From: Nitrospiria bacterium
GTDB lineage: Bacteria; Nitrospirota; UBA9217
Assembly (NCBI GenBank): GCA_919902495.1
Contig: CAKKRC010000067.1
Coordinates: 1 to 63,874 of the forward strand
Direction of reading: 5' to 3'
DNA: 63,874 nucleotides
A program made the position numbers and the translations under genes. A model generated the notes under the pieces. It saw only the letters and a list, made by a program, of their open reading frames with translations. It searched no databases and had not been told where the DNA came from. Below are positions 1-63,874 of this stretch, in pieces. Every line of letters starts with the position of its first letter. The first letter of the stretch is position 1.

Positions 1-1239
1 AGTACCGATCGTTACTATGCCATGCATGTTCCGGAAAGCATCGCCTCGTAGCTCCTGATTAACATCTACCACCGCTGCAGGAATACCAGGACATAACATG
101 GCAGCGGAATAGACCACGGTACTTGCCGGTGGGAACCCGACTACTGCTCCACTCGCAGCAATATGACGTTCAGCAGACTCAGCAGGAGATACCCAGACGA
201 TCCGGTGAGAAATATCTTCAATCTTCTTTCGAACTATATCGAATATCGGACTATCAGCCGACATCGGATGCGGCTTGATACGAATTTCCCAGTCTGGTAA
301 AGCTGACACCAAGGCTCGAATTACACGCGCCCGGCTATCGTAAAGTACTTCATCAGGGATAAGTGACAGATCGTCCCGTTTAAATCCCCATTTGCTCTCG
401 ATATCAAGAAAGCACGTAACAATATATTTTCGGATTTCTTCTGTTTTTCCAATTCGTGCCCCGATACCATAAGCCTGCCAAATAGCATCTGCAGCGCCCG
501 GTTTCATGGGATGGGGAATCACCAGTAACTTATCCGGATCAGCCCCTCCTCGCAAGAGCAGTATTTGTGTTTCACGAGTGAACACAATGGCAAAATCCAT
601 TCCGTCGAGACGCGTGTAATCCCATCGAAAAACGCCGTTCATTCCAATAAAAGGACGTGTTCCCGCCAGAATAGGTATCGGAATGTCATGAACGAACTGC
701 GCCAACCACCGCCGTGATTGGGCGAGGAACAACCGCGCCGGGTGGGGTATCCACGGTGGAAAGCGTACGTTGGCGCTGTGCAAGTTCAGGAGCAGCTTAA
801 GTTCGTCTAATTCGCGAACAGTCAATAAACCTATTTCATCGATGCAGACGGCACCACAAGATTCCTTGGCGTAGCGACGAAGGTAACGTTCAAACAGGTT
901 AACGCCTGGAATAAATACTATGCCCGGCTTCCAGGACTTAACAATTTGCCTGGCGAGACGAAAGAGACGACGACTTCGGGCCCGTAGTGTTTCTCTGGTG
1001 GCGCTGAACTGACCAACAGAAACGCGGGCCAGAAGGCCCGGAAAAAGCATATGGTCGGCAAGAAGTCGACTCGTTTCATCGTCAAGATCTTCAGTGAGCA
1101 ATACTACCTGCCGATGCCGACAGAGTTGATAGAGATAGCCTACAAGGGTCGTACGAAATGTGCGCAGGTTGCTCGTGTAGAACAATATGGGGGCTTCAGC
1201 TCTCACTTTACCCTCATGCACCCAAGGCAACTTAGACAA
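1..1239 (-). CDS. GT-B-like surface polysaccharide biosynthesis protein, C-terminus cut by the window edge
   Basis: One frame stays open from about 1254 down to base 1, so the C-terminus lies outside the window. Two patterns typical of GT-B nucleotide-sugar or CDP-polyol transferases are visible: a KPHP segment near 260-275 and a later stretch reading VVGFPPASTVVYSAAML near 85-150, as in capsule and surface-carbohydrate proteins. The acceptor and donor cannot be read. I prefer the TTG start at 1239 because GGAAGG sits 7 bases upstream of it. An in-frame ATG at 1254 has only a weak ribosome site. The TTG start overlaps the stop of the flippase gene by 8 bases, which suggests translational coupling in one glycan operon. 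The family call is an inference from motifs; that the frame is coding is much surer. Confidence 0.6.
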   Translation of the reverse strand, partial: MSKLPWVHEGKVRAEAPILFYTSNLRTFRTTLVGYLYQLCRHRQVVLLTEDLDDETSRLLADHMLFPGLLARVSVGQFSATRETLRARSRRLFRLARQIVKSWKPGIVFIPGVNLFERYLRRYAKESCGAVCIDEIGLLTVRELDELKLLLNLHSANVRFPPWIPHPARLFLAQSRRWLAQFVHDIPIPILAGTRPFIGMNGVFRWDYTRLDGMDFAIVFTRETQILLLRGGADPDKLLVIPHPMKPGAADAIWQAYGIGARIGKTEEIRKYIVTCFLDIESKWGFKRDDLSLIPDEVLYDSRARVIRALVSALPDWEIRIKPHPMSADSPIFDIVRKKIEDISHRIVWVSPAESAERHIAASGAVVGFPPASTVVYSAAMLCPGIPAAVVDVNQELRGDAFRNMHGIVTIGT

Positions 1240-2662
1240 TATGAATCCTTCCATAAAGACGCTTCAACATTGGCTTGGCAAAGACACCGCCCAGGAGCCA
1301 CGCGACCACTGAGATCGTCAACAGGGATGCCACAAACATCCACGAAGAATGGGTGGCTACAAGGAGTGTCGCGGCGCCGCCTACCATAACCGTGACTACC
1401 ACAAGTAGAACTGCAGTACGGTGCCATCCCCCCGTCCAATCTCGGAAGACTATCATATAAGTCCAAAGTGTCATGACCGCTAAAATCAGGTAAGAAACTG
1501 CCGCGCCAACTATCCCCCAGAGCCTGATCAATACGACGCTCAAACCCATGTTGGCCACTGCAAGAAATAGTGAAATGCCAAGTATGCGACGGGTCCTGAG
1601 ATCGTAATAATAGAGCGGATAAGCAACTGTGTAAACGCCAGTGAAAAGCATCGCTAGCAGGAGAAGATAAAATATTTCTGCTTGTGCCGCATAAGCGGCA
1701 GGAAAAACCATTTCGTTGATAATGGTTTCGCCAAGAACAACGTATGCAGCCAGCAACATCGGATAGACTACACACACCAAAGATAGCATGCCCTGGAGCA
1801 ATCTAATTGCACGTTCCTTGTTCTCCTTAATCAATATGAAAAATTCAGGAGTCCAGGACTTGTTGATACTCGCCCATAGTCCGTTCAATTGTATGGCGAT
1901 GACATTGAAGAAGCCGAACACTCCCAACACCGAGACATCGGCATAATGGTCAAGTACAAGCCGCTGGGTATAGGTAAGACCTACTCCCAAGAGGCCATAG
2001 AGCATCAGAGGAAAACCGTAGCGCATGATTAGCCCAATTTCCTTCTTCTGGAAAACATCTCCGGAAAAAGAAGGCAAGCTCGCTTTGCGTACGAGCAACG
2101 ACAACACGCCAATAGACGATACCGTTGCTGCCCAAATAACCGTTGACGCGTCTTTTGCCAATAGAGTGAGGGCTCCTACAGCGAGGCTCAGATAGACTAG
2201 GGCTCGGACGACCTGGAAGACAGCATACTCTCTTGCCTGGCGAGCAGCCAACTGATAGGATTGGAAAAGGTTCCATGCAACGTTCGCAGCAACGGCTATT
2301 AAAACAAGTCCATAATGTGACGACACCCACAATACCGTATTGACCAGGAAGGGTATGCTGATGTGCAGCGCTGTATAGGTCAGTACGGCAACAATGATCA
2401 AACCCACTCCGCTAATGGCCGTCGCAATAGTCAGGGTTTTGCGTCGATCATCTGGTTGCGACGCGAATCGGATCAAGGCCGAGTCCATGCCCATCATGCC
2501 AAGCAACGTGAGGACCTCGATCACGAACAAGGCGAGAGTAACGTATCCCACTTCAGCTGGGGTCAACAACCACGGCAGCGTTAGCCACAAGCAGAATATG
2601 GCACCTTGAGAGATAAGTCCACTGATCAGATAGGTCGCAGTTCGTTTGATGAGGCCATTCAT
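1232..2662 (-). CDS. Wzx-type polysaccharide/oligosaccharide flippase
   Basis: A 476-residue, strongly hydrophobic protein with about 12-14 predicted membrane spans and short charged loops, the usual size and pattern of MATE/MVF-superfamily lipid-linked oligosaccharide flippases (Wzx/RfbX). The N-terminal segment carries the Gly-rich first helices and an early MGMDSALIRF loop that resembles this family. It would move an undecaprenyl-linked glycan repeat unit across the inner membrane. Neighbouring genes for GDP-fucose, an acidic sugar and an ulosonic-acid-like sugar suggest that the cargo contains these residues. The substrate cannot be deduced. No Wzy polymerase or Wzz regulator is visible, so these may lie left of the window. 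The 255 bases upstream (2663-2917) hold no convincing gene; only a 21-codon frame with a GGAGG site is present. Confidence 0.8.
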   Translation of the reverse strand: MNGLIKRTATYLISGLISQGAIFCLWLTLPWLLTPAEVGYVTLALFVIEVLTLLGMMGMDSALIRFASQPDDRRKTLTIATAISGVGLIIVAVLTYTALHISIPFLVNTVLWVSSHYGLVLIAVAANVAWNLFQSYQLAARQAREYAVFQVVRALVYLSLAVGALTLLAKDASTVIWAATVSSIGVLSLLVRKASLPSFSGDVFQKKEIGLIMRYGFPLMLYGLLGVGLTYTQRLVLDHYADVSVLGVFGFFNVIAIQLNGLWASINKSWTPEFFILIKENKERAIRLLQGMLSLVCVVYPMLLAAYVVLGETIINEMVFPAAYAAQAEIFYLLLLAMLFTGVYTVAYPLYYYDLRTRRILGISLFLAVANMGLSVVLIRLWGIVGAAVSYLILAVMTLWTYMIVFRDWTGGWHRTAVLLVVVTVMVGGAATLLVATHSSWMFVASLLTISVVAWLLGGVFAKPMLKRLYGRIHIV

Positions 2663-2917
2663 GAAAATTGTCCGCTACGCGGAACGCTCTGAGAACGGCA
2701 ATGAGCGATATTGTTCGATAAAATTGCATCGGACCGGCATTCGGTCTGTTCCTCCGCGTTGGTCAGGAAACTATTGTTATTGATGAACACGATACCCCAT
2801 ACTGTCATCTGTGATAAAACTTCGCGCGCATCTTAATTGGATATGGAGCCGCATACAGGCTCAGCAATAAAACATTTCGGCAAGATACTTGGTTATTCAT
2901 TACAGATGGAACCTGAT

Positions 2918-3871
2918 CTATCGTTCTTTCATATTGATCAAGGCGGCCTGGTAGTCCTGATAGCTACTTTGTATCCCCTCTCCCAGAGTTGTTTTAGCCT
3001 TCCAGCCCAACGCGAGCATGCGGCCGATATCCAGGAGTTTCCGGGGCGTGCCATCTGGCTTCGATCTATCAAAAACGATCCTGCCGGTGAATCCGATTAC
3101 TGCAACGACGAGCTCGGCAAGTTCCCCTATGGAAATGTCATCCCCGATGCCAATATTTATAAGTTCACCAAGATCATTCGCGTCGTACCTGCTCATGAGA
3201 AATATGGTGGCGTCGGCAAGGTCGTCGCTGTACAGGAACTCCCTGCGCGGCGTACCGGTCCCCCAGACGACCACTTCCCCCGCACCCGCCAGCTTGGCCT
3301 CGTGGACCTTTCGAATGAGCGCGGGAAGCACATGTGAATTCTGGAGGTCGTAATTATCGTTCGGACCATAGAGGTTTGTTGGCATAACGCTGATGAAGTT
3401 CATGCCGTACTGCCGGTTATAGGAGTTGCACATCTTGATCCCGGCGATCTTTGCAACGGCATAGGCATCGTTCGTTTGCTCCAGCGGCCCGGTCAGGAGA
3501 TAGTTCTCTTTGATCGGCTGCGGACAGTCCCTTGGGTAGATGCAGCTCGAGCCGAGGAAAAGGAGCTTCGTGACCTTCGCAAGATAGGCCGCGTGGATCA
3601 CATTCACCTCGATCATCAAGTTCGTGTAGATGAACTCGGCGGGGTACGCGTTGTTCGCGTGGATCCCTCCCACCTTCGCGGCGGCCAGGAATACGTACTC
3701 GGGCCGCTCCCGTTGGAAGAAACGAAGCACCTGCTCCTGCCGCGTCAGGTCGAGTTCCGCGTGGGTGCGCGTGATGATCCGGGAATAGCCCATCGCGCGG
3801 AGCTTCCGCACGATGGCCGAACCCACAAGGCCGTTGTGGCCTGCTACATATATTTTCGCGTCAATGTCCAT
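2918..3871 (-). CDS. fcl: GDP-L-fucose synthase (GDP-4-keto-6-deoxymannose epimerase/reductase)
   Basis: This is an extended-SDR protein of about 317 residues, normal for Fcl/WcaG. It shows the N-terminal NADPH-binding GHNGLVGSA motif, the SSCIYP segment with the catalytic Ser, and YAVAKIAG with the Tyr-x3-Lys pair. The conserved [10 protein letters not shown] and [13 protein letters not shown] segments are also present. It would convert GDP-4-keto-6-deoxy-D-mannose, the Gmd product, to GDP-L-fucose in the cytosol. I chose ATG at 3871 over the TTG four codons upstream because the latter has no support from spacing. Its partner gmd is in the same cluster but about 7 kb away, separated by the ulosonic-acid cassette. 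Confidence 0.93.
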
Positions 3872-3900
3872 GTTCTGATCCAATTATCGTCAATGGCAAT

Positions 3901-4845
3901 TCAATGATGAACACCCGGATGCGTTCTGGAAAAACTGGCGAGGATGGTGTCACAGGCGCCAATATTGGCCAATTGCTTTTCGTAGCTATTAGTCAGCTCC
4001 GGTGAGTCCAAATAACTCCACGTTTGATGACCTCCGGGCTTACCGTGTGCCAACCAGTAGAGATGATTGGATAGCGGATATCGTTGGATCTGCTTTACAT
4101 AATTTACCGATAATCCGGACTGTTCGGCCAAAACAGGCAGTGTGGACTGCGAAAAAAGAAAGAGATGGCACGACCAGTAGGTAAATCTTGAAAAAGAGGA
4201 ACTTTTGTACAGCGTAAGCAACGCATCGTTCGCATTGGGAACCTCGACGATAATGATCCCGTTCTTGTTGAGCTTTGTCCCCAGCGTGCTCAATACGGTG
4301 CGCGGATCTGGTATGTGCTCCAAAACATGAAATAACGTGATTATGTCAAAATTGCCATCCACATCTTCAAGGGAGGAAAAGACATCAAGTTTCTGGTTAT
4401 GAAACCACGGTTTAAGAGAATGTTCCCGCTCCACCCCTGCTACCTTTGCGGCGACCTCTCTCGCTTTCAGAAGAAACCCTCCGGTGCCGCACCCAAAGTC
4501 CAGGACAGACCTGCCCTCGAGTGATCCTCGTAATACGTTGAAGCGACGTTCATCGTCGACCGCGGTCTCTCGCATCCAGGTTTCTCTATCCGGTTTCTCA
4601 CCATGCATGCCGGAATTCTCATAGAAACCCGAATGGATGTGATCGAACGAAGACAGGAAAACGAGTCCACAAGCCGAGCATTCATAAATTTCCAGTAATG
4701 CATTATCCCGCACGGATCCTGGCCGGACCAGAAGTTCTTCGCTTTTGCATAAATAACAGGCAGTGTTTCGTTGCATAATATTTGATGTAGCTGTTATCTT
4801 ATTCAAAGTACTATTTTGAAGGTTTTTGCGGCGTCCGGACAGCAT
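3901..4845 (-). CDS. Class I SAM-dependent methyltransferase with N-terminal zinc-ribbon
   Basis: The protein has 314 residues. Near residues 29-60 there is a CxxC...CxxC pattern (CYLC, then CSAC), a typical zinc knuckle of sugar-modifying methyltransferases. A class I Rossmann core follows, with motif I VLDFGCGTGGFLL and a later ITLFHVLEHIPDP segment, as in the Methyltransf_23-like group. These enzymes often methylate or C-methylate glycans or nucleotide sugars; the acceptor here is unknown. The ATG at 4845 lies one base after the stop of the upstream cytidylyltransferase gene, with GGAAG about 10 bases before it. A second ATG at 4776 has no ribosome site. The tight spacing puts it in the same transcription unit as the ulosonic-acid cassette. 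Confidence 0.75.
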   Translation of the reverse strand: MLSGRRKNLQNSTLNKITATSNIMQRNTACYLCKSEELLVRPGSVRDNALLEIYECSACGLVFLSSFDHIHSGFYENSGMHGEKPDRETWMRETAVDDERRFNVLRGSLEGRSVLDFGCGTGGFLLKAREVAAKVAGVEREHSLKPWFHNQKLDVFSSLEDVDGNFDIITLFHVLEHIPDPRTVLSTLGTKLNKNGIIIVEVPNANDALLTLYKSSSFSRFTYWSCHLFLFSQSTLPVLAEQSGLSVNYVKQIQRYPLSNHLYWLAHGKPGGHQTWSYLDSPELTNSYEKQLANIGACDTILASFSRTHPGVHH

Positions 4846-4846
4846 T

Positions 4847-5620
4847 TTAGAGTCGCTTCCGGTCCTTGAGGACCAGTTTTGTCTTTTTGAGCTGATTTGC
4901 CGACCAATCTTGGTGGCGGTAAGCGTTCAGTTGTATTATATTGGGATGATCCTGCAGATATGGGACGATATCCCTCAGCGAAACATCATTATTCGAGCAG
5001 TTGAAATGCTCGAAGATCGCCTTGAAAAAGTCAAAATCCTCCGCATAGTCGAGGGTCATGCGGATAGAGGTATTATAGAAGACGCTATCGTGCACGGCCA
5101 ACGACGCTACCTTGAACAAGCCGGTATCCTTGAAATAGACCCACATCATCTCGGTATCGCTGGTATCTTTTATTTTGCATACCTGTTCAAGAGCGGATGT
5201 CCTTATCCCATAGGTATAGGCGCCGCAAATGAGGCCTTGTGGCGCTTCCAGAAAATCTACAGAACCCGACTTAAGCTCGTCGAGACCCATTCCCATCAAT
5301 TCCGGATCGCAGAGAAGGTCGTCTCCATCCATGGTCACGAAGTAGTCTATTTCGAATTTGCGAGCAGCACCCAGCCAACGGTCAAGCTTGTCGTCGAGGC
5401 TTCCACGAAATAAGTGAACCCCGCATTTCTCGGCGAGCGCTACAATTGCGTTATCGACAGGACGCTCCGTCGTACAAACAACGACCATGTCTGCATTTGT
5501 AACCAGCTTCGCCCGCAGCATGACCATCTCGATGGTCGGCTTGCCAAGGATCGGCAAAAAGGCCTTGTTCGGCAACCTGCTCGAATCACTGCGTACCGTA
5601 ATGAAGACAGCCGATCTCAT
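4847..5620 (-). CDS. SpsF/NeuA-like cytidylyltransferase family protein
   Basis: The protein has 257 residues. Its N-terminus carries the nucleotidyltransferase signature FITVRSDSSRLPNKAFLPI, with the R-x-R/K pattern of CMP-sugar synthetases, followed by GKPTIEMVMLRAK and the acidic TMDGDDLL stretch that would bind metal. SpsF and NeuA relatives activate ulosonic acids as CMP conjugates. The gene follows the NeuB-like synthase gene directly (5 bases between stop and start), which supports activation of that synthase's product. Length is normal for the family. The exact sugar is not deducible, and some SpsF-like proteins are annotated only as glycosyltransferase-family proteins. Confidence 0.72.
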   Translation of the reverse strand: MRSAVFITVRSDSSRLPNKAFLPILGKPTIEMVMLRAKLVTNADMVVVCTTERPVDNAIVALAEKCGVHLFRGSLDDKLDRWLGAARKFEIDYFVTMDGDDLLCDPELMGMGLDELKSGSVDFLEAPQGLICGAYTYGIRTSALEQVCKIKDTSDTEMMWVYFKDTGLFKVASLAVHDSVFYNTSIRMTLDYAEDFDFFKAIFEHFNCSNNDVSLRDIVPYLQDHPNIIQLNAYRHQDWSANQLKKTKLVLKDRKRL

Positions 5621-5625
5621 ACTCG

Positions 5626-6501
5626 CTAATATCCCCGGAGCTTCTTCCTGACATCGAGTTCTTTATCTGTAAGTTTCTTTATTCCGTCTCCCAATATGAC
5701 GTTCATGTTCTTGATCCTCTTGTGCAGCATATCCATGGCATGCACTTCAAGGCTCGCGAAATGGTCCGATCCCCACATATTGTGATCAAGGGTCACATGC
5801 CGCTCGATGATGCTCGCGCCCAGAGATGCGGCGATGACGGACGGTTCCAGATCGTATTCGTGGCCGCTATAGCCCACGATGCAATCGTAGCGCTCTTTCA
5901 GGAAATTGATCACGCGGAGGTTCAGGTCCTCCGGAGGAGCGGGATAACTTGAGTTCGTATGCATCAGAACATAATTATCCTTTGAGTGCTTGGCAAGGAT
6001 GTTGACAGCAGCGTCGATCTCTTCAATCGTGCTCATGCCTGTGGACAGGATAACGGGACTTCCCGATCTTGATGCTTCCACGAGATACTCATGCTCGGTC
6101 AATTTCGCAGACGGTATCTTTATGAACGGGACCTTATACTGCATCAGGAATTCCAGGCTCTTCAGGTCCCAAACCGACGCGGTCCACGCGATCGGCTTTT
6201 CCCTGCAATACCCGTCTATGTAATCGTACTGCTCTTTTTCGAACTCGACTTTGTAGCGATACTCCAGGTAGGTCATTTTTCCCCAAGGGGTATCGCGCAT
6301 GACGTTTTTCTGATGCTCTGGCACACACAGATGCGGTGTTCTTTTCTGGAACTTTACGCAATGCCAGTTCGTAGCGAAGGCGGCATCAATGAGCTTTTTT
6401 GCGTTCTGCATGTCGCCGTTATGGTTCAAGCCGATCTCTGCGATCATGTAAACCGGTTGCTGTTCACCAACTGAATGTCCATCAATAGATATATTTTTCA
6501 T
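5626..6501 (-). CDS. NeuB/SpsE-family ulosonic acid synthase lacking the SAF domain
   Basis: The 291-residue TIM-barrel protein has clear NeuB-family motifs: AEIGLNHNGD near residues 21-30, VKFQKR near 49, LSTGMSTIEEID near 153-164, SSYPAPPEDLNL near 188-199, GYSGHE near 212 and GASIIERHVTLD near 229-240. Family members condense phosphoenolpyruvate with an aldose, free or phosphorylated, to make a 3-deoxy-ulosonic acid. Usual NeuB, PseI and LegI proteins are about 340-350 residues and end in a C-terminal SAF (antifreeze-like) domain. Here the protein stops right after the barrel, so that domain is absent and not fused elsewhere nearby. AGGAG stands 7 bases before the ATG. The downstream cytidylyltransferase and the upstream KdsC-like phosphatase suggest a synthase-phosphatase-CMP-activation route. 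The substrate is unknown. Confidence 0.8.
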   Translation of the reverse strand: MKNISIDGHSVGEQQPVYMIAEIGLNHNGDMQNAKKLIDAAFATNWHCVKFQKRTPHLCVPEHQKNVMRDTPWGKMTYLEYRYKVEFEKEQYDYIDGYCREKPIAWTASVWDLKSLEFLMQYKVPFIKIPSAKLTEHEYLVEASRSGSPVILSTGMSTIEEIDAAVNILAKHSKDNYVLMHTNSSYPAPPEDLNLRVINFLKERYDCIVGYSGHEYDLEPSVIAASLGASIIERHVTLDHNMWGSDHFASLEVHAMDMLHKRIKNMNVILGDGIKKLTDKELDVRKKLRGY

Positions 6502-6537
6502 GCATGAGCTCCTTTTGCGAAGGGTAAATGACGATGG

Positions 6538-7593
6538 TTATAGCTGCTGGCCGATCAGTTTCATGTCGCATCGGTCCGTGCACTTGTTCTTAGTAGATAG
6601 AAAAACATGATCCTTTCGAAATAGCGCGTACTTTTCGCTGTTCCAGATATCGTAGAGAGTATTTTCCCGCGCATTGCCCAGAACGATCTCGTTATTAAAA
6701 TCCTCCATGCACATCGCCACTTCCCCGTTCGACTTGATCGTCATGGACATCCACGGGTGTTTGCAGAATTCCGACCAGTGCACAGAGCACGTTCCGTGAA
6801 AATCCTTGCGATACCATTGCTGGTCCTCGCTCTTGATATAGATATAGACATCGAAGTTCTCGAAGGCCTTCTTCAAACGCGCAAATTCCTCTTTTTGATC
6901 GGGCCTGTTGAGGTCAAGCATCGTGATAATTACGGTCGTTTTATGCTTGTATCGTTCCTTGATTTCGAGGAGCTTTGTGATCTTGTTGAAACTTTCGGTG
7001 AAGTTTGACGCCTCGCCGCGTATCTTTTTGTGTGTCTGATCGTCGACGCTCTCGATCGAATATTTTATATAATCGAGACCGCTTTCGAACATTTTGATTG
7101 TCATGTTGACATTGATATTAGCCGGATTACAGCTGAAATATGACGGGATTCCCTTGGTTGTCAACAATGCGACATGGTCGGCCATGTTCCGGTCGAGGAG
7201 CGGGTCCCCGTAACCATGCAGCTGTATTACGCGGGGAATGATGTAAAGAAAGAAATGATTTTCACTCATGGCATCCTTGGGAATACCATACTCACGAACA
7301 ACGAATTGCTCCCATTCTTTCCATAGTTCGGTCGAATGCGGCTCGATCTGGTTCACGATGCTCTTGAATAGTGCGCTTTCCATTGTTTCAACCGGCCGGG
7401 TCATCATCGTTGTACGCGGACACATCTTGCAACGCATATTGCAGGCATTCGTCGTTTCAATGTTATATACGATCGGCTTCTTATTGCGAAAGGACTCAAG
7501 CGTGTCGAGGACCATCTTTTTGTCAGAGAGTTCACGGCGCTGCAGCCTCTTATTGAGCTCGCTGACCTTCATGTAGAAATCAACATCAAACAA
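6538..7593 (-). CDS. Radical SAM protein with SPASM-like C-terminal cysteines
   Basis: The 351-residue protein has the CxxxCxxC cluster motif (CNMRCKMC) near residues 51-58 in the TTNACNMRC context, followed by a long, unusual insert, then a GYGDPLL segment. Near the C-terminus further cysteines (CSVHWSEFCKHPW, MCMED, CTDRCDM) resemble a SPASM auxiliary iron-sulfur domain. Such enzymes do radical chemistry on sugars, peptides or proteins. Its position between the NeuB-like synthase and the DegT aminotransferase genes suggests a sugar-modifying role, which is inference only. Translation probably starts at TTG 7593, because GGGAGG lies 8 bases upstream; the next ATG, at 7572, has no ribosome site. 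Confidence 0.78.
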   Translation of the reverse strand: MFDVDFYMKVSELNKRLQRRELSDKKMVLDTLESFRNKKPIVYNIETTNACNMRCKMCPRTTMMTRPVETMESALFKSIVNQIEPHSTELWKEWEQFVVREYGIPKDAMSENHFFLYIIPRVIQLHGYGDPLLDRNMADHVALLTTKGIPSYFSCNPANINVNMTIKMFESGLDYIKYSIESVDDQTHKKIRGEASNFTESFNKITKLLEIKERYKHKTTVIITMLDLNRPDQKEEFARLKKAFENFDVYIYIKSEDQQWYRKDFHGTCSVHWSEFCKHPWMSMTIKSNGEVAMCMEDFNNEIVLGNARENTLYDIWNSEKYALFRKDHVFLSTKNKCTDRCDMKLIGQQL

Positions 7594-7624
7594 GACTGAT
7601 CCCTCCCGCGGTGACTTCGAACCG

Positions 7625-8845
7625 TTATCTCTGCCGGAACTTCTTTATGACTTGCCCTAGGATGGCCGCCTTCTTTTCAGCAAGTGCGACATCACGGTAG
7701 TTCGTTTTGAACTGCATGATCTTCGGCTGAATAGTCTCTGCAACAGGGCAAAGTCCCGGTGCGTAGCTGACGCGATCATATACCCATGGACACCGGCGGG
7801 CGAACTGCCGTTCGGCCACCATAGGCTCAAGGTACGGCACGCTCCATGCACCGTAAATGCCGTCCCCTCCGGCATCGATGTACGCTTTTCTGAAGTCCTC
7901 CCAGGATACACCGATGCTCTTGCGACCTTCGTAAACAACGCCGAGCGTGTAGTAGGAATTCACATATCCCGAGGGAAGATGCTGGGGAACGAGATAATCG
8001 CATGTCTTCATGACATCGATGAAGTTTTGGGCTGATCTCTTGCGCAGTTCCACCAGTTCGTCAGCTCGTTCGAGCTGCGCCAGTGCGATCGCCGAGTTGA
8101 ACTCGGACAACCGATAGTTCCAGCCGAGGACATCGTGACGTTTGTAGTGAGGGTTCTGAAAGACATCCTGATTGAGCCTGATCCGTCCCTCTTCTGCCCG
8201 AAGGTTCTTGAACCCGTGGCCTCCGATCTTTCTGACCGATTCAGCATATTTCTCGTTGTCCGTTATGATCATGCCGCCTTCGCCGCAGGAGATGTGCTTC
8301 GTGTTCTCAAAGCTGAAGCTCGCCATATTGCCGATCGTGCCGAGGAGTCGCTCTTTGTAGTAACTGAGCACCGCCTGCGCATTGTCCTCGATTACCGGGA
8401 TATTGTGCTTCCGTGCTAGGTCCATGATGGGATCCATGTCGGGTGAAAGGCCGTAGATCGCCACAGTGATTATGGCTTTTGTTTTCGGTGTTATCTTCCT
8501 CGCGACATCAGCGGGGTCCATGGTGAAGGTCTTCGGATCGACATCCGCATAGACCGGCACGGCATTCGCATGGAACGTGGCGGTGGTATCCATGATGACC
8601 GTTATCGCCGGTGATAAGACCTCATCGCCCGGCTGCACACCGACCGCCTCTAGCGCAGCGTGCAGCGTTGACGTCCCCGAGTTGAATGCGACGCCGTACT
8701 TGGCGCCGAACTTTTTCGCGAAAGCGCGCTCCAGTGAGTTCGTCCAACTGCCGCCCGTTGCCGACCAGGACTCGCCTTCTAGAACCTTTGTAATATAGTT
8801 CAGTTCATTGCCCAGGTACTTATTCGGATTCTTTATCTCGCTCAT
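7625..8845 (-). CDS. DegT/DnrJ/EryC1-family PLP aminotransferase
   Basis: This is a 406-residue fold-type I PLP enzyme. NSGTSTLHAAL near residue 60 is the phosphate-binding turn, and VIEDNAQA near 150 holds the Asp that binds the pyridine nitrogen. The SFENTKHIS segment provides the expected internal-aldimine Lys. RLSEFNSAIAL is the usual substrate-site segment. Sugar aminotransferases of this family put an amino group on a keto-sugar nucleotide or keto-sugar. Here it sits between the KdsC-like phosphatase and radical SAM genes, so it likely makes an amino sugar that enters, or is made by, the ulosonic-acid branch. GGAG lies about 10 bases before the ATG. The exact keto-sugar cannot be named. 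Confidence 0.85.
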   Translation of the reverse strand: MSEIKNPNKYLGNELNYITKVLEGESWSATGGSWTNSLERAFAKKFGAKYGVAFNSGTSTLHAALEAVGVQPGDEVLSPAITVIMDTTATFHANAVPVYADVDPKTFTMDPADVARKITPKTKAIITVAIYGLSPDMDPIMDLARKHNIPVIEDNAQAVLSYYKERLLGTIGNMASFSFENTKHISCGEGGMIITDNEKYAESVRKIGGHGFKNLRAEEGRIRLNQDVFQNPHYKRHDVLGWNYRLSEFNSAIALAQLERADELVELRKRSAQNFIDVMKTCDYLVPQHLPSGYVNSYYTLGVVYEGRKSIGVSWEDFRKAYIDAGGDGIYGAWSVPYLEPMVAERQFARRCPWVYDRVSYAPGLCPVAETIQPKIMQFKTNYRDVALAEKKAAILGQVIKKFRQR

Positions 8846-8861
8846 GTCATCGTTCTCCGGT

Positions 8862-9332
8862 TCATTTGAGATAGTCCAATAATTCTCGTACGACGCCGCT
8901 GCCCCCGATCGCGGGAAGAATGTACTGTGCGGCAGCTATTGCTTCTGGATATGCGTCTTTCGGACACATGGGATATCCTACGCTCCGTAGAGCACCCACA
9001 TCATTGATGTCATTTCCAATATAGATAACATCGCTAAGCCGGATAGATCGCTCCAAACAATATATTTCCAGAATTTCTTTCTTGTTGTCGACACCGTTCA
9101 GGACAGGGATTCCGAGCTTATTTGCCCGGCTCACCACGACCTTGTTTTTTTCTTTGGACAAGATGATCTGCTGAATTCCCATATTTCTGATGATTTCCAC
9201 GGCAAGGCCGTCGGACCTGTTCACGACGACGCTCTCAAGGCCGTCTTCCCGCAGGTATACCCGGTTATCGGTCATGACACCGTCAAAATCATAAACGATG
9301 AGTTTTATTTTCTTCGAATCAATCGATTTCAT
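8862..9332 (-). CDS. KdsC-like HAD phosphatase of the ulosonic acid cassette
   Basis: The 156-residue protein is the size of KdsC-type, capless (C0) HAD phosphatases. Motif I is DFDGVMTD near residues 15-22, motif II is the ILSKEK segment, and motif IV is GNDINDVGAL near 108-117. KdsC and the KDN-9-phosphate or NeuNAc-9-phosphate phosphatases remove the phosphate left after the PEP condensation step. Its place in the same run of genes as the NeuB-like synthase and the cytidylyltransferase indicates a phosphorylated ulosonic acid intermediate, not necessarily Kdo. It may instead be the genome's general Kdo-8-phosphate phosphatase; no kdsA or kdsB is visible here, which weakens that option. Confidence 0.78.
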   Translation of the reverse strand: MKSIDSKKIKLIVYDFDGVMTDNRVYLREDGLESVVVNRSDGLAVEIIRNMGIQQIILSKEKNKVVVSRANKLGIPVLNGVDNKKEILEIYCLERSIRLSDVIYIGNDINDVGALRSVGYPMCPKDAYPEAIAAAQYILPAIGGSGVVRELLDYLK

Positions 9333-9357
9333 CGGCTCGTTGTTAACTCATTGGATA

Positions 9358-10698
9358 TCACGCTTTAATTATCTTTGCGGGCCACTTGCCCGGATGTTTC
9401 ACCAGATTTCTCGTGTCGATGACGAGCCGGGCATGCTCAGCGATGAAATCCGGGTCATAGGACGAATGGTCGGTCACGATGATCACACAATCATAGTATC
9501 CCAGCGTGTCAGGCGTGAGCGGAACGGAGTCGCCGGAAAAACGATATTTTCTTGTTTTCGGCGCTGTGGGTATGCACGGATCATTATAATCGACAGCGGC
9601 TCCTTTGCGTTTCAGCAGTTCGATGATCTTGAGCGACGGGGATTCCCGTGAATCGTCGATATCCTTCTTGTACGCGATGCCGAGAACAAGGACCTTGGCG
9701 CCAACGATGCTCTTCCCCTGCTGATTAAGCCCTTCAACCGTTCTTTCTATCACGTAGTACGGCATATGGGTATTGATCTCTCCTGCCAGTTCGATGAACC
9801 GAGTGGAGAAATCGTATTCCCGCGCCTTCCACGTCAAATAAAATGGATCGATGGGGATGCAATGTCCGCCGAGGCCGGGACCCGGGTAGAAGGCCTGGAA
9901 CCCAAAGGGCTTTGTTTTGGCCGCCTCGATGACCTCCCAGATGTCGATATCCATCCGGTCAAAGAGCATCTTCAGTTCGTTCACCAGCGCGATGTTAACG
10001 CTCCGGTAAATGTTCTCCAGCAGTTTTGTGGCCTCCGCTACCCTGGTCGAGGACACGGGCACGGTCCTGACCACGACCGTGTCGTACAGGGCCTTGGCCA
10101 CGGCGAGGCAATCCGCCGTAAAGCCTCCGACGACCTTCGGGATGGAGCTGGTCGAGAAGTCCTTGTTATTGGGGTCCTCCCGCTCCGGCGAGAATGCAAG
10201 GTGGAAGTCCTTTCCCGCCAGCAGGCCGGTCCGCTCGAGAATGACGCGCATGTCCTCATCCGTCGTCCCCGGATAGGTCGTCGATTCCAGGGAGATCAAT
10301 TGGCCCTTCCGGAGATGTTTCGCGATGGTCTCGGTCGTATTGAACACAAAGGACATGTCCGGTTCACGGTATTTGTTCAGCGGCGTCGGCACGCAGATGA
10401 CGATACAATCCATACCGGACAGTATCGAGAAGTCGGTCGTTGGCGTGAACGATGCTGAATGCTTTGCAATGCGCGCTGCATCAATGTGCTTGATATAGCT
10501 CTTGCCCTGTTTCAGGAGCGTTACTTTGTCCGGATCAACATCGAACCCGGTCACGGGAAATCCTGCCTTGCAGAATTCGATGACGAGGGGCAGGCCGACA
10601 TAGCCGAGCCCGATAACGCCTATTGCCGCTCTTCTTGATTCGATCTTGCTGATCAGTTCCATATACCGTTTTTCTCCAGGTTCAGAAGGGACTCTCAT
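9358..10698 (-). CDS. UDP-sugar 6-dehydrogenase, UDP-N-acetylhexosamine type (WbpA/WecC-like)
   Basis: The 446-residue protein has the N-terminal NAD-binding GLGYVGLP motif near residues 29-36 and the central PGPGLGGHCIPIDPF segment near 270-284 with the catalytic Cys. The C-terminal domain has the IAYKKDIDDSRESP motif. This pattern is typical of UDP-GlcNAc or UDP-GalNAc 6-dehydrogenases, which make uronic nucleotide sugars, more than of UDP-glucose dehydrogenase. The product would be an acidic donor for the surface glycan. ATG 10698 has AGGA 6 bases upstream and is preferred; a second ATG at 10662 is possible. The gene follows gmd directly and shares its promoter. Confidence 0.85.
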   Translation of the reverse strand: MRVPSEPGEKRYMELISKIESRRAAIGVIGLGYVGLPLVIEFCKAGFPVTGFDVDPDKVTLLKQGKSYIKHIDAARIAKHSASFTPTTDFSILSGMDCIVICVPTPLNKYREPDMSFVFNTTETIAKHLRKGQLISLESTTYPGTTDEDMRVILERTGLLAGKDFHLAFSPEREDPNNKDFSTSSIPKVVGGFTADCLAVAKALYDTVVVRTVPVSSTRVAEATKLLENIYRSVNIALVNELKMLFDRMDIDIWEVIEAAKTKPFGFQAFYPGPGLGGHCIPIDPFYLTWKAREYDFSTRFIELAGEINTHMPYYVIERTVEGLNQQGKSIVGAKVLVLGIAYKKDIDDSRESPSLKIIELLKRKGAAVDYNDPCIPTAPKTRKYRFSGDSVPLTPDTLGYYDCVIIVTDHSSYDPDFIAEHARLVIDTRNLVKHPGKWPAKIIKA

Positions 10699-10774
10699 GT
10701 CCGTTCCTAAAAAGGTTTACAACGTCACATCTAATGATCGGTTGGCAGTGTCCGGAAAGCAGATATGCATGCTG

Positions 10775-11824
10775 CTACCCATGCGACCGTTTCTCCTGCT
10801 CCGCGAGCCGCAGGTCCGCATCGACCATCATGTCGACAAGTCCTTCGAACGTCACCCTGGGCACCCAGCCCAGCTTGACCTTTGCCTTCGAGGGGTCGCC
10901 GAGCAGAAGGTCCACTTCGGTGGGGCGGAAATATTTCGGGTCGATCTCAATGACGATCTTTCCTGTTTTTGCGTCGACCCCCTTTTCGTGCTCGCCCGTG
11001 CCCTGCCACTGAAGCTTCATGCCCAGGCGGCTAAAGGACCTTTCGGCGAACTCGCGGACGGAATGGGTCTCTCCTGTGGCAATGACATAATCGTCGGGTT
11101 CCGTCTGCTGGAGCATAAGCCACATCAGTTCTACGTAATCGCCGGCGTAACCCCAATCGCGTTTCGCGTCCAGGTTGCCGAGGTAGAGACAGGACTGCAT
11201 GCCGAGCTTGATGCGCGCCGCGGCGCGGGTTATCTTGCGGGTAACGAAGGTCTCGCCGCGCCGCGGTGATTCGTGGTTGAACAGGATGCCGTTGCAGGCG
11301 AACAGGTTGTAGCTTTCCCGGTAGTTAACGGTGATATAGAAGGAATACGCCTTGGCGCAGGCATAGGGCGACCGGGGATAGAACGGCGTTGTCTCCCGCT
11401 GCGGCGTTTCCACCACCTTGCCATACAGCTCGGACGACGAGGCCTGGTAGAACTTCGTGTTCAGACCGGTTTCGCGGATCGCTTCGAGGATCCTCACGGT
11501 GCCGAGCGCGACGACCTCTCCGGTGTATTCAGGGACATCGAAGGAAACGCGGACGTGGCTTTGCGCTCCCAGGTTGTAGATCTCGTCCGGCTTCACGTTG
11601 CGCAGCACGCGGTTCAATGAGCTGGCGTCGTTCAGGTCCCCATAGTGCAGGAACAGGTGGACGCCTCGTTCGTGCGGGTCCTGGTAGATATGATTGATCC
11701 TGCCGGTGTTGAATGACGATGACCTGCGGATCAGTCCATGAACCTCATACCCCTTTTTCAGAAGCAGTTCCGCGAGATAGGACCCGTCCTGTCCGGTGAT
11801 ACCCGTAATAAGAGCCCGCTTCAT
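10775..11824 (-). CDS. gmd: GDP-mannose 4,6-dehydratase
   Basis: The 349-residue extended-SDR protein has the NADP-binding [12 protein letters not shown] motif near the N-terminus and the RRSSSFNT segment. The catalytic YACAK motif (Tyr-x3-Lys) is near residues 155-159, and [17 protein letters not shown] is diagnostic of Gmd. It makes GDP-4-keto-6-deoxy-D-mannose, used by Fcl for GDP-L-fucose or by other enzymes for deoxy-sugars such as rhamnose or perosamine. It is the first gene after a near-consensus sigma70 promoter and so probably opens the glycan transcription unit. AGGAG is about 12 bases before the ATG, a slightly long spacing. Confidence 0.95.
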
Positions 11825-11866
11825 TGATTAGAAAATCTCCTTTTATTCTGATAAATCAAGCAGTTC

Positions 11867-11895
11867 AATATAAATTATATGGCGTCGTCTGTCAA
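11867..11895 (-). promoter_or_regulatory. Sigma70-type promoter for gmd and the glycan genes
   Basis: On the minus strand a perfect TTGACA (11890-11895) is separated by 17 bases from TATATT (11867-11872). The gmd ATG is about 40 bases downstream. The site lies in the AT-rich gap between the GT4 gene and gmd and marks a boundary between the core/lipid A genes and the surface glycan genes. Confidence 0.7.
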
Positions 11896-11932
11896 GATAA
11901 TATCGGGAAGCCATGCCCGGTACGCACTTGTT

Positions 11933-13021
11933 TCATTTCACCAAAGAGGAAAAATATCGCACATAATCGTCGATCATTCGCTGCCGGTCGAACCGGTCAT
12001 ACACCCACTGAGGACCGGCAATGGCCATGGCTGAGCGCCTCTGATCATCCTGAAGAAGACCGGCGATGCACGCTGCCATCTCCTTCGCCTCTCCGTCCAC
12101 AAGGGTCCCCGCGGGAGAGCCTTCAAGGGAATCCCTGATACCGCCCGCATTGAACGAGACGACCGGCCTGCCCATTGCCATGGCCTCGAGGATCCAGATG
12201 CCGAAGCCCTCGTTCCGGTAGGTGCTCACGGCCAGGTCAAGGTCAGCATAGAACGACAGCATGTCGTCCTTTTCGAGCCTCCCCGGCCACAGCACGGCAT
12301 CGGTCAGGCCGAGCGTCTGCATCCTGGTGTTGAAGTCCCGGAGCAGTTCGTTCTGTTTTGGCAGACCGACGATGGCATAGTACACATGGGGAAACTGTTT
12401 CCGGAGCATGGCCAGAACGTCAAGGAACTCGATCTGGTTCTTCCACAGGTCACCGACCGTGCCGATGATCTTCGCTTCGTGCGGGAGACCGAAGCGGTTT
12501 CGGAGCCACCCGCGGGGAACTGCCGCAGGCTTGAATTTATCGAGGTCGATCCCGTAATGGACGATCGAGATGCGGGGGGCCAGGGCGGGGTCAAATGCGG
12601 TCAGGCGGTCACGGATGTACCGCGAGATGGTTGCGATGCCGTCCATGCGCCGGAGCAGGAACCGGGACCGCAGGAACTCGGGCACCTGGACCGTGTACAT
12701 GACCGAAGGCTTTCTGCCGGATATCATTGCTGCAAGCCATCCCTGTATGATGTCGTGACTGCGCTGGATGTTGACGATCTCATATCCGCCGTCCCGGATG
12801 ACCTTCACGGTCTTGAACACAGCATCCACGGCATGCAGCCCCGACCGCTGTATCGGGTGAAGCTTGACCTCGCTGTTCTTGAACATTTCAACGAGCGGCG
12901 TGTTCGGACGGCAGATCAGGCCGATCTGTATGCCCTTTCTCAGAAGGCCGGGCAGCAGCTCCCGGAGGAACTCCTCCCCTCCTCCCCTGCTGCGGAAATT
13001 ATTAACGAACAGGATCTTCAT
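11933..13021 (-). CDS. GT4-family glycosyltransferase
   Basis: The 362-residue GT-B protein has the N-terminal VNNFRSRGGGEEFL loop, and the C-terminal donor-binding half carries the E-x7-E type motif (EGFGIWILE near residues 288-296). The following GRPVVSFNAGGIRD segment is also typical of GT4 retaining transferases. It most likely adds a sugar from a nucleotide donor to lipid A-core or an undecaprenyl-linked glycan on the cytosolic face. It lies 12 bases downstream of the GT2 gene and is the last gene of the lipid A/core run before the gmd promoter. Donor and acceptor are not readable. Confidence 0.82.
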   Translation of the reverse strand: MKILFVNNFRSRGGGEEFLRELLPGLLRKGIQIGLICRPNTPLVEMFKNSEVKLHPIQRSGLHAVDAVFKTVKVIRDGGYEIVNIQRSHDIIQGWLAAMISGRKPSVMYTVQVPEFLRSRFLLRRMDGIATISRYIRDRLTAFDPALAPRISIVHYGIDLDKFKPAAVPRGWLRNRFGLPHEAKIIGTVGDLWKNQIEFLDVLAMLRKQFPHVYYAIVGLPKQNELLRDFNTRMQTLGLTDAVLWPGRLEKDDMLSFYADLDLAVSTYRNEGFGIWILEAMAMGRPVVSFNAGGIRDSLEGSPAGTLVDGEAKEMAACIAGLLQDDQRRSAMAIAGPQWVYDRFDRQRMIDDYVRYFSSLVK

Positions 13022-13033
13022 TTTGTTTGGAGG

Positions 13034-13810
13034 TCACTCTTGAACTTTCTTTGAATACTCCCATGCCTTCGCGTACTTGGCGAAGACATAATAGGCATGG
13101 AACAGGTTTATCATGAGGCCGTGCTTGCCGTCCAGGAATCCAAGCCTGATAATATACTTGAAGATGAACGTGAAGACCGGCCTGAAGACGATGTTGAACC
13201 AGGTCGTCTTGCTGGCAGGGATGCCTTTTTCCGCCATCACATCGACGGCCAGGCTTGAATACTTATTGATGGAGGCGAGATACGATGCCAGGTCGGGATA
13301 GGCATAGTGCAGTATGGCATGCCGTGTGGTGCCGACCGCTCCGCTCACTTTGACCGCTTCATGAACAGCACGCTCCTCGAAGCGGCCTTTGCCTTTCCGG
13401 AACAGCCTCAGGTTATGGTCCGGATACCACCCGCCATGCTTCACCCATTTTCCGAGGAAGAAGGTCTTTCGCGGAATGCGGTATCCGTCAACGGAGCCCG
13501 GATCTGACGTGATCCTTTTGATCTCTTCGGCAAGTTCCTTCTCGACCGGTTCATCGGCATCGAGGCTCAGCACCCACTCGCCCGCCGCCTTGTCGATGGC
13601 AGCGTTCTTCTGTTTCCCGAACCCGAGCCATTCCTGGTGGAACACCTTGTCGGTAAATTCACGGCAGATGCTCACGGTCCTGTCCGAACTGCCGGAATCG
13701 AGCACAACGATCTCGTCGGTCCACTGTACGCTCTCCAGCGTTCGCCGGATGTTGGCCTCTTCGTTCAGCGTGATGATCGTTACCGATATTCTTGGCTTAT
13801 CTTTTTCCAT
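13034..13810 (-). CDS. GT2-family glycosyltransferase, WaaE/KdtX-like core transferase
   Basis: The 258-residue GT-A protein begins with SVTIITLNEEANIRRTLES, followed by VVLDSGSSDRTV and the metal-binding SLDADEPV motif near residue 82. The GWYPDHNLRLFRKGKGRF and HEAV segments are characteristic of WaaE/KdtX, the lipopolysaccharide core beta-1,4-glucosyltransferase that acts on heptose I. The heptosyltransferase, gmhB and waaA genes next to it support a role in the inner core. The specific sugar remains inferred from the family. The 158 bases between this gene and the heptosyltransferase gene show no recognisable feature. Confidence 0.8.
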   Translation of the reverse strand: MEKDKPRISVTIITLNEEANIRRTLESVQWTDEIVVLDSGSSDRTVSICREFTDKVFHQEWLGFGKQKNAAIDKAAGEWVLSLDADEPVEKELAEEIKRITSDPGSVDGYRIPRKTFFLGKWVKHGGWYPDHNLRLFRKGKGRFEERAVHEAVKVSGAVGTTRHAILHYAYPDLASYLASINKYSSLAVDVMAEKGIPASKTTWFNIVFRPVFTFIFKYIIRLGFLDGKHGLMINLFHAYYVFAKYAKAWEYSKKVQE

Positions 13811-13968
13811 TCAGCTTCCCGATGGCTTCGTATTTGCGAGAACTGCCACTGACCGGATCATCTCTTCATGGAAGGAGTATTTTCTTGGGATCATACCTCG
13901 CTCGCATGTCGCTTCCTGTAAGCAGCGATGCGTAAAGTATGCACCGTCAAGAGTGCTGCGATTGGATC

Positions 13969-15048
13969 TCATAGCTTTTGTTTTACTGCTAGTGCGGATA
14001 TGTTGATGCTTTCCTGAAAAACCTCATCAACTGATATGGCCTCCATGCACGCAGGCTTCATGCGCGGGGACGGGGCGCATTCCGTGAAAAATTTTTGCCG
14101 GCATGGGGAGCATGCCATCCTCCGGGAAATGATCTTTGCATGATCGCTCCACGGGCCGAATCTATCGGGCGACTGCGGTCCGAAAAGCGCTACCAGGGGT
14201 ATGCCCGCGGCAGCCGCGAGATGCATGATCCCGCTGTCGTTTCCGACGAAAAGAGCGGAACGCTTTAATAAAGCGATCGTATCCCGCAGATCACATTTTC
14301 CGACAAGGTCCACGATGCCCTCTCCGAACAAATGCCTCACGCTCGTGAATGTCTCGATATCGCCTCGGCCGCCGACAACAACAGGACGAAACTTCGTTTC
14401 CTTGCTGATGCGGTTGGCAAGTTCGGCGAAGTTTTCCAAGGGCCAGCCGCGCTGCGTCACTGCGGAAAACGGGTGCAGCAACGCCGTCGGTGTCGATGGC
14501 GCAACACCGGCGGCTGCCAGGAGACGCTCAGCGCGTTCCGCTTCTCCCGGGCTTGTCCAAAGTTCCAGGAAATCGTCTTCGACGGGCACTCCATCCGCCT
14601 TTAAAACATCGAGGAAGCTTTCGACCTCGTGCCGGTCCCGGCGATAGGGAACCCGTGTCGTCAACAGGACCCCCCGTCCTTCGGTATCAAATCCTATCCT
14701 CTTCGGGGCGCCGCTCAGCCATGCAATGACGGCGCTTGAAAGAGACCGCTTGAGCACATACACTTTATCAAAACGACGACGGCGAAGGTCCCGGATGAAT
14801 GAGCACTTTGCCGAGATGCCACGGTGGGTACCTTTGCTGTCGGCATGAATGGTCACCGGGTCCCATATGATCATTTCATCAACATAGGGTATCCCTTGCA
14901 CAACGTCCATGGATCCGGGCGCTACCATCCAGGCAATGAACGCCTTTGGTTCGGCGCGGCGCAGGTTCCTGAGGAACGGGACGGTGAGGACCGTGTCTCC
15001 GATGAACCGGTAGCGCATGACGAGTATTTTTTTGGCCGTCAGTTTCAT
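13969..15048 (-). CDS. GT9 lipopolysaccharide heptosyltransferase
   Basis: From ATG 15048 the protein has 359 residues. Its start MKLTAKKILVMRYRFIGD matches the first strand of ADP-heptose:LPS heptosyltransferases. Later motifs are LLHPFSAVTQRGWP, VGNDSGIMHLAAAAG with the family's Asp-x-Gly-x-x-His stretch, and a Cys-rich CSPCRQKFFTEC near the C-terminus, as in WaaF/WaaC/WaaQ-like proteins. It would transfer L-glycero-D-manno-heptose to Kdo-lipid A or heptose I. An upstream in-frame TTG at 15132 is less likely because it adds an atypical tail. The single-enzyme match does not distinguish heptosyltransferase I from II or III. Confidence 0.85.
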   Translation of the reverse strand: MKLTAKKILVMRYRFIGDTVLTVPFLRNLRRAEPKAFIAWMVAPGSMDVVQGIPYVDEMIIWDPVTIHADSKGTHRGISAKCSFIRDLRRRRFDKVYVLKRSLSSAVIAWLSGAPKRIGFDTEGRGVLLTTRVPYRRDRHEVESFLDVLKADGVPVEDDFLELWTSPGEAERAERLLAAAGVAPSTPTALLHPFSAVTQRGWPLENFAELANRISKETKFRPVVVGGRGDIETFTSVRHLFGEGIVDLVGKCDLRDTIALLKRSALFVGNDSGIMHLAAAAGIPLVALFGPQSPDRFGPWSDHAKIISRRMACSPCRQKFFTECAPSPRMKPACMEAISVDEVFQESINISALAVKQKL

Positions 15049-15174
15049 TATATTAAAAGTCCATCGGTAACGAAGCCCGTATCGTTTGTCGTCCGGCGGT
15101 AACGTGTTAAAGACAAACGACGAAAGACGCAACCGAAACGAGCATCGTCACCGTAACCGTAACCGCTTGGCCGA

Positions 15175-15750
15175 TCACTTCTCAGTTTGCTTCAAAATCC
15201 AATCCACCGCCTCGCCAAGATCATGGGCGGTGAGATCAGGATCATCGACATGATCCGGCCTGACGTTCCCGGGATCGTCGGGCGAGAAGCCCGTCCTCAC
15301 GAGGATGGACCTCATGCCGGCACGGTGGCCCAGCTCGACATCGCTCCATTTGTCGCCTACCATGAAGGACTGCTCAAGGTCGATCGCAAGGTCCCTGGCC
15401 GCCCGGTCAAGCAAGCCTGTTTCCGGCTTCCGGCAGTCGCAGACGATCGTATACTTTTCCGTCCCCGCGGTAGGGTGGTGCGGGCAATAATAGATGCCGT
15501 CGAGCAGAGCGCCCTCCTCCATCAGCATTCGTCTGAGAAGAGCATGTGCGTCATCGACCAGTGACTCGGGGAAATAACCACGGGCAACACCGGACTGATT
15601 GGTCACCAGAACCACCTTGTAGCCGGCCTCGTTCAGTCGTTTGATCGCAGCGCCGGCGCCCCGAATGAGCTTCAGCATATCGAGGCTGGTGAGGTACCCT
15701 ACCTCCTCCGTTACCGTGCCGTCCCGGTCGAGAAATACCGCTCTGTTCAT
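15175..15750 (-). CDS. gmhB: D-glycero-D-manno-heptose 1,7-bisphosphate 7-phosphatase
   Basis: From ATG 15750 the protein has 191 residues. It shows HAD motif I FLDRDGT near residues 6-12, motif II VTNQSG, the four-ligand zinc loop (YCPHHPTAGTEKYTIVCDC) and the VGDKWSDVELG motif. This pattern is specific to GmhB and the HisB-N-like group. It dephosphorylates heptose 1,7-bisphosphate on the way to ADP-heptose for the inner core. The ATG overlaps the lpxK stop as ATGA. A GTG 27 bases upstream (15777) is possible but would overlap lpxK by 31 bases. Confidence 0.92.
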   Translation of the reverse strand: MNRAVFLDRDGTVTEEVGYLTSLDMLKLIRGAGAAIKRLNEAGYKVVLVTNQSGVARGYFPESLVDDAHALLRRMLMEEGALLDGIYYCPHHPTAGTEKYTIVCDCRKPETGLLDRAARDLAIDLEQSFMVGDKWSDVELGHRAGMRSILVRTGFSPDDPGNVRPDHVDDPDLTAHDLGEAVDWILKQTEK

Positions 15751-16790
15751 AGCGCTTTTAATAGGGCCTCCTCCCACGCATTGTGCTCAACGACCTCCAG
15801 ATCGATCCTGACGGCAAAGATGCCTTTCGGCGCCAGGTCTTTAAGCCTCACGCCATCCTTCTCAGTCGTCACCAGCAGGGCTGAATTACATTCATCTGCC
15901 TTCCGGACGAGATCGGCGAGGTCCGACCTCGTATAGGAATAGTGGTCTGGAAAAACAGCAGTTCCCGATATATCGGCTCCCAGGGTCTGCAGCAGAGAAA
16001 TAAACGAATCAGGCCTGGCTATACCGGCAAAAGCGAAGACCGGCTTGCCGGCCAGGAAATCAAGCGGTTGCGTCTCGCCCGTAGCCACGTTCATGAGGTC
16101 CTTCGGCGAATACCGGGCAGTGAAGATGGGCGCGCCGGTGAACTGCCTGATACGCGCTTTGAGCAGAGTGACGTTTTCGATACGGTCCGCCCTGGTGATA
16201 AGCACGATGTCGGCCCGTTTGAGTGCGGTCAGCGGCTCTCGAAGGATCCCGGCCGGGAACAGCTTGCCGGAACCGAAGGGATCCACGGCATCGATCAGGA
16301 CGATGTTCAGGTCCCGTTGCAGCCTGATATGCTGGAAACCGTCGTCGAGAACGGCGATATCGGGATGAAATCGCCCGATCGCGACCGTTCCCGAACGGTA
16401 CCGGTCAGCCCCGACCACGACCGGGACCCCCGGGTGCCTTCGTGCGATCAGCACCGGCTCATCGCCTCCCGAGACAGGATCAAGGGGCGTTGCAATGCCG
16501 TCAGATACGACCAGAACGGCGGATCGATCGGACCTGCCGTAGCCTCTGCTCAGTACGACCGGTTTCCTGCCGTGTTTGAGCAGTATTCCGGTGATATTGA
16601 CAGTTGCCGGTGTCTTTCCGGTCCCCCCCAGGGTGATGTTGCCGACCGATATGACCGGCAAGGGTAGTTCCCTCGTTCGTAACAGGCCCCATCCGTAGGC
16701 TAACGCGCGAAGATGAACGGCCGTTCCATAAAAAAGAGAAATAAAAAAGAGAAGAGCCCCTGGAATACCTGAGCTCTTTCTGCCATACAT
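15747..16790 (-). CDS. lpxK: Tetraacyldisaccharide 4'-kinase
   Basis: The protein has about 347 residues. It carries an N-terminal membrane helix and the Walker A motif GGTGKT near residues 55-60 within SVGNITLGGTGKTP, followed by VVLSRGYGR and a VLDDGFQH segment diagnostic of LpxK. It phosphorylates the lipid A disaccharide at the 4' position at the inner membrane. ATG 16790 has GAGGA 5 bases upstream and is a better start than the TTG at 16820, which overlaps waaA. It sits between waaA and gmhB in the lipid A/core run. Confidence 0.95.
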   Translation of the reverse strand: MYGRKSSGIPGALLFFISLFYGTAVHLRALAYGWGLLRTRELPLPVISVGNITLGGTGKTPATVNITGILLKHGRKPVVLSRGYGRSDRSAVLVVSDGIATPLDPVSGGDEPVLIARRHPGVPVVVGADRYRSGTVAIGRFHPDIAVLDDGFQHIRLQRDLNIVLIDAVDPFGSGKLFPAGILREPLTALKRADIVLITRADRIENVTLLKARIRQFTGAPIFTARYSPKDLMNVATGETQPLDFLAGKPVFAFAGIARPDSFISLLQTLGADISGTAVFPDHYSYTRSDLADLVRKADECNSALLVTTEKDGVRLKDLAPKGIFAVRIDLEVVEHNAWEEALLKAL

Positions 16791-16809
16791 GATGTCCTCT
16801 ATAGATCTC

Positions 16810-18072
16810 TTATTTAGCAATGATCAGCCCATGGACAGCATCGATGGTCCGTGCCGTGGCTCCGGAATTTTCCAATATCACTTTAAAAGCCTTTTCTCCT
16901 ATAGAACGGGCAAGCTCTTTGTCGGCCAGCAGGTTATCTATCTTGCCATAAAGTTCATCTTTATCTTTCACCATGATGCCGCCACCAGACCGAATAAGTG
17001 CTTCTGATATCTCTTTAAAATTAAACATGTAACTGCTGAAAATAACTGGTTTTTTCATTGCTGCCGGCTCGAGAAGATTATGACCTCCGACCTTTACGAG
17101 GCTTCCGCCGACGAATGCGATATTGCACAGGCCATAAAAGGCCCTGAGCTCACCGATCGTATCAAGCAGAACGACATCTCTGACCGGTCCCTTGAGACGC
17201 GTTCTCCTCTGGCATTCATACCCCGCGCTCGTTATGAGCCCGCTGACCTCATCGAACCGCTCAGGATGACGCGGCGCAATAATGAGCACTAGGTCGGGAT
17301 ACCTTTTCCGCAGACGGCTGTATATTTCAAGTAGAATGGCCTCCTCGCCGCGGTGCGTGCTTCCCGCGGTGATGACCTTCCTGCCGGGAGCGATGGACAC
17401 CGGCTGCTGCTGTGTTGTGGGGATCTTCTGGTCGAACTTGAGGTTACCGGTGACCCTGATCTTGTCCGCTGGCGCCCCTATGTCCCTGATGCGTCCTGCA
17501 TCCTCTTCGGACTGCATGCAGAACAGGGTAACATTATCGAAGACCTGGGTGAAGAATCCCCTGAACTTCAGATAATTTCCGTATGACCTCGGCGAGATCC
17601 TGCCGTTGATCAGCGCCGAAGGTATTCCCTGCCGCCTGAGCTCACGGAAAAAGTTCGGCCATATCTCTGTTTCCGCCACCAGGACGATGGCAGGGTTTAT
17701 GATCCTGATCACCCGGCGCACGATCCAGGGATAGTCAAAGGGAAAATAGAAGACCGCGTCGGCCTCGGGGACCCGCTGTTTTGCCGTATAGTTCCCGGTA
17801 ACGGTTACCGTTGAGAGGATGAACTTGCGGTTGGGGTACTTTTTTCTGAGATCGCGTATGAGCGGGTGCGCCGCCATAACTTCGCCGACCGAAACGGCGT
17901 GCACCCAGATGGGGCGCGTGTTGTTCAGGACCCGCAGGACACCCTTGCGAACGCGACCGAGCTTCTGGGAGATGCCGCCACGGTACTTGGGGACCGTGAC
18001 GAGCTTGAACAGGATGAAGGGCGAGAGGACGATGGTTATGATGATCAGTATGAGGTTGTAGAGGATATACAT
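16810..18072 (-). CDS. waaA: Kdo transferase
   Basis: The 420-residue GT30-family protein has an N-terminal membrane anchor. The HAVSVGEV motif near residue 58 contains the conserved catalytic Glu, followed by STVTVTGN, ETEIWPNFF and the C-terminal HNLLEPAAMKKPV segment. WaaA transfers one or more Kdo residues from CMP-Kdo to lipid IVA; how many this one adds cannot be read from sequence. It starts 3 bases after the end of the DUF374 gene and leads into lpxK. No Kdo synthesis genes (kdsA, kdsB, kdsD) are recognised in the window. Confidence 0.95.
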   Translation of the reverse strand: MYILYNLILIIITIVLSPFILFKLVTVPKYRGGISQKLGRVRKGVLRVLNNTRPIWVHAVSVGEVMAAHPLIRDLRKKYPNRKFILSTVTVTGNYTAKQRVPEADAVFYFPFDYPWIVRRVIRIINPAIVLVAETEIWPNFFRELRRQGIPSALINGRISPRSYGNYLKFRGFFTQVFDNVTLFCMQSEEDAGRIRDIGAPADKIRVTGNLKFDQKIPTTQQQPVSIAPGRKVITAGSTHRGEEAILLEIYSRLRKRYPDLVLIIAPRHPERFDEVSGLITSAGYECQRRTRLKGPVRDVVLLDTIGELRAFYGLCNIAFVGGSLVKVGGHNLLEPAAMKKPVIFSSYMFNFKEISEALIRSGGGIMVKDKDELYGKIDNLLADKELARSIGEKAFKVILENSGATARTIDAVHGLIIAK

Positions 18073-18075
18073 TGG

Positions 18076-18735
18076 TCATTCACCTTCTGCGGGGCTCGAT
18101 GAACCGAAGTAAGCGTCCGCCCGGGCCATGAGCGTATTGAGCGCAACTGTCAACTCGTTCCTTTTGTTCTCAAGCTCTTCTTCGCCGGTCCCGCTCACGA
18201 GGATCGGTTCGCCGTACATGACAACACATTCTGTGAACGGCATCGGCAGCATGTACTTGTCCCAGATCCTTTCGAGGACCCATGAGCGCTTCGCACCCAT
18301 GACCAGGGGCACAATCGGCTTCCCAAGCTTTCCCGCGAGCGAGGTGATCCCCTGCTTCACCTCGTAGACAGGACCGCGCGGCCCGTCAACGGCTAGAGCG
18401 ATGCATTTTTCGTCCTTGAGCGCTTTCATAAGACCCAGATACGCCTGTGCCCCCTTGCGCTTGCTTGAACCACGCACAACGCCGAATCCGAAGCGACTGA
18501 TGATACCGGCCTGTATCTCGCCATCCCGGCTCTCGCTTGCCGGAATGACGATATTAGAATCCCGGTGCGTGTAGAAGAGGAGGAACTGCCTCCCGTGCCA
18601 GAAGGCGTAGATGAAGTTCTTCCCTCCCGCGGCCAGACCCCGGGGTATCTCAAGGTTTGCGAACCGGATCCGGAGGGTCCGGCTCCAGAGCGAGATCAGG
18701 GACCAACCGATGAACGAAAGAATTCTGGCTCGCAT
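18076..18735 (-). CDS. DUF374-family lysophospholipid acyltransferase-like protein
   Basis: The 219-residue protein has an N-terminal hydrophobic anchor and an AFWHGRQFLL segment near residue 45, where the family has its conserved His. AVDGPRGPVYEVKQGI and GKPIVPLVMGAKRSW are the remaining DUF374 landmarks. The classical HX4D box of LpxL/LpxM is not seen. Members of this broad family, such as the epsilonproteobacterial LpxJ, have been reported to be late lipid A acyltransferases. Its place between msbA and waaA, with a one-base TGATG overlap with msbA, fits that role. The acyl chain and position are unknown. Confidence 0.75.
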   Translation of the reverse strand: MRARILSFIGWSLISLWSRTLRIRFANLEIPRGLAAGGKNFIYAFWHGRQFLLFYTHRDSNIVIPASESRDGEIQAGIISRFGFGVVRGSSKRKGAQAYLGLMKALKDEKCIALAVDGPRGPVYEVKQGITSLAGKLGKPIVPLVMGAKRSWVLERIWDKYMLPMPFTECVVMYGEPILVSGTGEEELENKRNELTVALNTLMARADAYFGSSSPAEGE

Positions 18736-20486
18736 CAGTTCTTCGCTCCCTGCTGTTCATCGCGGAACTGCTGATCATAGAGGTTCTTGTACTCGCCGGC
18801 CAGTGCCAGGAGCTCCTCATGCCTGCCCTCTTCCACGATCCTGCCGCCTTTGAGCACGATAATGCGGTCGGCGTTCATGATGGTGGAAAGGCGATGAGCG
18901 ATGACAAAGCTTGTCCTGCCTTGCATGAGCGTGTCAAGGGCGTTCTGGACCTCACGCTCCGATTCTGTGTCAAGCGATGACGTTGCCTCGTCGAGGATGA
19001 GTATGGGGGCGTCCTTGAGCAGTGCCCGGGCAATGGCGATGCGCTGGCGCTGGCCACCCGACAGTTTTACGCCGGACTCCCCGATCACGGTGTCATACCC
19101 CTGCGGGAGGGCGCGAATGAAGCCGTCCGCATGGGCAGCCTGCGCGGCGCGAACAACGTCATCGAACGATTTTTCCGTATGACCGTAGCCGATGTTGTTG
19201 CGTATCGTATCATTGAACAGGATCGTCTGTTGCGTAACGATCGCGGTACAGGACCGGAGGGATTCAAGGGTCGCGTTGCGGATATCGGTGCCGTCGATAA
19301 TGATCGCTCCCCGGGTCACATCATAGAACCGGGGCAGGAGGTTCACGAGCGTGGTCTTCCCTCCCCCGCTTCTGCCGACGATCGCGATGGCCTCGCCGGA
19401 CCTGACCGTGAGATTGATGTCTTTCAGAATGGGTGTTTCCTCGTACTGAAAAGACAGGTCCTTCAGCTCGATCGTCCTGAAATCGCGGGAGAGCTCCGTA
19501 GCACCCGCCTTGTTCTTGATCTCCGGCTCCGTATCGAGGACCTCGAATATGCGCTTTGCCGCCGCGATGCCGTCCTGAACGATATTATTGATGCCGTTCA
19601 GGTCCTTGAGCGGACGGTAGAAGAAGACGAGGGCGACGGTAAAGGAAAAGAAATCACCCGGGGACATGGTCTTGCTCACAATGATCGCGTAAAGACCGTA
19701 CAGAATGACAAAGGCGGTGCCGGTCATGGAGATGACCTCCATCACCGGATGCGAAAGCGCGCTGGTCTTGATGGACCGCATCAGTGAATTGAAGAGGTCC
19801 TTGTTCCGGGCGGCGAACCGCCTGCCTTCATAGAGCTCCATGCCGAAGGCCTTGACGATGCGGATGCCCGAGATTGTCTCGTGCAGATGCGTCGTGAGAT
19901 CGCCGATCTGCTCCTGCATCTGGGTGCTTGTCTTCCGGAAGCGCCTGCTGAACTTGGACAGCGCGATGCCGGCAAAGGGCAGAACGATCAGGGAAAAGGC
20001 GGCCAGGCGCCAGTTCAGATAGAGGATGTAGCCCGTCAGGGCCGCCATGGTAAAGACGCCCTGTACAAGACTGGACGGGACCCTGGTCAGAGCGCCCTGC
20101 ACCAGGGTCACGTCATTGACGATCCGTGACATGATCACGCCCGTCGGCGTTCTGGTGAAGTAGGAGAAAGAGAGGTTCTGGATGTGCGCGTACAGCTGGT
20201 CACGGATGTCGTTCACGACCTTCTGGCCGACATACCCCATGAAGTAATCGCGGCCGTACCAGGTGATCCCTTTCAGGATGCTGACGATAATAAGCGCGAG
20301 AGGGACCCAACGGCCCATCTTCCAGTCCATGCCGATGATCACCGTGTCGATAACCGGCTTGACCAGGTAGGTCTGCGCGGAGATCATGGCGCTTGCAAGC
20401 AGCATGAACAACGCGGCCCAGACGAGCCGCATGCGGTACGGTCTCAAGTACCGGAACAGCCGTTTATAGATCTCCATGCCGATCAT
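18735..20486 (-). CDS. msbA: Lipid A export ABC transporter, permease/ATPase fusion
   Basis: The 583-residue half-transporter has six membrane spans in the first about 320 residues. The ATPase domain has Walker A GRSGGGKTT near residues 375-383, signature LSGGQRQRIAIARALL and Walker B LILDEATSSLD, followed by the H-loop VIAHRLST. As MsbA it would act as a homodimer to flip core-lipid A across the inner membrane. Neighbours lpxB (ATGA overlap) and the DUF374 and waaA genes make lipid A flippase the best reading, although other ABCB exporters look similar. Confidence 0.88.
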   Translation of the reverse strand: MIGMEIYKRLFRYLRPYRMRLVWAALFMLLASAMISAQTYLVKPVIDTVIIGMDWKMGRWVPLALIIVSILKGITWYGRDYFMGYVGQKVVNDIRDQLYAHIQNLSFSYFTRTPTGVIMSRIVNDVTLVQGALTRVPSSLVQGVFTMAALTGYILYLNWRLAAFSLIVLPFAGIALSKFSRRFRKTSTQMQEQIGDLTTHLHETISGIRIVKAFGMELYEGRRFAARNKDLFNSLMRSIKTSALSHPVMEVISMTGTAFVILYGLYAIIVSKTMSPGDFFSFTVALVFFYRPLKDLNGINNIVQDGIAAAKRIFEVLDTEPEIKNKAGATELSRDFRTIELKDLSFQYEETPILKDINLTVRSGEAIAIVGRSGGGKTTLVNLLPRFYDVTRGAIIIDGTDIRNATLESLRSCTAIVTQQTILFNDTIRNNIGYGHTEKSFDDVVRAAQAAHADGFIRALPQGYDTVIGESGVKLSGGQRQRIAIARALLKDAPILILDEATSSLDTESEREVQNALDTLMQGRTSFVIAHRLSTIMNADRIIVLKGGRIVEEGRHEELLALAGEYKNLYDQQFRDEQQGAKN

Positions 20487-21622
20487 GCCGCCCTCTCGAG
20501 CAGTTCCCGGGCCACCGAAGCCGCGCGGCTCGATGCGCCTCCCTCGCCCAACAGCGCACGGACCTGTCGCAGGTCATGCTCGACCTCCCTGCGTTTATCC
20601 TGATCCGCCAGGAACGTTCCGATGGCGCTTGCGATATGCTCCGGAGTAACGTCATCCTGGATGAGCTCGGGGACGACGGTCCGGCCAGCCACGATGTTCA
20701 CCAGACCGATGTGCTTGACGCGGATGAACAACCTGCCGATGAGATAGGAAATCCTTGAGATCCGGTACACGATCACCATGGGGACCGCCATGAGGCCCGT
20801 CTCCAGGGTCGCCGTACCCGATGTCACGATGGCGGCATCCGATGCCCGGAGGACATCGTACACCTTCCCGTCAATGATGCGGACCGGTACGCCGCTTTCC
20901 GAAACATACCTCTCCACAAGGTCATGCGGCAGCGTCGGCGCGACCGGCAGGACGAACTGCACGTCAGGGAACCTGTCGAGCAGTATCGTTGCGGCCTTCA
21001 GCATGTCCGGAAGAAGATGCATGATTTCGTTCGTTCTGCTGCCGGGCAGGAGCGCGACGGTACGGCGGTCCCGCGCAATTCCCAGGACATCCCGCGACTC
21101 CTCACGGGTATAGGCCGACATGACGACGTCAGCAAGCGGATGGCCGACGAACCGTACATCCACCCCGGCATTGCGGTAGAGGTCGACCTCGAAGGGAAAG
21201 ACGACCATGATGGCCGTTACCAGCTTCGCCAGGGTGTTGATCCGTCCTTTTCGCCAGGCCCAGACCTGGGGGCTGATGTAGTACAGTATGGGGATCCCGA
21301 GCTGTTTGGCCGCTTTGCCGGTGAAAATATTGAAATCAGGGAAATCGATCAGGATCAGGAGATCGGGCCGCTCTTCACGCAGGAACTGCTTGAGCTTTGT
21401 ATAGACACGGCAGATCGCTCCAATATGGGTCAGTACCTCGGTCGCGCCGACGACGGATATCTCTGAAGCATCGGCCAGCATAGTAACGCCGGCGGCGCGC
21501 ATGTTCCTGCTGCCGACGCCGTAAAATATCAGGGTGGGGTCCTGCGATTTCATCGCCTTCACGAGATTGGATCCGTGCAGATCTCCTGACGCCTCGCCCG
21601 CGATGATCAGTATCTTTTTCAT
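20483..21622 (-). CDS. lpxB: Lipid-A-disaccharide synthase
   Basis: From ATG 21622 the protein has 379 residues, normal for LpxB (GT19). The start MKKILIIAGEASGDLHG is the diagnostic N-terminus. LIDFPDFN, YYISPQVWAWRKGR and LLPGSRTNEI are the further family motifs. It joins UDP-2,3-diacyl sugar and lipid X into the lipid A disaccharide at the inner membrane. A longer frame upstream adds a sequence unlike the family and is rejected. The gene is separated from the gnnB-like gene by 215 bases carrying an inverted repeat, so transcription may be interrupted there. Confidence 0.95.
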   Translation of the reverse strand: MKKILIIAGEASGDLHGSNLVKAMKSQDPTLIFYGVGSRNMRAAGVTMLADASEISVVGATEVLTHIGAICRVYTKLKQFLREERPDLLILIDFPDFNIFTGKAAKQLGIPILYYISPQVWAWRKGRINTLAKLVTAIMVVFPFEVDLYRNAGVDVRFVGHPLADVVMSAYTREESRDVLGIARDRRTVALLPGSRTNEIMHLLPDMLKAATILLDRFPDVQFVLPVAPTLPHDLVERYVSESGVPVRIIDGKVYDVLRASDAAIVTSGTATLETGLMAVPMVIVYRISRISYLIGRLFIRVKHIGLVNIVAGRTVVPELIQDDVTPEHIASAIGTFLADQDKRREVEHDLRQVRALLGEGGASSRAASVARELLERAA

Positions 21623-21690
21623 TCGTCCATCCGCATCGGTGTGGCCTTTCGTGGCCTGAAACCTATAATCATAGAAACGGCATTTGACGC

Positions 21691-21800
21691 TGATAAATGC
21701 GGATGAGAGCCGGATAAAATCGGATTTCTTGTCAGAGTGGAACTCACCCATTGGGTAAGGTCTTTGCAAAAGAACAATTCGTTTTTATCCGCCTTTATCA
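21691..21800. repeat. Inverted repeat in the gnnB-lpxB gap
   Basis: Arms TGATAAATGCGGATGA (21691-21706) and TTATCCGCCTTTATCA (21785-21800) are reverse complements with two mismatches. The interior and flanks hold further GCGGAT-like copies (CCGGATAAAATCGGAT at about 21710). The layout looks like a degenerate intergenic repeat element, not a terminator, because no T-tract follows either arm. Confidence 0.5.
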
Positions 21801-21837
21801 TAAGTTAATCCGCTTCTACCGTGTCCAAAGGCTGTTT

Positions 21838-22938
21838 CTATGATAATGCCTTCTTGACCGCGTCGGCAACGGTCCTGATCTGCTCGACCGTCAATTCCGG
21901 ATACATGGGGAGCGACAGCACCTCCCGTGCCGCCTGTTCCGAGGCCGGGAGGCTCCCGGGCATCATGCCCAGGCCTTTGTACGCCGACTGCAGATGCAGG
22001 GGAACGGGGTAATAGATCATCGATGACATCTTGGCATCGTCAAGGCGCTTCTTGACGGCGTCGCGGTCCTTGAGCCGGATGGTGTACTGATGGTAGACAT
22101 GAGTGCCGTCAGCGCTCTCGACGGGCGTCTGGATGCCCGGTACGTTCAGGTACGTATTGTACAGGGCGGCATTCTTTCTCCGGTTCTCGTTATACACGTC
22201 TATCCGCTTGAACTTGATGTTCAGGACCGCGGCCTGGATCTCGTCGAGCCTGCTGTTGTAGCCGATCTCATCGTGATAATAGCGCACCCTGCTTCCGTGG
22301 TTCCTGAGGCTCTGTAGATGATCGGCAAGCTTCTGGTCATTCGTGATGACCATGCCGCCGTCGCCATAACAGCCGAGGTTCTTGCTCGGGAAAAAGCTGA
22401 AACAGCCCATTTCACCAACGGACCCGGTCTTCTTCCCCTTGTATTCGGAACCAAAGGACTGCGCGCAGTCCTCAATGACCTTGAGGCCATGCTTCTTCGC
22501 GATCGCCATGAGCGGGCCCATGTCGACGGCCTGGCCGTAGAGATGGACGGGAAGGATCGCCTTGGTGTGCTTGGTGATCCTCGATGCGATCTGCGACACA
22601 TCCATGTTAAAGGTATCCGGCCTGATGTCGACGAATACCGGCACCGCCCCAACGTAGGAAACGGCCTCAGCCGTCGCAATGAAGGTGAACGGCGTGGTGA
22701 TGACCTCGTCGCCGGGGCCGATGCCGGCAGCACGAAGCGCAAGATGGAGGGCATCGGTGCCCGATGCAACGCCGACGGCGAACTTGACGCCGTGATAGTC
22801 AGCGATGCTCTGCTCAAGCGCCTTCCCCTGCGGGCCCATGATAAAAGCGGTTTTCTCGATGACGCTCAGGACTGCCCTATCGATCTCGTCCTTCATGGCA
22901 TCATACTGGATCTTCAGATCAACCATCGGTACTGACAT
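21838..22938 (-). CDS. gnnB: DegT-family aminotransferase, candidate GnnB (UDP-GlcNAc3N synthesis)
   Basis: The 366-residue PLP enzyme has the SGTDALHLALRA turn near residue 60 and VIEDCAQSFG near 150. The internal-aldimine Lys lies in FFPSKNLGCYGDGG near 185, followed by GYNSRLDEIQAAVL. This is the WecE/WbpE-like sugar aminotransferase group. In Acidithiobacillus ferrooxidans and Leptospira, GnnA oxidises UDP-GlcNAc at C3 and GnnB aminates it to UDP-GlcNAc3N, and in the former the pair lies between lpxA and lpxB. Here an oxidoreductase and this aminotransferase lie between lpxA/lpxI and lpxB, the same context. GnnB is therefore the best call; another O-antigen amino-sugar enzyme is possible. 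Confidence 0.68.
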   Translation of the reverse strand: MSVPMVDLKIQYDAMKDEIDRAVLSVIEKTAFIMGPQGKALEQSIADYHGVKFAVGVASGTDALHLALRAAGIGPGDEVITTPFTFIATAEAVSYVGAVPVFVDIRPDTFNMDVSQIASRITKHTKAILPVHLYGQAVDMGPLMAIAKKHGLKVIEDCAQSFGSEYKGKKTGSVGEMGCFSFFPSKNLGCYGDGGMVITNDQKLADHLQSLRNHGSRVRYYHDEIGYNSRLDEIQAAVLNIKFKRIDVYNENRRKNAALYNTYLNVPGIQTPVESADGTHVYHQYTIRLKDRDAVKKRLDDAKMSSMIYYPVPLHLQSAYKGLGMMPGSLPASEQAAREVLSLPMYPELTVEQIRTVADAVKKALS

Positions 22939-22955
22939 GTTCGGGTGACTCCTCT

Positions 22956-23906
22956 CTATGTGAACGGAACAAACTCGGCAATGCTGTTCTCTATCGAATG
23001 GGTGATGAGTCTTGCCAGGGCCAGAGCATTCCTGCCTTCAATGCCGGATACGGTCGGACGGGACGTGTGCTCAACACAGGAAATGAACGCCGTGATCTCC
23101 TCCCGAAGGGTGTCCCGGCGCTCTGTGGCGATCTCGGTCGTGACGAATTCGGGGACATCCCCCGGTCCCCGGCGGGATACAAATGCCTTCTGGGTCTGGT
23201 AGTCTGCCGTATAGAGCGTGTCTCCATCGAATATCCTGAGCAGGCGCTTCTTTTCGTCAGAGATCCTGCTTGCCGTAACATCGGCAACACAGCCGTTGGC
23301 GAAGACGATCCTGGCCATGACCGCATCGATCTCCCGGGTGATGATCGAGGACCCCGCCGCGCTCACCTTGAGGGGAGTTGAGCCGGAAAGAGCGGAGACG
23401 ATGTCCAGATCATGGATCATGAGGTCAAGGACAACGTTCACATCGGTGCATCGCACGGTAAAGGGAGCGCTTCGTTCCGCCTGTAGATAGCGGGGCGATC
23501 TCAGGAGCGGCTGTATGACTGTGATCGCGGGATTAAATCGTTCAATATGGCCCACCTGAAGGACGATGTTCTTTCGGGACGCAAGGGCGATCAGTTCATC
23601 GGCCTGTTCCATCGTAACGGTCATGGGCTTTTCGAGCAGGACATGGACCCCCGCCTCGATGACCTGTTTGGCGATCTCGTGATGGAGGATCGTGGGAACA
23701 ACGATGCTGACCACGTCGACCTTGTCCAGGAATCGCGACAGGTCGGTAAAGGCCTCCGTGTTCAGCTTCCGGGCGATCTGTTCTCCCCGAACCGGGTCCT
23801 TCTCAACGATGCCCGCAAGTTCGACGTTCGGCAGACCCGCGTATTTCTCGGCATGGAACTGGCCGAGGTAACCTGCTCCAATCACACCTGCTCGTAGCTT
23901 CTTCAT
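22956..23906 (-). CDS. gnnA: Gfo/Idh/MocA oxidoreductase, candidate GnnA
   Basis: The 316-residue protein has the N-terminal NAD-binding GVIGAGYLGQFHAEK motif. The EKP motif (LLEKPMTVTMEQADEL) is near residue 95, and DLMIHDLDIV near 160 carries the conserved Asp and His of the family. Length is normal for sugar-nucleotide 3-dehydrogenases. As GnnA it would oxidise UDP-GlcNAc at C3 to give the keto-sugar used by the neighbouring aminotransferase. It lies 11 bases after lpxI and 17 before the gnnB-like gene, so the three are co-transcribed. The assignment rests on the family and the position inside the lpx operon. Confidence 0.68.
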   Translation of the reverse strand: MKKLRAGVIGAGYLGQFHAEKYAGLPNVELAGIVEKDPVRGEQIARKLNTEAFTDLSRFLDKVDVVSIVVPTILHHEIAKQVIEAGVHVLLEKPMTVTMEQADELIALASRKNIVLQVGHIERFNPAITVIQPLLRSPRYLQAERSAPFTVRCTDVNVVLDLMIHDLDIVSALSGSTPLKVSAAGSSIITREIDAVMARIVFANGCVADVTASRISDEKKRLLRIFDGDTLYTADYQTQKAFVSRRGPGDVPEFVTTEIATERRDTLREEITAFISCVEHTSRPTVSGIEGRNALALARLITHSIENSIAEFVPFT

Positions 23907-23917
23907 GGCCCCCTGTC

Positions 23918-24754
23918 TTATTTCTCTTTTGCCGGTGATGGGATGCTGCCGCTTTCGTCGAGCGCAACGATGGCGATGCCCGCCTGATCGGCCCGTGCGA
24001 TAAGGGAATCCTTCTGGATCATGATGGTCTTGCCTGCTTCAATGGCGAGGCAACCTGCCTTGACCTCCAGCATGGTGATGATGGTCTGCAGACCGGTTGC
24101 CGGCAGATCGAACCGCAGGTCCTGCTGCGGTTTGCAGATCTTCACGACCACCGCGCCTTCCCGGCACAGGCGGCCGCCGCGGCGGATGGTCTCGTCCGTT
24201 CCTTCGATGGCCTCAACGGCAACGACCGTCTTGTCCTTGATGACGACGGTCTGGCCGATATCAAGCCGTCCGATGTCTTTGGCCATTTGCCAGCCGAATG
24301 CTATGTCCTTCCATTCGTCCTTCGTCGGCTTCCTTTTTGTCAGGACACCGGCAGGTGCGAGAAGATTGTCAAGATAGAGCGTTGACTCCCGGACCGTGAT
24401 GCCTTCCGACTCCAGTTCGTCGGCAACAGCGCGAAGAAGGGAATCATCATGCTTGGCGACCATCTTGGCAAGCAGGGCCGCTCCCCGGAGATCCGGTAGA
24501 CCGCCAAACATACCGGTCTTCTTGATCCCTCCCGCCATGAGAACGTCGCTGACCCCTTGCTCCTTGAAAAATTTTATGAGCTTCCCGAGATGGCCGAGCT
24601 TGATCCAGATGATCGCATCGGTCCACTGGGCAAGTTCCGGCAGGGTCTCCCCTTCGTGCGCCACGGCGACGACGCCGAGCCCCTTCTGTTTTGCCGCCTT
24701 GGCGAACTCCAGGGGAAAATCGCCGCTCCCTGCTATGAGACCTATCTTGTTCAT
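23918..24754 (-). CDS. lpxI: UDP-2,3-diacylglucosamine pyrophosphatase LpxI
   Basis: The 278-residue protein is a full-length LpxI (DUF1009). The N-terminal GLIAGSGDFPLE motif, the central DVLMAGGIKKTG motif and the C-terminal DLRFDLPATGLQTI segment, whose Asp matches the catalytic residue reported for Caulobacter LpxI, are all present. LpxI replaces LpxH in many alphaproteobacteria and deltaproteobacteria and makes lipid X (2,3-diacyl-glucosamine-1-phosphate) by hydrolysing UDP-2,3-diacylGlcN. In this operon it follows lpxA and leads into the gnnA-like gene. No LpxH or LpxG homologue is visible. Confidence 0.95.
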   Translation of the reverse strand: MNKIGLIAGSGDFPLEFAKAAKQKGLGVVAVAHEGETLPELAQWTDAIIWIKLGHLGKLIKFFKEQGVSDVLMAGGIKKTGMFGGLPDLRGAALLAKMVAKHDDSLLRAVADELESEGITVRESTLYLDNLLAPAGVLTKRKPTKDEWKDIAFGWQMAKDIGRLDIGQTVVIKDKTVVAVEAIEGTDETIRRGGRLCREGAVVVKICKPQQDLRFDLPATGLQTIITMLEVKAGCLAIEAGKTIMIQKDSLIARADQAGIAIVALDESGSIPSPAKEK

Positions 24755-24775
24755 GGTGTTGACCGATTTCCACTG

Positions 24776-25549
24776 CTAACGCGTGATACCCCGTTTTGAG
24801 TTCTTCATGAACTCCATGAGGTGCAGGGCCTCCGGGGAATCGCCCAGTTCAGCCTTGACCCTGGCGAGCGCCTCCTCCAGGATGAGCCCTGACCGGAAGA
24901 TGATCCGGTATGCCTTTTTCAGGTTGGCGATGGCTTCATCGCTGAAGCCCCTCCGTTTGAGGCCGACCAGGTTGAGACCGTATAATTTCGCCCGGTTCCC
25001 TGCAGCGCTCACATAGGGCGGAATGTCCTGCGGAACAGCGGATTGCCCGCCGATGATGGCATACGCCCCGATCCGTACGAACTGATGCACCGCGACGATC
25101 CCGCCCAGGATGGCATAGTCGCCGACGGTTATATGCCCGCCCAATCCGACTGAGTTCGCCATGATGATGTGGTTTCCCAGCTTGCAGTCATGAGCAACAT
25201 GTGAATAGGCCATCAGAAAATTTCCGTTTCCGATCTCCGTGACACGGTCCTCTTTTGTCGTTGCGCGGTGAATGGTGGCGGATTCCCGGATCACGTTGTC
25301 GTTCCCGATGATCAGCGATGTCTCCTCGTTCTTATAACTGATGTCCTGCGGCGCGGTCCCGATGCACGAAAAGGGAAATATCTGGTTTCGCTCTCCAATG
25401 GTGGTCCAGCCCTCAACGAGGACGTGCGACGCGATCCGGGTGTTCTTTCCCACGGAGACGTGTTCTCCCACGACCGAGTAGGGGCCTATCTCGACGCCCT
25501 CTGCGATCTTCGCCCGGGGATGGACGATTGCTGTTGGATGGATGTTCAC
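24776..25549 (-). CDS. lpxA: UDP-GlcNAc (or UDP-GlcNAc3N) acyltransferase
   Basis: The 257-residue protein has left-handed beta-helix hexapeptide repeats through about residue 190, followed by a helical C-terminus. The catalytic His is in the YSHVAHDC motif (E. coli His125 equivalent), with the LKRRGFS motif near 200. By ungapped alignment with E. coli LpxA around the active site, the hydrocarbon-ruler position 173 is Gly, as in enzymes that prefer long (about C14) 3-hydroxyacyl chains. The neighbouring gnn genes raise the possibility that it acylates an amine at C3. It follows fabZ directly. Confidence 0.95.
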   Translation of the reverse strand: MNIHPTAIVHPRAKIAEGVEIGPYSVVGEHVSVGKNTRIASHVLVEGWTTIGERNQIFPFSCIGTAPQDISYKNEETSLIIGNDNVIRESATIHRATTKEDRVTEIGNGNFLMAYSHVAHDCKLGNHIIMANSVGLGGHITVGDYAILGGIVAVHQFVRIGAYAIIGGQSAVPQDIPPYVSAAGNRAKLYGLNLVGLKRRGFSDEAIANLKKAYRIIFRSGLILEEALARVKAELGDSPEALHLMEFMKNSKRGITR

Positions 25550-25565
25550 GACGGTCGTTTCCCCC

Positions 25566-25997
25566 CTATTTATCCACGATCATGGCCATCATCTCCGCCT
25601 CGGCAACGATGACGCCGTCGACCAGCGCCACGCCCTTGAATGTACGGATGGTAGAGCGCACTTTGAGCAGGTCCAGTTCGAAGCGGACCTGGTCCCCCGG
25701 AAGGACGGGTTTCCGGAATTTCGCCTTGTCGATGCTCATGAAGTAGATGACCTTTTTTGATGGTTCCGGGTCTGACTTGAGCGCCAGCACGCCGCCTGTC
25801 TGGGCCATGGCTTCGAGTAACAGCACGCCGGGCATGATGGGATGCCCCGGAAAGTGGCCCTGGAAGAATGGTTCATTGATCGTGACGTTCTTGATGCCTA
25901 CCACCCGCTTGTTCTCTTCGAACTCCACGATCCTGTCGATCAGCAGGAATGGGTAGCGGTGCGGAAGGTAGGTCATGATTTCATCGATGCCGATCAT
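25566..25997 (-). CDS. fabZ: 3-hydroxyacyl-ACP dehydratase
   Basis: The 143-residue hot-dog-fold protein has the catalytic His in [14 protein letters not shown] near residue 12. The catalytic Glu is in [15 protein letters not shown] near residue 63, preceded by the conserved [11 protein letters not shown]. FabZ dehydrates 3-hydroxyacyl-ACP for fatty acid elongation, and it competes with LpxA and LpxD for the same acyl-ACP. Its location between lpxD and lpxA is the common arrangement in Gram-negative bacteria. Confidence 0.97.
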
Positions 25998-26016
25998 ACT
26001 TCATCCCCCTCATTAC

Positions 26017-27048
26017 CTAGGATTGTTTCGACCGTTCTTTTTCAAGTGTGTCGATGCGTTCCTGGAGCTGGGCCACCAGTTTCTTCAGTTCCGGCAGCTT
26101 CGAAAGCACGACCTGGGCCTTGAGCCATTCGCGGAGCGGTACGGCCGGATATCCTGCGATGACCTGCCCTGGCTCCACGGACCGGGAAACACCCGATCCC
26201 CCTCCGATCATCACCCGGTCACCGATCGTGAGATGGTCCGAAATGGCCGACTGGCCACCGATGACAACGTAGCTGCCTAGGGAAGTGCTGCCGGCGATGC
26301 CAACCTGCCCGGTAAGAAGGCAATGCTCGCCGATGGTGACGTTATGGGCGACGTGGACCAGATTGTCAAGCTTCGTTCCTTTCCGAATGACCGTGTTTCC
26401 CAGCGCGGCTCGGTCGATGGTGCAGTTCGCGCCGATCTCAACATCATCCTCGATGATCACTCCGCCGACCTGGGGTATCTTATGATGCCGTCCGCCATCT
26501 GTCACGAACCCGAAGCCGTCGCTCCCGATCACCGTGCCGGCGTGTATGATCACTCGGCAGCCAAGCGAAACTCCTTCACGGATGCTGACATTCGGATACA
26601 GCAGCGCGTCATCTCCTATGACCGAGCCTTCACCAACATACACCCCGGGATAGAGCGTGACCCGGCTGCCGATCTTCGCCCCGTTGGCTACCACCGCGAA
26701 AGGATGGATGGTCGGCTCCGCGCCGAGGACGACGTCCTTGCCGATGACGGCACGTTCGCTGATGCCGCCTGGAAGGTACGGCTTCCCATACAAAATTCCC
26801 AGTGCCAGGGCGAAGGCATAGCGCGGATTCTTCACCACAAGCGCCGGAATGCTCACGGCCTGAATGTCCTTGGAGACGATGACGGCGGACGCCCTGCATG
26901 CGGCCAGATCCTTCTGGTGCTTCTGATCGGACAGATACGTCACATCCCCTTCACGAGCCTCACGGATGCCCGCGACACCGCGGATCTCGGCATCGCCGGG
27001 GCCACGAAGTTCAGCGCCCAGTTTGGCTGCCAGTTCTGTGATCGTCAT
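26017..27048 (-). CDS. lpxD: UDP-3-O-(3-hydroxyacyl)glucosamine N-acyltransferase
   Basis: The 343-residue protein has an N-terminal uridine-binding domain (residues 1-100), a left-handed beta-helix of hexapeptide repeats (about 100-290) and a C-terminal helix. The active-site motif NLVHVAHNVTIG near residue 240 carries the catalytic His, and the IGSDGFGFV loop is also diagnostic. It adds the second acyl chain to the glucosamine nitrogen. It lies 15 bases after ompH and 19 before fabZ, so co-transcription is likely. Confidence 0.96.
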   Translation of the reverse strand: MTITELAAKLGAELRGPGDAEIRGVAGIREAREGDVTYLSDQKHQKDLAACRASAVIVSKDIQAVSIPALVVKNPRYAFALALGILYGKPYLPGGISERAVIGKDVVLGAEPTIHPFAVVANGAKIGSRVTLYPGVYVGEGSVIGDDALLYPNVSIREGVSLGCRVIIHAGTVIGSDGFGFVTDGGRHHKIPQVGGVIIEDDVEIGANCTIDRAALGNTVIRKGTKLDNLVHVAHNVTIGEHCLLTGQVGIAGSTSLGSYVVIGGQSAISDHLTIGDRVMIGGGSGVSRSVEPGQVIAGYPAVPLREWLKAQVVLSKLPELKKLVAQLQERIDTLEKERSKQS

Positions 27049-27063
27049 GCATGATCCCCGCGG

Positions 27064-27609
27064 CTACTTCTTGGCATCGAACTTTTTGTCCAGTTCCACA
27101 ACGACCTTTTCCGTCAGGTCGAGCTCCTCATCTCCATAGAGGACGGCCGGGACCTCGCCTTTAGACATCACGTTGATGGTGCGGTTCAGGATCAGCGATA
27201 TTTTTTCCTTCTTCGCCATGTCCTTCAGGATCGCCATCATCTCCTGGTTGAACTCGGTGGACAGTTCCTCGTTCTTTTTCCCGAGCTCGCTGTTGAATTC
27301 GCTTCGTTTCTTTTCGAATTCGCTGATCTTTCTGCTGATGGACTCCTCTTTGTCCCTGCGGACGTCGGGTTTGAGGACGGCCGATTGCTTGCCGTAGTCC
27401 TCGCGCAGTTTCTGTATCTCATCGGCGTCTATATCAAGGATCTTTTTCCGGCTGTCATAATATTCCTTGAGGACCCCCTGGTATTTCTTGCCGACCTTGG
27501 TCTTGTCAAAGACCGTCTGGGTGTCCACGAACGCGATCTTGCCGCCCGCGGCAACAGCGGTCGTTGCCGCAAACAGCAGTGCAACCATGAGTGCCAATAC
27601 CTTTTTCAT
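27064..27609 (-). CDS. ompH: OmpH/Skp-family periplasmic chaperone
   Basis: From ATG 27609 the protein has 181 residues with a signal peptide of about 20 residues ending near AVAAGG. A long charged region rich in Glu, Lys and Arg (about residues 45-140) is predicted to form the coiled-coil arms of the trimeric Skp chaperone. The N-terminal KIAFVDTQTVFDKTKVGKK segment matches the family. It would hold unfolded outer-membrane proteins in the periplasm for BamA. GGGAGG lies 5 bases before the ATG; a GTG one codon upstream is rejected. Confidence 0.9.
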   Translation of the reverse strand: MKKVLALMVALLFAATTAVAAGGKIAFVDTQTVFDKTKVGKKYQGVLKEYYDSRKKILDIDADEIQKLREDYGKQSAVLKPDVRRDKEESISRKISEFEKKRSEFNSELGKKNEELSTEFNQEMMAILKDMAKKEKISLILNRTINVMSKGEVPAVLYGDEELDLTEKVVVELDKKFDAKK

Positions 27610-27663
27610 CACAACCTCCCGAGTAAAAATAGTTTAACAAGTAATAAGCGCATCGACCGCTCA

Positions 27664-30021
27664 TTAGAAGAGCGTGCCAATGGAGAACTCGAACTGGCTC
27701 GGCTGGTCCGTGGCTTTCCGGTTGACGATATATCCCCATTCGAAGCGCAGCGGCCCCATGGGAGAAAGCCACCAGAAGCCCCATCCATAGGAATGCCGCA
27801 ATTGCATCGGCCGCAGGGGCTCATATTCGTTGAATGCGCGGCCCATATCGTAGAACAGGAGGCCTTTCAGGCGTGCCGCCGGGACAATGGGGAACGTGTA
27901 TTCGATATTGAAAATAAGCTCTTTGTTGCCGCCTATCCGGGTCAGGGTGCCGTCGGGTCCCACTTCGATCGGACCGTAGGGACCGATGGTGCCGACGGAC
28001 CCGTAGCGATAGCCCCGTACCGATCCTGCGCCTCCTATAAAGAACCGTTCTCCCGTAGGTATCGGAAGCTCGATCAGGGTATCGACGTAACCAACGCGTC
28101 CACGGGTCATGAATACCGTGTCCCAGAAGAGCGGGAAGTACCATGCCGAGTCGGCGACGGATTTGATGAAGCTGGGGCCGCCACCGAGGGGACCGCCGGC
28201 GTACTGGACGAACACCGTGTTCCGGGACCCTGTCTTTGGATCAAGATAAAAATCACGGGAGTCCCGGGACAGGTTCGCCGTCAGGGAACTGGTCGTTATA
28301 GCGGTGCCGTAGCTGTCGATCTGCCTCTGCAGAAGATACGTCGGCGCCGTCGAAATGTCATAGATGTTGGATTGGTCCAGACTGTACCGAAGCGAGCCCG
28401 CGACATATTCCGTGAAGCTTTTGCCTATCCCGAGACCGAACCCGGTGGACCTGAGCTTGTAGCCGTCGAACGTCTGGTCCTGGTTGTATACGTCGACCCG
28501 GCCCCAGACCGCCTTGTCGAAAAGATAGGGTTCCATGAAGCTGACCATGTAGATGCGGCGGGTGCGGCTCCATTGGACCTTGAACTTCAGCAGCTGTCCA
28601 CGGCCTCCCAGGTTCCCCTGGGTGATCTCCGCGATCCCCATGAGCTTGTCCACGGAGCTGTAGCCGCCTCCGATGCTCAGGCTGCCGGTCATTTTTTCCT
28701 TGACCCTGATATTCAGGTCCATGACCGGCTCCTGCAGCCTGCGCTCAGGCGCTATATCCACCGTTTCGAAGAAATTCAGGTTGTTGATCCGCTCATAGCT
28801 CCGCTTGAGGGCTTTCTTGCTGTACAGGTCGCCCTCATCCAGCCGCATTTCCCTGCGGACCACCTTGTCCCTGCTCTTGTTGTTACCGGTGATGTCGATC
28901 CGTCCGATGCGGACCTCGCCGCCCTCCTGGATCTCGAATGCCAGGGCGACGGTCTTTTTTTCCTGGTCGATGTTGAAGAGCGGCACAACGCTGGCAAAGG
29001 GCCGGGCGATACTATCGTACCGGTCCATGATGCGGGCCACATCCTGTCGCAGGATCTCCCGGCTGAAAATATCCCCCCGCTTGAGCTTGATCTCCTTGAG
29101 CAGCTCGTTGTCGGTTATGGTGGTGTTCCCCTTGAGCGACACAGAGCCTACCTGGAACTGGTCGCCTTCCTGGATATGTATCCGGATCGCGACCTCATTG
29201 GACGTCGTATAGGTCTCGGTCTGTCCCAGGAACTCATGGGTATGTAGGGTGAGCGGTCGTTCCTCTACGATCGGATCGCTTACCTGGACCTGGATATAAC
29301 CCCGGTTGTAATAGAGGTTCCTGACGGTCTCAACGTCTTCCTTCAGCTCTTCCGAGCGAAGCGTGCCGCTCGTCCCGAAGAACGAGAAGAACCAGTGTTC
29401 CTGGTTCTTCATGGATTCCTTGATCTCCGCCGTGGGGATCACCGTGTTGCCGGTGATGATGACCTCGCTCAACCTGATCTTCTTCCCCTCTTCGATGTAG
29501 TACACGACATTCTTGTCGCCGCCCTTGAGCTCGACGATGACCGGCACGATCACTGCATGGTAATATCCGGAATCCTGGTATTTCAGACGGATCTTTTCGG
29601 CGTTGTCCTGGATCAACTGCTGGTTAAAGGCAGTTCTCGGAAGAAGGGTCACGATCTCCTTGAGCTTTTCCAGGGTAACTTCTTCATTCCCCTCATAGCT
29701 GATCTCCCGGATAAGCGGTTTTTCCTTTACCCAGAAGATCACCTTGAGACCCTGTTCGAAGCCCTCGGTTTTCACCTGGACGTCCTCAAAGTGGCCCAGC
29801 TGATACAGGAGCCTGATATCCTCCTTGAGCTGCGACGGTGAAAATACCGCGCCTTCCCGGGTCTTGATCTTGGCCAGGACCGTTGCTGATTCGATCCGCC
29901 GATTGCCCTGTACCTCTATGAGGGTGACGAGCACGTCTTCTGCGTATATCGTAGCCGGGACCGACGCAAAAAAAGCCAGGATCGCGACCAATAGGACAGT
30001 AGTACGCTGTATGAGTACCAA
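27664..30021 (-). CDS. bamA: Outer membrane protein assembly factor BamA
   Basis: The protein has about 785 residues. The first about 26 residues form a signal peptide (TVLLVAILAFFASVPATIYA), then come POTRA-type modules up to about residue 400 and the C-terminal beta-barrel. The conserved VRGYRYG motif (VRGF type) near residue 660 and a C-terminal Phe are typical of Omp85 proteins. It inserts beta-barrel proteins into the outer membrane. I prefer the TTG start at 30021, which has GGAAGGA 6 bases upstream and yields a clean signal peptide. An ATG 16 codons upstream (30069) adds a long, polar-interrupted tail. It follows hemW closely and precedes ompH. Confidence 0.93.
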   Translation of the reverse strand: MVLIQRTTVLLVAILAFFASVPATIYAEDVLVTLIEVQGNRRIESATVLAKIKTREGAVFSPSQLKEDIRLLYQLGHFEDVQVKTEGFEQGLKVIFWVKEKPLIREISYEGNEEVTLEKLKEIVTLLPRTAFNQQLIQDNAEKIRLKYQDSGYYHAVIVPVIVELKGGDKNVVYYIEEGKKIRLSEVIITGNTVIPTAEIKESMKNQEHWFFSFFGTSGTLRSEELKEDVETVRNLYYNRGYIQVQVSDPIVEERPLTLHTHEFLGQTETYTTSNEVAIRIHIQEGDQFQVGSVSLKGNTTITDNELLKEIKLKRGDIFSREILRQDVARIMDRYDSIARPFASVVPLFNIDQEKKTVALAFEIQEGGEVRIGRIDITGNNKSRDKVVRREMRLDEGDLYSKKALKRSYERINNLNFFETVDIAPERRLQEPVMDLNIRVKEKMTGSLSIGGGYSSVDKLMGIAEITQGNLGGRGQLLKFKVQWSRTRRIYMVSFMEPYLFDKAVWGRVDVYNQDQTFDGYKLRSTGFGLGIGKSFTEYVAGSLRYSLDQSNIYDISTAPTYLLQRQIDSYGTAITTSSLTANLSRDSRDFYLDPKTGSRNTVFVQYAGGPLGGGPSFIKSVADSAWYFPLFWDTVFMTRGRVGYVDTLIELPIPTGERFFIGGAGSVRGYRYGSVGTIGPYGPIEVGPDGTLTRIGGNKELIFNIEYTFPIVPAARLKGLLFYDMGRAFNEYEPLRPMQLRHSYGWGFWWLSPMGPLRFEWGYIVNRKATDQPSQFEFSIGTLF

Positions 30022-30094
30022 TGGGCTTCCTTCCAGTATTCTCTGAATAAAAACAAAGTAATATAGCATTAACCGGTGCCCCTGTAAACAAAAA

Positions 30095-31231
30095 TCATGT
30101 GATTATTCGGGCCAGCACCTGATTGGAAAGAAGCATCCCGCGACGGGTGAGCATAAGAGCCCCATTTCTAATGACTACGAGGCCGTCACGCTCGACATCC
30201 CCGATACGGCAGAGCAGTGAGTTCAGCGACCCCTCACCGAACAGCGCTCCGTACGCTGCAAGATCAACACCGGAGGTCTTGCGGAGACCGAGGAACAGTA
30301 TTTCGAGGGCGGCCTGCTCGCTGTTCACGGTTTCATCCCGGTCATGGTCCTGCACCGTTATACCGCTCCTTAAGCAGGAGACGTATCGTTCGACATCAGC
30401 GGTATTGGCCCAACGCCTGTTCCCGATGAACGACCAGGCACCCGGCCCAAGCCCCAGATATTCGCCTCGGTCCCAATAGTTGACATTGTGGCGGCAGGCA
30501 TGTCCGGGCAAGCAAAAATTGGATATTTCGTATTGATCGTAGCCATGTGATGCAAGTGCGGTTATTGCTGCAGCATACTGTTTCGCACTGCTATCATCAT
30601 CGGGCGGTTCTCGCCTGCCGTCCTTCGCATCGCGGTACCATTGTGATCCCTTGTCGAGGCTGAGGCTGTATGCAGAAATATGTTCCGGACCGAGCGAAAT
30701 GGCGGTCGCAAGGGTATTGTTCCATTGTTCCTCGGTCTGTCCCGGAACACCGAAGATCAGATCAATGCCGATGCTCCCGAAGCCGGCGTCATGGGCCGCA
30801 TGCACGGCCTCGATGGCCTGTCGGGCTGAATGGACCCTGCCGAGATGATCAAGCACCTCATCGGAAAAGGATTGAACGCCAATACTGAGGCGTGTCACAC
30901 CCAGCCCCTTTAGCTGCATCAGCGAGTTGGCGGATGCCGTATTAGGATTGGCTTCCACCGTGATCTCTGTATCAGCTCTCAGGTGAATATGCCTGTTGAT
31001 GAATTCGAAGAGGCGGGAGAACTGATCTTGCGACATCGTCGTTGGTGTTCCCCCACCGATGTATAAGCTTCCGAACGTTTGGTCACCCAAGTATCGGGAA
31101 TGCGACTGTATTTCGAGAAGCAATGCTGAGAGGTATGCATCTGCTTTTACACTGCTATATTGTGTTGAATAAAAGCCACAGTAAGGGCATTTTTTTACAC
31201 AAAATGGTATATGTATGTATAAACCTATCAT
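30095..31231 (-). CDS. hemW: HemW-type radical SAM heme chaperone
   Basis: The 378-residue protein has the cluster motif CVKKCPYC near residues 11-18. The residue pair after the last Cys is Gly-Phe, with Phe at the position where HemN has a fourth Cys, which places it with HemW and not the oxygen-independent coproporphyrinogen oxidase. SLYIGGGTPTTM and TVEANPNT are the usual SAM-binding motifs. HemW is reported to deliver heme to membrane proteins. The ATG is about 60 bases downstream of a strong sigma54-type site, and bamA starts within 75 bases after its stop. Confidence 0.9.
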   Translation of the reverse strand: MIGLYIHIPFCVKKCPYCGFYSTQYSSVKADAYLSALLLEIQSHSRYLGDQTFGSLYIGGGTPTTMSQDQFSRLFEFINRHIHLRADTEITVEANPNTASANSLMQLKGLGVTRLSIGVQSFSDEVLDHLGRVHSARQAIEAVHAAHDAGFGSIGIDLIFGVPGQTEEQWNNTLATAISLGPEHISAYSLSLDKGSQWYRDAKDGRREPPDDDSSAKQYAAAITALASHGYDQYEISNFCLPGHACRHNVNYWDRGEYLGLGPGAWSFIGNRRWANTADVERYVSCLRSGITVQDHDRDETVNSEQAALEILFLGLRKTSGVDLAAYGALFGEGSLNSLLCRIGDVERDGLVVIRNGALMLTRRGMLLSNQVLARIIT

Positions 31232-31293
31232 ATTGTTATTATTGTGTTTTAGTATGTTGCTACTGATCCTTAACGCACATAAAGAGCGGTATT

Positions 31294-31309
31294 AAGCAAC
31301 AGATGTGCC
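31294..31309 (-). promoter_or_regulatory. Sigma54 (RpoN)-type promoter upstream of hemW
   Basis: On the minus strand the 16 bases read TGGCACATCTGTTGCT. They match the -24/-12 consensus TGGCACGN4TTGCW at every fixed position but one (A for G after TGGCAC). It lies between the stop of the GNAT gene and the hemW ATG, about 63 bases from the latter. Such promoters need an enhancer-binding activator; no upstream activator site was identified. Confidence 0.6.
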
Positions 31310-31323
31310 AAGCTGGGGGAGGT

Positions 31324-31782
31324 TTATGTCCGGGGTAGCGGGATGATCAGCGCGGTCTCATCGCAGTTCGGAAACTTCACGCAGTTCAAACAGTCGGTCC
31401 AGATCTTGTGAGGCAATTCTTTCTTATCGACCGGAGAAAATCCGAGCTTGTGGAAGAAACCTTCCTGATAGGTAAGCACAAAGACCCGCTCGGCGCCAAG
31501 ATCTTTGGCTTCCCGCAGGCAATGAACGACAAGGCTGGTCCCGATGCCTTTCCCGATCCTGTCCTTCCGGACCGCAAGCGAACGGACCTCTGCAAGTCCG
31601 TCCCAACTGATATGAAGCGCGCAGACGCCCGCGATGCCGCCATTGTCCTCAAAGACCGAAAAGTCACGAAGGTTCTCGTACAGTTCATTGAGCGACCTGG
31701 GCAGCATTTGGCCCTGGTCGGCATACTCGTTGACGATGAGCTGGATGGGCTTTACATCGGCGATCTTTGCTTTACGAATCAT
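31324..31782 (-). CDS. GNAT-family N-acetyltransferase, ArgA-like short form
   Basis: From ATG 31782 the protein has 152 residues. It starts MIRKAKIADVKPIQ. The acetyl-CoA pocket motif appears as VRKDRIGKGIGTSLV near residues 77-91, and LGFSPVDKKELP near 118 is the typical C-terminal GNAT segment. The sequence resembles the short bacterial GNATs often annotated as amino-acid N-acetyltransferase (N-acetylglutamate synthase-like). Its tail, DCLNCVKFPNC, carries three close cysteines that could bind a metal, unusual for a GNAT. An in-frame extension to 31980 is rejected because it lacks family similarity. The arginine link is a weak inference. Confidence 0.72.
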   Translation of the reverse strand: MIRKAKIADVKPIQLIVNEYADQGQMLPRSLNELYENLRDFSVFEDNGGIAGVCALHISWDGLAEVRSLAVRKDRIGKGIGTSLVVHCLREAKDLGAERVFVLTYQEGFFHKLGFSPVDKKELPHKIWTDCLNCVKFPNCDETALIIPLPRT

Positions 31783-31788
31783 GCCGCA

Positions 31789-31817
31789 AGAGTACCTCGT
31801 TGGTGCGGCAATGTCAA
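31789..31817 (-). promoter_or_regulatory. Candidate promoter giving a leaderless GNAT transcript
   Basis: TTGACA (31812-31817) is followed after 17 bases by TACTCT (31789-31794). The -10 match is moderate. The expected start site coincides with the A of the GNAT ATG at 31782, so the transcript would have no leader. Confidence 0.35.
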
Positions 31818-31940
31818 TAGTGAACGTGCTGCGCGCCGTACAACTTCCGTGCAGGATCGAAGGACCGATGACGGTCCCTGCTGAAAAGAACAAACCCCAC
31901 TCTGTCAATGAACGCGCATATTGAACACCCTGCTTTGACC

Positions 31941-31974
31941 TTGCATGCGAACAATCGTGCACGAGTGCATGCAA
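31941..31974. repeat. Nested palindromes upstream of clpC
   Basis: TTGCATGC (31941-31948) is the exact reverse complement of GCATGCAA (31967-31974). Between them lies TCGTGCACGA (31955-31964), itself a perfect palindrome with a different centre. The block is 37 bases upstream of the clpC -35 box and looks like a protein-binding operator, although the factor is unknown. Confidence 0.5.
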
Positions 31975-32010
31975 AAACATGATTTACACCGGTGGAAAGG
32001 CAACGAGCTC

Positions 32011-32040
32011 TTGACTTTAAAAGGTTGAATGGAGTATATT
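32011..32040 (+). promoter_or_regulatory. Sigma70-type promoter for clpC
   Basis: TTGACT (32011-32016) and TATATT (32035-32040) are separated by 18 bases, each one mismatch from consensus. The clpC ATG at 32084 is 44 bases after the -10 box, with GGAGG in the leader. No CtsR or CIRCE-type heat-shock operator was found. Confidence 0.65.
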
Positions 32041-32083
32041 TTAGTCAACAGCAAACCCATTCTTTACGGAGGCGGTTACCTGC

Positions 32084-34525
32084 ATGATGTTTGAGAAATT
32101 CACTGAGCGTGGAAGAAAAGTCATCGTCTATGCCCGCGAAGAGGCCGAGCGCCTCCAGAACGATTATCTCGGCACCGAGCATATCCTGCTCGGAACCCTC
32201 CGCGAGGAGGACGGGATTCCCGTTGCGGTGCTGCGCAAGATGGGCATCGATATCGATCAGGTGCGCATGGAAGTGGAAAGGAACCTTCCCTCCAGCGGCA
32301 ATACCCTTACATTCGGAGATATCCCTTTCACGCCGCGGGCCAAGAAAGTACTGGAATATGCCGTAGAAGAAGCCCGGCTTCTCGGGCATAACTATATCGG
32401 GAGCGAGCATCTGCTTCTCGGATTGATCCGCGAGGAAGAGGGTATTGGTGGAAAGATCCTCAGGAGCTTTGGAGTCAATCTCCTCGGTTCCCGGCAGCTG
32501 GTCATCAATTACCTCCGCCGCTCGGCAACCCAGGTCGCGGCGAAAAAAAGCCCTACCCCTGCCCTTGACGAATTCAGCAGGGACCTTACGCAGCTCGCCA
32601 AGGTCGGCAAGTTGGACCCGGTGATCGGACGCGATACGGAGATCGACCGCGTTCTGCAGATCCTCTCCCGGCGCACGAAGAACAATCCGGTCATCATCGG
32701 TGAGGCCGGCATCGGGAAAACGGCTATCGTCGAGGGCCTTGCCCAGCGTATCGTGAGCGCCGATGTACCCGAGAACGTGCTGAACCGGCGAGTGGTCTCC
32801 CTTGATCTCGGGGCGCTGATCGCAGGGACCAAGTATCGCGGTCAGTTCGAGGAGCGGCTCAAGATCGTGATGAAGGAGATCGTGCAGGCCGACAATATCA
32901 TCCTCTTTATCGACGAACTGCACACGCTGGTCGGTGCTGGCGCAGCTGAAGGGTCCATTGACGCATCAAGCATGCTGAAGCCGGCCCTTGCACGAGGCGA
33001 GATCCAATGCATCGGCGCTACGACGCTCGATGAATTCCGGAAGCATATTGAGAAGGATGGAGCCCTGAAGCGCAGGTTCCAGCCGATCTACGTTCAGCCT
33101 CCGAGCGTTGAAGAGACCATAAATATCATCAAAGGACTGCGTCCTAAGTATGAAGCGCATCACAAGATCAAGATCACCGATGAGGCTGTGGTTGCCTCCG
33201 CCCATCTCTCCGACCGGTACATCACCGACCGTTTCCTCCCCGACAAGGCCATCGACGTGATCGACGAGGCAGGCGCCAAGGCGAAGCTTACCCGCAATAC
33301 CTATCCTGCTGAGCTGAAGACCATCGAGAAAAAGCTGAAAAAACTCGAACAGGAGAAGAACCTTTTCACCCGGATCAAGGACTATGTACGGGTGGAGTCG
33401 CTCCATGAAGAGGAGGACCGCCTGAGGGAGTCCCTTGACGGCATCCACAAGGACTGGAAGGACTCACAGGAGAAGAACATCCCGGTCATCGGTGAAGAAG
33501 AGGTCGCATCGATCGTATCACATATTACGGGTATCCCGCTTGCGAAGCTTGAGGAAAAAGAGGTTTCCCGTCTGCTCAGGATGGAAGAGGAACTGCACAA
33601 GAGGATCGTGGGTCAGGACGAGGCCATTGTGGCCGTTTCTCGCGCTATCCGGCGCTCCCGGGTCGGCCTCAAACTTCGGAGACAGCCGATCGGGTCCTTC
33701 ATTTTTCTGGGGCCCACCGGCGTCGGGAAGACCGAACTTGCCCGCTCACTGGCATTGTTCCTCTTCGACAGTGAGGACGCGCTGGTCCGCGTGGACATGT
33801 CGGAGTACATGGAAAAGTTCAGTTCATCCCGCCTTGTTGGTTCACCGCCCGGCTATGTGGGGTATGATGAAGGCGGCCAATTGACGGAAAAGATCAGACG
33901 GAGGCCGTATTCCGTCGTGCTGTTCGATGAGATCGAAAAGGCCCATCCTGACATCTTTAACATGCTCCTGCAGGTGCTTGACGATGGTTATTTGACCGAC
34001 AGCGTCGGCAGGAAGGTCGACTTCAAGAATACCGTGATCATCATGACGTCCAACCTGGGTGCGCGAATGATCGACAAGGATACTACCCTCGGCTTCCGTC
34101 AGGACACTTCAAAGAGCCAGTATACCAAGATGAAGGATAACGTCCTCGCCGAGCTTAAACGTTCCTTCAATCCTGAATTCCTAAATCGGATCGATGATAG
34201 TGTCGTATTCCATCCGCTTTCGAACGTGCACTTGCTGCAGATCGTGGACATGCTGGTGAACGAGCTTAACCTTCAGATGCTGCAGAGCAGAAATATCCAT
34301 ATCGAGGTATCCCAGGAAGTGAAGGAGCGGTTGATCAGGGACAACTATCAACCCACCTACGGCGCTAGGCCGATGAGGCGTGCTATTCAGAGGCACATTA
34401 CCGACCCGCTTTCAGAAGAGATGCTCCGGGGCCGGTTCAAGGATGCACACAAGGTCCTCATCACCATCAAGGATGATCAGATCGAGTTCCAGGAGGAAGA
34501 AGCAGGAATTCTCGCGAAGGTATAG
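32084..34525 (+). CDS. clpC: ClpC-type AAA+ unfoldase
   Basis: The 813-residue protein has an N-terminal repeat domain (residues 1-145). The first AAA+ module has Walker A GEAGIGKT near 206-213, a short coiled middle domain sits near 410-460, and the second module has GPTGVGKT near 543-550. The short middle domain fits ClpC, not ClpB. It would unfold substrates for a ClpP peptidase, which is not in this window. It is the only plus-strand gene here and has its own promoter, so it forms a separate transcription unit that converges on the 34.6 kb genes. Confidence 0.93.
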
Positions 34526-34562
34526 CTCACGCGCAAGTCTTTCCCCCTTCAGGCACGACACG

Positions 34563-35717
34563 TTATGGTTGAGCCTGTTTCCTGAATATCTTTTTCATGA
34601 ACGTCCGGTTGACCGTGGCATCCGGTCCTATGATGTAGGCAATGCCCGTTGTATCGGATCTCCTGACCAATTCCGTTATCTCTTCCATCTCGAACATCGG
34701 TATCACCGACCCGGTCTCTGTTGTCGCCTGCAGGGCAAGGATGACCTGGTCCGGTATTTTAACGGCGGTGATCGCGGACATCGCCATTCGGGAAAGCAGC
34801 TCAATGGCCTGACGGTAGGTGAGATTTTGATTTGTTTTGATGTCCCGGTATTCGATCGCGGTCCAATAATAGTCACTATTGAGCTTTCGGAAAGAGTTGA
34901 TATCGTAGGCGAACTGTTTGAAGATCTTGTCTTCTGCCGTTACCGGCATGACAACGTGAATGGGAATTCCTATCTTCAGGCCTCCATTCACTGAACGGGC
35001 GGCCTTCCTTATCTGTTCAAAGACGTACACCAGACGGTCTCGTTTAAACGCTGTCCACTTCCCGTAGTGTTCCCCATATTCCTCAATGATCGGCCCCTCC
35101 GCTCCCCTGCTCACCTTCTTGAACAATGCTCGCGGATCGGGAGCCCATTTCAGATCGATCATTGTCTGTTCGCGGGCAGCAGGTCCGATCCCTTCGGTAG
35201 GTGCATAATTAAAATCAGAACCGAGGAGCAAGGCGTCCACTGAATACGACGCGATCTCCTTGGCCAGCGATGCCAAATAATCCACGGCCGCTTTATTGAA
35301 GAGATCAAGCTTACCCGTTGATTGGACCGTCCCGCTTCCCAGCGCATACTGATTATCCTCCCATTCACTGTGCTGGGATAGAATGCCGGGGATCTGCCTG
35401 GTCGGTAGTACGATATGCAGCTTAAGGCCTGCCTGGTGCGCGAGATAGACCGCGTTGGGTATCTTGCGGAGATCGGGGAACCCTTGTTCGCTCATCGGCA
35501 GTTCAAGAATAATGGTATTCGCCCCCGTATCTTTCAGTGAAGCAATGAGCAATTCATGCTTTTTGTAATCAGAAGGCATCCTTTTAAAATAATACGCATG
35601 AACCAGGCGGTCCGATGGCTGCGCACATGCAATATCAGCCAGGATATTCCCGATCAAGGCCATGGCCATGCACAGGATCATAAGCAGTCGGTTAATCGCA
35701 TTAGAAAATGATATCAT
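34563..35717 (-). CDS. Secreted glycoside-hydrolase-like (PgaB C-terminal/GHL13-type) protein
   Basis: The 384-residue protein starts with a signal peptide of about 30 residues ending near ADIACA. Its body follows a TIM-barrel pattern: ANTIILELP near residue 70, LKLHIVLPTRQIPG near 100, DALLLGSDFNYAP near 165 and KRDRLVYVFEQIRKAARSV near 225. The order and the Asp-rich SDFNYAP loop resemble the C-terminal hydrolase-like domain of PgaB (GHL13/GH153), which acts on poly-GlcNAc. The N-terminal deacetylase domain of PgaB is absent. Glycan cleavage is therefore a possibility, not an established function. GAGGAA lies about 7 bases before the ATG. It follows the FAD oxidoreductase gene at 25 bases and probably shares its transcript. 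Confidence 0.5.
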   Translation of the reverse strand: MISFSNAINRLLMILCMAMALIGNILADIACAQPSDRLVHAYYFKRMPSDYKKHELLIASLKDTGANTIILELPMSEQGFPDLRKIPNAVYLAHQAGLKLHIVLPTRQIPGILSQHSEWEDNQYALGSGTVQSTGKLDLFNKAAVDYLASLAKEIASYSVDALLLGSDFNYAPTEGIGPAAREQTMIDLKWAPDPRALFKKVSRGAEGPIIEEYGEHYGKWTAFKRDRLVYVFEQIRKAARSVNGGLKIGIPIHVVMPVTAEDKIFKQFAYDINSFRKLNSDYYWTAIEYRDIKTNQNLTYRQAIELLSRMAMSAITAVKIPDQVILALQATTETGSVIPMFEMEEITELVRRSDTTGIAYIIGPDATVNRTFMKKIFRKQAQP

Positions 35718-35742
35718 GGCAGATTCCTCTCCCGGTCCTCGT

Positions 35743-36981
35743 TCATTTCAGTTTTTCAGCCAGTGCCCGGGCCGTGAACACAGCAGGCAGCAGGGCCCTG
35801 ACACTGTCCCTGACGATCTTCATGTTTTTCACTGAACACGGAGCAAGCATCGGTCGTCCAGCCCAATACTCAGATGATTGCACGGTCACAGCAGGCGGAA
35901 TGGGGAAACGTCTTGCGTGTGGGTCCTGCATCAATGAGATGACCTGAAAATCATGCAGGAACGGTACCACTGAGGTAATGCTGGGCATGAATGAATCAAT
36001 TGTCCGTTCGATCCCATTTGACGGAGGAAACTCCGCAGTAAGGGACCTCATGCCTATTGGTGCCGCAAGCCTGGCGTCAGCCTGCGAAAGAGAAAGGGCA
36101 TAATAGTCGCTGGACCGACCATCCTCCGCGAGGCAAAGTACGTTCTGACGCATACCAACGGGGATGACTCCGTCGCGTATCCCGATAAACAGTATGGATT
36201 CTGCCCGTTCATCGGGGACATTAACGATCACCGTGTGTGGTTCGATGATCCCATGGGATGTTCGGATCCCGGAGATCCGGTTGTTGCGGAACAGCAGTTC
36301 AGGAAATTGCTCAGAGTGATACCATGTCCCATTCTGCTGCTGAACAATAGAGAGGAGCTGATCGGCAAGCAGGGTAAATCCCTCGGGGAGATAGTGAGGA
36401 GCGGCAGTGAGCATCAGAACGAGCGACGCAAGAGGTACGCGTTTGAGAGAACATCCAAAGAAGAACCGTGACTGAACATCGAAATAGGCAGTGAGGCTTC
36501 TGCCGAACCGGTAAGACCGAAGGTATGCGTCTGCATTCCTTTGACGGAGGAAATAGCTTGATAATGCGCTTTTCCTGCTCTGCTCCGAGAGCTTATGAAC
36601 TTCGCGATACAACTTGGTAAGGCTGTGGATCTCATCGGGAAACTCGCGCACCAGCTCTTCCAGCGTTTCCTGCGGATCGCCTGAAACGGTGATCCTGTGC
36701 TCCGGCATGACCACCTGGTAACCAGGGAATGAACCAGAGACACCGGCGGACAGATCGAGATCAGCACAGAGCTCTTGCAGAACTCCTCCCGGCTCGAAAC
36801 CATAGGTAATGGTCGGTCCGGCGGTAAAACGGAAACCTTCGATATCATGGGCGGCAACACACCCCCCTGCACTCTCTGCAGGGTCCATGAGGCACACCGT
36901 CTTCCCTGCCCTGGTCAGCAGAGCAGCTGTCGCAAGACCGGCCATTCCGGCGCCAATGCAAGCGATATCATATTTCGACAC
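35743..36981 (-). CDS. FAD-dependent oxidoreductase, phytoene-desaturase-like
   Basis: From GTG 36981 the protein has about 412 residues. The N-terminal dinucleotide-binding motif ACIGAGMAGLATAALL and the MDPAESAGGC segment are typical of the CrtI/amine-oxidase group. The protein is shorter than most CrtI enzymes (about 490-500 residues). No carotenoid genes are nearby, so the substrate is unknown. The GTG start is favoured by GGAGGG 4-5 bases upstream; a start at 37005 would place the first codons inside the pnp terminator. The gene likely forms a two-gene unit with the hydrolase-like gene. Confidence 0.7.
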   Translation of the reverse strand: MSKYDIACIGAGMAGLATAALLTRAGKTVCLMDPAESAGGCVAAHDIEGFRFTAGPTITYGFEPGGVLQELCADLDLSAGVSGSFPGYQVVMPEHRITVSGDPQETLEELVREFPDEIHSLTKLYREVHKLSEQSRKSALSSYFLRQRNADAYLRSYRFGRSLTAYFDVQSRFFFGCSLKRVPLASLVLMLTAAPHYLPEGFTLLADQLLSIVQQQNGTWYHSEQFPELLFRNNRISGIRTSHGIIEPHTVIVNVPDERAESILFIGIRDGVIPVGMRQNVLCLAEDGRSSDYYALSLSQADARLAAPIGMRSLTAEFPPSNGIERTIDSFMPSITSVVPFLHDFQVISLMQDPHARRFPIPPAVTVQSSEYWAGRPMLAPCSVKNMKIVRDSVRALLPAVFTARALAEKLK

Positions 36982-37003
36982 GCCACCCTCCGCAAAAATA
37001 AAC

Positions 37004-37042
37004 AAAAAAAGGAAACAGGTACCGTACGGTTCCCCATTTCCT
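37004..37042 (-). terminator. Intrinsic terminator after pnp
   Basis: On the minus strand AGGAAA (from 37042) pairs with TTTCCT (to 37010), enclosing a GC-rich interior with the ACCGTACGGT palindrome. Seven T residues follow (37010-37004). It ends the rimP-to-pnp operon just before the FAD oxidoreductase start. Confidence 0.7.
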
Positions 37043-37080
37043 AGTGCTGCAGGCCTTATCGTGGCACATTGGTACGCTGT

Positions 37081-39171
37081 TTATTTTCCCTTTTCCCGCA
37101 TTGCTTCTTTGCGGGAAAGGCGTATTTTCCCCTGGCGGTCTATCTCCAGCACCTTGACAAGGACCTCATCGCCTTCCTTGAGCTCGTCGGTGACCTTTTC
37201 GAGCCGATGCTCTGATATCTGGGAAATATGAAGAAGCCCGTCAGTGCCGGGGAAAATCTCCACAAAGGCGCCGAAGTCCATGATCTTTCTGACCTTGCCC
37301 ATATAGAGCTTCCCGACCTCGGCATCCTGCACGATGCCACGGATGATCTCTTTCGCCTTGTTGGCAGCGGCCTCATCGGACGAGGCGATGTTGATCACAC
37401 CGCTGTCCTCAATGTCGATCTTGGCGCCGGTCTGCTCAACGATGCTGCGGATCACTTTACCGCCGCTTCCGATAACATCCTTGATCTTGTCAGGATTGAT
37501 CTGCATGGTAATGATCCTGGGTGCGAAGGGATTCAGCTCCTTTCGCGGAGCGGCGAGCGCCTCGAGCATTTTCCCGAGAATATGGAGTCTTCCCACTTTT
37601 GCCTGCTGCAGGGCTGTGCGCATGACGTCGATCGTAATACCCTCGATCTTCATGTCCATCTGGAGCGCGGTGATGCCCTTGCTTGTTCCCGTGACCTTGA
37701 AATCCATGTCCCCGAGATGGTCTTCCAGTCCCAGGATATCGGAAAGCACGATCACTTTATCGCCTTCCTTGATAAGTCCCATGGCAATGCCCGCGACCGG
37801 GGCCTTGATGGGAACGCCTGCATCCATTAGGGCCAGTGTACCTCCGCAGACCGTGGCCATGGATGAAGAGCCATTTGACTCAAGGATGTCTGAAACGATC
37901 CGGATGGTGTAGGGGAACTCCAGTTTGGAAGGAACCATTGCCTTAAGCGCACGTTCTGCGAGCGCCCCATGCCCCACTTCTCTCCGTCCCGGACCTCGCA
38001 GGGGTTTGGTCTCTCCTACGCTGAACGGGGGAAAATTATAATGGAGCATGAAGGTCTTGAAATACTCGCCTTCGAGGGAATCGATGCGCTGCTCATCTTC
38101 GGAAGTCCCGAGCGTCGTAATGACCAATGCCTGGGTCTCTCCCCGGGTGAAGAGCGCTGATCCGTGCGTTCGGGGAAGCAATCCGACGAGAGAACTGATC
38201 GGCCGTATCTCGTCCGGTTTCCTGCCGTCCGCGCGAGTATTCTTCTGGAGGATGATCTTACGCACTTCATCTTTTTCGATATTGAAAAAGATCGCTGCTA
38301 TCTGGCGGCCCCGCAGGGGGTCGTCTTCCTTCTTGAGCTTCTGCTTTATCTCGTCGAGAAGCACGTCAAGGGTCTTCTGACGCTCCATTTTGTCCGGTAT
38401 GATGATCGAGGACAGGAGCCGGTCCATGGCCAGTGCGGCCACCTGGGACTGGAGGTCCTTGTCGATCTCCACGGACTTGACGACCCGTTTCTTCTTGCCG
38501 ATCTTGGCCACCAGATCGAGCTGGAGCGCTACGATCTTCTTGATCTCCCGGTGGGCGAGTTCGAGGGCTTCAAGCATCTGGTCTTCAGTGAGCTCGTTTG
38601 CGCCTCCTTCGACCATCATGATCGCATCAGCGGTTCCCGCAACGACCAGGTTCAGGGACGAAGCTACGATCTCCTTGTAGCCGGGGTTGATGCAGAACTT
38701 TCCGTCGATATACCCCACACGGACAGCGCCGATGGGGCCGCTGAACGGGATATCGGAGATCGCGACTGCCGCCGACGAAGCGATCATGCCCATCAGGTCC
38801 GAGGCGCTCTCGTCACCGAGGGACAGGACCGACGCAATGATCTGCGTGTCAAAGTAATATCCATCGGGGAACAGCGGCCTGAGCGGCCGGTCGATGAGAC
38901 GGGACGTAAGGATCTCTTTTTCCGTCTGTCTCCCCTCCCGTTTGAAGAAACCGCCGGGTATCTTTCCCGCCGAATAGGCCTTTTCCTGGTAATCCACCGT
39001 GAGCGGGAGAAAATCGACGTTCTCGCGCTCCACCTTCGACGCAACCGCCGTCGCGAGGACCACCGTGTCCCCATACCGGACCACAATGGAGCCATTCGCC
39101 TGTTTTGCCATGATGCCCGTTTCCAGGATCACGCGTTTGCCGCCTATTTCAGTCTCTACTGTTGTTGCCAT
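37081..39171 (-). CDS. pnp: Polyribonucleotide nucleotidyltransferase
   Basis: The 696-residue protein has two RNase PH-type domains (about residues 10-220 and 310-540) joined by a helical linker. A KH domain (GSGGKVIRSIVEQTGAKIDI near 565-585) and a C-terminal S1 domain (GKVRKIMDFGAFVEIFPG near 630-650) complete the normal architecture. It degrades RNA phosphorolytically from the 3' end and takes part in the degradosome. It follows rpsO by 38 bases, the classic rpsO-pnp arrangement. Confidence 0.97.
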   Translation of the reverse strand: MATTVETEIGGKRVILETGIMAKQANGSIVVRYGDTVVLATAVASKVERENVDFLPLTVDYQEKAYSAGKIPGGFFKREGRQTEKEILTSRLIDRPLRPLFPDGYYFDTQIIASVLSLGDESASDLMGMIASSAAVAISDIPFSGPIGAVRVGYIDGKFCINPGYKEIVASSLNLVVAGTADAIMMVEGGANELTEDQMLEALELAHREIKKIVALQLDLVAKIGKKKRVVKSVEIDKDLQSQVAALAMDRLLSSIIIPDKMERQKTLDVLLDEIKQKLKKEDDPLRGRQIAAIFFNIEKDEVRKIILQKNTRADGRKPDEIRPISSLVGLLPRTHGSALFTRGETQALVITTLGTSEDEQRIDSLEGEYFKTFMLHYNFPPFSVGETKPLRGPGRREVGHGALAERALKAMVPSKLEFPYTIRIVSDILESNGSSSMATVCGGTLALMDAGVPIKAPVAGIAMGLIKEGDKVIVLSDILGLEDHLGDMDFKVTGTSKGITALQMDMKIEGITIDVMRTALQQAKVGRLHILGKMLEALAAPRKELNPFAPRIITMQINPDKIKDVIGSGGKVIRSIVEQTGAKIDIEDSGVINIASSDEAAANKAKEIIRGIVQDAEVGKLYMGKVRKIMDFGAFVEIFPGTDGLLHISQISEHRLEKVTDELKEGDEVLVKVLEIDRQGKIRLSRKEAMREKGK

Positions 39172-39209
39172 GCATCCTCATTTCTTTGTTTTCGGAAAGT
39201 GTGTACGGG

Positions 39210-39473
39210 TTATTTTCTCAAGCCGAGTTTGTCGACGATCTGACGATACCGATCGAGATCGTTGACCCGCAGGTATTCCAGATGTCGCCGCCGCTGGCCG
39301 ACCATCTTCAGAAGACCCCTTCGGGAATGTTGGTCCAGCTTATGCGCCCGCAGATGTTCGGTCAGGTGGTTGATGCGTCCGCTCAGGAGCGCGATCTGAA
39401 CCTCCGGGGAACCGGTATCCGAGGCGTGTCTGCGGTAGGTCGAGATCGTGTTTGTTTTCTTTTCCTTGTCCAT
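39210..39473 (-). CDS. rpsO: 30S ribosomal protein S15
   Basis: The 87-residue protein contains [16 protein letters not shown] and the [20 protein letters not shown] segment, which mark S15. It binds 16S rRNA helices 20-22 early in 30S assembly. AAGGGGGGTG lies about 5 bases before the ATG. A palindrome in the leader (39540-39557) may be involved in control of rpsO, where S15 is known in other bacteria to repress its own translation. Confidence 0.97.
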
Positions 39474-39539
39474 CAGTCACCCCCCTTTCAATAGGATTTA
39501 ACAGCAGTACAAGCTTTAAGAGCATTACAAACTATCATA

Positions 39540-39557
39540 TTTACAAGCCCTTGTAAA
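39540..39557. promoter_or_regulatory. Perfect dyad in the truB-rpsO gap
   Basis: TTTACAAG-CC-CTTGTAAA is a perfect 8-base dyad with a 2-base centre. It overlaps a TATGAT -10-like box on the minus strand. No T-tract follows, so a terminator is unlikely; an operator or S15-leader element is possible. Confidence 0.45.
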
Positions 39558-39584
39558 GCATTTTATATGAAATAAACAAAATAA

Positions 39585-40469
39585 TCAGGCAATGACCACT
39601 TCAGGTCGAATGAGACCCCCGCTGGTCCTCGCGACAGCAAGCATCTGCCCGTCCCGGTCAAGAACCTGTATCAATGGCTGAGCGTTGCTCACAGCGAATC
39701 CCGGAGGAATGGAAATGGTATTGCCATGGCTTATCCGCCGTGCTTCCGTTTCGTCAACCGTCACCACAGGGAATGATCCCAATGCCTCACTGATCGACTG
39801 GATTGATTGTTCTGCAAGTCCGAGCGATGCCATCCGGGTAAGCTGTTCAAGGTCTATTGCCTGCTCGATCCGGAAACGGCCGGACCGGGTCCTGACCAGA
39901 GCGGTAAGATGCGCTCCCGCACCCAGAATTGCGCCAATATCAGCACAGAGAGTACGGATATAGGTCCCTTTGGAACAGGTCACGCTGAATCGCACCAGTG
40001 GGTCACGGTATTCCAGGAGGGTGATCACCGAGATCGTCACCGGTCGTTCCTCATGCTCCAGGACCGTTCCCTGGCGAGCAAGGCGGTATGAAGGAATACC
40101 GGAAACCTTTATTGCGGAATATGCGGGCGGACGTTGGAGGATGTTGCCCCGGAACCTGTCCAGGGCTCGCTGCACATCATCTCGCGAAGGTGGATGATAT
40201 TCGCGCGTTTCCAGAATGCTGCCGTCTGAGTCCAGGGTGTCGGTCGTTGCGCCCAGTTTCAGTTCGGCAATGTATTCCTTCTCATCCGATTCCAGATACC
40301 GGGCGATCTTCGTTGCTTTTCCAATGCACAGGACGAGCACACCCGTCGCCAGGGGATCAAGGGTCCCCGTATGGCCGATCTTCTTTTCCTGCAGGAGCTT
40401 GCGCGCCTTGTTGACCACGTCATGGGAGGTCCAGTTCTGCGGCTTGTTTATAACGAGGATACCGTTCAC
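39585..40469 (-). CDS. truB: tRNA pseudouridine-55 synthase
   Basis: The 294-residue protein has the catalytic Asp in GHTGTLDPLATGVLVLC near residues 34-50. VNKARKLLQEKKIGHTG and PAYSAIKVSG are the other TruB motifs, and a PUA-like C-terminal domain follows. It makes pseudouridine 55 in the T-loop of most tRNAs. Its ATG overlaps the nrnA stop by four bases (ATGA). Confidence 0.95.
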   Translation of the reverse strand: MNGILVINKPQNWTSHDVVNKARKLLQEKKIGHTGTLDPLATGVLVLCIGKATKIARYLESDEKEYIAELKLGATTDTLDSDGSILETREYHPPSRDDVQRALDRFRGNILQRPPAYSAIKVSGIPSYRLARQGTVLEHEERPVTISVITLLEYRDPLVRFSVTCSKGTYIRTLCADIGAILGAGAHLTALVRTRSGRFRIEQAIDLEQLTRMASLGLAEQSIQSISEALGSFPVVTVDETEARRISHGNTISIPPGFAVSNAQPLIQVLDRDGQMLAVARTSGGLIRPEVVIA

Positions 40470-41455
40470 GAGGGGGATATCGGGCCTTTTCCGAGTTGCC
40501 GTTCAAGCACCTGTGCGACCGCAGTGAGGACCTTGCCGCGAACATCCGTAAAGGCGCCTTCAAGCATGCCGCCGGCGGCGTTCTTGTGCCCGCCCCCGCC
40601 GAGGCCTTTCGCCAGTCCGGAAAGGTCGACACGGCCCTTGGCGCGGAGGCTGATCTTGTACTGCGATGCACCTGTCTGACGGAACAGTACCGCCACTTCG
40701 ACGCCTTTTACGGAGCGGACGAAATTGACGAAGTTGTCCGTATCTTCAGCACCGGTGCCGGTCTGGCGGTACAGGTCTTCCGTCACAAGGACCCAGGCGA
40801 TCCTTCCATCCTCGCTTCGCTCGATCCCGGAAAGCACTTTTCCGAGAAGATTGATCCTCTTAAAGGCATAGGACTCATATACATTCTCGGTGACCATCCA
40901 GGGATCGGCGCCGGCCTCAATAAGTGTCGCCGCGATACGCATGCTCTCCGGAGTGGTGTTCGAATAACGGAAGGAGCCGGTGTCAGTGAAGATCGCCGTG
41001 TACAGGCACATGGCCATGTCCTTGTCGATAGGGACCTTGAGGAGGGTCATGAGGCGGTACATCATCTCGCCGGTGGCCGTTGCATCAGGATCGAGCCAGG
41101 TCAGCGGCCATTCCCGGGGATTGGTTATATGATGGTCGATGTTGATAAGGGTCCGTGCAGGCCAGGACCCGTTGAAGAGGCCGGTTCTCGGAGGGTCTGC
41201 GTCGAGGACCACAAACGCGTCATACGTGCCTTTGACGGTTGGGCCTGAAGTGATGCGTTCGTTGCCGGGCAGAAAGCGGTAGATATCGGGTACCGGATCA
41301 AGATTATGGGCGAAGACCTCTTTCCCGATCTTTTCCAGCCCCCGCATCAATCCAAGCTGCGACCCCAGGGCATCTCCGTCAGGGTTCTTGTGGACCGAGA
41401 TGAGGACCGTTTTGCAGTTGTTGAGCGCGGCGATGAGACCGGCAGGCTCACTCAT
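40466..41455 (-). CDS. nrnA: DHH/DHHA1-family oligoribonuclease/phosphoesterase
   Basis: From ATG 41455 the protein has 329 residues. The SVHKNPDGDALGS metal-site motif and the INIDHH motif mark the DHH domain, and the C-terminal GGGHKNAAGG motif marks DHHA1. NrnA degrades short RNA and cyclic-dinucleotide-derived products and pAp. Position between rbfA and truB is the common order in this operon. An upstream start at 41527 would overlap rbfA by 80 bases and is rejected; the chosen one has GAAGGG about 9 bases upstream. Confidence 0.9.
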   Translation of the reverse strand: MSEPAGLIAALNNCKTVLISVHKNPDGDALGSQLGLMRGLEKIGKEVFAHNLDPVPDIYRFLPGNERITSGPTVKGTYDAFVVLDADPPRTGLFNGSWPARTLINIDHHITNPREWPLTWLDPDATATGEMMYRLMTLLKVPIDKDMAMCLYTAIFTDTGSFRYSNTTPESMRIAATLIEAGADPWMVTENVYESYAFKRINLLGKVLSGIERSEDGRIAWVLVTEDLYRQTGTGAEDTDNFVNFVRSVKGVEVAVLFRQTGASQYKISLRAKGRVDLSGLAKGLGGGGHKNAAGGMLEGAFTDVRGKVLTAVAQVLERQLGKGPISPS

Positions 41456-41822
41456 GCCCGGATCCCTTCTCGTCATCCTTCTCCTGGATCTCGTGCAGGA
41501 GCTCATTGATATGAGCGCCCCGCTCAACGGAGTCGTCGTACCTGAAGAGAAGCTCCGGAATGAACTTCATGCGCATGCGCTTGCCAAGCTCTGATCGAAT
41601 GTAGGGCGACGCGCTTTCCAGTCCTTTGAGCGTCGCGGCCTTTTCCGCGCCGTACACGCTCACGAAGACCTTCGCGTTCCTCAGATCGTCTGCAAGCTCG
41701 ACCTCGGTCACGGTCACGAAGCCGATCCTCGGGTCCTTGATCTTGCGCATCAGGATGTCAGCGATCTCCTGCTTCATCTGATCGCTTACCCGTTCCGCTC
41801 TCTTGTAGGTAGGTTTAGACAT
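41448..41822 (-). CDS. rbfA: Ribosome-binding factor A
   Basis: The 124-residue protein has the KH-like RbfA fold. RVSDQMKQEIADIL near the N-terminus and DPRIGFVTVTEVELADDLRNAKVFVSV near 30-56 are diagnostic. The tail DDEKGSGHE is charged. It binds the 30S platform and is needed for 16S maturation. It overlaps nrnA by 8 bases. Confidence 0.93.
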   Translation of the reverse strand: MSKPTYKRAERVSDQMKQEIADILMRKIKDPRIGFVTVTEVELADDLRNAKVFVSVYGAEKAATLKGLESASPYIRSELGKRMRMKFIPELLFRYDDSVERGAHINELLHEIQEKDDEKGSGHE

Positions 41823-41830
41823 GTGATTGG

Positions 41831-42112
41831 TCAGAATATTTCAATGTGATAATCCAGAAGGCTTACTTCAGGCACAGACCGAACCAGGTCCAGGACATGG
41901 TCGAGCGTCTGATTGAGGTAGGACTTGTCATTGCTGACTGCGGCTACTGCCAGGGATGCCTTCTGCCAGAGATCGTTATGGTCAACTTCCGCGACCGATA
42001 CGTTGAACTTGCTCCGGATGCGGTCCTTCAGGCTCTTCAGCGAATGCCGCTTTGTCTTGAGGGACCCGCTCTCCGGAATATGCATCTCGATGGTGCAGAC
42101 GCCGATGAACAT
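41831..42112 (-). CDS. DUF503 (YlxP-like) family protein
   Basis: The 93-residue protein matches the DUF503/YlxP family. Its pattern is IEMHIPESGSLKTKRHSLKSLKDRI followed by FNVSVAEVDHNDLWQKASLAVAAVS. The family is always found next to infB and rbfA and is thought to act in ribosome maturation, though its role is undefined. It lies 11 bases after infB. Confidence 0.88.
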   Translation of the reverse strand: MFIGVCTIEMHIPESGSLKTKRHSLKSLKDRIRSKFNVSVAEVDHNDLWQKASLAVAAVSNDKSYLNQTLDHVLDLVRSVPEVSLLDYHIEIF

Positions 42113-42123
42113 GATTAGTCGGA

Positions 42124-44703
<2,580 letters not shown>

Positions 44704-44755
44704 AAAATCAAATACCCCCGGCAATTTTGATGCATATCGGTAGCGACATTTTACT

Positions 44756-45337
44756 CTACAGATGCTTATTAAGCAAGCCTTTTAATCTTTCCGACTCGCT
44801 CCAGACCGTGTCGGAGAAGCCTTTATCAAGTATTCCTGCGACGCCGACGAGTTCACGACCTACCATCTGTCCCATCTCGTCCCTGGTGAAGAGCGTTGTC
44901 TGTTTTTTCGGAGGCAGACCGCCCGTAAGCAGCTTGTGCCTGGTCCCCTCTGAAAGGTCTTCGGCGAAAATGAGCATTTCCACCCTGCCCTTCTGCAGGG
45001 CATCATCGACAGCTGAAGCTCCGGCTGCAAGCATTCCCGCCCGGGCCGCCATCGTCAGCAAGGATCGCATCTTTTCCCGGACAGCTGATGCGAGCGTATC
45101 TATAAATACATCGATCTCCGGTACATTCACGTTCGTGTGCAATGCGCGCGGCAGGTTCGCCCGGGAAAGGGCCTTCTCTATGCAGTCCCTGCGCGGACAC
45201 ACATAGGCCGCCCGTCCCGGAAGCTTCTCACGATAATCGATGACGGGGCCTGCCGGGCCGGACACAACGCGCACGACGTCAGCCTTGTTGAAAACACCAC
45301 GGCATCCGATGCAGGTCCTTTCCGGCTGATGTCCCAT
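44756..45337 (-). CDS. DUF448 (YlxR)-L7Ae fusion RNA-binding protein
   Basis: The 193-residue protein joins two modules that are separate genes in Bacillus. Residues 1-75 form a YlxR (DUF448) domain with RTCIGCRG and [10 protein letters not shown], and residues about 90-190 form an L7Ae-like domain with [21 protein letters not shown]. YlxR-type proteins bind nucleic acid and are linked to RNase P or nucleoid functions in some bacteria; the role here is not known. Its place between nusA and infB is standard. Confidence 0.87.
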
Positions 45338-45346
45338 GGTCCCGGC

Positions 45347-46699
45347 TTACGGCTTGTTCACCAGAGCCCGCGCCGACAAAATGATCTTCTGGGCGGTCTT
45401 TTCGCCGATACTGGGCACCGCAAGGATCTCCTCGTCCGACATGGCTGCGATCTTTTCGATGGTGTCGTACCCGGCCAGCTGGAGCTGTTCCGCGGTCTTG
45501 GGGCCGACACCGTCGATGTTCGTGATATCAGAGGCCGCCTTGGCCTCTGCTTCGGCCTCGGCATGTTCCGCTTCCATGGTCTCTGCAGCTTCGGTATCCT
45601 GCGCCAGCTTGCGCGTTTCCTCGGCAATGGCCGCTTCGATCTCCTGATCGCGCTCTTTCTGGCGTTCCTGTTCGTATTCCGACTCGCTCAGGATGTCGAT
45701 CTTCCAGCCGGTCAGTTTCGCGGCAAGCCGTACGTTCTGGCCCTTCTTCCCGATGGCGAGCGATAGCTGCGCATCGGCGACAACGGCCAGCGCGGAACGG
45801 TCCTCTTCGGTGACCCCGACCTTCTCCACGACCGCCGGGCTCAGCGCTTTTGCGATGAAAATGCGCGGGTCCTCGGACCACGGGATGATGTCTATCTTCT
45901 CGCCGCGGAGCTCACGGACCACTGCCTGCACCCGTGCGCCTTTCATGCCGACGCAGGCGCCCACCGGATCGACCTGGGACTCCTTGGACGACACGGCGAT
46001 CTTGGTGCGGTCCCCTGCTTCCCGGACAACACCCTTGACCTCAACGATGTTCTCATAGATCTCGGGAACTTCCATCTCGAAGAGCTTCGCCACGAAGTCA
46101 GGATGGCTTCGGGACAGCACCACCTGGGGGCCTTTTGACGTGTCTTTCACCTCAAGGACAAAGGCCCGCAACCGGTCGCCGCGTCGGTAGTTCTCGCGAG
46201 GCACCTGTTCACGCGCAGGAAGGACCGCCTCAGTCTTGCCCAGGTCGATGAAATAAGCGCCTTTTTCATGGCGCAGAACGATGCCGTTCACCAGCTGGCC
46301 GATCTTGTCGTTGAACTCCTTGAAAACCACTTCCCGTTCCGCCTCGCGCACCTTCTGGACGATGACCTGGCGGGCGGTCTGGGCGGCGATGCGTCCGAAA
46401 CCCTCGAATTCCACCTGGAGCGGCACTTCACCCTCGAGCTGTGCTTCCGGAAAGAGCTTTACTGCCTCCTCGAGGGTTATCTCCTCGTCGGGATTGGCGA
46501 TCTCGGCCACGACCTTCCGGTATGCGTACATGACGATATCTCCCCGTTTGGGATCTATCTGAACGGCGATCCGTTGCGTACCGTACTTCTTCTTGGCCGC
46601 GCTCACGAGGGCCGATTCCACCGCCTCGATCACCATCTCCCGGGAGATGCCTTTTTCCTTGCTGATTTGGTCAATTACCTGAACCAATTCCTGGCCCAT
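45347..46699 (-). CDS. nusA: Transcription termination/antitermination protein NusA
   Basis: The 450-residue protein has the N-terminal RNA-polymerase-binding domain (about residues 1-125), an S1 domain (about 135-200) and two KH domains. Helix-hairpin-helix motifs (NIDGVGPKTAEQL and VPSIGEKTAQKI) sit near the C-terminus. An acidic, Ala/Glu-rich insert lies near 340-390. The GVGPKTAEQL and SIGEKTAQKI motifs indicate a C-terminal HhH pair of the kind seen in many non-enterobacterial NusA proteins. AGGAGG lies 8 bases before the ATG. Confidence 0.95.
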   Translation of the reverse strand: MGQELVQVIDQISKEKGISREMVIEAVESALVSAAKKKYGTQRIAVQIDPKRGDIVMYAYRKVVAEIANPDEEITLEEAVKLFPEAQLEGEVPLQVEFEGFGRIAAQTARQVIVQKVREAEREVVFKEFNDKIGQLVNGIVLRHEKGAYFIDLGKTEAVLPAREQVPRENYRRGDRLRAFVLEVKDTSKGPQVVLSRSHPDFVAKLFEMEVPEIYENIVEVKGVVREAGDRTKIAVSSKESQVDPVGACVGMKGARVQAVVRELRGEKIDIIPWSEDPRIFIAKALSPAVVEKVGVTEEDRSALAVVADAQLSLAIGKKGQNVRLAAKLTGWKIDILSESEYEQERQKERDQEIEAAIAEETRKLAQDTEAAETMEAEHAEAEAEAKAASDITNIDGVGPKTAEQLQLAGYDTIEKIAAMSDEEILAVPSIGEKTAQKIILSARALVNKP

Positions 46700-46794
46700 T
46701 TTGTTTCCTCCTGAATGAATGATGAAGATTGTGTCGTTGAACTATTAGTTCAGTTAGTTAAGAATCAAATTCAACTCAAAACGGCAAGGATATT

Positions 46795-46894
46795 TCTCGC
46801 AAAGTCGCCAAGCCCGCAAAGAAAGGCCAAATTATTTGTTATTCAGGCCAAGACTTAAAGATTTTCTTAGCGTCCTTTGCGGCTTTGCGAGAGA
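46795..46894. repeat. Imperfect inverted repeat between rimP and nusA
   Basis: The left arm TCTCGCAAAGTCGCCAAG with its continuation GCAAAG (46795-46820) and the right arm (46866-46894, ending CTTTGCGAGAGA) are imperfect reverse complements; the outer TCTCGCAAAG/CTTTGCGAGA pair is perfect. The centre also contains two AGGCCAA copies. The left side lacks a T-run; on the plus strand a T6 follows the right arm, but no gene there would need a terminator. Confidence 0.5.
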
Positions 46895-46943
46895 CGCCTT
46901 TTTTAGATTTTATATTTTGGTTCCGGTTTGTCCGGGTTGGTCG

Positions 46944-47405
46944 TCAGATAACGACTTCACAGGACGTCTTTGCAATGCTTTCCAGCGGGATCCGAAGGAG
47001 ATCGCCTTTTTCCGGTTCCAATACCACCACGGTACCGTCGAATTCGACGAGTTTCCCCCGGAAGACCTTTTCTCCGTTGATCAGCTGGTAGGTCTTGATC
47101 CTGACCTGGGTTCCCAGGCATTTCCGGTAGTGTTCCGGTTTCGTGAGAGATCGGTCCAGACCGGGTGAAGAGACTTCCAGCGTGTAGGCATGGGGAATGA
47201 TGTCCTCGACATCGAGCGCCGTACCGAGGTCGCGGTTCACTGTTTCGCAGTCGCCCAGCGTGACGCCGCCGGGCTCATGCTCGATGTAGACCCTGAGGAG
47301 CCACTGGGGACCTTCTTTCTTGAACTCGAGGTCCCACAGCGTAAGGCCCAGCGAACCGAGGATCGGCTCGAGCAGCTGCTGGATCTGTTCTTGAAGGTTG
47401 GACAT
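46944..47405 (-). CDS. rimP: Ribosome maturation factor RimP
   Basis: The 153-residue protein has the RimP fold: GLTLWDLEFKKEGPQWLLRVYIE near residues 19-41, CETVNRDLGTALDVED near 60-75, and SSPGLDRSL near residue 84. It is needed for 30S assembly and is the first gene before nusA in most bacteria. The GGAG ribosome site is 5 bases from the ATG and abuts the T-tract of a terminator hairpin, so expression depends on read-through or on a promoter within the short leader. Confidence 0.95.
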   Translation of the reverse strand: MSNLQEQIQQLLEPILGSLGLTLWDLEFKKEGPQWLLRVYIEHEPGGVTLGDCETVNRDLGTALDVEDIIPHAYTLEVSSPGLDRSLTKPEHYRKCLGTQVRIKTYQLINGEKVFRGKLVEFDGTVVVLEPEKGDLLRIPLESIAKTSCEVVI

Positions 47406-47414
47406 CGCTGCTCC

Positions 47415-47447
47415 AAATAAAAAGAGTGGGCAATTTGATGCCCACTC
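47415..47447 (-). terminator. Intrinsic terminator between the giant gene and rimP
   Basis: On the minus strand GAGTGGGC (47447-47440) and GCCCACTC (47431-47424) form a perfect 8-base stem with an 8-base loop, followed by TTTTTATTT (47423-47415). The stem ends about 18 bases before the rimP ATG, and the T-tract borders the rimP ribosome site. Confidence 0.85.
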
Positions 47448-47475
47448 CCAGAAAGTTGCTCCAGAGTGATTGTGC

Positions 47476-47504
47476 TTTTTAACACACTATCTGACGAATT
47501 GCAA
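47476..47504 (-). promoter_or_regulatory. Candidate sigma70 promoter for rimP-nusA operon
   Basis: TTGCAA (47499-47504) and TAAAAA (47476-47481) are 17 bases apart on the minus strand, four of six matches each. The start site would fall near 47469, so the transcript begins about 60 bases before rimP and includes the terminator hairpin. Confidence 0.45.
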
Positions 47505-47520
47505 GGTTTTTTTCAGGCCG

Positions 47521-50500
47521 TTAGTAGATCACCCTGATGATGTCCACTCCCTCGAATGGCGTCCCGGCGACCGTACCGGTGATATGGACCGGAACATGCC
47601 CGCCTGCCGGCAGGACTGCGATCACCTCGCTGCGCCTGAACTTGACCTTCAGCTCGCCATGTTCGTGCTCCCGATGATCGTCTCCGCAGCCGTGTTCATG
47701 GTGTTTTTTCTTCTTTTCATGAGGCCACATGACCACGGGAACTGTCCCCTCGAGCCTGATCGAGGATATATCGACATCGGAGGCTTTATACCCGTGCGGC
47801 AGTTCGATCTCGACCATGACCCAGTTGCCTTTGCTCTTCTGGTTCAGGGTCTCGGGCTCGACCTCGATGTCGACCTTGATGCCCGACTGCTGCAGATGGA
47901 CCGTGAAGCTGGTCATGGACGTCCAGGGGCCTTCACGCTGACCGTCATTGGCCCGGCAACGCCAGGAGTAAACTGTATTATCGGTGAGCCCAACGTTCAA
48001 TGTCGCCGAGGTGCTTCCGTCCGTCCCTTCTGCGACGCCGGGTGCGGACCAGATCAGCGCTGACCCGTAGAACACCTCGAAGTCATAGGTAAGCCGGGTG
48101 CTGTCGGGATCGAAGGCATTCAGGACCGTGAGCGTAGGCATGGCGCTGTCGACGCTGCCACCCTCCGCCGGGGAGACGATCATCGGCGCATCCGGGGGTT
48201 CGTCGCCGGTGTTGACGGTGAAGGAAAGCGTTGTTGTCCATCCGCTCGCAAGCTCACCGTCAAATGCCCGCGCCCGCCAGTAATAGGTCCTGTTCTCCTG
48301 AAGGGTCGCTGAGACCGTCCAGGACGTCGATCCCTGCATTTCAACGACTCCGGCAACCGATGCCACTGCAGGCGTTGCCATGCCGGGGTCCTCGTACACC
48401 TCGAAATCGTAGGTCAAGGCATCACGATCGAGGTCCGTGGCGTTCTGCACGGACAGGGTGGGCGTAAAGACGTTCACGCCCGCTCCGTTCGACGGATTTG
48501 CAGGAACCGGCGTGGATGGAGCGTCATTCACGGTGTTCACAAAGAACGCGATCACGCCCGACCAATTGCTTTCCGCGGCGCCGTCGTTCGACCTGGCGCG
48601 AACGAAGTAAGCCGTGTTGTCGAGAAGCCCGTCAACGTGCCACAATGTCGTCACCGATCCCTGCGGGATCGTGCTCGCCCGGAGTAAGTTCGTCGAATCG
48701 AAGGTCTTCACGGTGTCCAGCTCGATAGTGTACGTGATGACCGGAGAATCCGGATCATTGCTGTTCTGCAGAACGATGTCTGGAGCTGTTGTCGACACCT
48801 CTGATTTGTCAGTGGGAGCGTTTATCGACGGGACCGATGGTTCATTGTTCCCGGTGTTCACGATGAACTCTGCCGGGCTTGACCAGTTTCCAATGACCGT
48901 CCAGTCGTCGGCCTGAGCGCGCCAGTAGTACCGGACGTCCTCTGCCAACTGCACCGGCACCTGCCAGGACGTATTGCCCTCTCCCCCGATCACCCCCCCG
49001 GTGGCAGTGACGATCGTGACGAACGCCGGGTCCAGGGCGACCTGGAAGTTATAGGTGAGTGATGTGCTGTCGGGATCGACGGCATTGATGACCGTCAGAA
49101 CAGGTGTTGTCGTTGCCACCTCGGTCTTGTCCGCCGGGCTGGTAGGCGTCGGGACTGACGGCGGGTCCTCGACGGCGTTGACCCGGAATGACGCCGTATC
49201 GGTCCATGGTCCGTACAGATTGCCATCAAAGGCCTGGGCGCGCCAATAGTAGACGGCGTTCTCGGTCAGATCCGCGGGAACGGTCCATGCTGTCGTGCCG
49301 GTCCCTTCGGGGACGACCCCCGGGGGAGCGATCATGATGGTCAGGTCGCTGTCCGCATAAAGTTCGAATACATAGCTCAGACTGTCGCCGTTCGGATCAG
49401 AAGCATTGTTCACCGCGATCTCGGGCCGGATCGTTCGGACGTCCTGACCCGTGGCGGGCCATGCGGGCGCAGGCGCTGTCGGCGCCCGGTTGATGCGCAC
49501 CTCGTAGGAGATCGGCATCTCGCCGCTGCTGTTCCCTGCACGGTCAACGGCCCGGAAACTCACCGTATGCATGCCGTTGTCGGCCATGGTCGGGTCCCAG
49601 GTGGTCCCGAACCTGCCCCGCGACGGATCGGAGACCGGCAGAAGGCTCCACGAGCCGCCATCGCGGCTGTACTCGATCCGGTCCACACCCGATGCATCAT
49701 CGGAGGCCGCGACCATATACGACACGGTCGAGGTATATGGTGTTTCCGCCGCCGGCGACAGAATGGTCATCGTCGGTGCCGCCATATCTTTGATGATGAT
49801 GGCCGTACTTGCGAGGATGCTCGTGTTCCCGCTATTCACATATTGCAGGACCGCCGTGTACGTCTTGAGACTGTTCGACAGTCCCGAGAAGTCAGCCTGA
49901 CCGGTGATAGAACTGTTTGACGACAATGCTGACTGGATCTCAAAGGAGCCCAGAACGGTCTGTGACTCCGGATCGAGGATCAGGACCCGCGCCGTACCCG
50001 CGCCAGTATCCGCGTTTCCGCTGTTTTCGAGCGAATAGGCGGCCCGGAATGCCGAGCCGAAGGGCACGGGATCCGGCGATACGGAAAGTGTGCCCGTTAC
50101 AACGGCCGATCCGCGGATCGCGAAGTTCGCGGATTTGACCGGAAGCGCGTTCCCGTCGACTATCGTTTCCAGAACTGCTGTGTACGTGCCGGCAGGAGCA
50201 ATACCGGGTGTCCAGATCGAGGACAAGACGATCGATGCCCCGGGGAGCATATCGGTCGTGCTCTTCTCATTACTGAACAACACTGCCCCCGCCTCGTTCG
50301 TGATCGTCAGCCGCGTCGTAAGCAACGGTATGATCCTGTTTCTGCCGAGGCTGCTCAGGGTGACGGCAACACCCACCGGCTCGCCCGCGCCGTAATTCGC
50401 TTTATCGGTCGTCACGGCCGTGCCGACATTCGTGTCCGGAACGATTGTGAAGGCCGCAATTTGCTCTGCTAGCATTCCGGCTGCATTGTTCAGGACCGCA

Positions 50501-53500
50501 TGAACGCGATAGGCCCCCGCGTAGGTCGCGCCGGTGCTCCAGGTGAATGTCTTATCCTGCCGGGATGCATAGGACACGGAGATCGCTTTCTCTCCCAGAA
50601 GAGAGACTTCCGCGCCGCTCTCATCCTCGACCCTGACCGAAAGGACACCCTCCTTCGTAATTCCGCTGTTCCATATCGTGACGCGCGCCTTCACAACGGA
50701 ATCGCTTGCGTACTGGGTCGCATCGAGCGACGTTGCCAGCGAGATCCCCTCCTGGCCCGAGACGAAGAAGTCCAGCATGGCCATATTGTTCGTTTCGTTC
50801 GACTCCTGGACCAGTTGTTCGGTGTCCACTGCCGCGACGATCCGGTTCGCGCCGGTCCTGCCCGTGCTGTCCCACTCCGCACTGACGATATGCGCCGCGC
50901 CCGGTTCGAGCGCAGGCGCCTTACCCTGCACGAGCAGATCGAGGTGCCCGCTCTCGTTCCAGACATAGACGGATACATCGGCCTCGGTCGTAGCGGATTG
51001 TCCCTTGTTCCGGATCGCGACGCTCATGACCGCACGCTCGCCGGCAATTGGCGCCGCGGGATAGAGGGCGATGTCATCGGTCATGACAACAAGATCGGGC
51101 TGCTGACTGATGTCCCGTGTCACCGATATAGCGTCCGATGGGGCGCTGATGTTGCCTGACGCATCCCGTGCCACTGCCGTGAAGATGTTCTCACCGGGAT
51201 CGAGCGCGATAGCACTGAACAAGAACTGCCCTCCTGCAGAAACGACTTTCAGCACGGACTGCATCGTATCTGCGTTCGACTCGACATACGACACCTGTCC
51301 GTCCCCGGTCACCCCAAGGTAAACGACATTTGCCAGTCCTTCCTCGACCAGTCCCGGCACCGAGGACCCATCGGCTGCAATGGTCTTGACCGAGCTCAGC
51401 CCGGATACATTGTCCCATTCCGAATAGGCGATCCTCTGTCCGTCAGGGAACCATGCCGTCCAGTACAGGTCCCCAGCGGATTCGGCCAGCAGTGTCTTGC
51501 TGCCGCTGTTGGGAACAACGACATACAACGCATATACGCTGCCCAGCGTTTCGATCAACGCAATCCTGTTGCCGTCCGGCGACCAGCTAAGCGACCAGCC
51601 ATCCGTAGCCGGACCGATACTGGATTCCTGTCCTGTGGAAAGATCAAGAACGAATAGGCCGCCGTTCTGGAAATAGGCCAGTCGTCCCCCGTCAGGCGAT
51701 AGCGCGTGTTCATAGATCGAGTCCTTCACGACAGCCGGTGTCAGTTCGCCGCTGGTAAGATCCTTGAGCCAGATCGCATAGCCATGCACATCCGGTCCGT
51801 AGCTGTATCCCATGAACGTAAACCTGTTTCCGTCTGCGGACCACGAGAACGGGGCATAGATGTTGGCAGGCAATTCCCCGGTCAAGGGAGTGTCGCTATT
51901 CGTCGCTACATCGTGAATGACGATCTGCGGCGGATACGTTGCATCAGATTCATAGACGATCTTGCTTCCATCAGGGGACCAGGAGGGACCATATCCCTGC
52001 GGCGTCAGCTCCGCGACGATCGATGCGGCAAGATCGAGAAGCTGGATCTGCCCGCTATCGGAGGCATAGGCCATCAGGGAGCCGTCCGGAGAGAGCGATG
52101 CGCCATTGACATACGTAGCGATCGGGATCGAGAGCGGGCCGCTGCCGCCCGTCGCCTGGACCGTACCCATCGACGTACCATTCCTGAATAGCTCGACCGT
52201 CGTGCCCGATCCCGCTTTTCCGGCCACAGTAACGGTCGGCATGGTGACCACGATCGGCGAGCCCGACATAGTCGGAGTCGTGATCAGCGGCTTCTCCGGC
52301 GCCGTTGTATCAACAGCTGTTGCCGATCCCCACATCGAGTAGTCGCTCTCGTTTCCGAAGGAATCGACTGCTGTGGACACATAGTAGTATGTGGTTCCGT
52401 TCACAAGCCCTCGGTCACGGTATGCTGTTGCGGCGACGAGAGCAGATGTTATACGGGTGTAAGGGCCGCCTTCGGCTGCGCCCCGGTAGAGATAATAACC
52501 CGTTGCGGTTCCCTCCGGGTATGCCCACGTTATGTCCGCCTCGCCGTTCGGTTGTGCGGTTGCAACGAGATTCACCGGTGCAGAGAGCAGGTTCACAGCG
52601 ACGGTAGCGGTTACCCCGGTAGACAGCGCGCTTTCACTGAGCGCATCCACAGCGGTCACCTTGTACTGATAAGAACCATTCCGAAGTCCTGCATCGGTCC
52701 AGGTGATATCTGCTATAGCGCTCGAAGTGATCTTGCTCCATTCAGCGCCCGTTTTCCGATAGACAAGATAGCCTGTGACATCCGGTTCAGCGTTTTGGTT
52801 CCAGGTCAGCGTAACTGTTGAACCTTGGACCGAAGGAAGAAGTCCCGTCGGGGCATCTGGCAACGCGTCAAAGTCGATCGAGACGAAATTCGATTCATTG
52901 CTGACGTTGCCTGCGCTGTCAGTTGCCGTGGCCTTAATCGTATTGACTCCCGCGCTTAGCGTGATATCAGCCGAGAACCGTCCAGACTGGTCCGCAGTAG
53001 TCATAATCGATCCCGTGCCGGCTGAGGACAGGGTCTCAAAACGGATCGAAGCAAGCGCTGCCGCATTGGAGCCTGCAACAGGTACCGTGGCCAGCGTTGT
53101 CCGCGTCGCCAATTGGTCGATCACCGGAGAATAGACGCGCGCCGTGACCGGAGCCGACGGATTGCTTTCGTTACCAGCGGCATCTTTTGCGGTGATGTCA
53201 TAGGAATACAACCCGTCAGAATACACGGCATCCTGATAGGCCGCTGTCTGTTTCACGATCGCCGGATAGGTGATGCGTTCCCTTGTGCCTCCCGCGGTTC
53301 GATAGACATTGTATTCCGTCGTATCACCATCAGCGGCAGCTATCCAGGTGAGCGTAACGTAATTGCCGCTCACTGTAGCGGACAGACCTGCAGGCACGGG
53401 CGGCGGCGTCAGATCCTTGTATGTGACCGTTATCACCGGAGAAACACCCAGATTGGCCAGCGGCACATGCTTGTCAACAGCCTCTGCCTTCAGATCGTAG

Positions 53501-56500
53501 GTCGTATCAAGAGCGGCAGGTGTAAAGGCGGCCTCATAAGGAGCCTGTCTCGATACTCCGAAGGAGTACCAGGTATTCGATCCTGACACGGAATAATAGA
53601 ACGTCACATGATCAATATCGAGGTCCGGCGATTCCGCCCGGACAAGCGTCTTGCCGCCGATATTCGCATGGCCGGTCTGATCGACGACGGGCGCGACAAT
53701 CGCTATTTGCGGCGCTCTTGTGTCGATCGTGGCAACCACTGGCGTCTGGCTCAAGTTCATGTTGCCCGCCTGGTCCACGGCTGCGACCACATAGGTGAAC
53801 GTCCCATCCGGCAAATCGTAGTGGTAATAGGTTGGGCAGGGGATCAGGTAGGGCGTCATGTCCGCCTGCGTCATACTTGACGGAGCATTGACAAGACGAT
53901 CGTTTACAAAGAGCAGGTACCCCGCCAGGTAAGCGTCCGGGCTCTCGCTCCACTGGAGCGTCACGCTTGCTCCGTCGACAACAGGAAGCGCGAGAACAGG
54001 GGCCCGCGGCGGTGTATTGTCAATGGTGATGGCGATGTTATCAGTCGTGATGTTCCCGGCAAGGTCCTCGGCTTCGAGCCGCAGGGAGAACGTCTGTCCC
54101 TCGGCATGGCCGAGCGTATCCAGGTCCGCGAGCACGCCATTGGATACCGCCAGGGGCGACGTGCGGATCACGGTCCACGCAGCAGGAGCAATCCCCTGCC
54201 CGATCGATATGCGGTATTGTTTGAAGTCGTCTGCGCTGAAGGCCGTCCCCTTGATCTCGATGAATCCACTGATCTTCGATCCGGAGAACGGCCTTGCGAT
54301 CTTCGCCGCCGGTCCGGTCAGGTCGATCCTGACCTTGACCGCGTTGGACGGTCCGCTTTCGTTGCCGGCAAGATCGAGTGCCCTGACCGTGTAGACGTAG
54401 CTTCCCTCACCGAGACCCGCATCGATGAATTCGCCCGCGGTGACGGTGGGCCCGGCATTCAGTTTCTGTCCGCCGCGGTAGACATTGAATCCGGCCAGAT
54501 CCGACTCCGTATTGCCGCTCCATGTCAGCCTGACATCGGCAGCGTTTTGCCTGGTCCCGTCGAGAACCGGCGGCGCGGGCGGGGTCGTGTCAACCTTCAG
54601 GCCGATCACTGCAAAAGCTGCATTGCCTGTCTTGTCAGTTGCCGTAACCCGGAGACAATAGTCACCGTCTACGGTCGCACCCGGCCACTGTGCGAGAACG
54701 CCGTCCTGCACGGTGGACGCCCCCGTCCTTATCGCGGCCCACTTGTAGGCCGCGGAGCACATACCTTCGGACATCTCGACCACAAAGCGGTCGAGATTGG
54801 CGTCCGAAGCCGTTCCCCGGATATCGGCGCCGGTCCTGACGGTGCCTCCCTCCTGCGGTGCGGTGATGGCAACCGCAGGCGGCGTATTGTCGATCGTGAC
54901 CCTGACCCTGGCTTCACCTGCCAGGCCGGCCTTGTCCTTGGCAGCAAGCGACAACGTGTACGATCCGTCCGGAATACCGTCGTGCTTGCCGATTTTCCAT
55001 GCAAACGATGAAGGATAAGCAGTTACGGTCGTACCGCTGACCAGATCGGTCCACAGCGCCGGGCTGTCGCCCGATCCGTACCGCAGCGAGAAGCTTTCGA
55101 GGTTCTTCTCCACCAGGCTTCCGGAAATAGCGATGATGTTCTTCTCACCGCCGAAATACCCTCCATCCTTCGGCGTTTCCAGTTTCACCGACGGAGGCGT
55201 CCGGTCGATCGTGAACGGCATGTTCATGATGGTCTCGTTCTCGCCGAGGTCCTTTGCCTTGACCTCAAGCCGATAGTCACCCTCGGGGATCGCGTCCACG
55301 GTGCCGAAGACATGTCCGGTGCGCGACTGGTTCCCTCCGTCGATAGGCAAACGGCCAGCTGCGCCGGTGTAGCTCAGCGCATACTCGGCAAGGTTCTCAT
55401 CGCTCACCGTGCCGGTTACCGGCAGAGCAGTTACGGACAGATAGGACGCATCCTTCGGTGAGGTGATATTCACCACCGGATAAATCGTATCTATTTTGAA
55501 TGGAAGCACTTCGGTCTGGACGACCGATGGGTCGGTCAGCAGTGCTGCTGTCAGTCTGGCCTTGTACTCCCCATCGGGAAGCTTTCCATTCGCGCTGTCC
55601 GTCCCGTCATAGACCAAACTGAAGCTGCCGGCGGCAGACGCGCTCGACATAACGCTTTTTCTCACAACATTTCCGGCGTCGAGCATCGCTATTTCGACCT
55701 GCGCTCCCTGCGCCAGTTCATAGTCGATCTTCGTCGTCTCCGCCCGGTAGTTCCCGTTCGGCGAGATCACGTCAGGAGACAACGCGAGACGCCCGAAGAG
55801 CGTCGTGTCGTTGCCGACGGTGACCATTGAGGTCACGGTCGATTCATTGCCGACGGTATCGGTCGCCGTGAGCTGCAGGACCCACGGTCCGTTCTCCAGG
55901 CCGAAGGTGTACCATTTTCCGAGAACGCCGGTATCCTTGACCGCCTGCGTTCCCTGCGAAACAAGAGACAGTCCTGTGCCGTCTTCCTTCAAGGCTTCAA
56001 GCTTAAACTGCTGGAAATGGTCGTCCCTGGCGATTCCCGTGACATGCACGATCTTACCGACTGCTCCCGGCCCGGGCGAGGAGATTGAGAGCACCGGCGG
56101 AGTGTTGTCGACCTCCACTTCCACCTGGCCCACCGCCGTGTTGCCGCAGGAATTAGTCGCCTGGACAATGATGCCGTAGCGGCCGTCCATAACCGGCGCG
56201 TTCCCATCGTTCAATCCGTTCCACAAGACGGTCCTCGTCCCTCCTGTGTACTGTTCGTTCGCGATAAGGGTCCTGATCACCGGCGGGACGGGATAATAGC
56301 GATGGTTTATTGGGTCCTTCTCGACCCTGAACACCGATACATCGACCCTGGCGGACTCGCTGACCGAATACGTCGCTGTCACGGCGTTCACGTTTCCCGT
56401 GGAGGAGATGATCGTTCTGTCGCCCTGCGCGTTCACTGTGGTGGCGGACGGCAGCGCACGGGCGCTCGTCACCGAGCAGGATTTGTTTCCGGTGTTGCTG

Positions 56501-59500
56501 ATCGCCTCAAGACGGATCGTCAGGTCCTGGCCTGATTCGTAAACGTTAACGAGACCGAGTTGAGATTCAGACTCACTTGCGCTGCCCCGGATCGCCGGGT
56601 CATCATCGCTTCCTTCGCTGCCGGATGCATTCACGAGACCAAGAGCCGGGACCCATACGCCGCTCGGGTTTGCCGGATCGAGTCCCTGCATCATCGTCAG
56701 TTTATACGTACCTGTTCCGTCATAGCGTTCCACCGGTATATTTCTCACGTCTCGGGCTATACCGTTCACCTGCAGATAGGACCGTGTTCCTGATTTTCGC
56801 GGCACCCGCAGGGGGCAAATTGACGCTGCGGGAGCGGGAGATGTCAGGACGGACTCCGGCAGCGCCCGGTCCACGAGCAGTTCTCCCCTTGCCCATGCGG
56901 TCTTCAGCATATTATTGGCAATGTCGCGGTACTGAAGACGCGCGACGATCGGATGCCGTCCCTCTGCCAGGTCGGCGTTAGCGATTTCGAAGCTCGTACC
57001 GTGGTTTTCCAGCCAGACCTTCAATATCTCCCGGGGATCGTCGATCCGCCTGAGCAGGCGCAGCCCTTCGGAATCATCCAGATAGTAGCTCAGGTCGATC
57101 ACCGCGTTCTTCTTAAGTTTTTCAAGGACAGCCAGATACCGAGGAGAATTCTTCCGGCGCGCTTCCTCCATCATATCGTTCGTGTTGATCTCTGCCGATA
57201 TGATGGACGCCTTGTCAGAGGCTGTTCCGCATTCTTGTGCTTCTGCGTATGTAACGTTAAGCGGTATCGAGAGATCACAGGGGTTCCCGGGATAGTTGAT
57301 AACCACGGCATACTCACGCCCGCTCGCGCCGATGCCCGTCATCCGGATCTCGTATTTTTTTCCGGGTTCGACAGCGAAGGTCGGCAGCGGAGGCTCAAAA
57401 TACCCTTTGGGCATGCGATCGCCCTTGCTCGCATCATACGTTTTATAGCGGTCCGCGTCGGTCCAGGGTAATTTCGGATCGTTCGGGCGTTCGCGCGCGT
57501 CCAGGGACAGCATCACGAGCGGCTCGAACAAGGCGATCTCACCGACCAGCGGCGCCTTGGCATTGCAGGACTCGGAGAGCTTGAACAGCTCGTGATAGAG
57601 CACATTGGAAAAATGGGTCCTGTCAAGCGAATCCACGGCTTTCAGCCTGACCGCGTAGGCTTGATAGGGTTTGAACGAGGAGTTGTCCCATTGGGCGAAC
57701 CACATCGTGGATGGTTCGGGTACAACTGCATCATCGGTCCAGATATTGCCGTTGTTTTGCAGCACGTCAAAGGACAGGGTGTACTGGACGTTCATGGAAA
57801 CCAGACGCGAATCGATCGTCTGGAATCCGGCGATGCTGTGGATGCCGGGCTGCGCCTTGTCCGTGGGAATACGCACGGCATCGCTGCCGGCTGTCGCCTG
57901 TATATCCATACCGTCAACGTAATCCCATGCGTCGGCGATAAGGCGCTCCGGCAGCACCTGGCTCGACGCTACCCGCTTGTTCCCCGCCCTGTCCTCGACG
58001 GTTATGCGGAGCTTTCTGCCGATGAACGTCTTTATCCGTTCGATGTCCTGGTAGTTGAAACCGAAGCTGAAACCATCTCTTCCATCTTTGGCGACCTCTG
58101 TGCCTCCATCAAGTGATTCCCACTGCTGCGGGTTATCGCCTTTCCCGATATCAAGTTTCCAGCCGCTCAGATTTGCGTCCTGTGCCTCGTACGATGCGAC
58201 CAAACGCCACTTCTTGACTATTTCTCCCATCACTTTTAAAGGGTTTTCCACAAAATCCAATGAAAGGTTCACCGTGGCTTCCGGCGATGTATTATCCACC
58301 TCGACCGGGAACTCAAGGTCCAGGACCTTGATGATGTACTTGCCGTCGGGCACGATGACGTCCTGTTCGTTCCTGCCATCCCAGGACATCATGCCTGTCC
58401 CCGTCTCAGGATGGGACATGACAATGGTCTTTATCAGCTCGTTGTCAACGGTAAATACCTGGAACTCCAGATTGACCGGCTCCAGGACCTGGTAGGAAAG
58501 ATCCACCGTACCCACCATCTCGTTGAAGGGCGAGAAGATCGGCGTGCTCTGGCGAATATTGGAGATGCTCGTCGCCGCGGCCCAGGAGATCCGTTTCGTG
58601 GATTGTGCGGTGTTCCCCGCCTTGTCCCATGCTGTCAGGCGGACGTAATAGGCGCCCCTGACCGGGGGAATCCAGGTCGTGAAGACCTCATTGAGCACCT
58701 CCCGGTCGGCCGGCGGCAGGACGGGGGTCCAGGCCTGAGGCGTCTTCGCATCGGCATATTCGAGCCGGTAGCCCTCGAAGTTCAGGTCTCCGGCGATGCC
58801 GCGCAGGATGATGCCGGTCTTGCGCTTCACGGCGCGGAGGTCCGCCGTCAGGTTCAGAGCGGAACTCAAAGCCCACAGCTCCGTCTCCGAGTATGCCCAT
58901 GGCTCGACCTGGCCCCATCTCCAGCATGGGTTCGTGTCGTCGATTTGCTGCGAATAAGTAAGGTAGCGCTCCTGGGGAGACATCGTGGTCTGCTGATACG
59001 GGATATACGCGCCCGGGGCCAGGGGCGCGGAACCGGTCTGTCCTGTCGAAAGCTGCAGAGACTCTATCCCTGATCCAGTCCCGAGCAGGTAGCCGCCCCG
59101 CTGCGGCCAGGCCACCGGTGTCATCGGCGTTGCGTACGATTGTTCTACCTTAGAAGCGGCATTGATGACGATGACCCGCGGACCGACCGTGTCCTGGCAC
59201 TGGTTCGTGCAATCTCCGCACGTGGCAAGCTCTTCGGAAAACGCCAGCGAACCGCCGTCCGCTGACCAGACCACATCGCTTATCCGGGGACTGCAGTACG
59301 GTCCTCCCTGGCGCACCGTATGGGTCGAGATATTTCCATTCTCATCAGTTATGAATAACCTGCCTTCATCATATTCTTCCGTGAACGAAAAGAACTGCCC
59401 GCCCGGGGAAAGCGATATGCGATGGCGGTATGAGGTGTCGGTTCCCGCTATAAGAGAAGAACCGCCGTCAGGCGTCACCAGCCATATACCCCGGACCGAT

Positions 59501-62500
59501 CCGTATCCCCAGACAGACACGATGAGCTTGCCGGAATTGAGCCAGGCAACGGAATCGGTAAAGGTATATTCCGCCTCCCGGATATCCGGGAACACCTGCC
59601 GCGGCGGCCCGATGAGATCGGTTGTTTTGATGCTTTCAATATAATACCAGCCTTCATACCTGCCTGCCGCATAAGCAAGTCGGGCGCCGTCGGGCGACCA
59701 GGCTATATAGTTACCATCATACCAACCGCCCGTTTCGATCACGTTGACGCCGCTTACTGCGGGTCCCGCGATCCGCAGCGTTTCCGCATATCCCCCTGAG
59801 GTCCGGTAGACCAGGGCATTTCCAGCAGGCGACCATTTTACGTCGAAGATACTTCCGGAGGCGTTGTACCCTTCGGGAACTATCGTATCTATCTTGTTCA
59901 GGTTCGACCCATCTCGATGAACCGTCCATAGCTCTGCCGTCTGAATATTCCTCTGCTTGTCGGAAATATGAAGGATGAACGCGATCTTTTCACCGTCCGG
60001 CGAAAGGTCAAATCCGAAATAGGAATACGCATATCTTCCATCCCCCTGTTTGTTCCAGTCCCACGGCACCAGCCGGGTGATCTCGACGCCGTCCGGCGAG
60101 ATGGTGTAGATGCCGTTCGGATACGACTGCGTCTGAGGCAGCTGTGCTACGATGCCGCTTTCGTCGGGCAGCCAGCGCCAGTCTTCCAGCGCAGGAAGCT
60201 GGCAGGTCAGCGTCGTGTTCAGCAAGTATTTTGTCCCGAATGCTTCCGGCAGCGGCAGCCGGTTCGTGTCGACAGTCACCGGACTTTCGCTCATGGTAAC
60301 GCCCGACGCATCCTTCAGCCGGAACCGGTATTCCCCGTCGTCGACGATCATTTCATCGTTATCCAAACCGTCCCACCGGACAGACCCCGCCCCGATGTTC
60401 TGCGGACCAAACCCGCTGAAGGTCCGGACGGTCTCGCCCCTCTTGTTCATCACCACGACCGTCACGGATTGCGGGGACGGCAGCCGGAAAAACAGCTCCG
60501 TGGCGTCCTTCACACCGTCGCCGTTCGGCGAGAAGTACCGCTCCGTCACAAAGAGGTCCGCGTCCTGGACCCCGAAAGACCGCGCTGCCCGGTTGTTCTC
60601 CTTGTTTCGTTCAGTAATGCTGTTCAGCGGGTCCACCACTACCGTTATTTCGTGGGCGCCCTTGCTGACCGTTGTTCCGTAGGAGAAACCGACCGTAGCC
60701 GTGGTATGGCCGGAAAGCATCGTGATCGTCTGATCGGGACCGATCGGCGATCCCCCGTCCATAGCCCGCACGATGACATTCGCCGCTTCCTGGTCGCCGC
60801 TGTTCTGGACGGTCACGGAGATCGTCACCGGGTCGCCCTCCTTGGGGAAAGCGGGCTGGATAACAACGGCATTGGTTGAGATCATCAGCTCCGGCAGGCT
60901 CTTGACCGAGACGGTCGTGAACGCTTCGTTGTCATCCGTGCGGATCTCGCTCGTCCCGCCGGGCGGAGAGGCCCTGACCGTGATGATAGTATTGCCCGGG
61001 TCGGGAATGTTGTTCCAGGTCAGGGAGACCACCGCGTTCTGGCCCGGTTCCAGGGGAGGAATGGTCATGGCCGCTGGAGCGTCCAACGGCAGCTGGCGCA
61101 TCGTTCCCGAGACCGTTGAGTAGAATGTCGCCACCACACCGGATACGGCCGATCCGCCGTCGTTCCGCACGATAGCCGAGATCACTGCGCTGCCGCCCTC
61201 AAGCAGTGTTGGCGGCGTAACCACAAGGTCCTTGTAGGAGATCGATATGTTGGGTTCCGTAAGGGAGTTGATGGTCACCAGAGTGGACGCGCTGTTGTTC
61301 GTTTCCGACAGTTCATCTTTATAATAATTGTCCGGATCGACCTGGACGGTGACCGGCATGTTCACACCTGCACGGTTCGCTCGCCAATTCACCGATTTCA
61401 TGACACTGCCGTTGGCAGGGACATCGACCGTAACTTCAGCAATGGTCACAGCTCCGCCCGGCGCCGTGACGAAGAATTTGACCGGAACGCTGTAGGCCGT
61501 CATGGTGCCTTTGTTGCCGATCTTGGCGGTTATGGTCACATCCTGGAGCAGCGACGCGGTCGCCGGGCTCACCGATACGTCGCCGGGCAGGACCTCGAGA
61601 TCATAGGTTGTTTGCACCTGGAGGGACCTGCCTGCCCGGTTGTTGTTCTCGTTCGATTCCTTCGCGATATCAAGTGAGGTGACAACGGCGATGAAGGTAT
61701 GTTCGTTCCCGTCGCTGATCGTGGTGGAGAATGTCACTGCAGCCGGTGACTGGCCGGGGACCGCCACAACGACCGGCTGGCCGATCCGGTTCGCCTCGGC
61801 GACCGCTCCGTCGTAGAGAACGATCTGCGCCTGCCTGACTTCAGTCATGCCGGTGTTCGAGACCGAGACATTGATCACGACGCTTGCCGGCAGGGCCGAT
61901 ATCCTGTCGGGCGTGAAGGTGATGTCGCTTGACCGCACGACCAGGTCCGGATCGATATTCCCTTTAAGGATCGCCTGCACCGCCAGCGCCGTCTCGAAGA
62001 CGCTGCTGTTCCAGCTCCCGTTCTGGTCCTGTCGGGCCTTGAGGAAATCCACCGCTGGGTTGGTGATGTTTGTCGCTGCGTCCAGCTCCCGCAGGACAAG
62101 GACCGCCAGGGCCGTATCATAGACCGTTGCCTCCTGCCCGGCATCCGTCGCATGACCAAATGCGCCGTTCACCTGTTTCGAGAGCAGCCATCCCGTTCCG
62201 CGGCTGATGGCGTCCCCCATCGGGTACGAGGTCCGATACCGGTTGAGCGCCGAAAGTGCGGCTGTTGTCGCCTGGACCGTGCTCTCACCGTTCCCGGTCC
62301 AGCCGCCGACGGACTTCTGTGCCGATAGAAGATACTGAATGGCATTGCTGATCGCCTGCTGTTCGCCTGCCCCGGCAAGGGAAAGCGCCTTCAGCGCCAG
62401 CGCGGTATCCGCCGCGTTGCTGGAATAGGTCCGTCCGCTCCCCCAGCCGCCGTCGCTGTTCCGGCGTTCCAGCAGCTCCCGGACAAGTTCTGTCGTGTCC

Positions 62501-63840
62501 GCTCCCGCCGCCACGAAGGCTTCGATCTTTCTGCACAGGTAATCGACGTTCAGCGATTGGCTGATGCCGAGCCAGAGCATGCCGGACTGCACGTTCGTCT
62601 GACCTGCGGGGAACGGCTTGAGCGTCAGCACGGCCTCTGCTGTATCGCGCTCCATCGTCTGGGCAAGGTCCATCCAACTCCCGTCGGTGCTCTGCTTCCC
62701 GATAAGCCAGGTAACTCCTTCGTCGATATTCGCCATCGGCCGGAGCGTCGTGCTCGGCGGCAGGACGCCGGGATTGACCTGCACGTCCTCTTTCGGAGTT
62801 GACGCGACTTCCATGATGCTCCTGCCGTCGGTCAGGACCGAGAACCGTGTTACCGCTCCGTTCCGGATGTTCTCGATGCCGTAGATCTCCTGACCTGTGA
62901 ACGTTCCGGGACGAGTAAGGAAGATGAAGGCGGTTTTGAAGGACTTTTGCGACGCTGCAGCGGACGGAACGCGCTCGCCCATGGCCGCGATGATATCGTC
63001 GATCGTGACGGTCCTTGCCTGTCCGCTGATCGTTACATTCGCCTCCGGCAAGCGCGCCGGATCGATCGCGTTGTTCTCGATGAGAAGCATGGGCGGGACC
63101 TGCGACTTATCCAGCATGCCCATGAGGTAGAGGTCGAGGGGGCTGTAGTATTTCAGTTCGGTCTGGGGTGCGACTGAGGTGAATGTGCCGTTGCCGTTGT
63201 TCTGCCATTTATTGCCGTACATGAGCGAGCCGCCGGAGTCGAGCAGGAAGCTCCAATGGCTGCTTTCCCTGCCGAGGAGCGCCGAGCTTTCAGAGCCGGA
63301 AGCATCCTTGAACTTTGCATAGGCTGACCAGCGGTGCATTATCTCATGCGACATGATGTACAGCGTCTCATTGAACTTCGGGTCCATCGGATCGGTCACC
63401 AGCAGTGCGATATTGCCCATGTCGATGGTTCCCTGAAGTCTGCCCGAAACGTTAGAGTCGTTGTAGAGGCCGGAATTGTCAAAGAGCAGCATACCGATGC
63501 CGCTGACATCGTTTCTGACACCGTGGTAAAAGGCCCGAGCATCCGTCGGCATCTGGTAATTGAAATTGGAGAAAATAAACAGGAAATCATACTCGTCTTT
63601 ATGTGTACGATAGAATTCCTTCGCAACTGCCTGGCGAGCGGCATCGTTATCCGAGCCGTCGGCGTTCCGCGCGTCGTAGTTTCCCGTAACGTCCATGACC
63701 GTGACGTTGCCGTAGTCGCCGAGGGTGGAAGCGGTGAAGTCGGCCGACCAGGAGAGTGCGGGTGCAAGCAGTATGATAAGAGCGGTCAGGATCGTTCGGC
63801 CGAGTGCGCGGTTCGGAGTTCTCAGTTCTCGGTTAATCAT
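47521..63840 (-). CDS. Giant secreted multidomain protein with HExxH domain, alpha-toroid, CARDB and beta-propellers
   Basis: One frame of 5439 codons has no interruption. A signal peptide (residues 1-33, cut after WSA) is followed by an N-terminal domain with HEIMH (165-169) and ESSHWSFLLDSGGSLMYG, a putative zinc metalloprotease. Five QW-type repeats (about 370-627, for example DGSW, DGGW, VGGW, NGSW) suggest a terpene-cyclase-like alpha/alpha-toroid. Four CARDB-like modules (631-1095), a SPNGDG/FlgD-like Ig module (about 1100-1185) and beta-propeller 1 with SPDG repeats (about 1190-1640) come next. A long chain of Ig, FlgD-like and Fn3 modules (1640-3900), propeller 2 (about 3900-4205), more CARDB (about 4247-4680), an Ig module, five tandem about 107-residue repeats (4784-5310) and a terminal domain with a His-rich segment (about 5374-5396) complete it. 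AGAGGT lies about 8 bases before the ATG. No LPXTG, PEP-CTERM or C-terminal anchor is recognised. Function is unknown; a surface or released protein for binding or cleaving polymers is plausible. It ends 116 bases before rimP. Confidence 0.85.
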   Translation of the reverse strand: MINRELRTPNRALGRTILTALIILLAPALSWSADFTASTLGDYGNVTVMDVTGNYDARNADGSDNDAARQAVAKEFYRTHKDEYDFLFIFSNFNYQMPTDARAFYHGVRNDVSGIGMLLFDNSGLYNDSNVSGRLQGTIDMGNIALLVTDPMDPKFNETLYIMSHEIMHRWSAYAKFKDASGSESSALLGRESSHWSFLLDSGGSLMYGNKWQNNGNGTFTSVAPQTELKYYSPLDLYLMGMLDKSQVPPMLLIENNAIDPARLPEANVTISGQARTVTIDDIIAAMGERVPSAAASQKSFKTAFIFLTRPGTFTGQEIYGIENIRNGAVTRFSVLTDGRSIMEVASTPKEDVQVNPGVLPPSTTLRPMANIDEGVTWLIGKQSTDGSWMDLAQTMERDTAEAVLTLKPFPAGQTNVQSGMLWLGISQSLNVDYLCRKIEAFVAAGADTTELVRELLERRNSDGGWGSGRTYSSNAADTALALKALSLAGAGEQQAISNAIQYLLSAQKSVGGWTGNGESTVQATTAALSALNRYRTSYPMGDAISRGTGWLLSKQVNGAFGHATDAGQEATVYDTALAVLVLRELDAATNITNPAVDFLKARQDQNGSWNSSVFETALAVQAILKGNIDPDLVVRSSDITFTPDRISALPASVVINVSVSNTGMTEVRQAQIVLYDGAVAEANRIGQPVVVAVPGQSPAAVTFSTTISDGNEHTFIAVVTSLDIAKESNENNNRAGRSLQVQTTYDLEVLPGDVSVSPATASLLQDVTITAKIGNKGTMTAYSVPVKFFVTAPGGAVTIAEVTVDVPANGSVMKSVNWRANRAGVNMPVTVQVDPDNYYKDELSETNNSASTLVTINSLTEPNISISYKDLVVTPPTLLEGGSAVISAIVRNDGGSAVSGVVATFYSTVSGTMRQLPLDAPAAMTIPPLEPGQNAVVSLTWNNIPDPGNTIITVRASPPGGTSEIRTDDNEAFTTVSVKSLPELMISTNAVVIQPAFPKEGDPVTISVTVQNSGDQEAANVIVRAMDGGSPIGPDQTITMLSGHTTATVGFSYGTTVSKGAHEITVVVDPLNSITERNKENNRAARSFGVQDADLFVTERYFSPNGDGVKDATELFFRLPSPQSVTVVVMNKRGETVRTFSGFGPQNIGAGSVRWDGLDNDEMIVDDGEYRFRLKDASGVTMSESPVTVDTNRLPLPEAFGTKYLLNTTLTCQLPALEDWRWLPDESGIVAQLPQTQSYPNGIYTISPDGVEITRLVPWDWNKQGDGRYAYSYFGFDLSPDGEKIAFILHISDKQRNIQTAELWTVHRDGSNLNKIDTIVPEGYNASGSIFDVKWSPAGNALVYRTSGGYAETLRIAGPAVSGVNVIETGGWYDGNYIAWSPDGARLAYAAGRYEGWYYIESIKTTDLIGPPRQVFPDIREAEYTFTDSVAWLNSGKLIVSVWGYGSVRGIWLVTPDGGSSLIAGTDTSYRHRISLSPGGQFFSFTEEYDEGRLFITDENGNISTHTVRQGGPYCSPRISDVVWSADGGSLAFSEELATCGDCTNQCQDTVGPRVIVINAASKVEQSYATPMTPVAWPQRGGYLLGTGSGIESLQLSTGQTGSAPLAPGAYIPYQQTTMSPQERYLTYSQQIDDTNPCWRWGQVEPWAYSETELWALSSALNLTADLRAVKRKTGIILRGIAGDLNFEGYRLEYADAKTPQAWTPVLPPADREVLNEVFTTWIPPVRGAYYVRLTAWDKAGNTAQSTKRISWAAATSISNIRQSTPIFSPFNEMVGTVDLSYQVLEPVNLEFQVFTVDNELIKTIVMSHPETGTGMMSWDGRNEQDVIVPDGKYIIKVLDLEFPVEVDNTSPEATVNLSLDFVENPLKVMGEIVKKWRLVASYEAQDANLSGWKLDIGKGDNPQQWESLDGGTEVAKDGRDGFSFGFNYQDIERIKTFIGRKLRITVEDRAGNKRVASSQVLPERLIADAWDYVDGMDIQATAGSDAVRIPTDKAQPGIHSIAGFQTIDSRLVSMNVQYTLSFDVLQNNGNIWTDDAVVPEPSTMWFAQWDNSSFKPYQAYAVRLKAVDSLDRTHFSNVLYHELFKLSESCNAKAPLVGEIALFEPLVMLSLDARERPNDPKLPWTDADRYKTYDASKGDRMPKGYFEPPLPTFAVEPGKKYEIRMTGIGASGREYAVVINYPGNPCDLSIPLNVTYAEAQECGTASDKASIISAEINTNDMMEEARRKNSPRYLAVLEKLKKNAVIDLSYYLDDSEGLRLLRRIDDPREILKVWLENHGTSFEIANADLAEGRHPIVARLQYRDIANNMLKTAWARGELLVDRALPESVLTSPAPAASICPLRVPRKSGTRSYLQVNGIARDVRNIPVERYDGTGTYKLTMMQGLDPANPSGVWVPALGLVNASGSEGSDDDPAIRGSASESESQLGLVNVYESGQDLTIRLEAISNTGNKSCSVTSARALPSATTVNAQGDRTIISSTGNVNAVTATYSVSESARVDVSVFRVEKDPINHRYYPVPPVIRTLIANEQYTGGTRTVLWNGLNDGNAPVMDGRYGIIVQATNSCGNTAVGQVEVEVDNTPPVLSISSPGPGAVGKIVHVTGIARDDHFQQFKLEALKEDGTGLSLVSQGTQAVKDTGVLGKWYTFGLENGPWVLQLTATDTVGNESTVTSMVTVGNDTTLFGRLALSPDVISPNGNYRAETTKIDYELAQGAQVEIAMLDAGNVVRKSVMSSASAAGSFSLVYDGTDSANGKLPDGEYKARLTAALLTDPSVVQTEVLPFKIDTIYPVVNITSPKDASYLSVTALPVTGTVSDENLAEYALSYTGAAGRLPIDGGNQSRTGHVFGTVDAIPEGDYRLEVKAKDLGENETIMNMPFTIDRTPPSVKLETPKDGGYFGGEKNIIAISGSLVEKNLESFSLRYGSGDSPALWTDLVSGTTVTAYPSSFAWKIGKHDGIPDGSYTLSLAAKDKAGLAGEARVRVTIDNTPPAVAITAPQEGGTVRTGADIRGTASDANLDRFVVEMSEGMCSAAYKWAAIRTGASTVQDGVLAQWPGATVDGDYCLRVTATDKTGNAAFAVIGLKVDTTPPAPPVLDGTRQNAADVRLTWSGNTESDLAGFNVYRGGQKLNAGPTVTAGEFIDAGLGEGSYVYTVRALDLAGNESGPSNAVKVRIDLTGPAAKIARPFSGSKISGFIEIKGTAFSADDFKQYRISIGQGIAPAAWTVIRTSPLAVSNGVLADLDTLGHAEGQTFSLRLEAEDLAGNITTDNIAITIDNTPPRAPVLALPVVDGASVTLQWSESPDAYLAGYLLFVNDRLVNAPSSMTQADMTPYLIPCPTYYHYDLPDGTFTYVVAAVDQAGNMNLSQTPVVATIDTRAPQIAIVAPVVDQTGHANIGGKTLVRAESPDLDIDHVTFYYSVSGSNTWYSFGVSRQAPYEAAFTPAALDTTYDLKAEAVDKHVPLANLGVSPVITVTYKDLTPPPVPAGLSATVSGNYVTLTWIAAADGDTTEYNVYRTAGGTRERITYPAIVKQTAAYQDAVYSDGLYSYDITAKDAAGNESNPSAPVTARVYSPVIDQLATRTTLATVPVAGSNAAALASIRFETLSSAGTGSIMTTADQSGRFSADITLSAGVNTIKATATDSAGNVSNESNFVSIDFDALPDAPTGLLPSVQGSTVTLTWNQNAEPDVTGYLVYRKTGAEWSKITSSAIADITWTDAGLRNGSYQYKVTAVDALSESALSTGVTATVAVNLLSAPVNLVATAQPNGEADITWAYPEGTATGYYLYRGAAEGGPYTRITSALVAATAYRDRGLVNGTTYYYVSTAVDSFGNESDYSMWGSATAVDTTAPEKPLITTPTMSGSPIVVTMPTVTVAGKAGSGTTVELFRNGTSMGTVQATGGSGPLSIPIATYVNGASLSPDGSLMAYASDSGQIQLLDLAASIVAELTPQGYGPSWSPDGSKIVYESDATYPPQIVIHDVATNSDTPLTGELPANIYAPFSWSADGNRFTFMGYSYGPDVHGYAIWLKDLTSGELTPAVVKDSIYEHALSPDGGRLAYFQNGGLFVLDLSTGQESSIGPATDGWSLSWSPDGNRIALIETLGSVYALYVVVPNSGSKTLLAESAGDLYWTAWFPDGQRIAYSEWDNVSGLSSVKTIAADGSSVPGLVEEGLANVVYLGVTGDGQVSYVESNADTMQSVLKVVSAGGQFLFSAIALDPGENIFTAVARDASGNISAPSDAISVTRDISQQPDLVVMTDDIALYPAAPIAGERAVMSVAIRNKGQSATTEADVSVYVWNESGHLDLLVQGKAPALEPGAAHIVSAEWDSTGRTGANRIVAAVDTEQLVQESNETNNMAMLDFFVSGQEGISLATSLDATQYASDSVVKARVTIWNSGITKEGVLSVRVEDESGAEVSLLGEKAISVSYASRQDKTFTWSTGATYAGAYRVHAVLNNAAGMLAEQIAAFTIVPDTNVGTAVTTDKANYGAGEPVGVAVTLSSLGRNRIIPLLTTRLTITNEAGAVLFSNEKSTTDMLPGASIVLSSIWTPGIAPAGTYTAVLETIVDGNALPVKSANFAIRGSAVVTGTLSVSPDPVPFGSAFRAAYSLENSGNADTGAGTARVLILDPESQTVLGSFEIQSALSSNSSITGQADFSGLSNSLKTYTAVLQYVNSGNTSILASTAIIIKDMAAPTMTILSPAAETPYTSTVSYMVAASDDASGVDRIEYSRDGGSWSLLPVSDPSRGRFGTTWDPTMADNGMHTVSFRAVDRAGNSSGEMPISYEVRINRAPTAPAPAWPATGQDVRTIRPEIAVNNASDPNGDSLSYVFELYADSDLTIMIAPPGVVPEGTGTTAWTVPADLTENAVYYWRAQAFDGNLYGPWTDTASFRVNAVEDPPSVPTPTSPADKTEVATTTPVLTVINAVDPDSTSLTYNFQVALDPAFVTIVTATGGVIGGEGNTSWQVPVQLAEDVRYYWRAQADDWTVIGNWSSPAEFIVNTGNNEPSVPSINAPTDKSEVSTTAPDIVLQNSNDPDSPVITYTIELDTVKTFDSTNLLRASTIPQGSVTTLWHVDGLLDNTAYFVRARSNDGAAESNWSGVIAFFVNTVNDAPSTPVPANPSNGAGVNVFTPTLSVQNATDLDRDALTYDFEVYEDPGMATPAVASVAGVVEMQGSTSWTVSATLQENRTYYWRARAFDGELASGWTTTLSFTVNTGDEPPDAPMIVSPAEGGSVDSAMPTLTVLNAFDPDSTRLTYDFEVFYGSALIWSAPGVAEGTDGSTSATLNVGLTDNTVYSWRCRANDGQREGPWTSMTSFTVHLQQSGIKVDIEVEPETLNQKSKGNWVMVEIELPHGYKASDVDISSIRLEGTVPVVMWPHEKKKKHHEHGCGDDHREHEHGELKVKFRRSEVIAVLPAGGHVPVHITGTVAGTPFEGVDIIRVIY
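47900..49500 (-). repeat. Five tandem Fn3-like repeats inside the giant gene
   Basis: Five consecutive units of about 320-330 bases encode modules of about 107 residues. Each opens with a PxxPxP-type segment, contains an N/D-x-D-P/L-D-x-x-x-L-x-Y-x-F/I core such as DPDSTSLTYNF, and ends with Y-x-W/V-R-x-x-A/S...W. Units start near 49500, 49180, 48845, 48515 and 48195. Confidence 0.75.
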
Positions 63841-63874
63841 GCTTTAAACCTCTGTGCAGGGTCGGTTTTATGCG

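What the first reader, a model, noticed from the sequence alone, without database searches (positions are those of the whole stretch)
47521..63840. A single 16.3 kb gene encodes a 5439-residue secreted protein of unprecedented mosaic
The sequence shows one uninterrupted frame with a signal peptide, an HExxH domain, an alpha/alpha-toroid, CARDB modules, two SPDG-type beta-propellers, FlgD-like, Ig and Fn3 modules and a His-rich tail. CARDB, Fn3 and propeller domains each occur in bacterial surface proteins (established). The combination and length are, as far as I can tell, not a named family. A whole-chain role as a secreted polymer-binding or degrading machine is inference.
Basis: partly seen in the sequence, partly recalled or inferred. 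Interest (0 to 1): 0.82.

Follow-up and report, generated by a model that had tools for sequence, protein, structure and literature searches.

The report
Giant partner of polymorphic surface effectors
The 5,439-residue protein is real and belongs to an unnamed family of giant exported proteins, conserved almost end to end in several bacterial phyla and usually encoded beside a swappable-payload effector protein, so it is probably a fixed delivery or processing part of an unrecognised bacterial weapon-like system.

Summary
The ORF at 47521-63840(-) is one intact frame with its own ribosome site and an in-frame stop just upstream. It is not an assembly chimera: homologues from Nitrospirota, Desulfobacterota, Geobacterales/Myxococcota-labelled MAGs and Tahibacter align along residues 1-4784 (full-length copies 5,382-6,979 aa); only the last ~650 residues vary. 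The N-terminal HExxH domain is invariant in 42 sequences, models confidently (pLDDT 93.7) and matches no Pfam family and no PDB or viral fold. New here: in 13 genomes of the first set, in loci found later, and in one fetched as a test, the gene sits beside a secreted protein with an inactive transglutaminase domain (Cys replaced by Asp in 13/13), Ig domains and an exchangeable C-terminal payload (RHS toxin, esterase/phospholipase, phosphodiesterase, NTF2-like), each non-RHS type with its own following gene. The two co-occur far beyond chance in two samples (p about 1e-13 and 1e-8). A shorter sister clade carries the same HExxH domain in cis with one of these payloads. Best reading: the giant is the constant, exported scaffold/processing peptidase of a polymorphic-effector system. 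Linkage is shown; mechanism is inferred. In this genome the contig ends 34 nt upstream, so local linkage cannot be seen; two such effector genes lie on other contigs.

The parts
47521..63840 (-). giant ORF, 5439 aa
   Evidence: collinear with about 20 homologues
63844..63853 (-). in-frame TAA (63844-63846) and AGAGG ribosome-binding site (63849-63853) just upstream of the ATG
   Evidence: sequence
63742..63840 (-). probable Sec signal peptide (aa 1-33)
   Evidence: by eye: basic N-region, hydrophobic LTALIILLAPALSWSA; no signal-peptide predictor run
62806..63750 (-). N-terminal HExxH domain (aa 31-345), putative metallopeptidase; H165, E166, H169, H195 invariant, D201 >90% (full-protein numbering; numbers are 30 lower)
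   Evidence: pLDDT 93.7; no known family or fold
61966..62748 (-). alpha/alpha-toroid (aa ~365-625), squalene-cyclase/TED-like repeats
   Evidence: Pfam; PDB sequence matches
60571..61968 (-). four CARDB modules (aa ~625-1090)
   Evidence: Pfam (3.9e-39, 4 stretches)
60271..60543 (-). FlgD-like Ig domain (aa ~1100-1190)
58921..60243 (-). probable beta-propeller 1 (aa ~1200-1640), weak TolB/PD40 matches; holds the lowest-identity part of the core
52231..58923 (-). array of Ig-like (Big, FlgD_ig, Glucodextran_B) and fn3-like modules (aa ~1640-3870)
51271..52203 (-). beta-propeller 2 (aa ~3880-4190), PD40/TolB-like
50782..51102 (-). fifth CARDB module (aa 4247-4353)
47524..49488 (-). variable C-terminal region (aa ~4785-5439): fn3/Ig repeats and a last Ig-like domain
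   Evidence: homologues share mostly 10-23% here against 25-67% over most of the core in non-Tahibacter homologues
47650..47721 (-). His/Lys-rich loop (aa 5374-5397) within the last Ig-like domain

Best explanation
The giant is the constant, exported component of a two-gene (or longer) polymorphic-effector system. It leaves the cytoplasm by a signal peptide (Sec, probably followed by a secretin-type route) and forms a long adhesive stalk of CARDB/Ig/fn3/propeller modules. Its partner, encoded next door in most relatives, is a secreted effector with a catalytically dead transglutaminase-like domain, Ig domains and an exchangeable C-terminal payload. The dead transglutaminase domain, proposed earlier only to bind peptides at the surface, would bind the giant, and the giant's N-terminal HExxH domain would cut or mature the effector (or its target) in trans. 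In the short sister form the same domain sits in cis, upstream of the payload in the same chain, as processing peptidases do in classical polymorphic toxins. Shown: the intact gene, the conserved core, the invariant HExxH, gene linkage and co-occurrence, the dead triad, and the pairing of payload type with the following gene. Inferred: physical binding, proteolysis, export route, and antagonism of other cells as the purpose.
For: Conserved core aa 1-4784 in about 20 homologues. Partner adjacent or a few genes away in G010, G061, G065-G070, G073, both copies in T. soli (G076), G077, G079, L026, with further partner fragments beside the giant in G007, L017 and L057, and intact neighbours in G134, G151, G248. 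A new locus (G372) fetched afterwards has giant, partner and c7-like gene in that order with overlapping ends. Co-occurrence: Nitrospirota sample, 12 of 20 giant-domain genomes have the partner with its own N-terminal region against 2 of 226 others (p=1.4e-13); class of a Desulfobulbaceae genome, 5 of 5 against 1 of 140 (p=1.2e-8). Partner: Transglut_core with Asp at the Cys position in 13 of 13, as in the 'inactive transglutaminase' toxins of PMC3482391. Payload type predicts the following gene: alpha/beta hydrolase with c7 (5 loci), phosphodiesterase with the 294/319-aa family (2 loci), NTF2-like with c3+c6. Tandem orphan cassettes in G179 and G255, RHS fragments in T. soli. Short form in which HExxH domain, Ig domains and payload are fused; short and long forms are one clade each at 100/99.
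Against: No direct evidence of binding or proteolysis. The HExxH domain has no detectable structural relative, so even 'peptidase' rests on the invariant motif. In the window's own genome the contig ends upstream of the gene and the two partners lie on other contigs. G004 and G080 show no partner in their flanks, and several giant-domain genomes in the sample lack it altogether, although most of those carry the short form. The non-RHS payloads with an assignable family look like lipid or phosphoester hydrolases, which could be nutritional. The immunity role of the following genes is untested.
Confidence: 0.5

Rival explanations
1. The giant is a stand-alone adhesin or polymer-binding/degrading surface machine; the neighbouring effector is only a frequent co-resident of surface-gene islands.
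For: CARDB, fn3, Ig and propeller modules are typical of bacterial adhesins (family knowledge); some homologues lie without a partner nearby (G004, G080).
Against: Linkage and co-occurrence with one specific effector family in distant lineages; no carbohydrate-active catalytic family detected.
Confidence: 0.25
2. The giant is an envelope or extracellular structural protein (sheath, appendage or S-layer-like) whose operon also carries surface enzymes for lipid and phosphate scavenging; payload variety reflects nutrition, not conflict.
For: Alpha/beta hydrolase, phosphodiesterase and Zn-PLC-like payloads or neighbours could feed the cell.
Against: RHS tips, tandem orphan cassettes and payload-matched neighbour genes are marks of conflict systems.
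Confidence: 0.15
3. The HExxH domain is not catalytic, and the giant is a passive scaffold or tether for the effector only.
For: No similarity to any known peptidase fold.
Against: His, Glu, His and a further His are invariant in 42 sequences down to about 41% identity, which is unusual for a site without a function.
Confidence: 0.25
4. Assembly or frame artefact joining several genes.
For: Two homologues are split (G009, G064), so the locus can break.
Against: Intact single ORFs of 5.4-7.0 kaa in many genomes, including isolates.
Confidence: 0.01

Closest known systems
Inactive-transglutaminase polymorphic toxins (Zhang et al. 2012, PMC3482391)
   Same: The partner has a signal peptide, dead TG domain, Ig domains, often RHS repeats, and a variable C-terminal tip; that paper suggests the TG domain anchors the toxin at the surface.
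   Different: No giant companion is mentioned in the passages I read; many partners here carry non-RHS payloads; the giant itself has no TG domain.
PVC-metallopeptidase and other pre-toxin processing peptidases (PMC3482391)
   Same: An HExxH domain upstream of an exchangeable payload (short form here).
   Different: PVC-MP signature is HExxHxxQ..E; here HExxHR..A with a downstream HWS; no Pfam match; in the giant it would act in trans.
Teneurin-like bacterial YD proteins and Tc toxin TcB/TcC (PMC6425310)
   Same: Ig/CARDB modules, a beta-propeller and YD/RHS shells in one system.
   Different: There the modules are one chain; here propellers and CARDB are in the giant and RHS, when present, in the neighbour; no shared fold was tested.
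Giant1-5 surface proteins of Apilactobacillus kunkeei (PMC12863079)
   Same: Extracellular proteins of 3,000-8,000 aa in clustered genes.
   Different: Lactic acid bacteria; beta-solenoid domain at the N-terminal end; no HExxH domain or polymorphic effector partner in the abstract I read.

Membership tests
Polymorphic toxin system (as a system) | Constant N-terminal region with exchangeable C-terminal payloads | tested here: met
   Partner: N-terminal ~550 aa alignable in 13, C-termini fall in several unrelated groups
Polymorphic toxin system (as a system) | Cognate immunity gene next to each payload type | tested here: inconclusive
   Payload-matched following genes found; immunity function not testable here
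Polymorphic toxin system (as a system) | Orphan payload cassettes in tandem | tested here: met
   G179, G255; T. soli RHS fragments
Inactive-transglutaminase toxins | TG domain with lost catalytic residue near the N-terminus of a secreted protein | tested here: met
   Partner only: Asp at the Cys position in 13/13; the giant itself is not a member
PVC-metallopeptidase | HExxHxxQ...E signature | tested here: not met
   HE[LI][ML]HR[WF].A, no Q at that place
Metzincin (HExxHxxGxxH) | Third ligand His 6 residues after the HExxH | tested here: not met
   Next invariant His is 26 residues after the second His
Zn metallopeptidase (general) | Zn binding and proteolysis | not testable with these tools
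   Only the invariant HExxH and a confident model
Type IX secretion cargo | C-terminal CHU_C/T9SS sorting domain | tested here: not met
   CHU_C hits are weak (0.0044, 17.5 of 27 bits) and lie on the FlgD-like domain, not at the C-terminus
Tc/teneurin-like toxin | RHS/YD repeats in the chain | tested here: not met
   No RHS family match in the giant

The most novel reading that the evidence does not exclude
A previously unrecognised delivery system in which a giant protein, with a core of about 4,800 residues conserved across phyla and a new family of HExxH peptidase, acts in trans to display and release exchangeable effectors docked through a dead transglutaminase domain.
Probability: 0.35. 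Interest if true: 0.88.

Novelty: new variant of a known kind. Interest (0 to 1): 0.7.

Why it matters
How Sec-exported inactive-transglutaminase toxins are held on or released from the cell surface was left as a guess when they were described in 2012 (PMC3482391). A constant giant gene beside them gives a concrete, testable answer, defines a new HExxH domain family without a recognised fold, and offers a marker for finding new effectors and their possible neutralising genes in little-cultured phyla such as Nitrospirota.

Tried and rejected
Assembly chimera (rejected by homologues). Single-sequence search of genome contigs with the N-terminal 800 aa found nothing; the six-sequence alignment then found 44 loci. 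First structure prediction with six sequences was poor (pLDDT 52.8); 42 sequences gave 93.7. PDB and viral fold searches empty. Known defence family: none. T9SS cargo: rejected. His-rich domain as a genome-wide sorting tag: rejected, single copy. The small upstream gene (c2) as a PilP/GspC homologue: only suggestive, below cut-offs. A link of contig C67 to C74 or C41 through shared end k-mers: none found in the parts fetched. Papers on giant proteins in Nitrospirota, Tahibacter RHS, CARDB mosaics: none naming this family.

Full report
OBSERVATION. The minus-strand frame 47521..63840 is uninterrupted, 5439 aa. Its start is fixed by an in-frame TAA 3 nt before the ATG codon's preceding codon (63844-63846) and an AGAGG ribosome site. 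The other five frames have no open run longer than 376 codons, and codon-position GC is similar along the gene. The window is a whole contig (C67) of a 3.67 Mb, 97% complete genome.

DOMAINS. Pfam confirms the toroid, four CARDB plus one more, FlgD-like Ig, many Ig/Big and fn3 modules and propeller 2; propeller 1 is only weakly detected. The N-terminal HExxH domain has no Pfam, NCBIfam or PDB sequence relative. With 42 homologues it models at pLDDT 93.7 / pTM 0.90, yet Foldseek finds nothing in the PDB or in viral structures (best E 1.8 and 1.4). Invariant residues include His165, Glu166, His169 and His195 (positions plus 30).

A FAMILY, NOT A ONE-OFF. An alignment query found 44 loci in Nitrospirota, Desulfobacterota, Geobacterales, Myxococcota-labelled MAGs and Tahibacter isolates. 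Intact ORFs of 5,382-6,979 aa occur in many of these genomes. A whole-length alignment shows the core aa 1-4784 covered in nearly all homologues (roughly 25-67% identity in most blocks; lower across propeller 1 and in Tahibacter), while the last ~650 aa are unrelated or nearly so. In a Nitrospirota sample 20 of 246 genomes carry the HExxH domain.

GENE CONTEXT. Next to the giant lies a second long secreted protein ('partner') with a Transglut_core domain, usually Big_1, and either RHS repeats or another C-terminus. It is adjacent or a few genes away in 13 genomes of the first set, in G134, G151 and G248, and in G372, which was fetched only to test the prediction. RHS or partner fragments precede the giant in G007, L017 and L057. 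Order is partner, accessory genes, then giant in several Nitrospirota and in G061, and giant then partner in Desulfobulbaceae and Tahibacter. c2 is a small secreted protein with weak PilP/GspC similarity upstream of the giant in about ten loci.

CO-OCCURRENCE. The partner with its own N-terminal region (E below 1e-100) occurs in 14 of 246 Nitrospirota genomes, 12 of them among the 20 with the giant's domain (p=1.4e-13). In a 145-genome sample of the class of a Desulfobulbaceae genome it occurs in 6 (E below 1e-200), including all 5 with the giant (p=1.2e-8). These p-values ignore shared ancestry, but the linkage recurs in Tahibacter, including both copies in T. soli, each with its own partner.

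THE PARTNER IS A POLYMORPHIC EFFECTOR. In 13 of 13 sequences the TG catalytic Cys is replaced by Asp (SGNDxDQA; position assigned by me from the family pattern), matching the 'inactive transglutaminase' toxins of PMC3482391, where such domains follow the signal peptide, precede RHS or sit beside Ig domains, and were proposed only to anchor the toxin by binding peptides. Payloads: RHS with Stv or Tle1-like tips, alpha/beta hydrolase, type I phosphodiesterase, and an NTF2-like-looking domain, the last recognised by eye and not by Pfam. Payload groups travel with their own following gene: hydrolase with c7 in five loci (and G372), phosphodiesterase with a 294/319-aa family in two, NTF2-like with c3 lipoprotein plus c6, a possible Zn-dependent phospholipase C (6.7e-4, below cut-off). 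The NTF2-like/c3/c6 cassette repeats as orphans in G179 and G255; T. soli has downstream RHS fragments separated by small genes.

CIS AND TRANS FORMS. A short sister form places the same HExxH domain before Ig domains and the NTF2-like payload, with the same c3 and c6 genes after it. Short and long forms are one clade each (100/99). The same HExxH domain therefore exists in cis with a payload and, in the giant, in trans beside payload carriers. This is the main reason for proposing a processing or release role.

THIS GENOME. The contig ends 34 nt before the gene, so the neighbour cannot be seen. Two partner genes lie elsewhere: C74 (2267 aa, phosphodiesterase payload, followed by its 319-aa gene and c2, without a giant after them) and C41 (frame-broken, NTF2-like payload, c3). 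Downstream of the giant, on the same strand, lie genes that look by eye like rimP, nusA and infB. Four secretins are present, so secretin-type export is possible; which route is used is unknown.

JUDGEMENT. Shown: intact gene, conserved core, new HExxH domain, linkage and co-occurrence, dead TG domain, pairing of payload with following gene. Inferred: docking, proteolysis, export route, antagonism. It works like a component of a polymorphic-toxin system; the giant itself is not a member of any tested family.

Noticed in passing
G000 C41 (L104:332-4194, minus strand): A second transglutaminase-type partner gene is split into two ORFs (428 and 843 aa) in different frames: frameshift, decay or assembly error.
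   Followed up: partly
L103:8616-9134: The only copy of the small PilP/GspC-like protein c2 in this genome stands beside an effector gene without a giant, whereas in relatives it precedes the giant: a possible rearrangement.
   Followed up: partly
L110:11380-19001 and L112:12909-18876: Tandem cassettes of an NTF2-like C-terminal domain, a c3 lipoprotein and a Zn-phospholipase-C-like secreted protein, repeated two to three times.
   Followed up: partly
L009:5910-8465 and homologues: c6, a ~520-860 aa secreted protein with conserved H..W..G..ED, NHFH, HL..D..P.H motifs; weak match to Zn_dep_PLPC only, so possibly an undescribed phospholipase family.
   Followed up: partly
T. soli contig region 140000-235000 (L087-L091): Two full giant/TG-RHS pairs about 50 kb apart, with RHS fragments and small genes between them.
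   Followed up: partly
L012 (G009:C107) 13950-14056 and L067:12209-12242: The homologous giant is broken into two frames; sequencing error, pseudogene or real split not resolved.
   Followed up: no
L042: A record labelled Candidatus Nanosynbacter carries a Geobacter-like short form; probably a misbinned contig.
   Followed up: no
window 27664-30069 and 32084-34525: By eye these look like a BamA-type outer-membrane protein and a ClpC-type ATPase; not tested.
   Followed up: no
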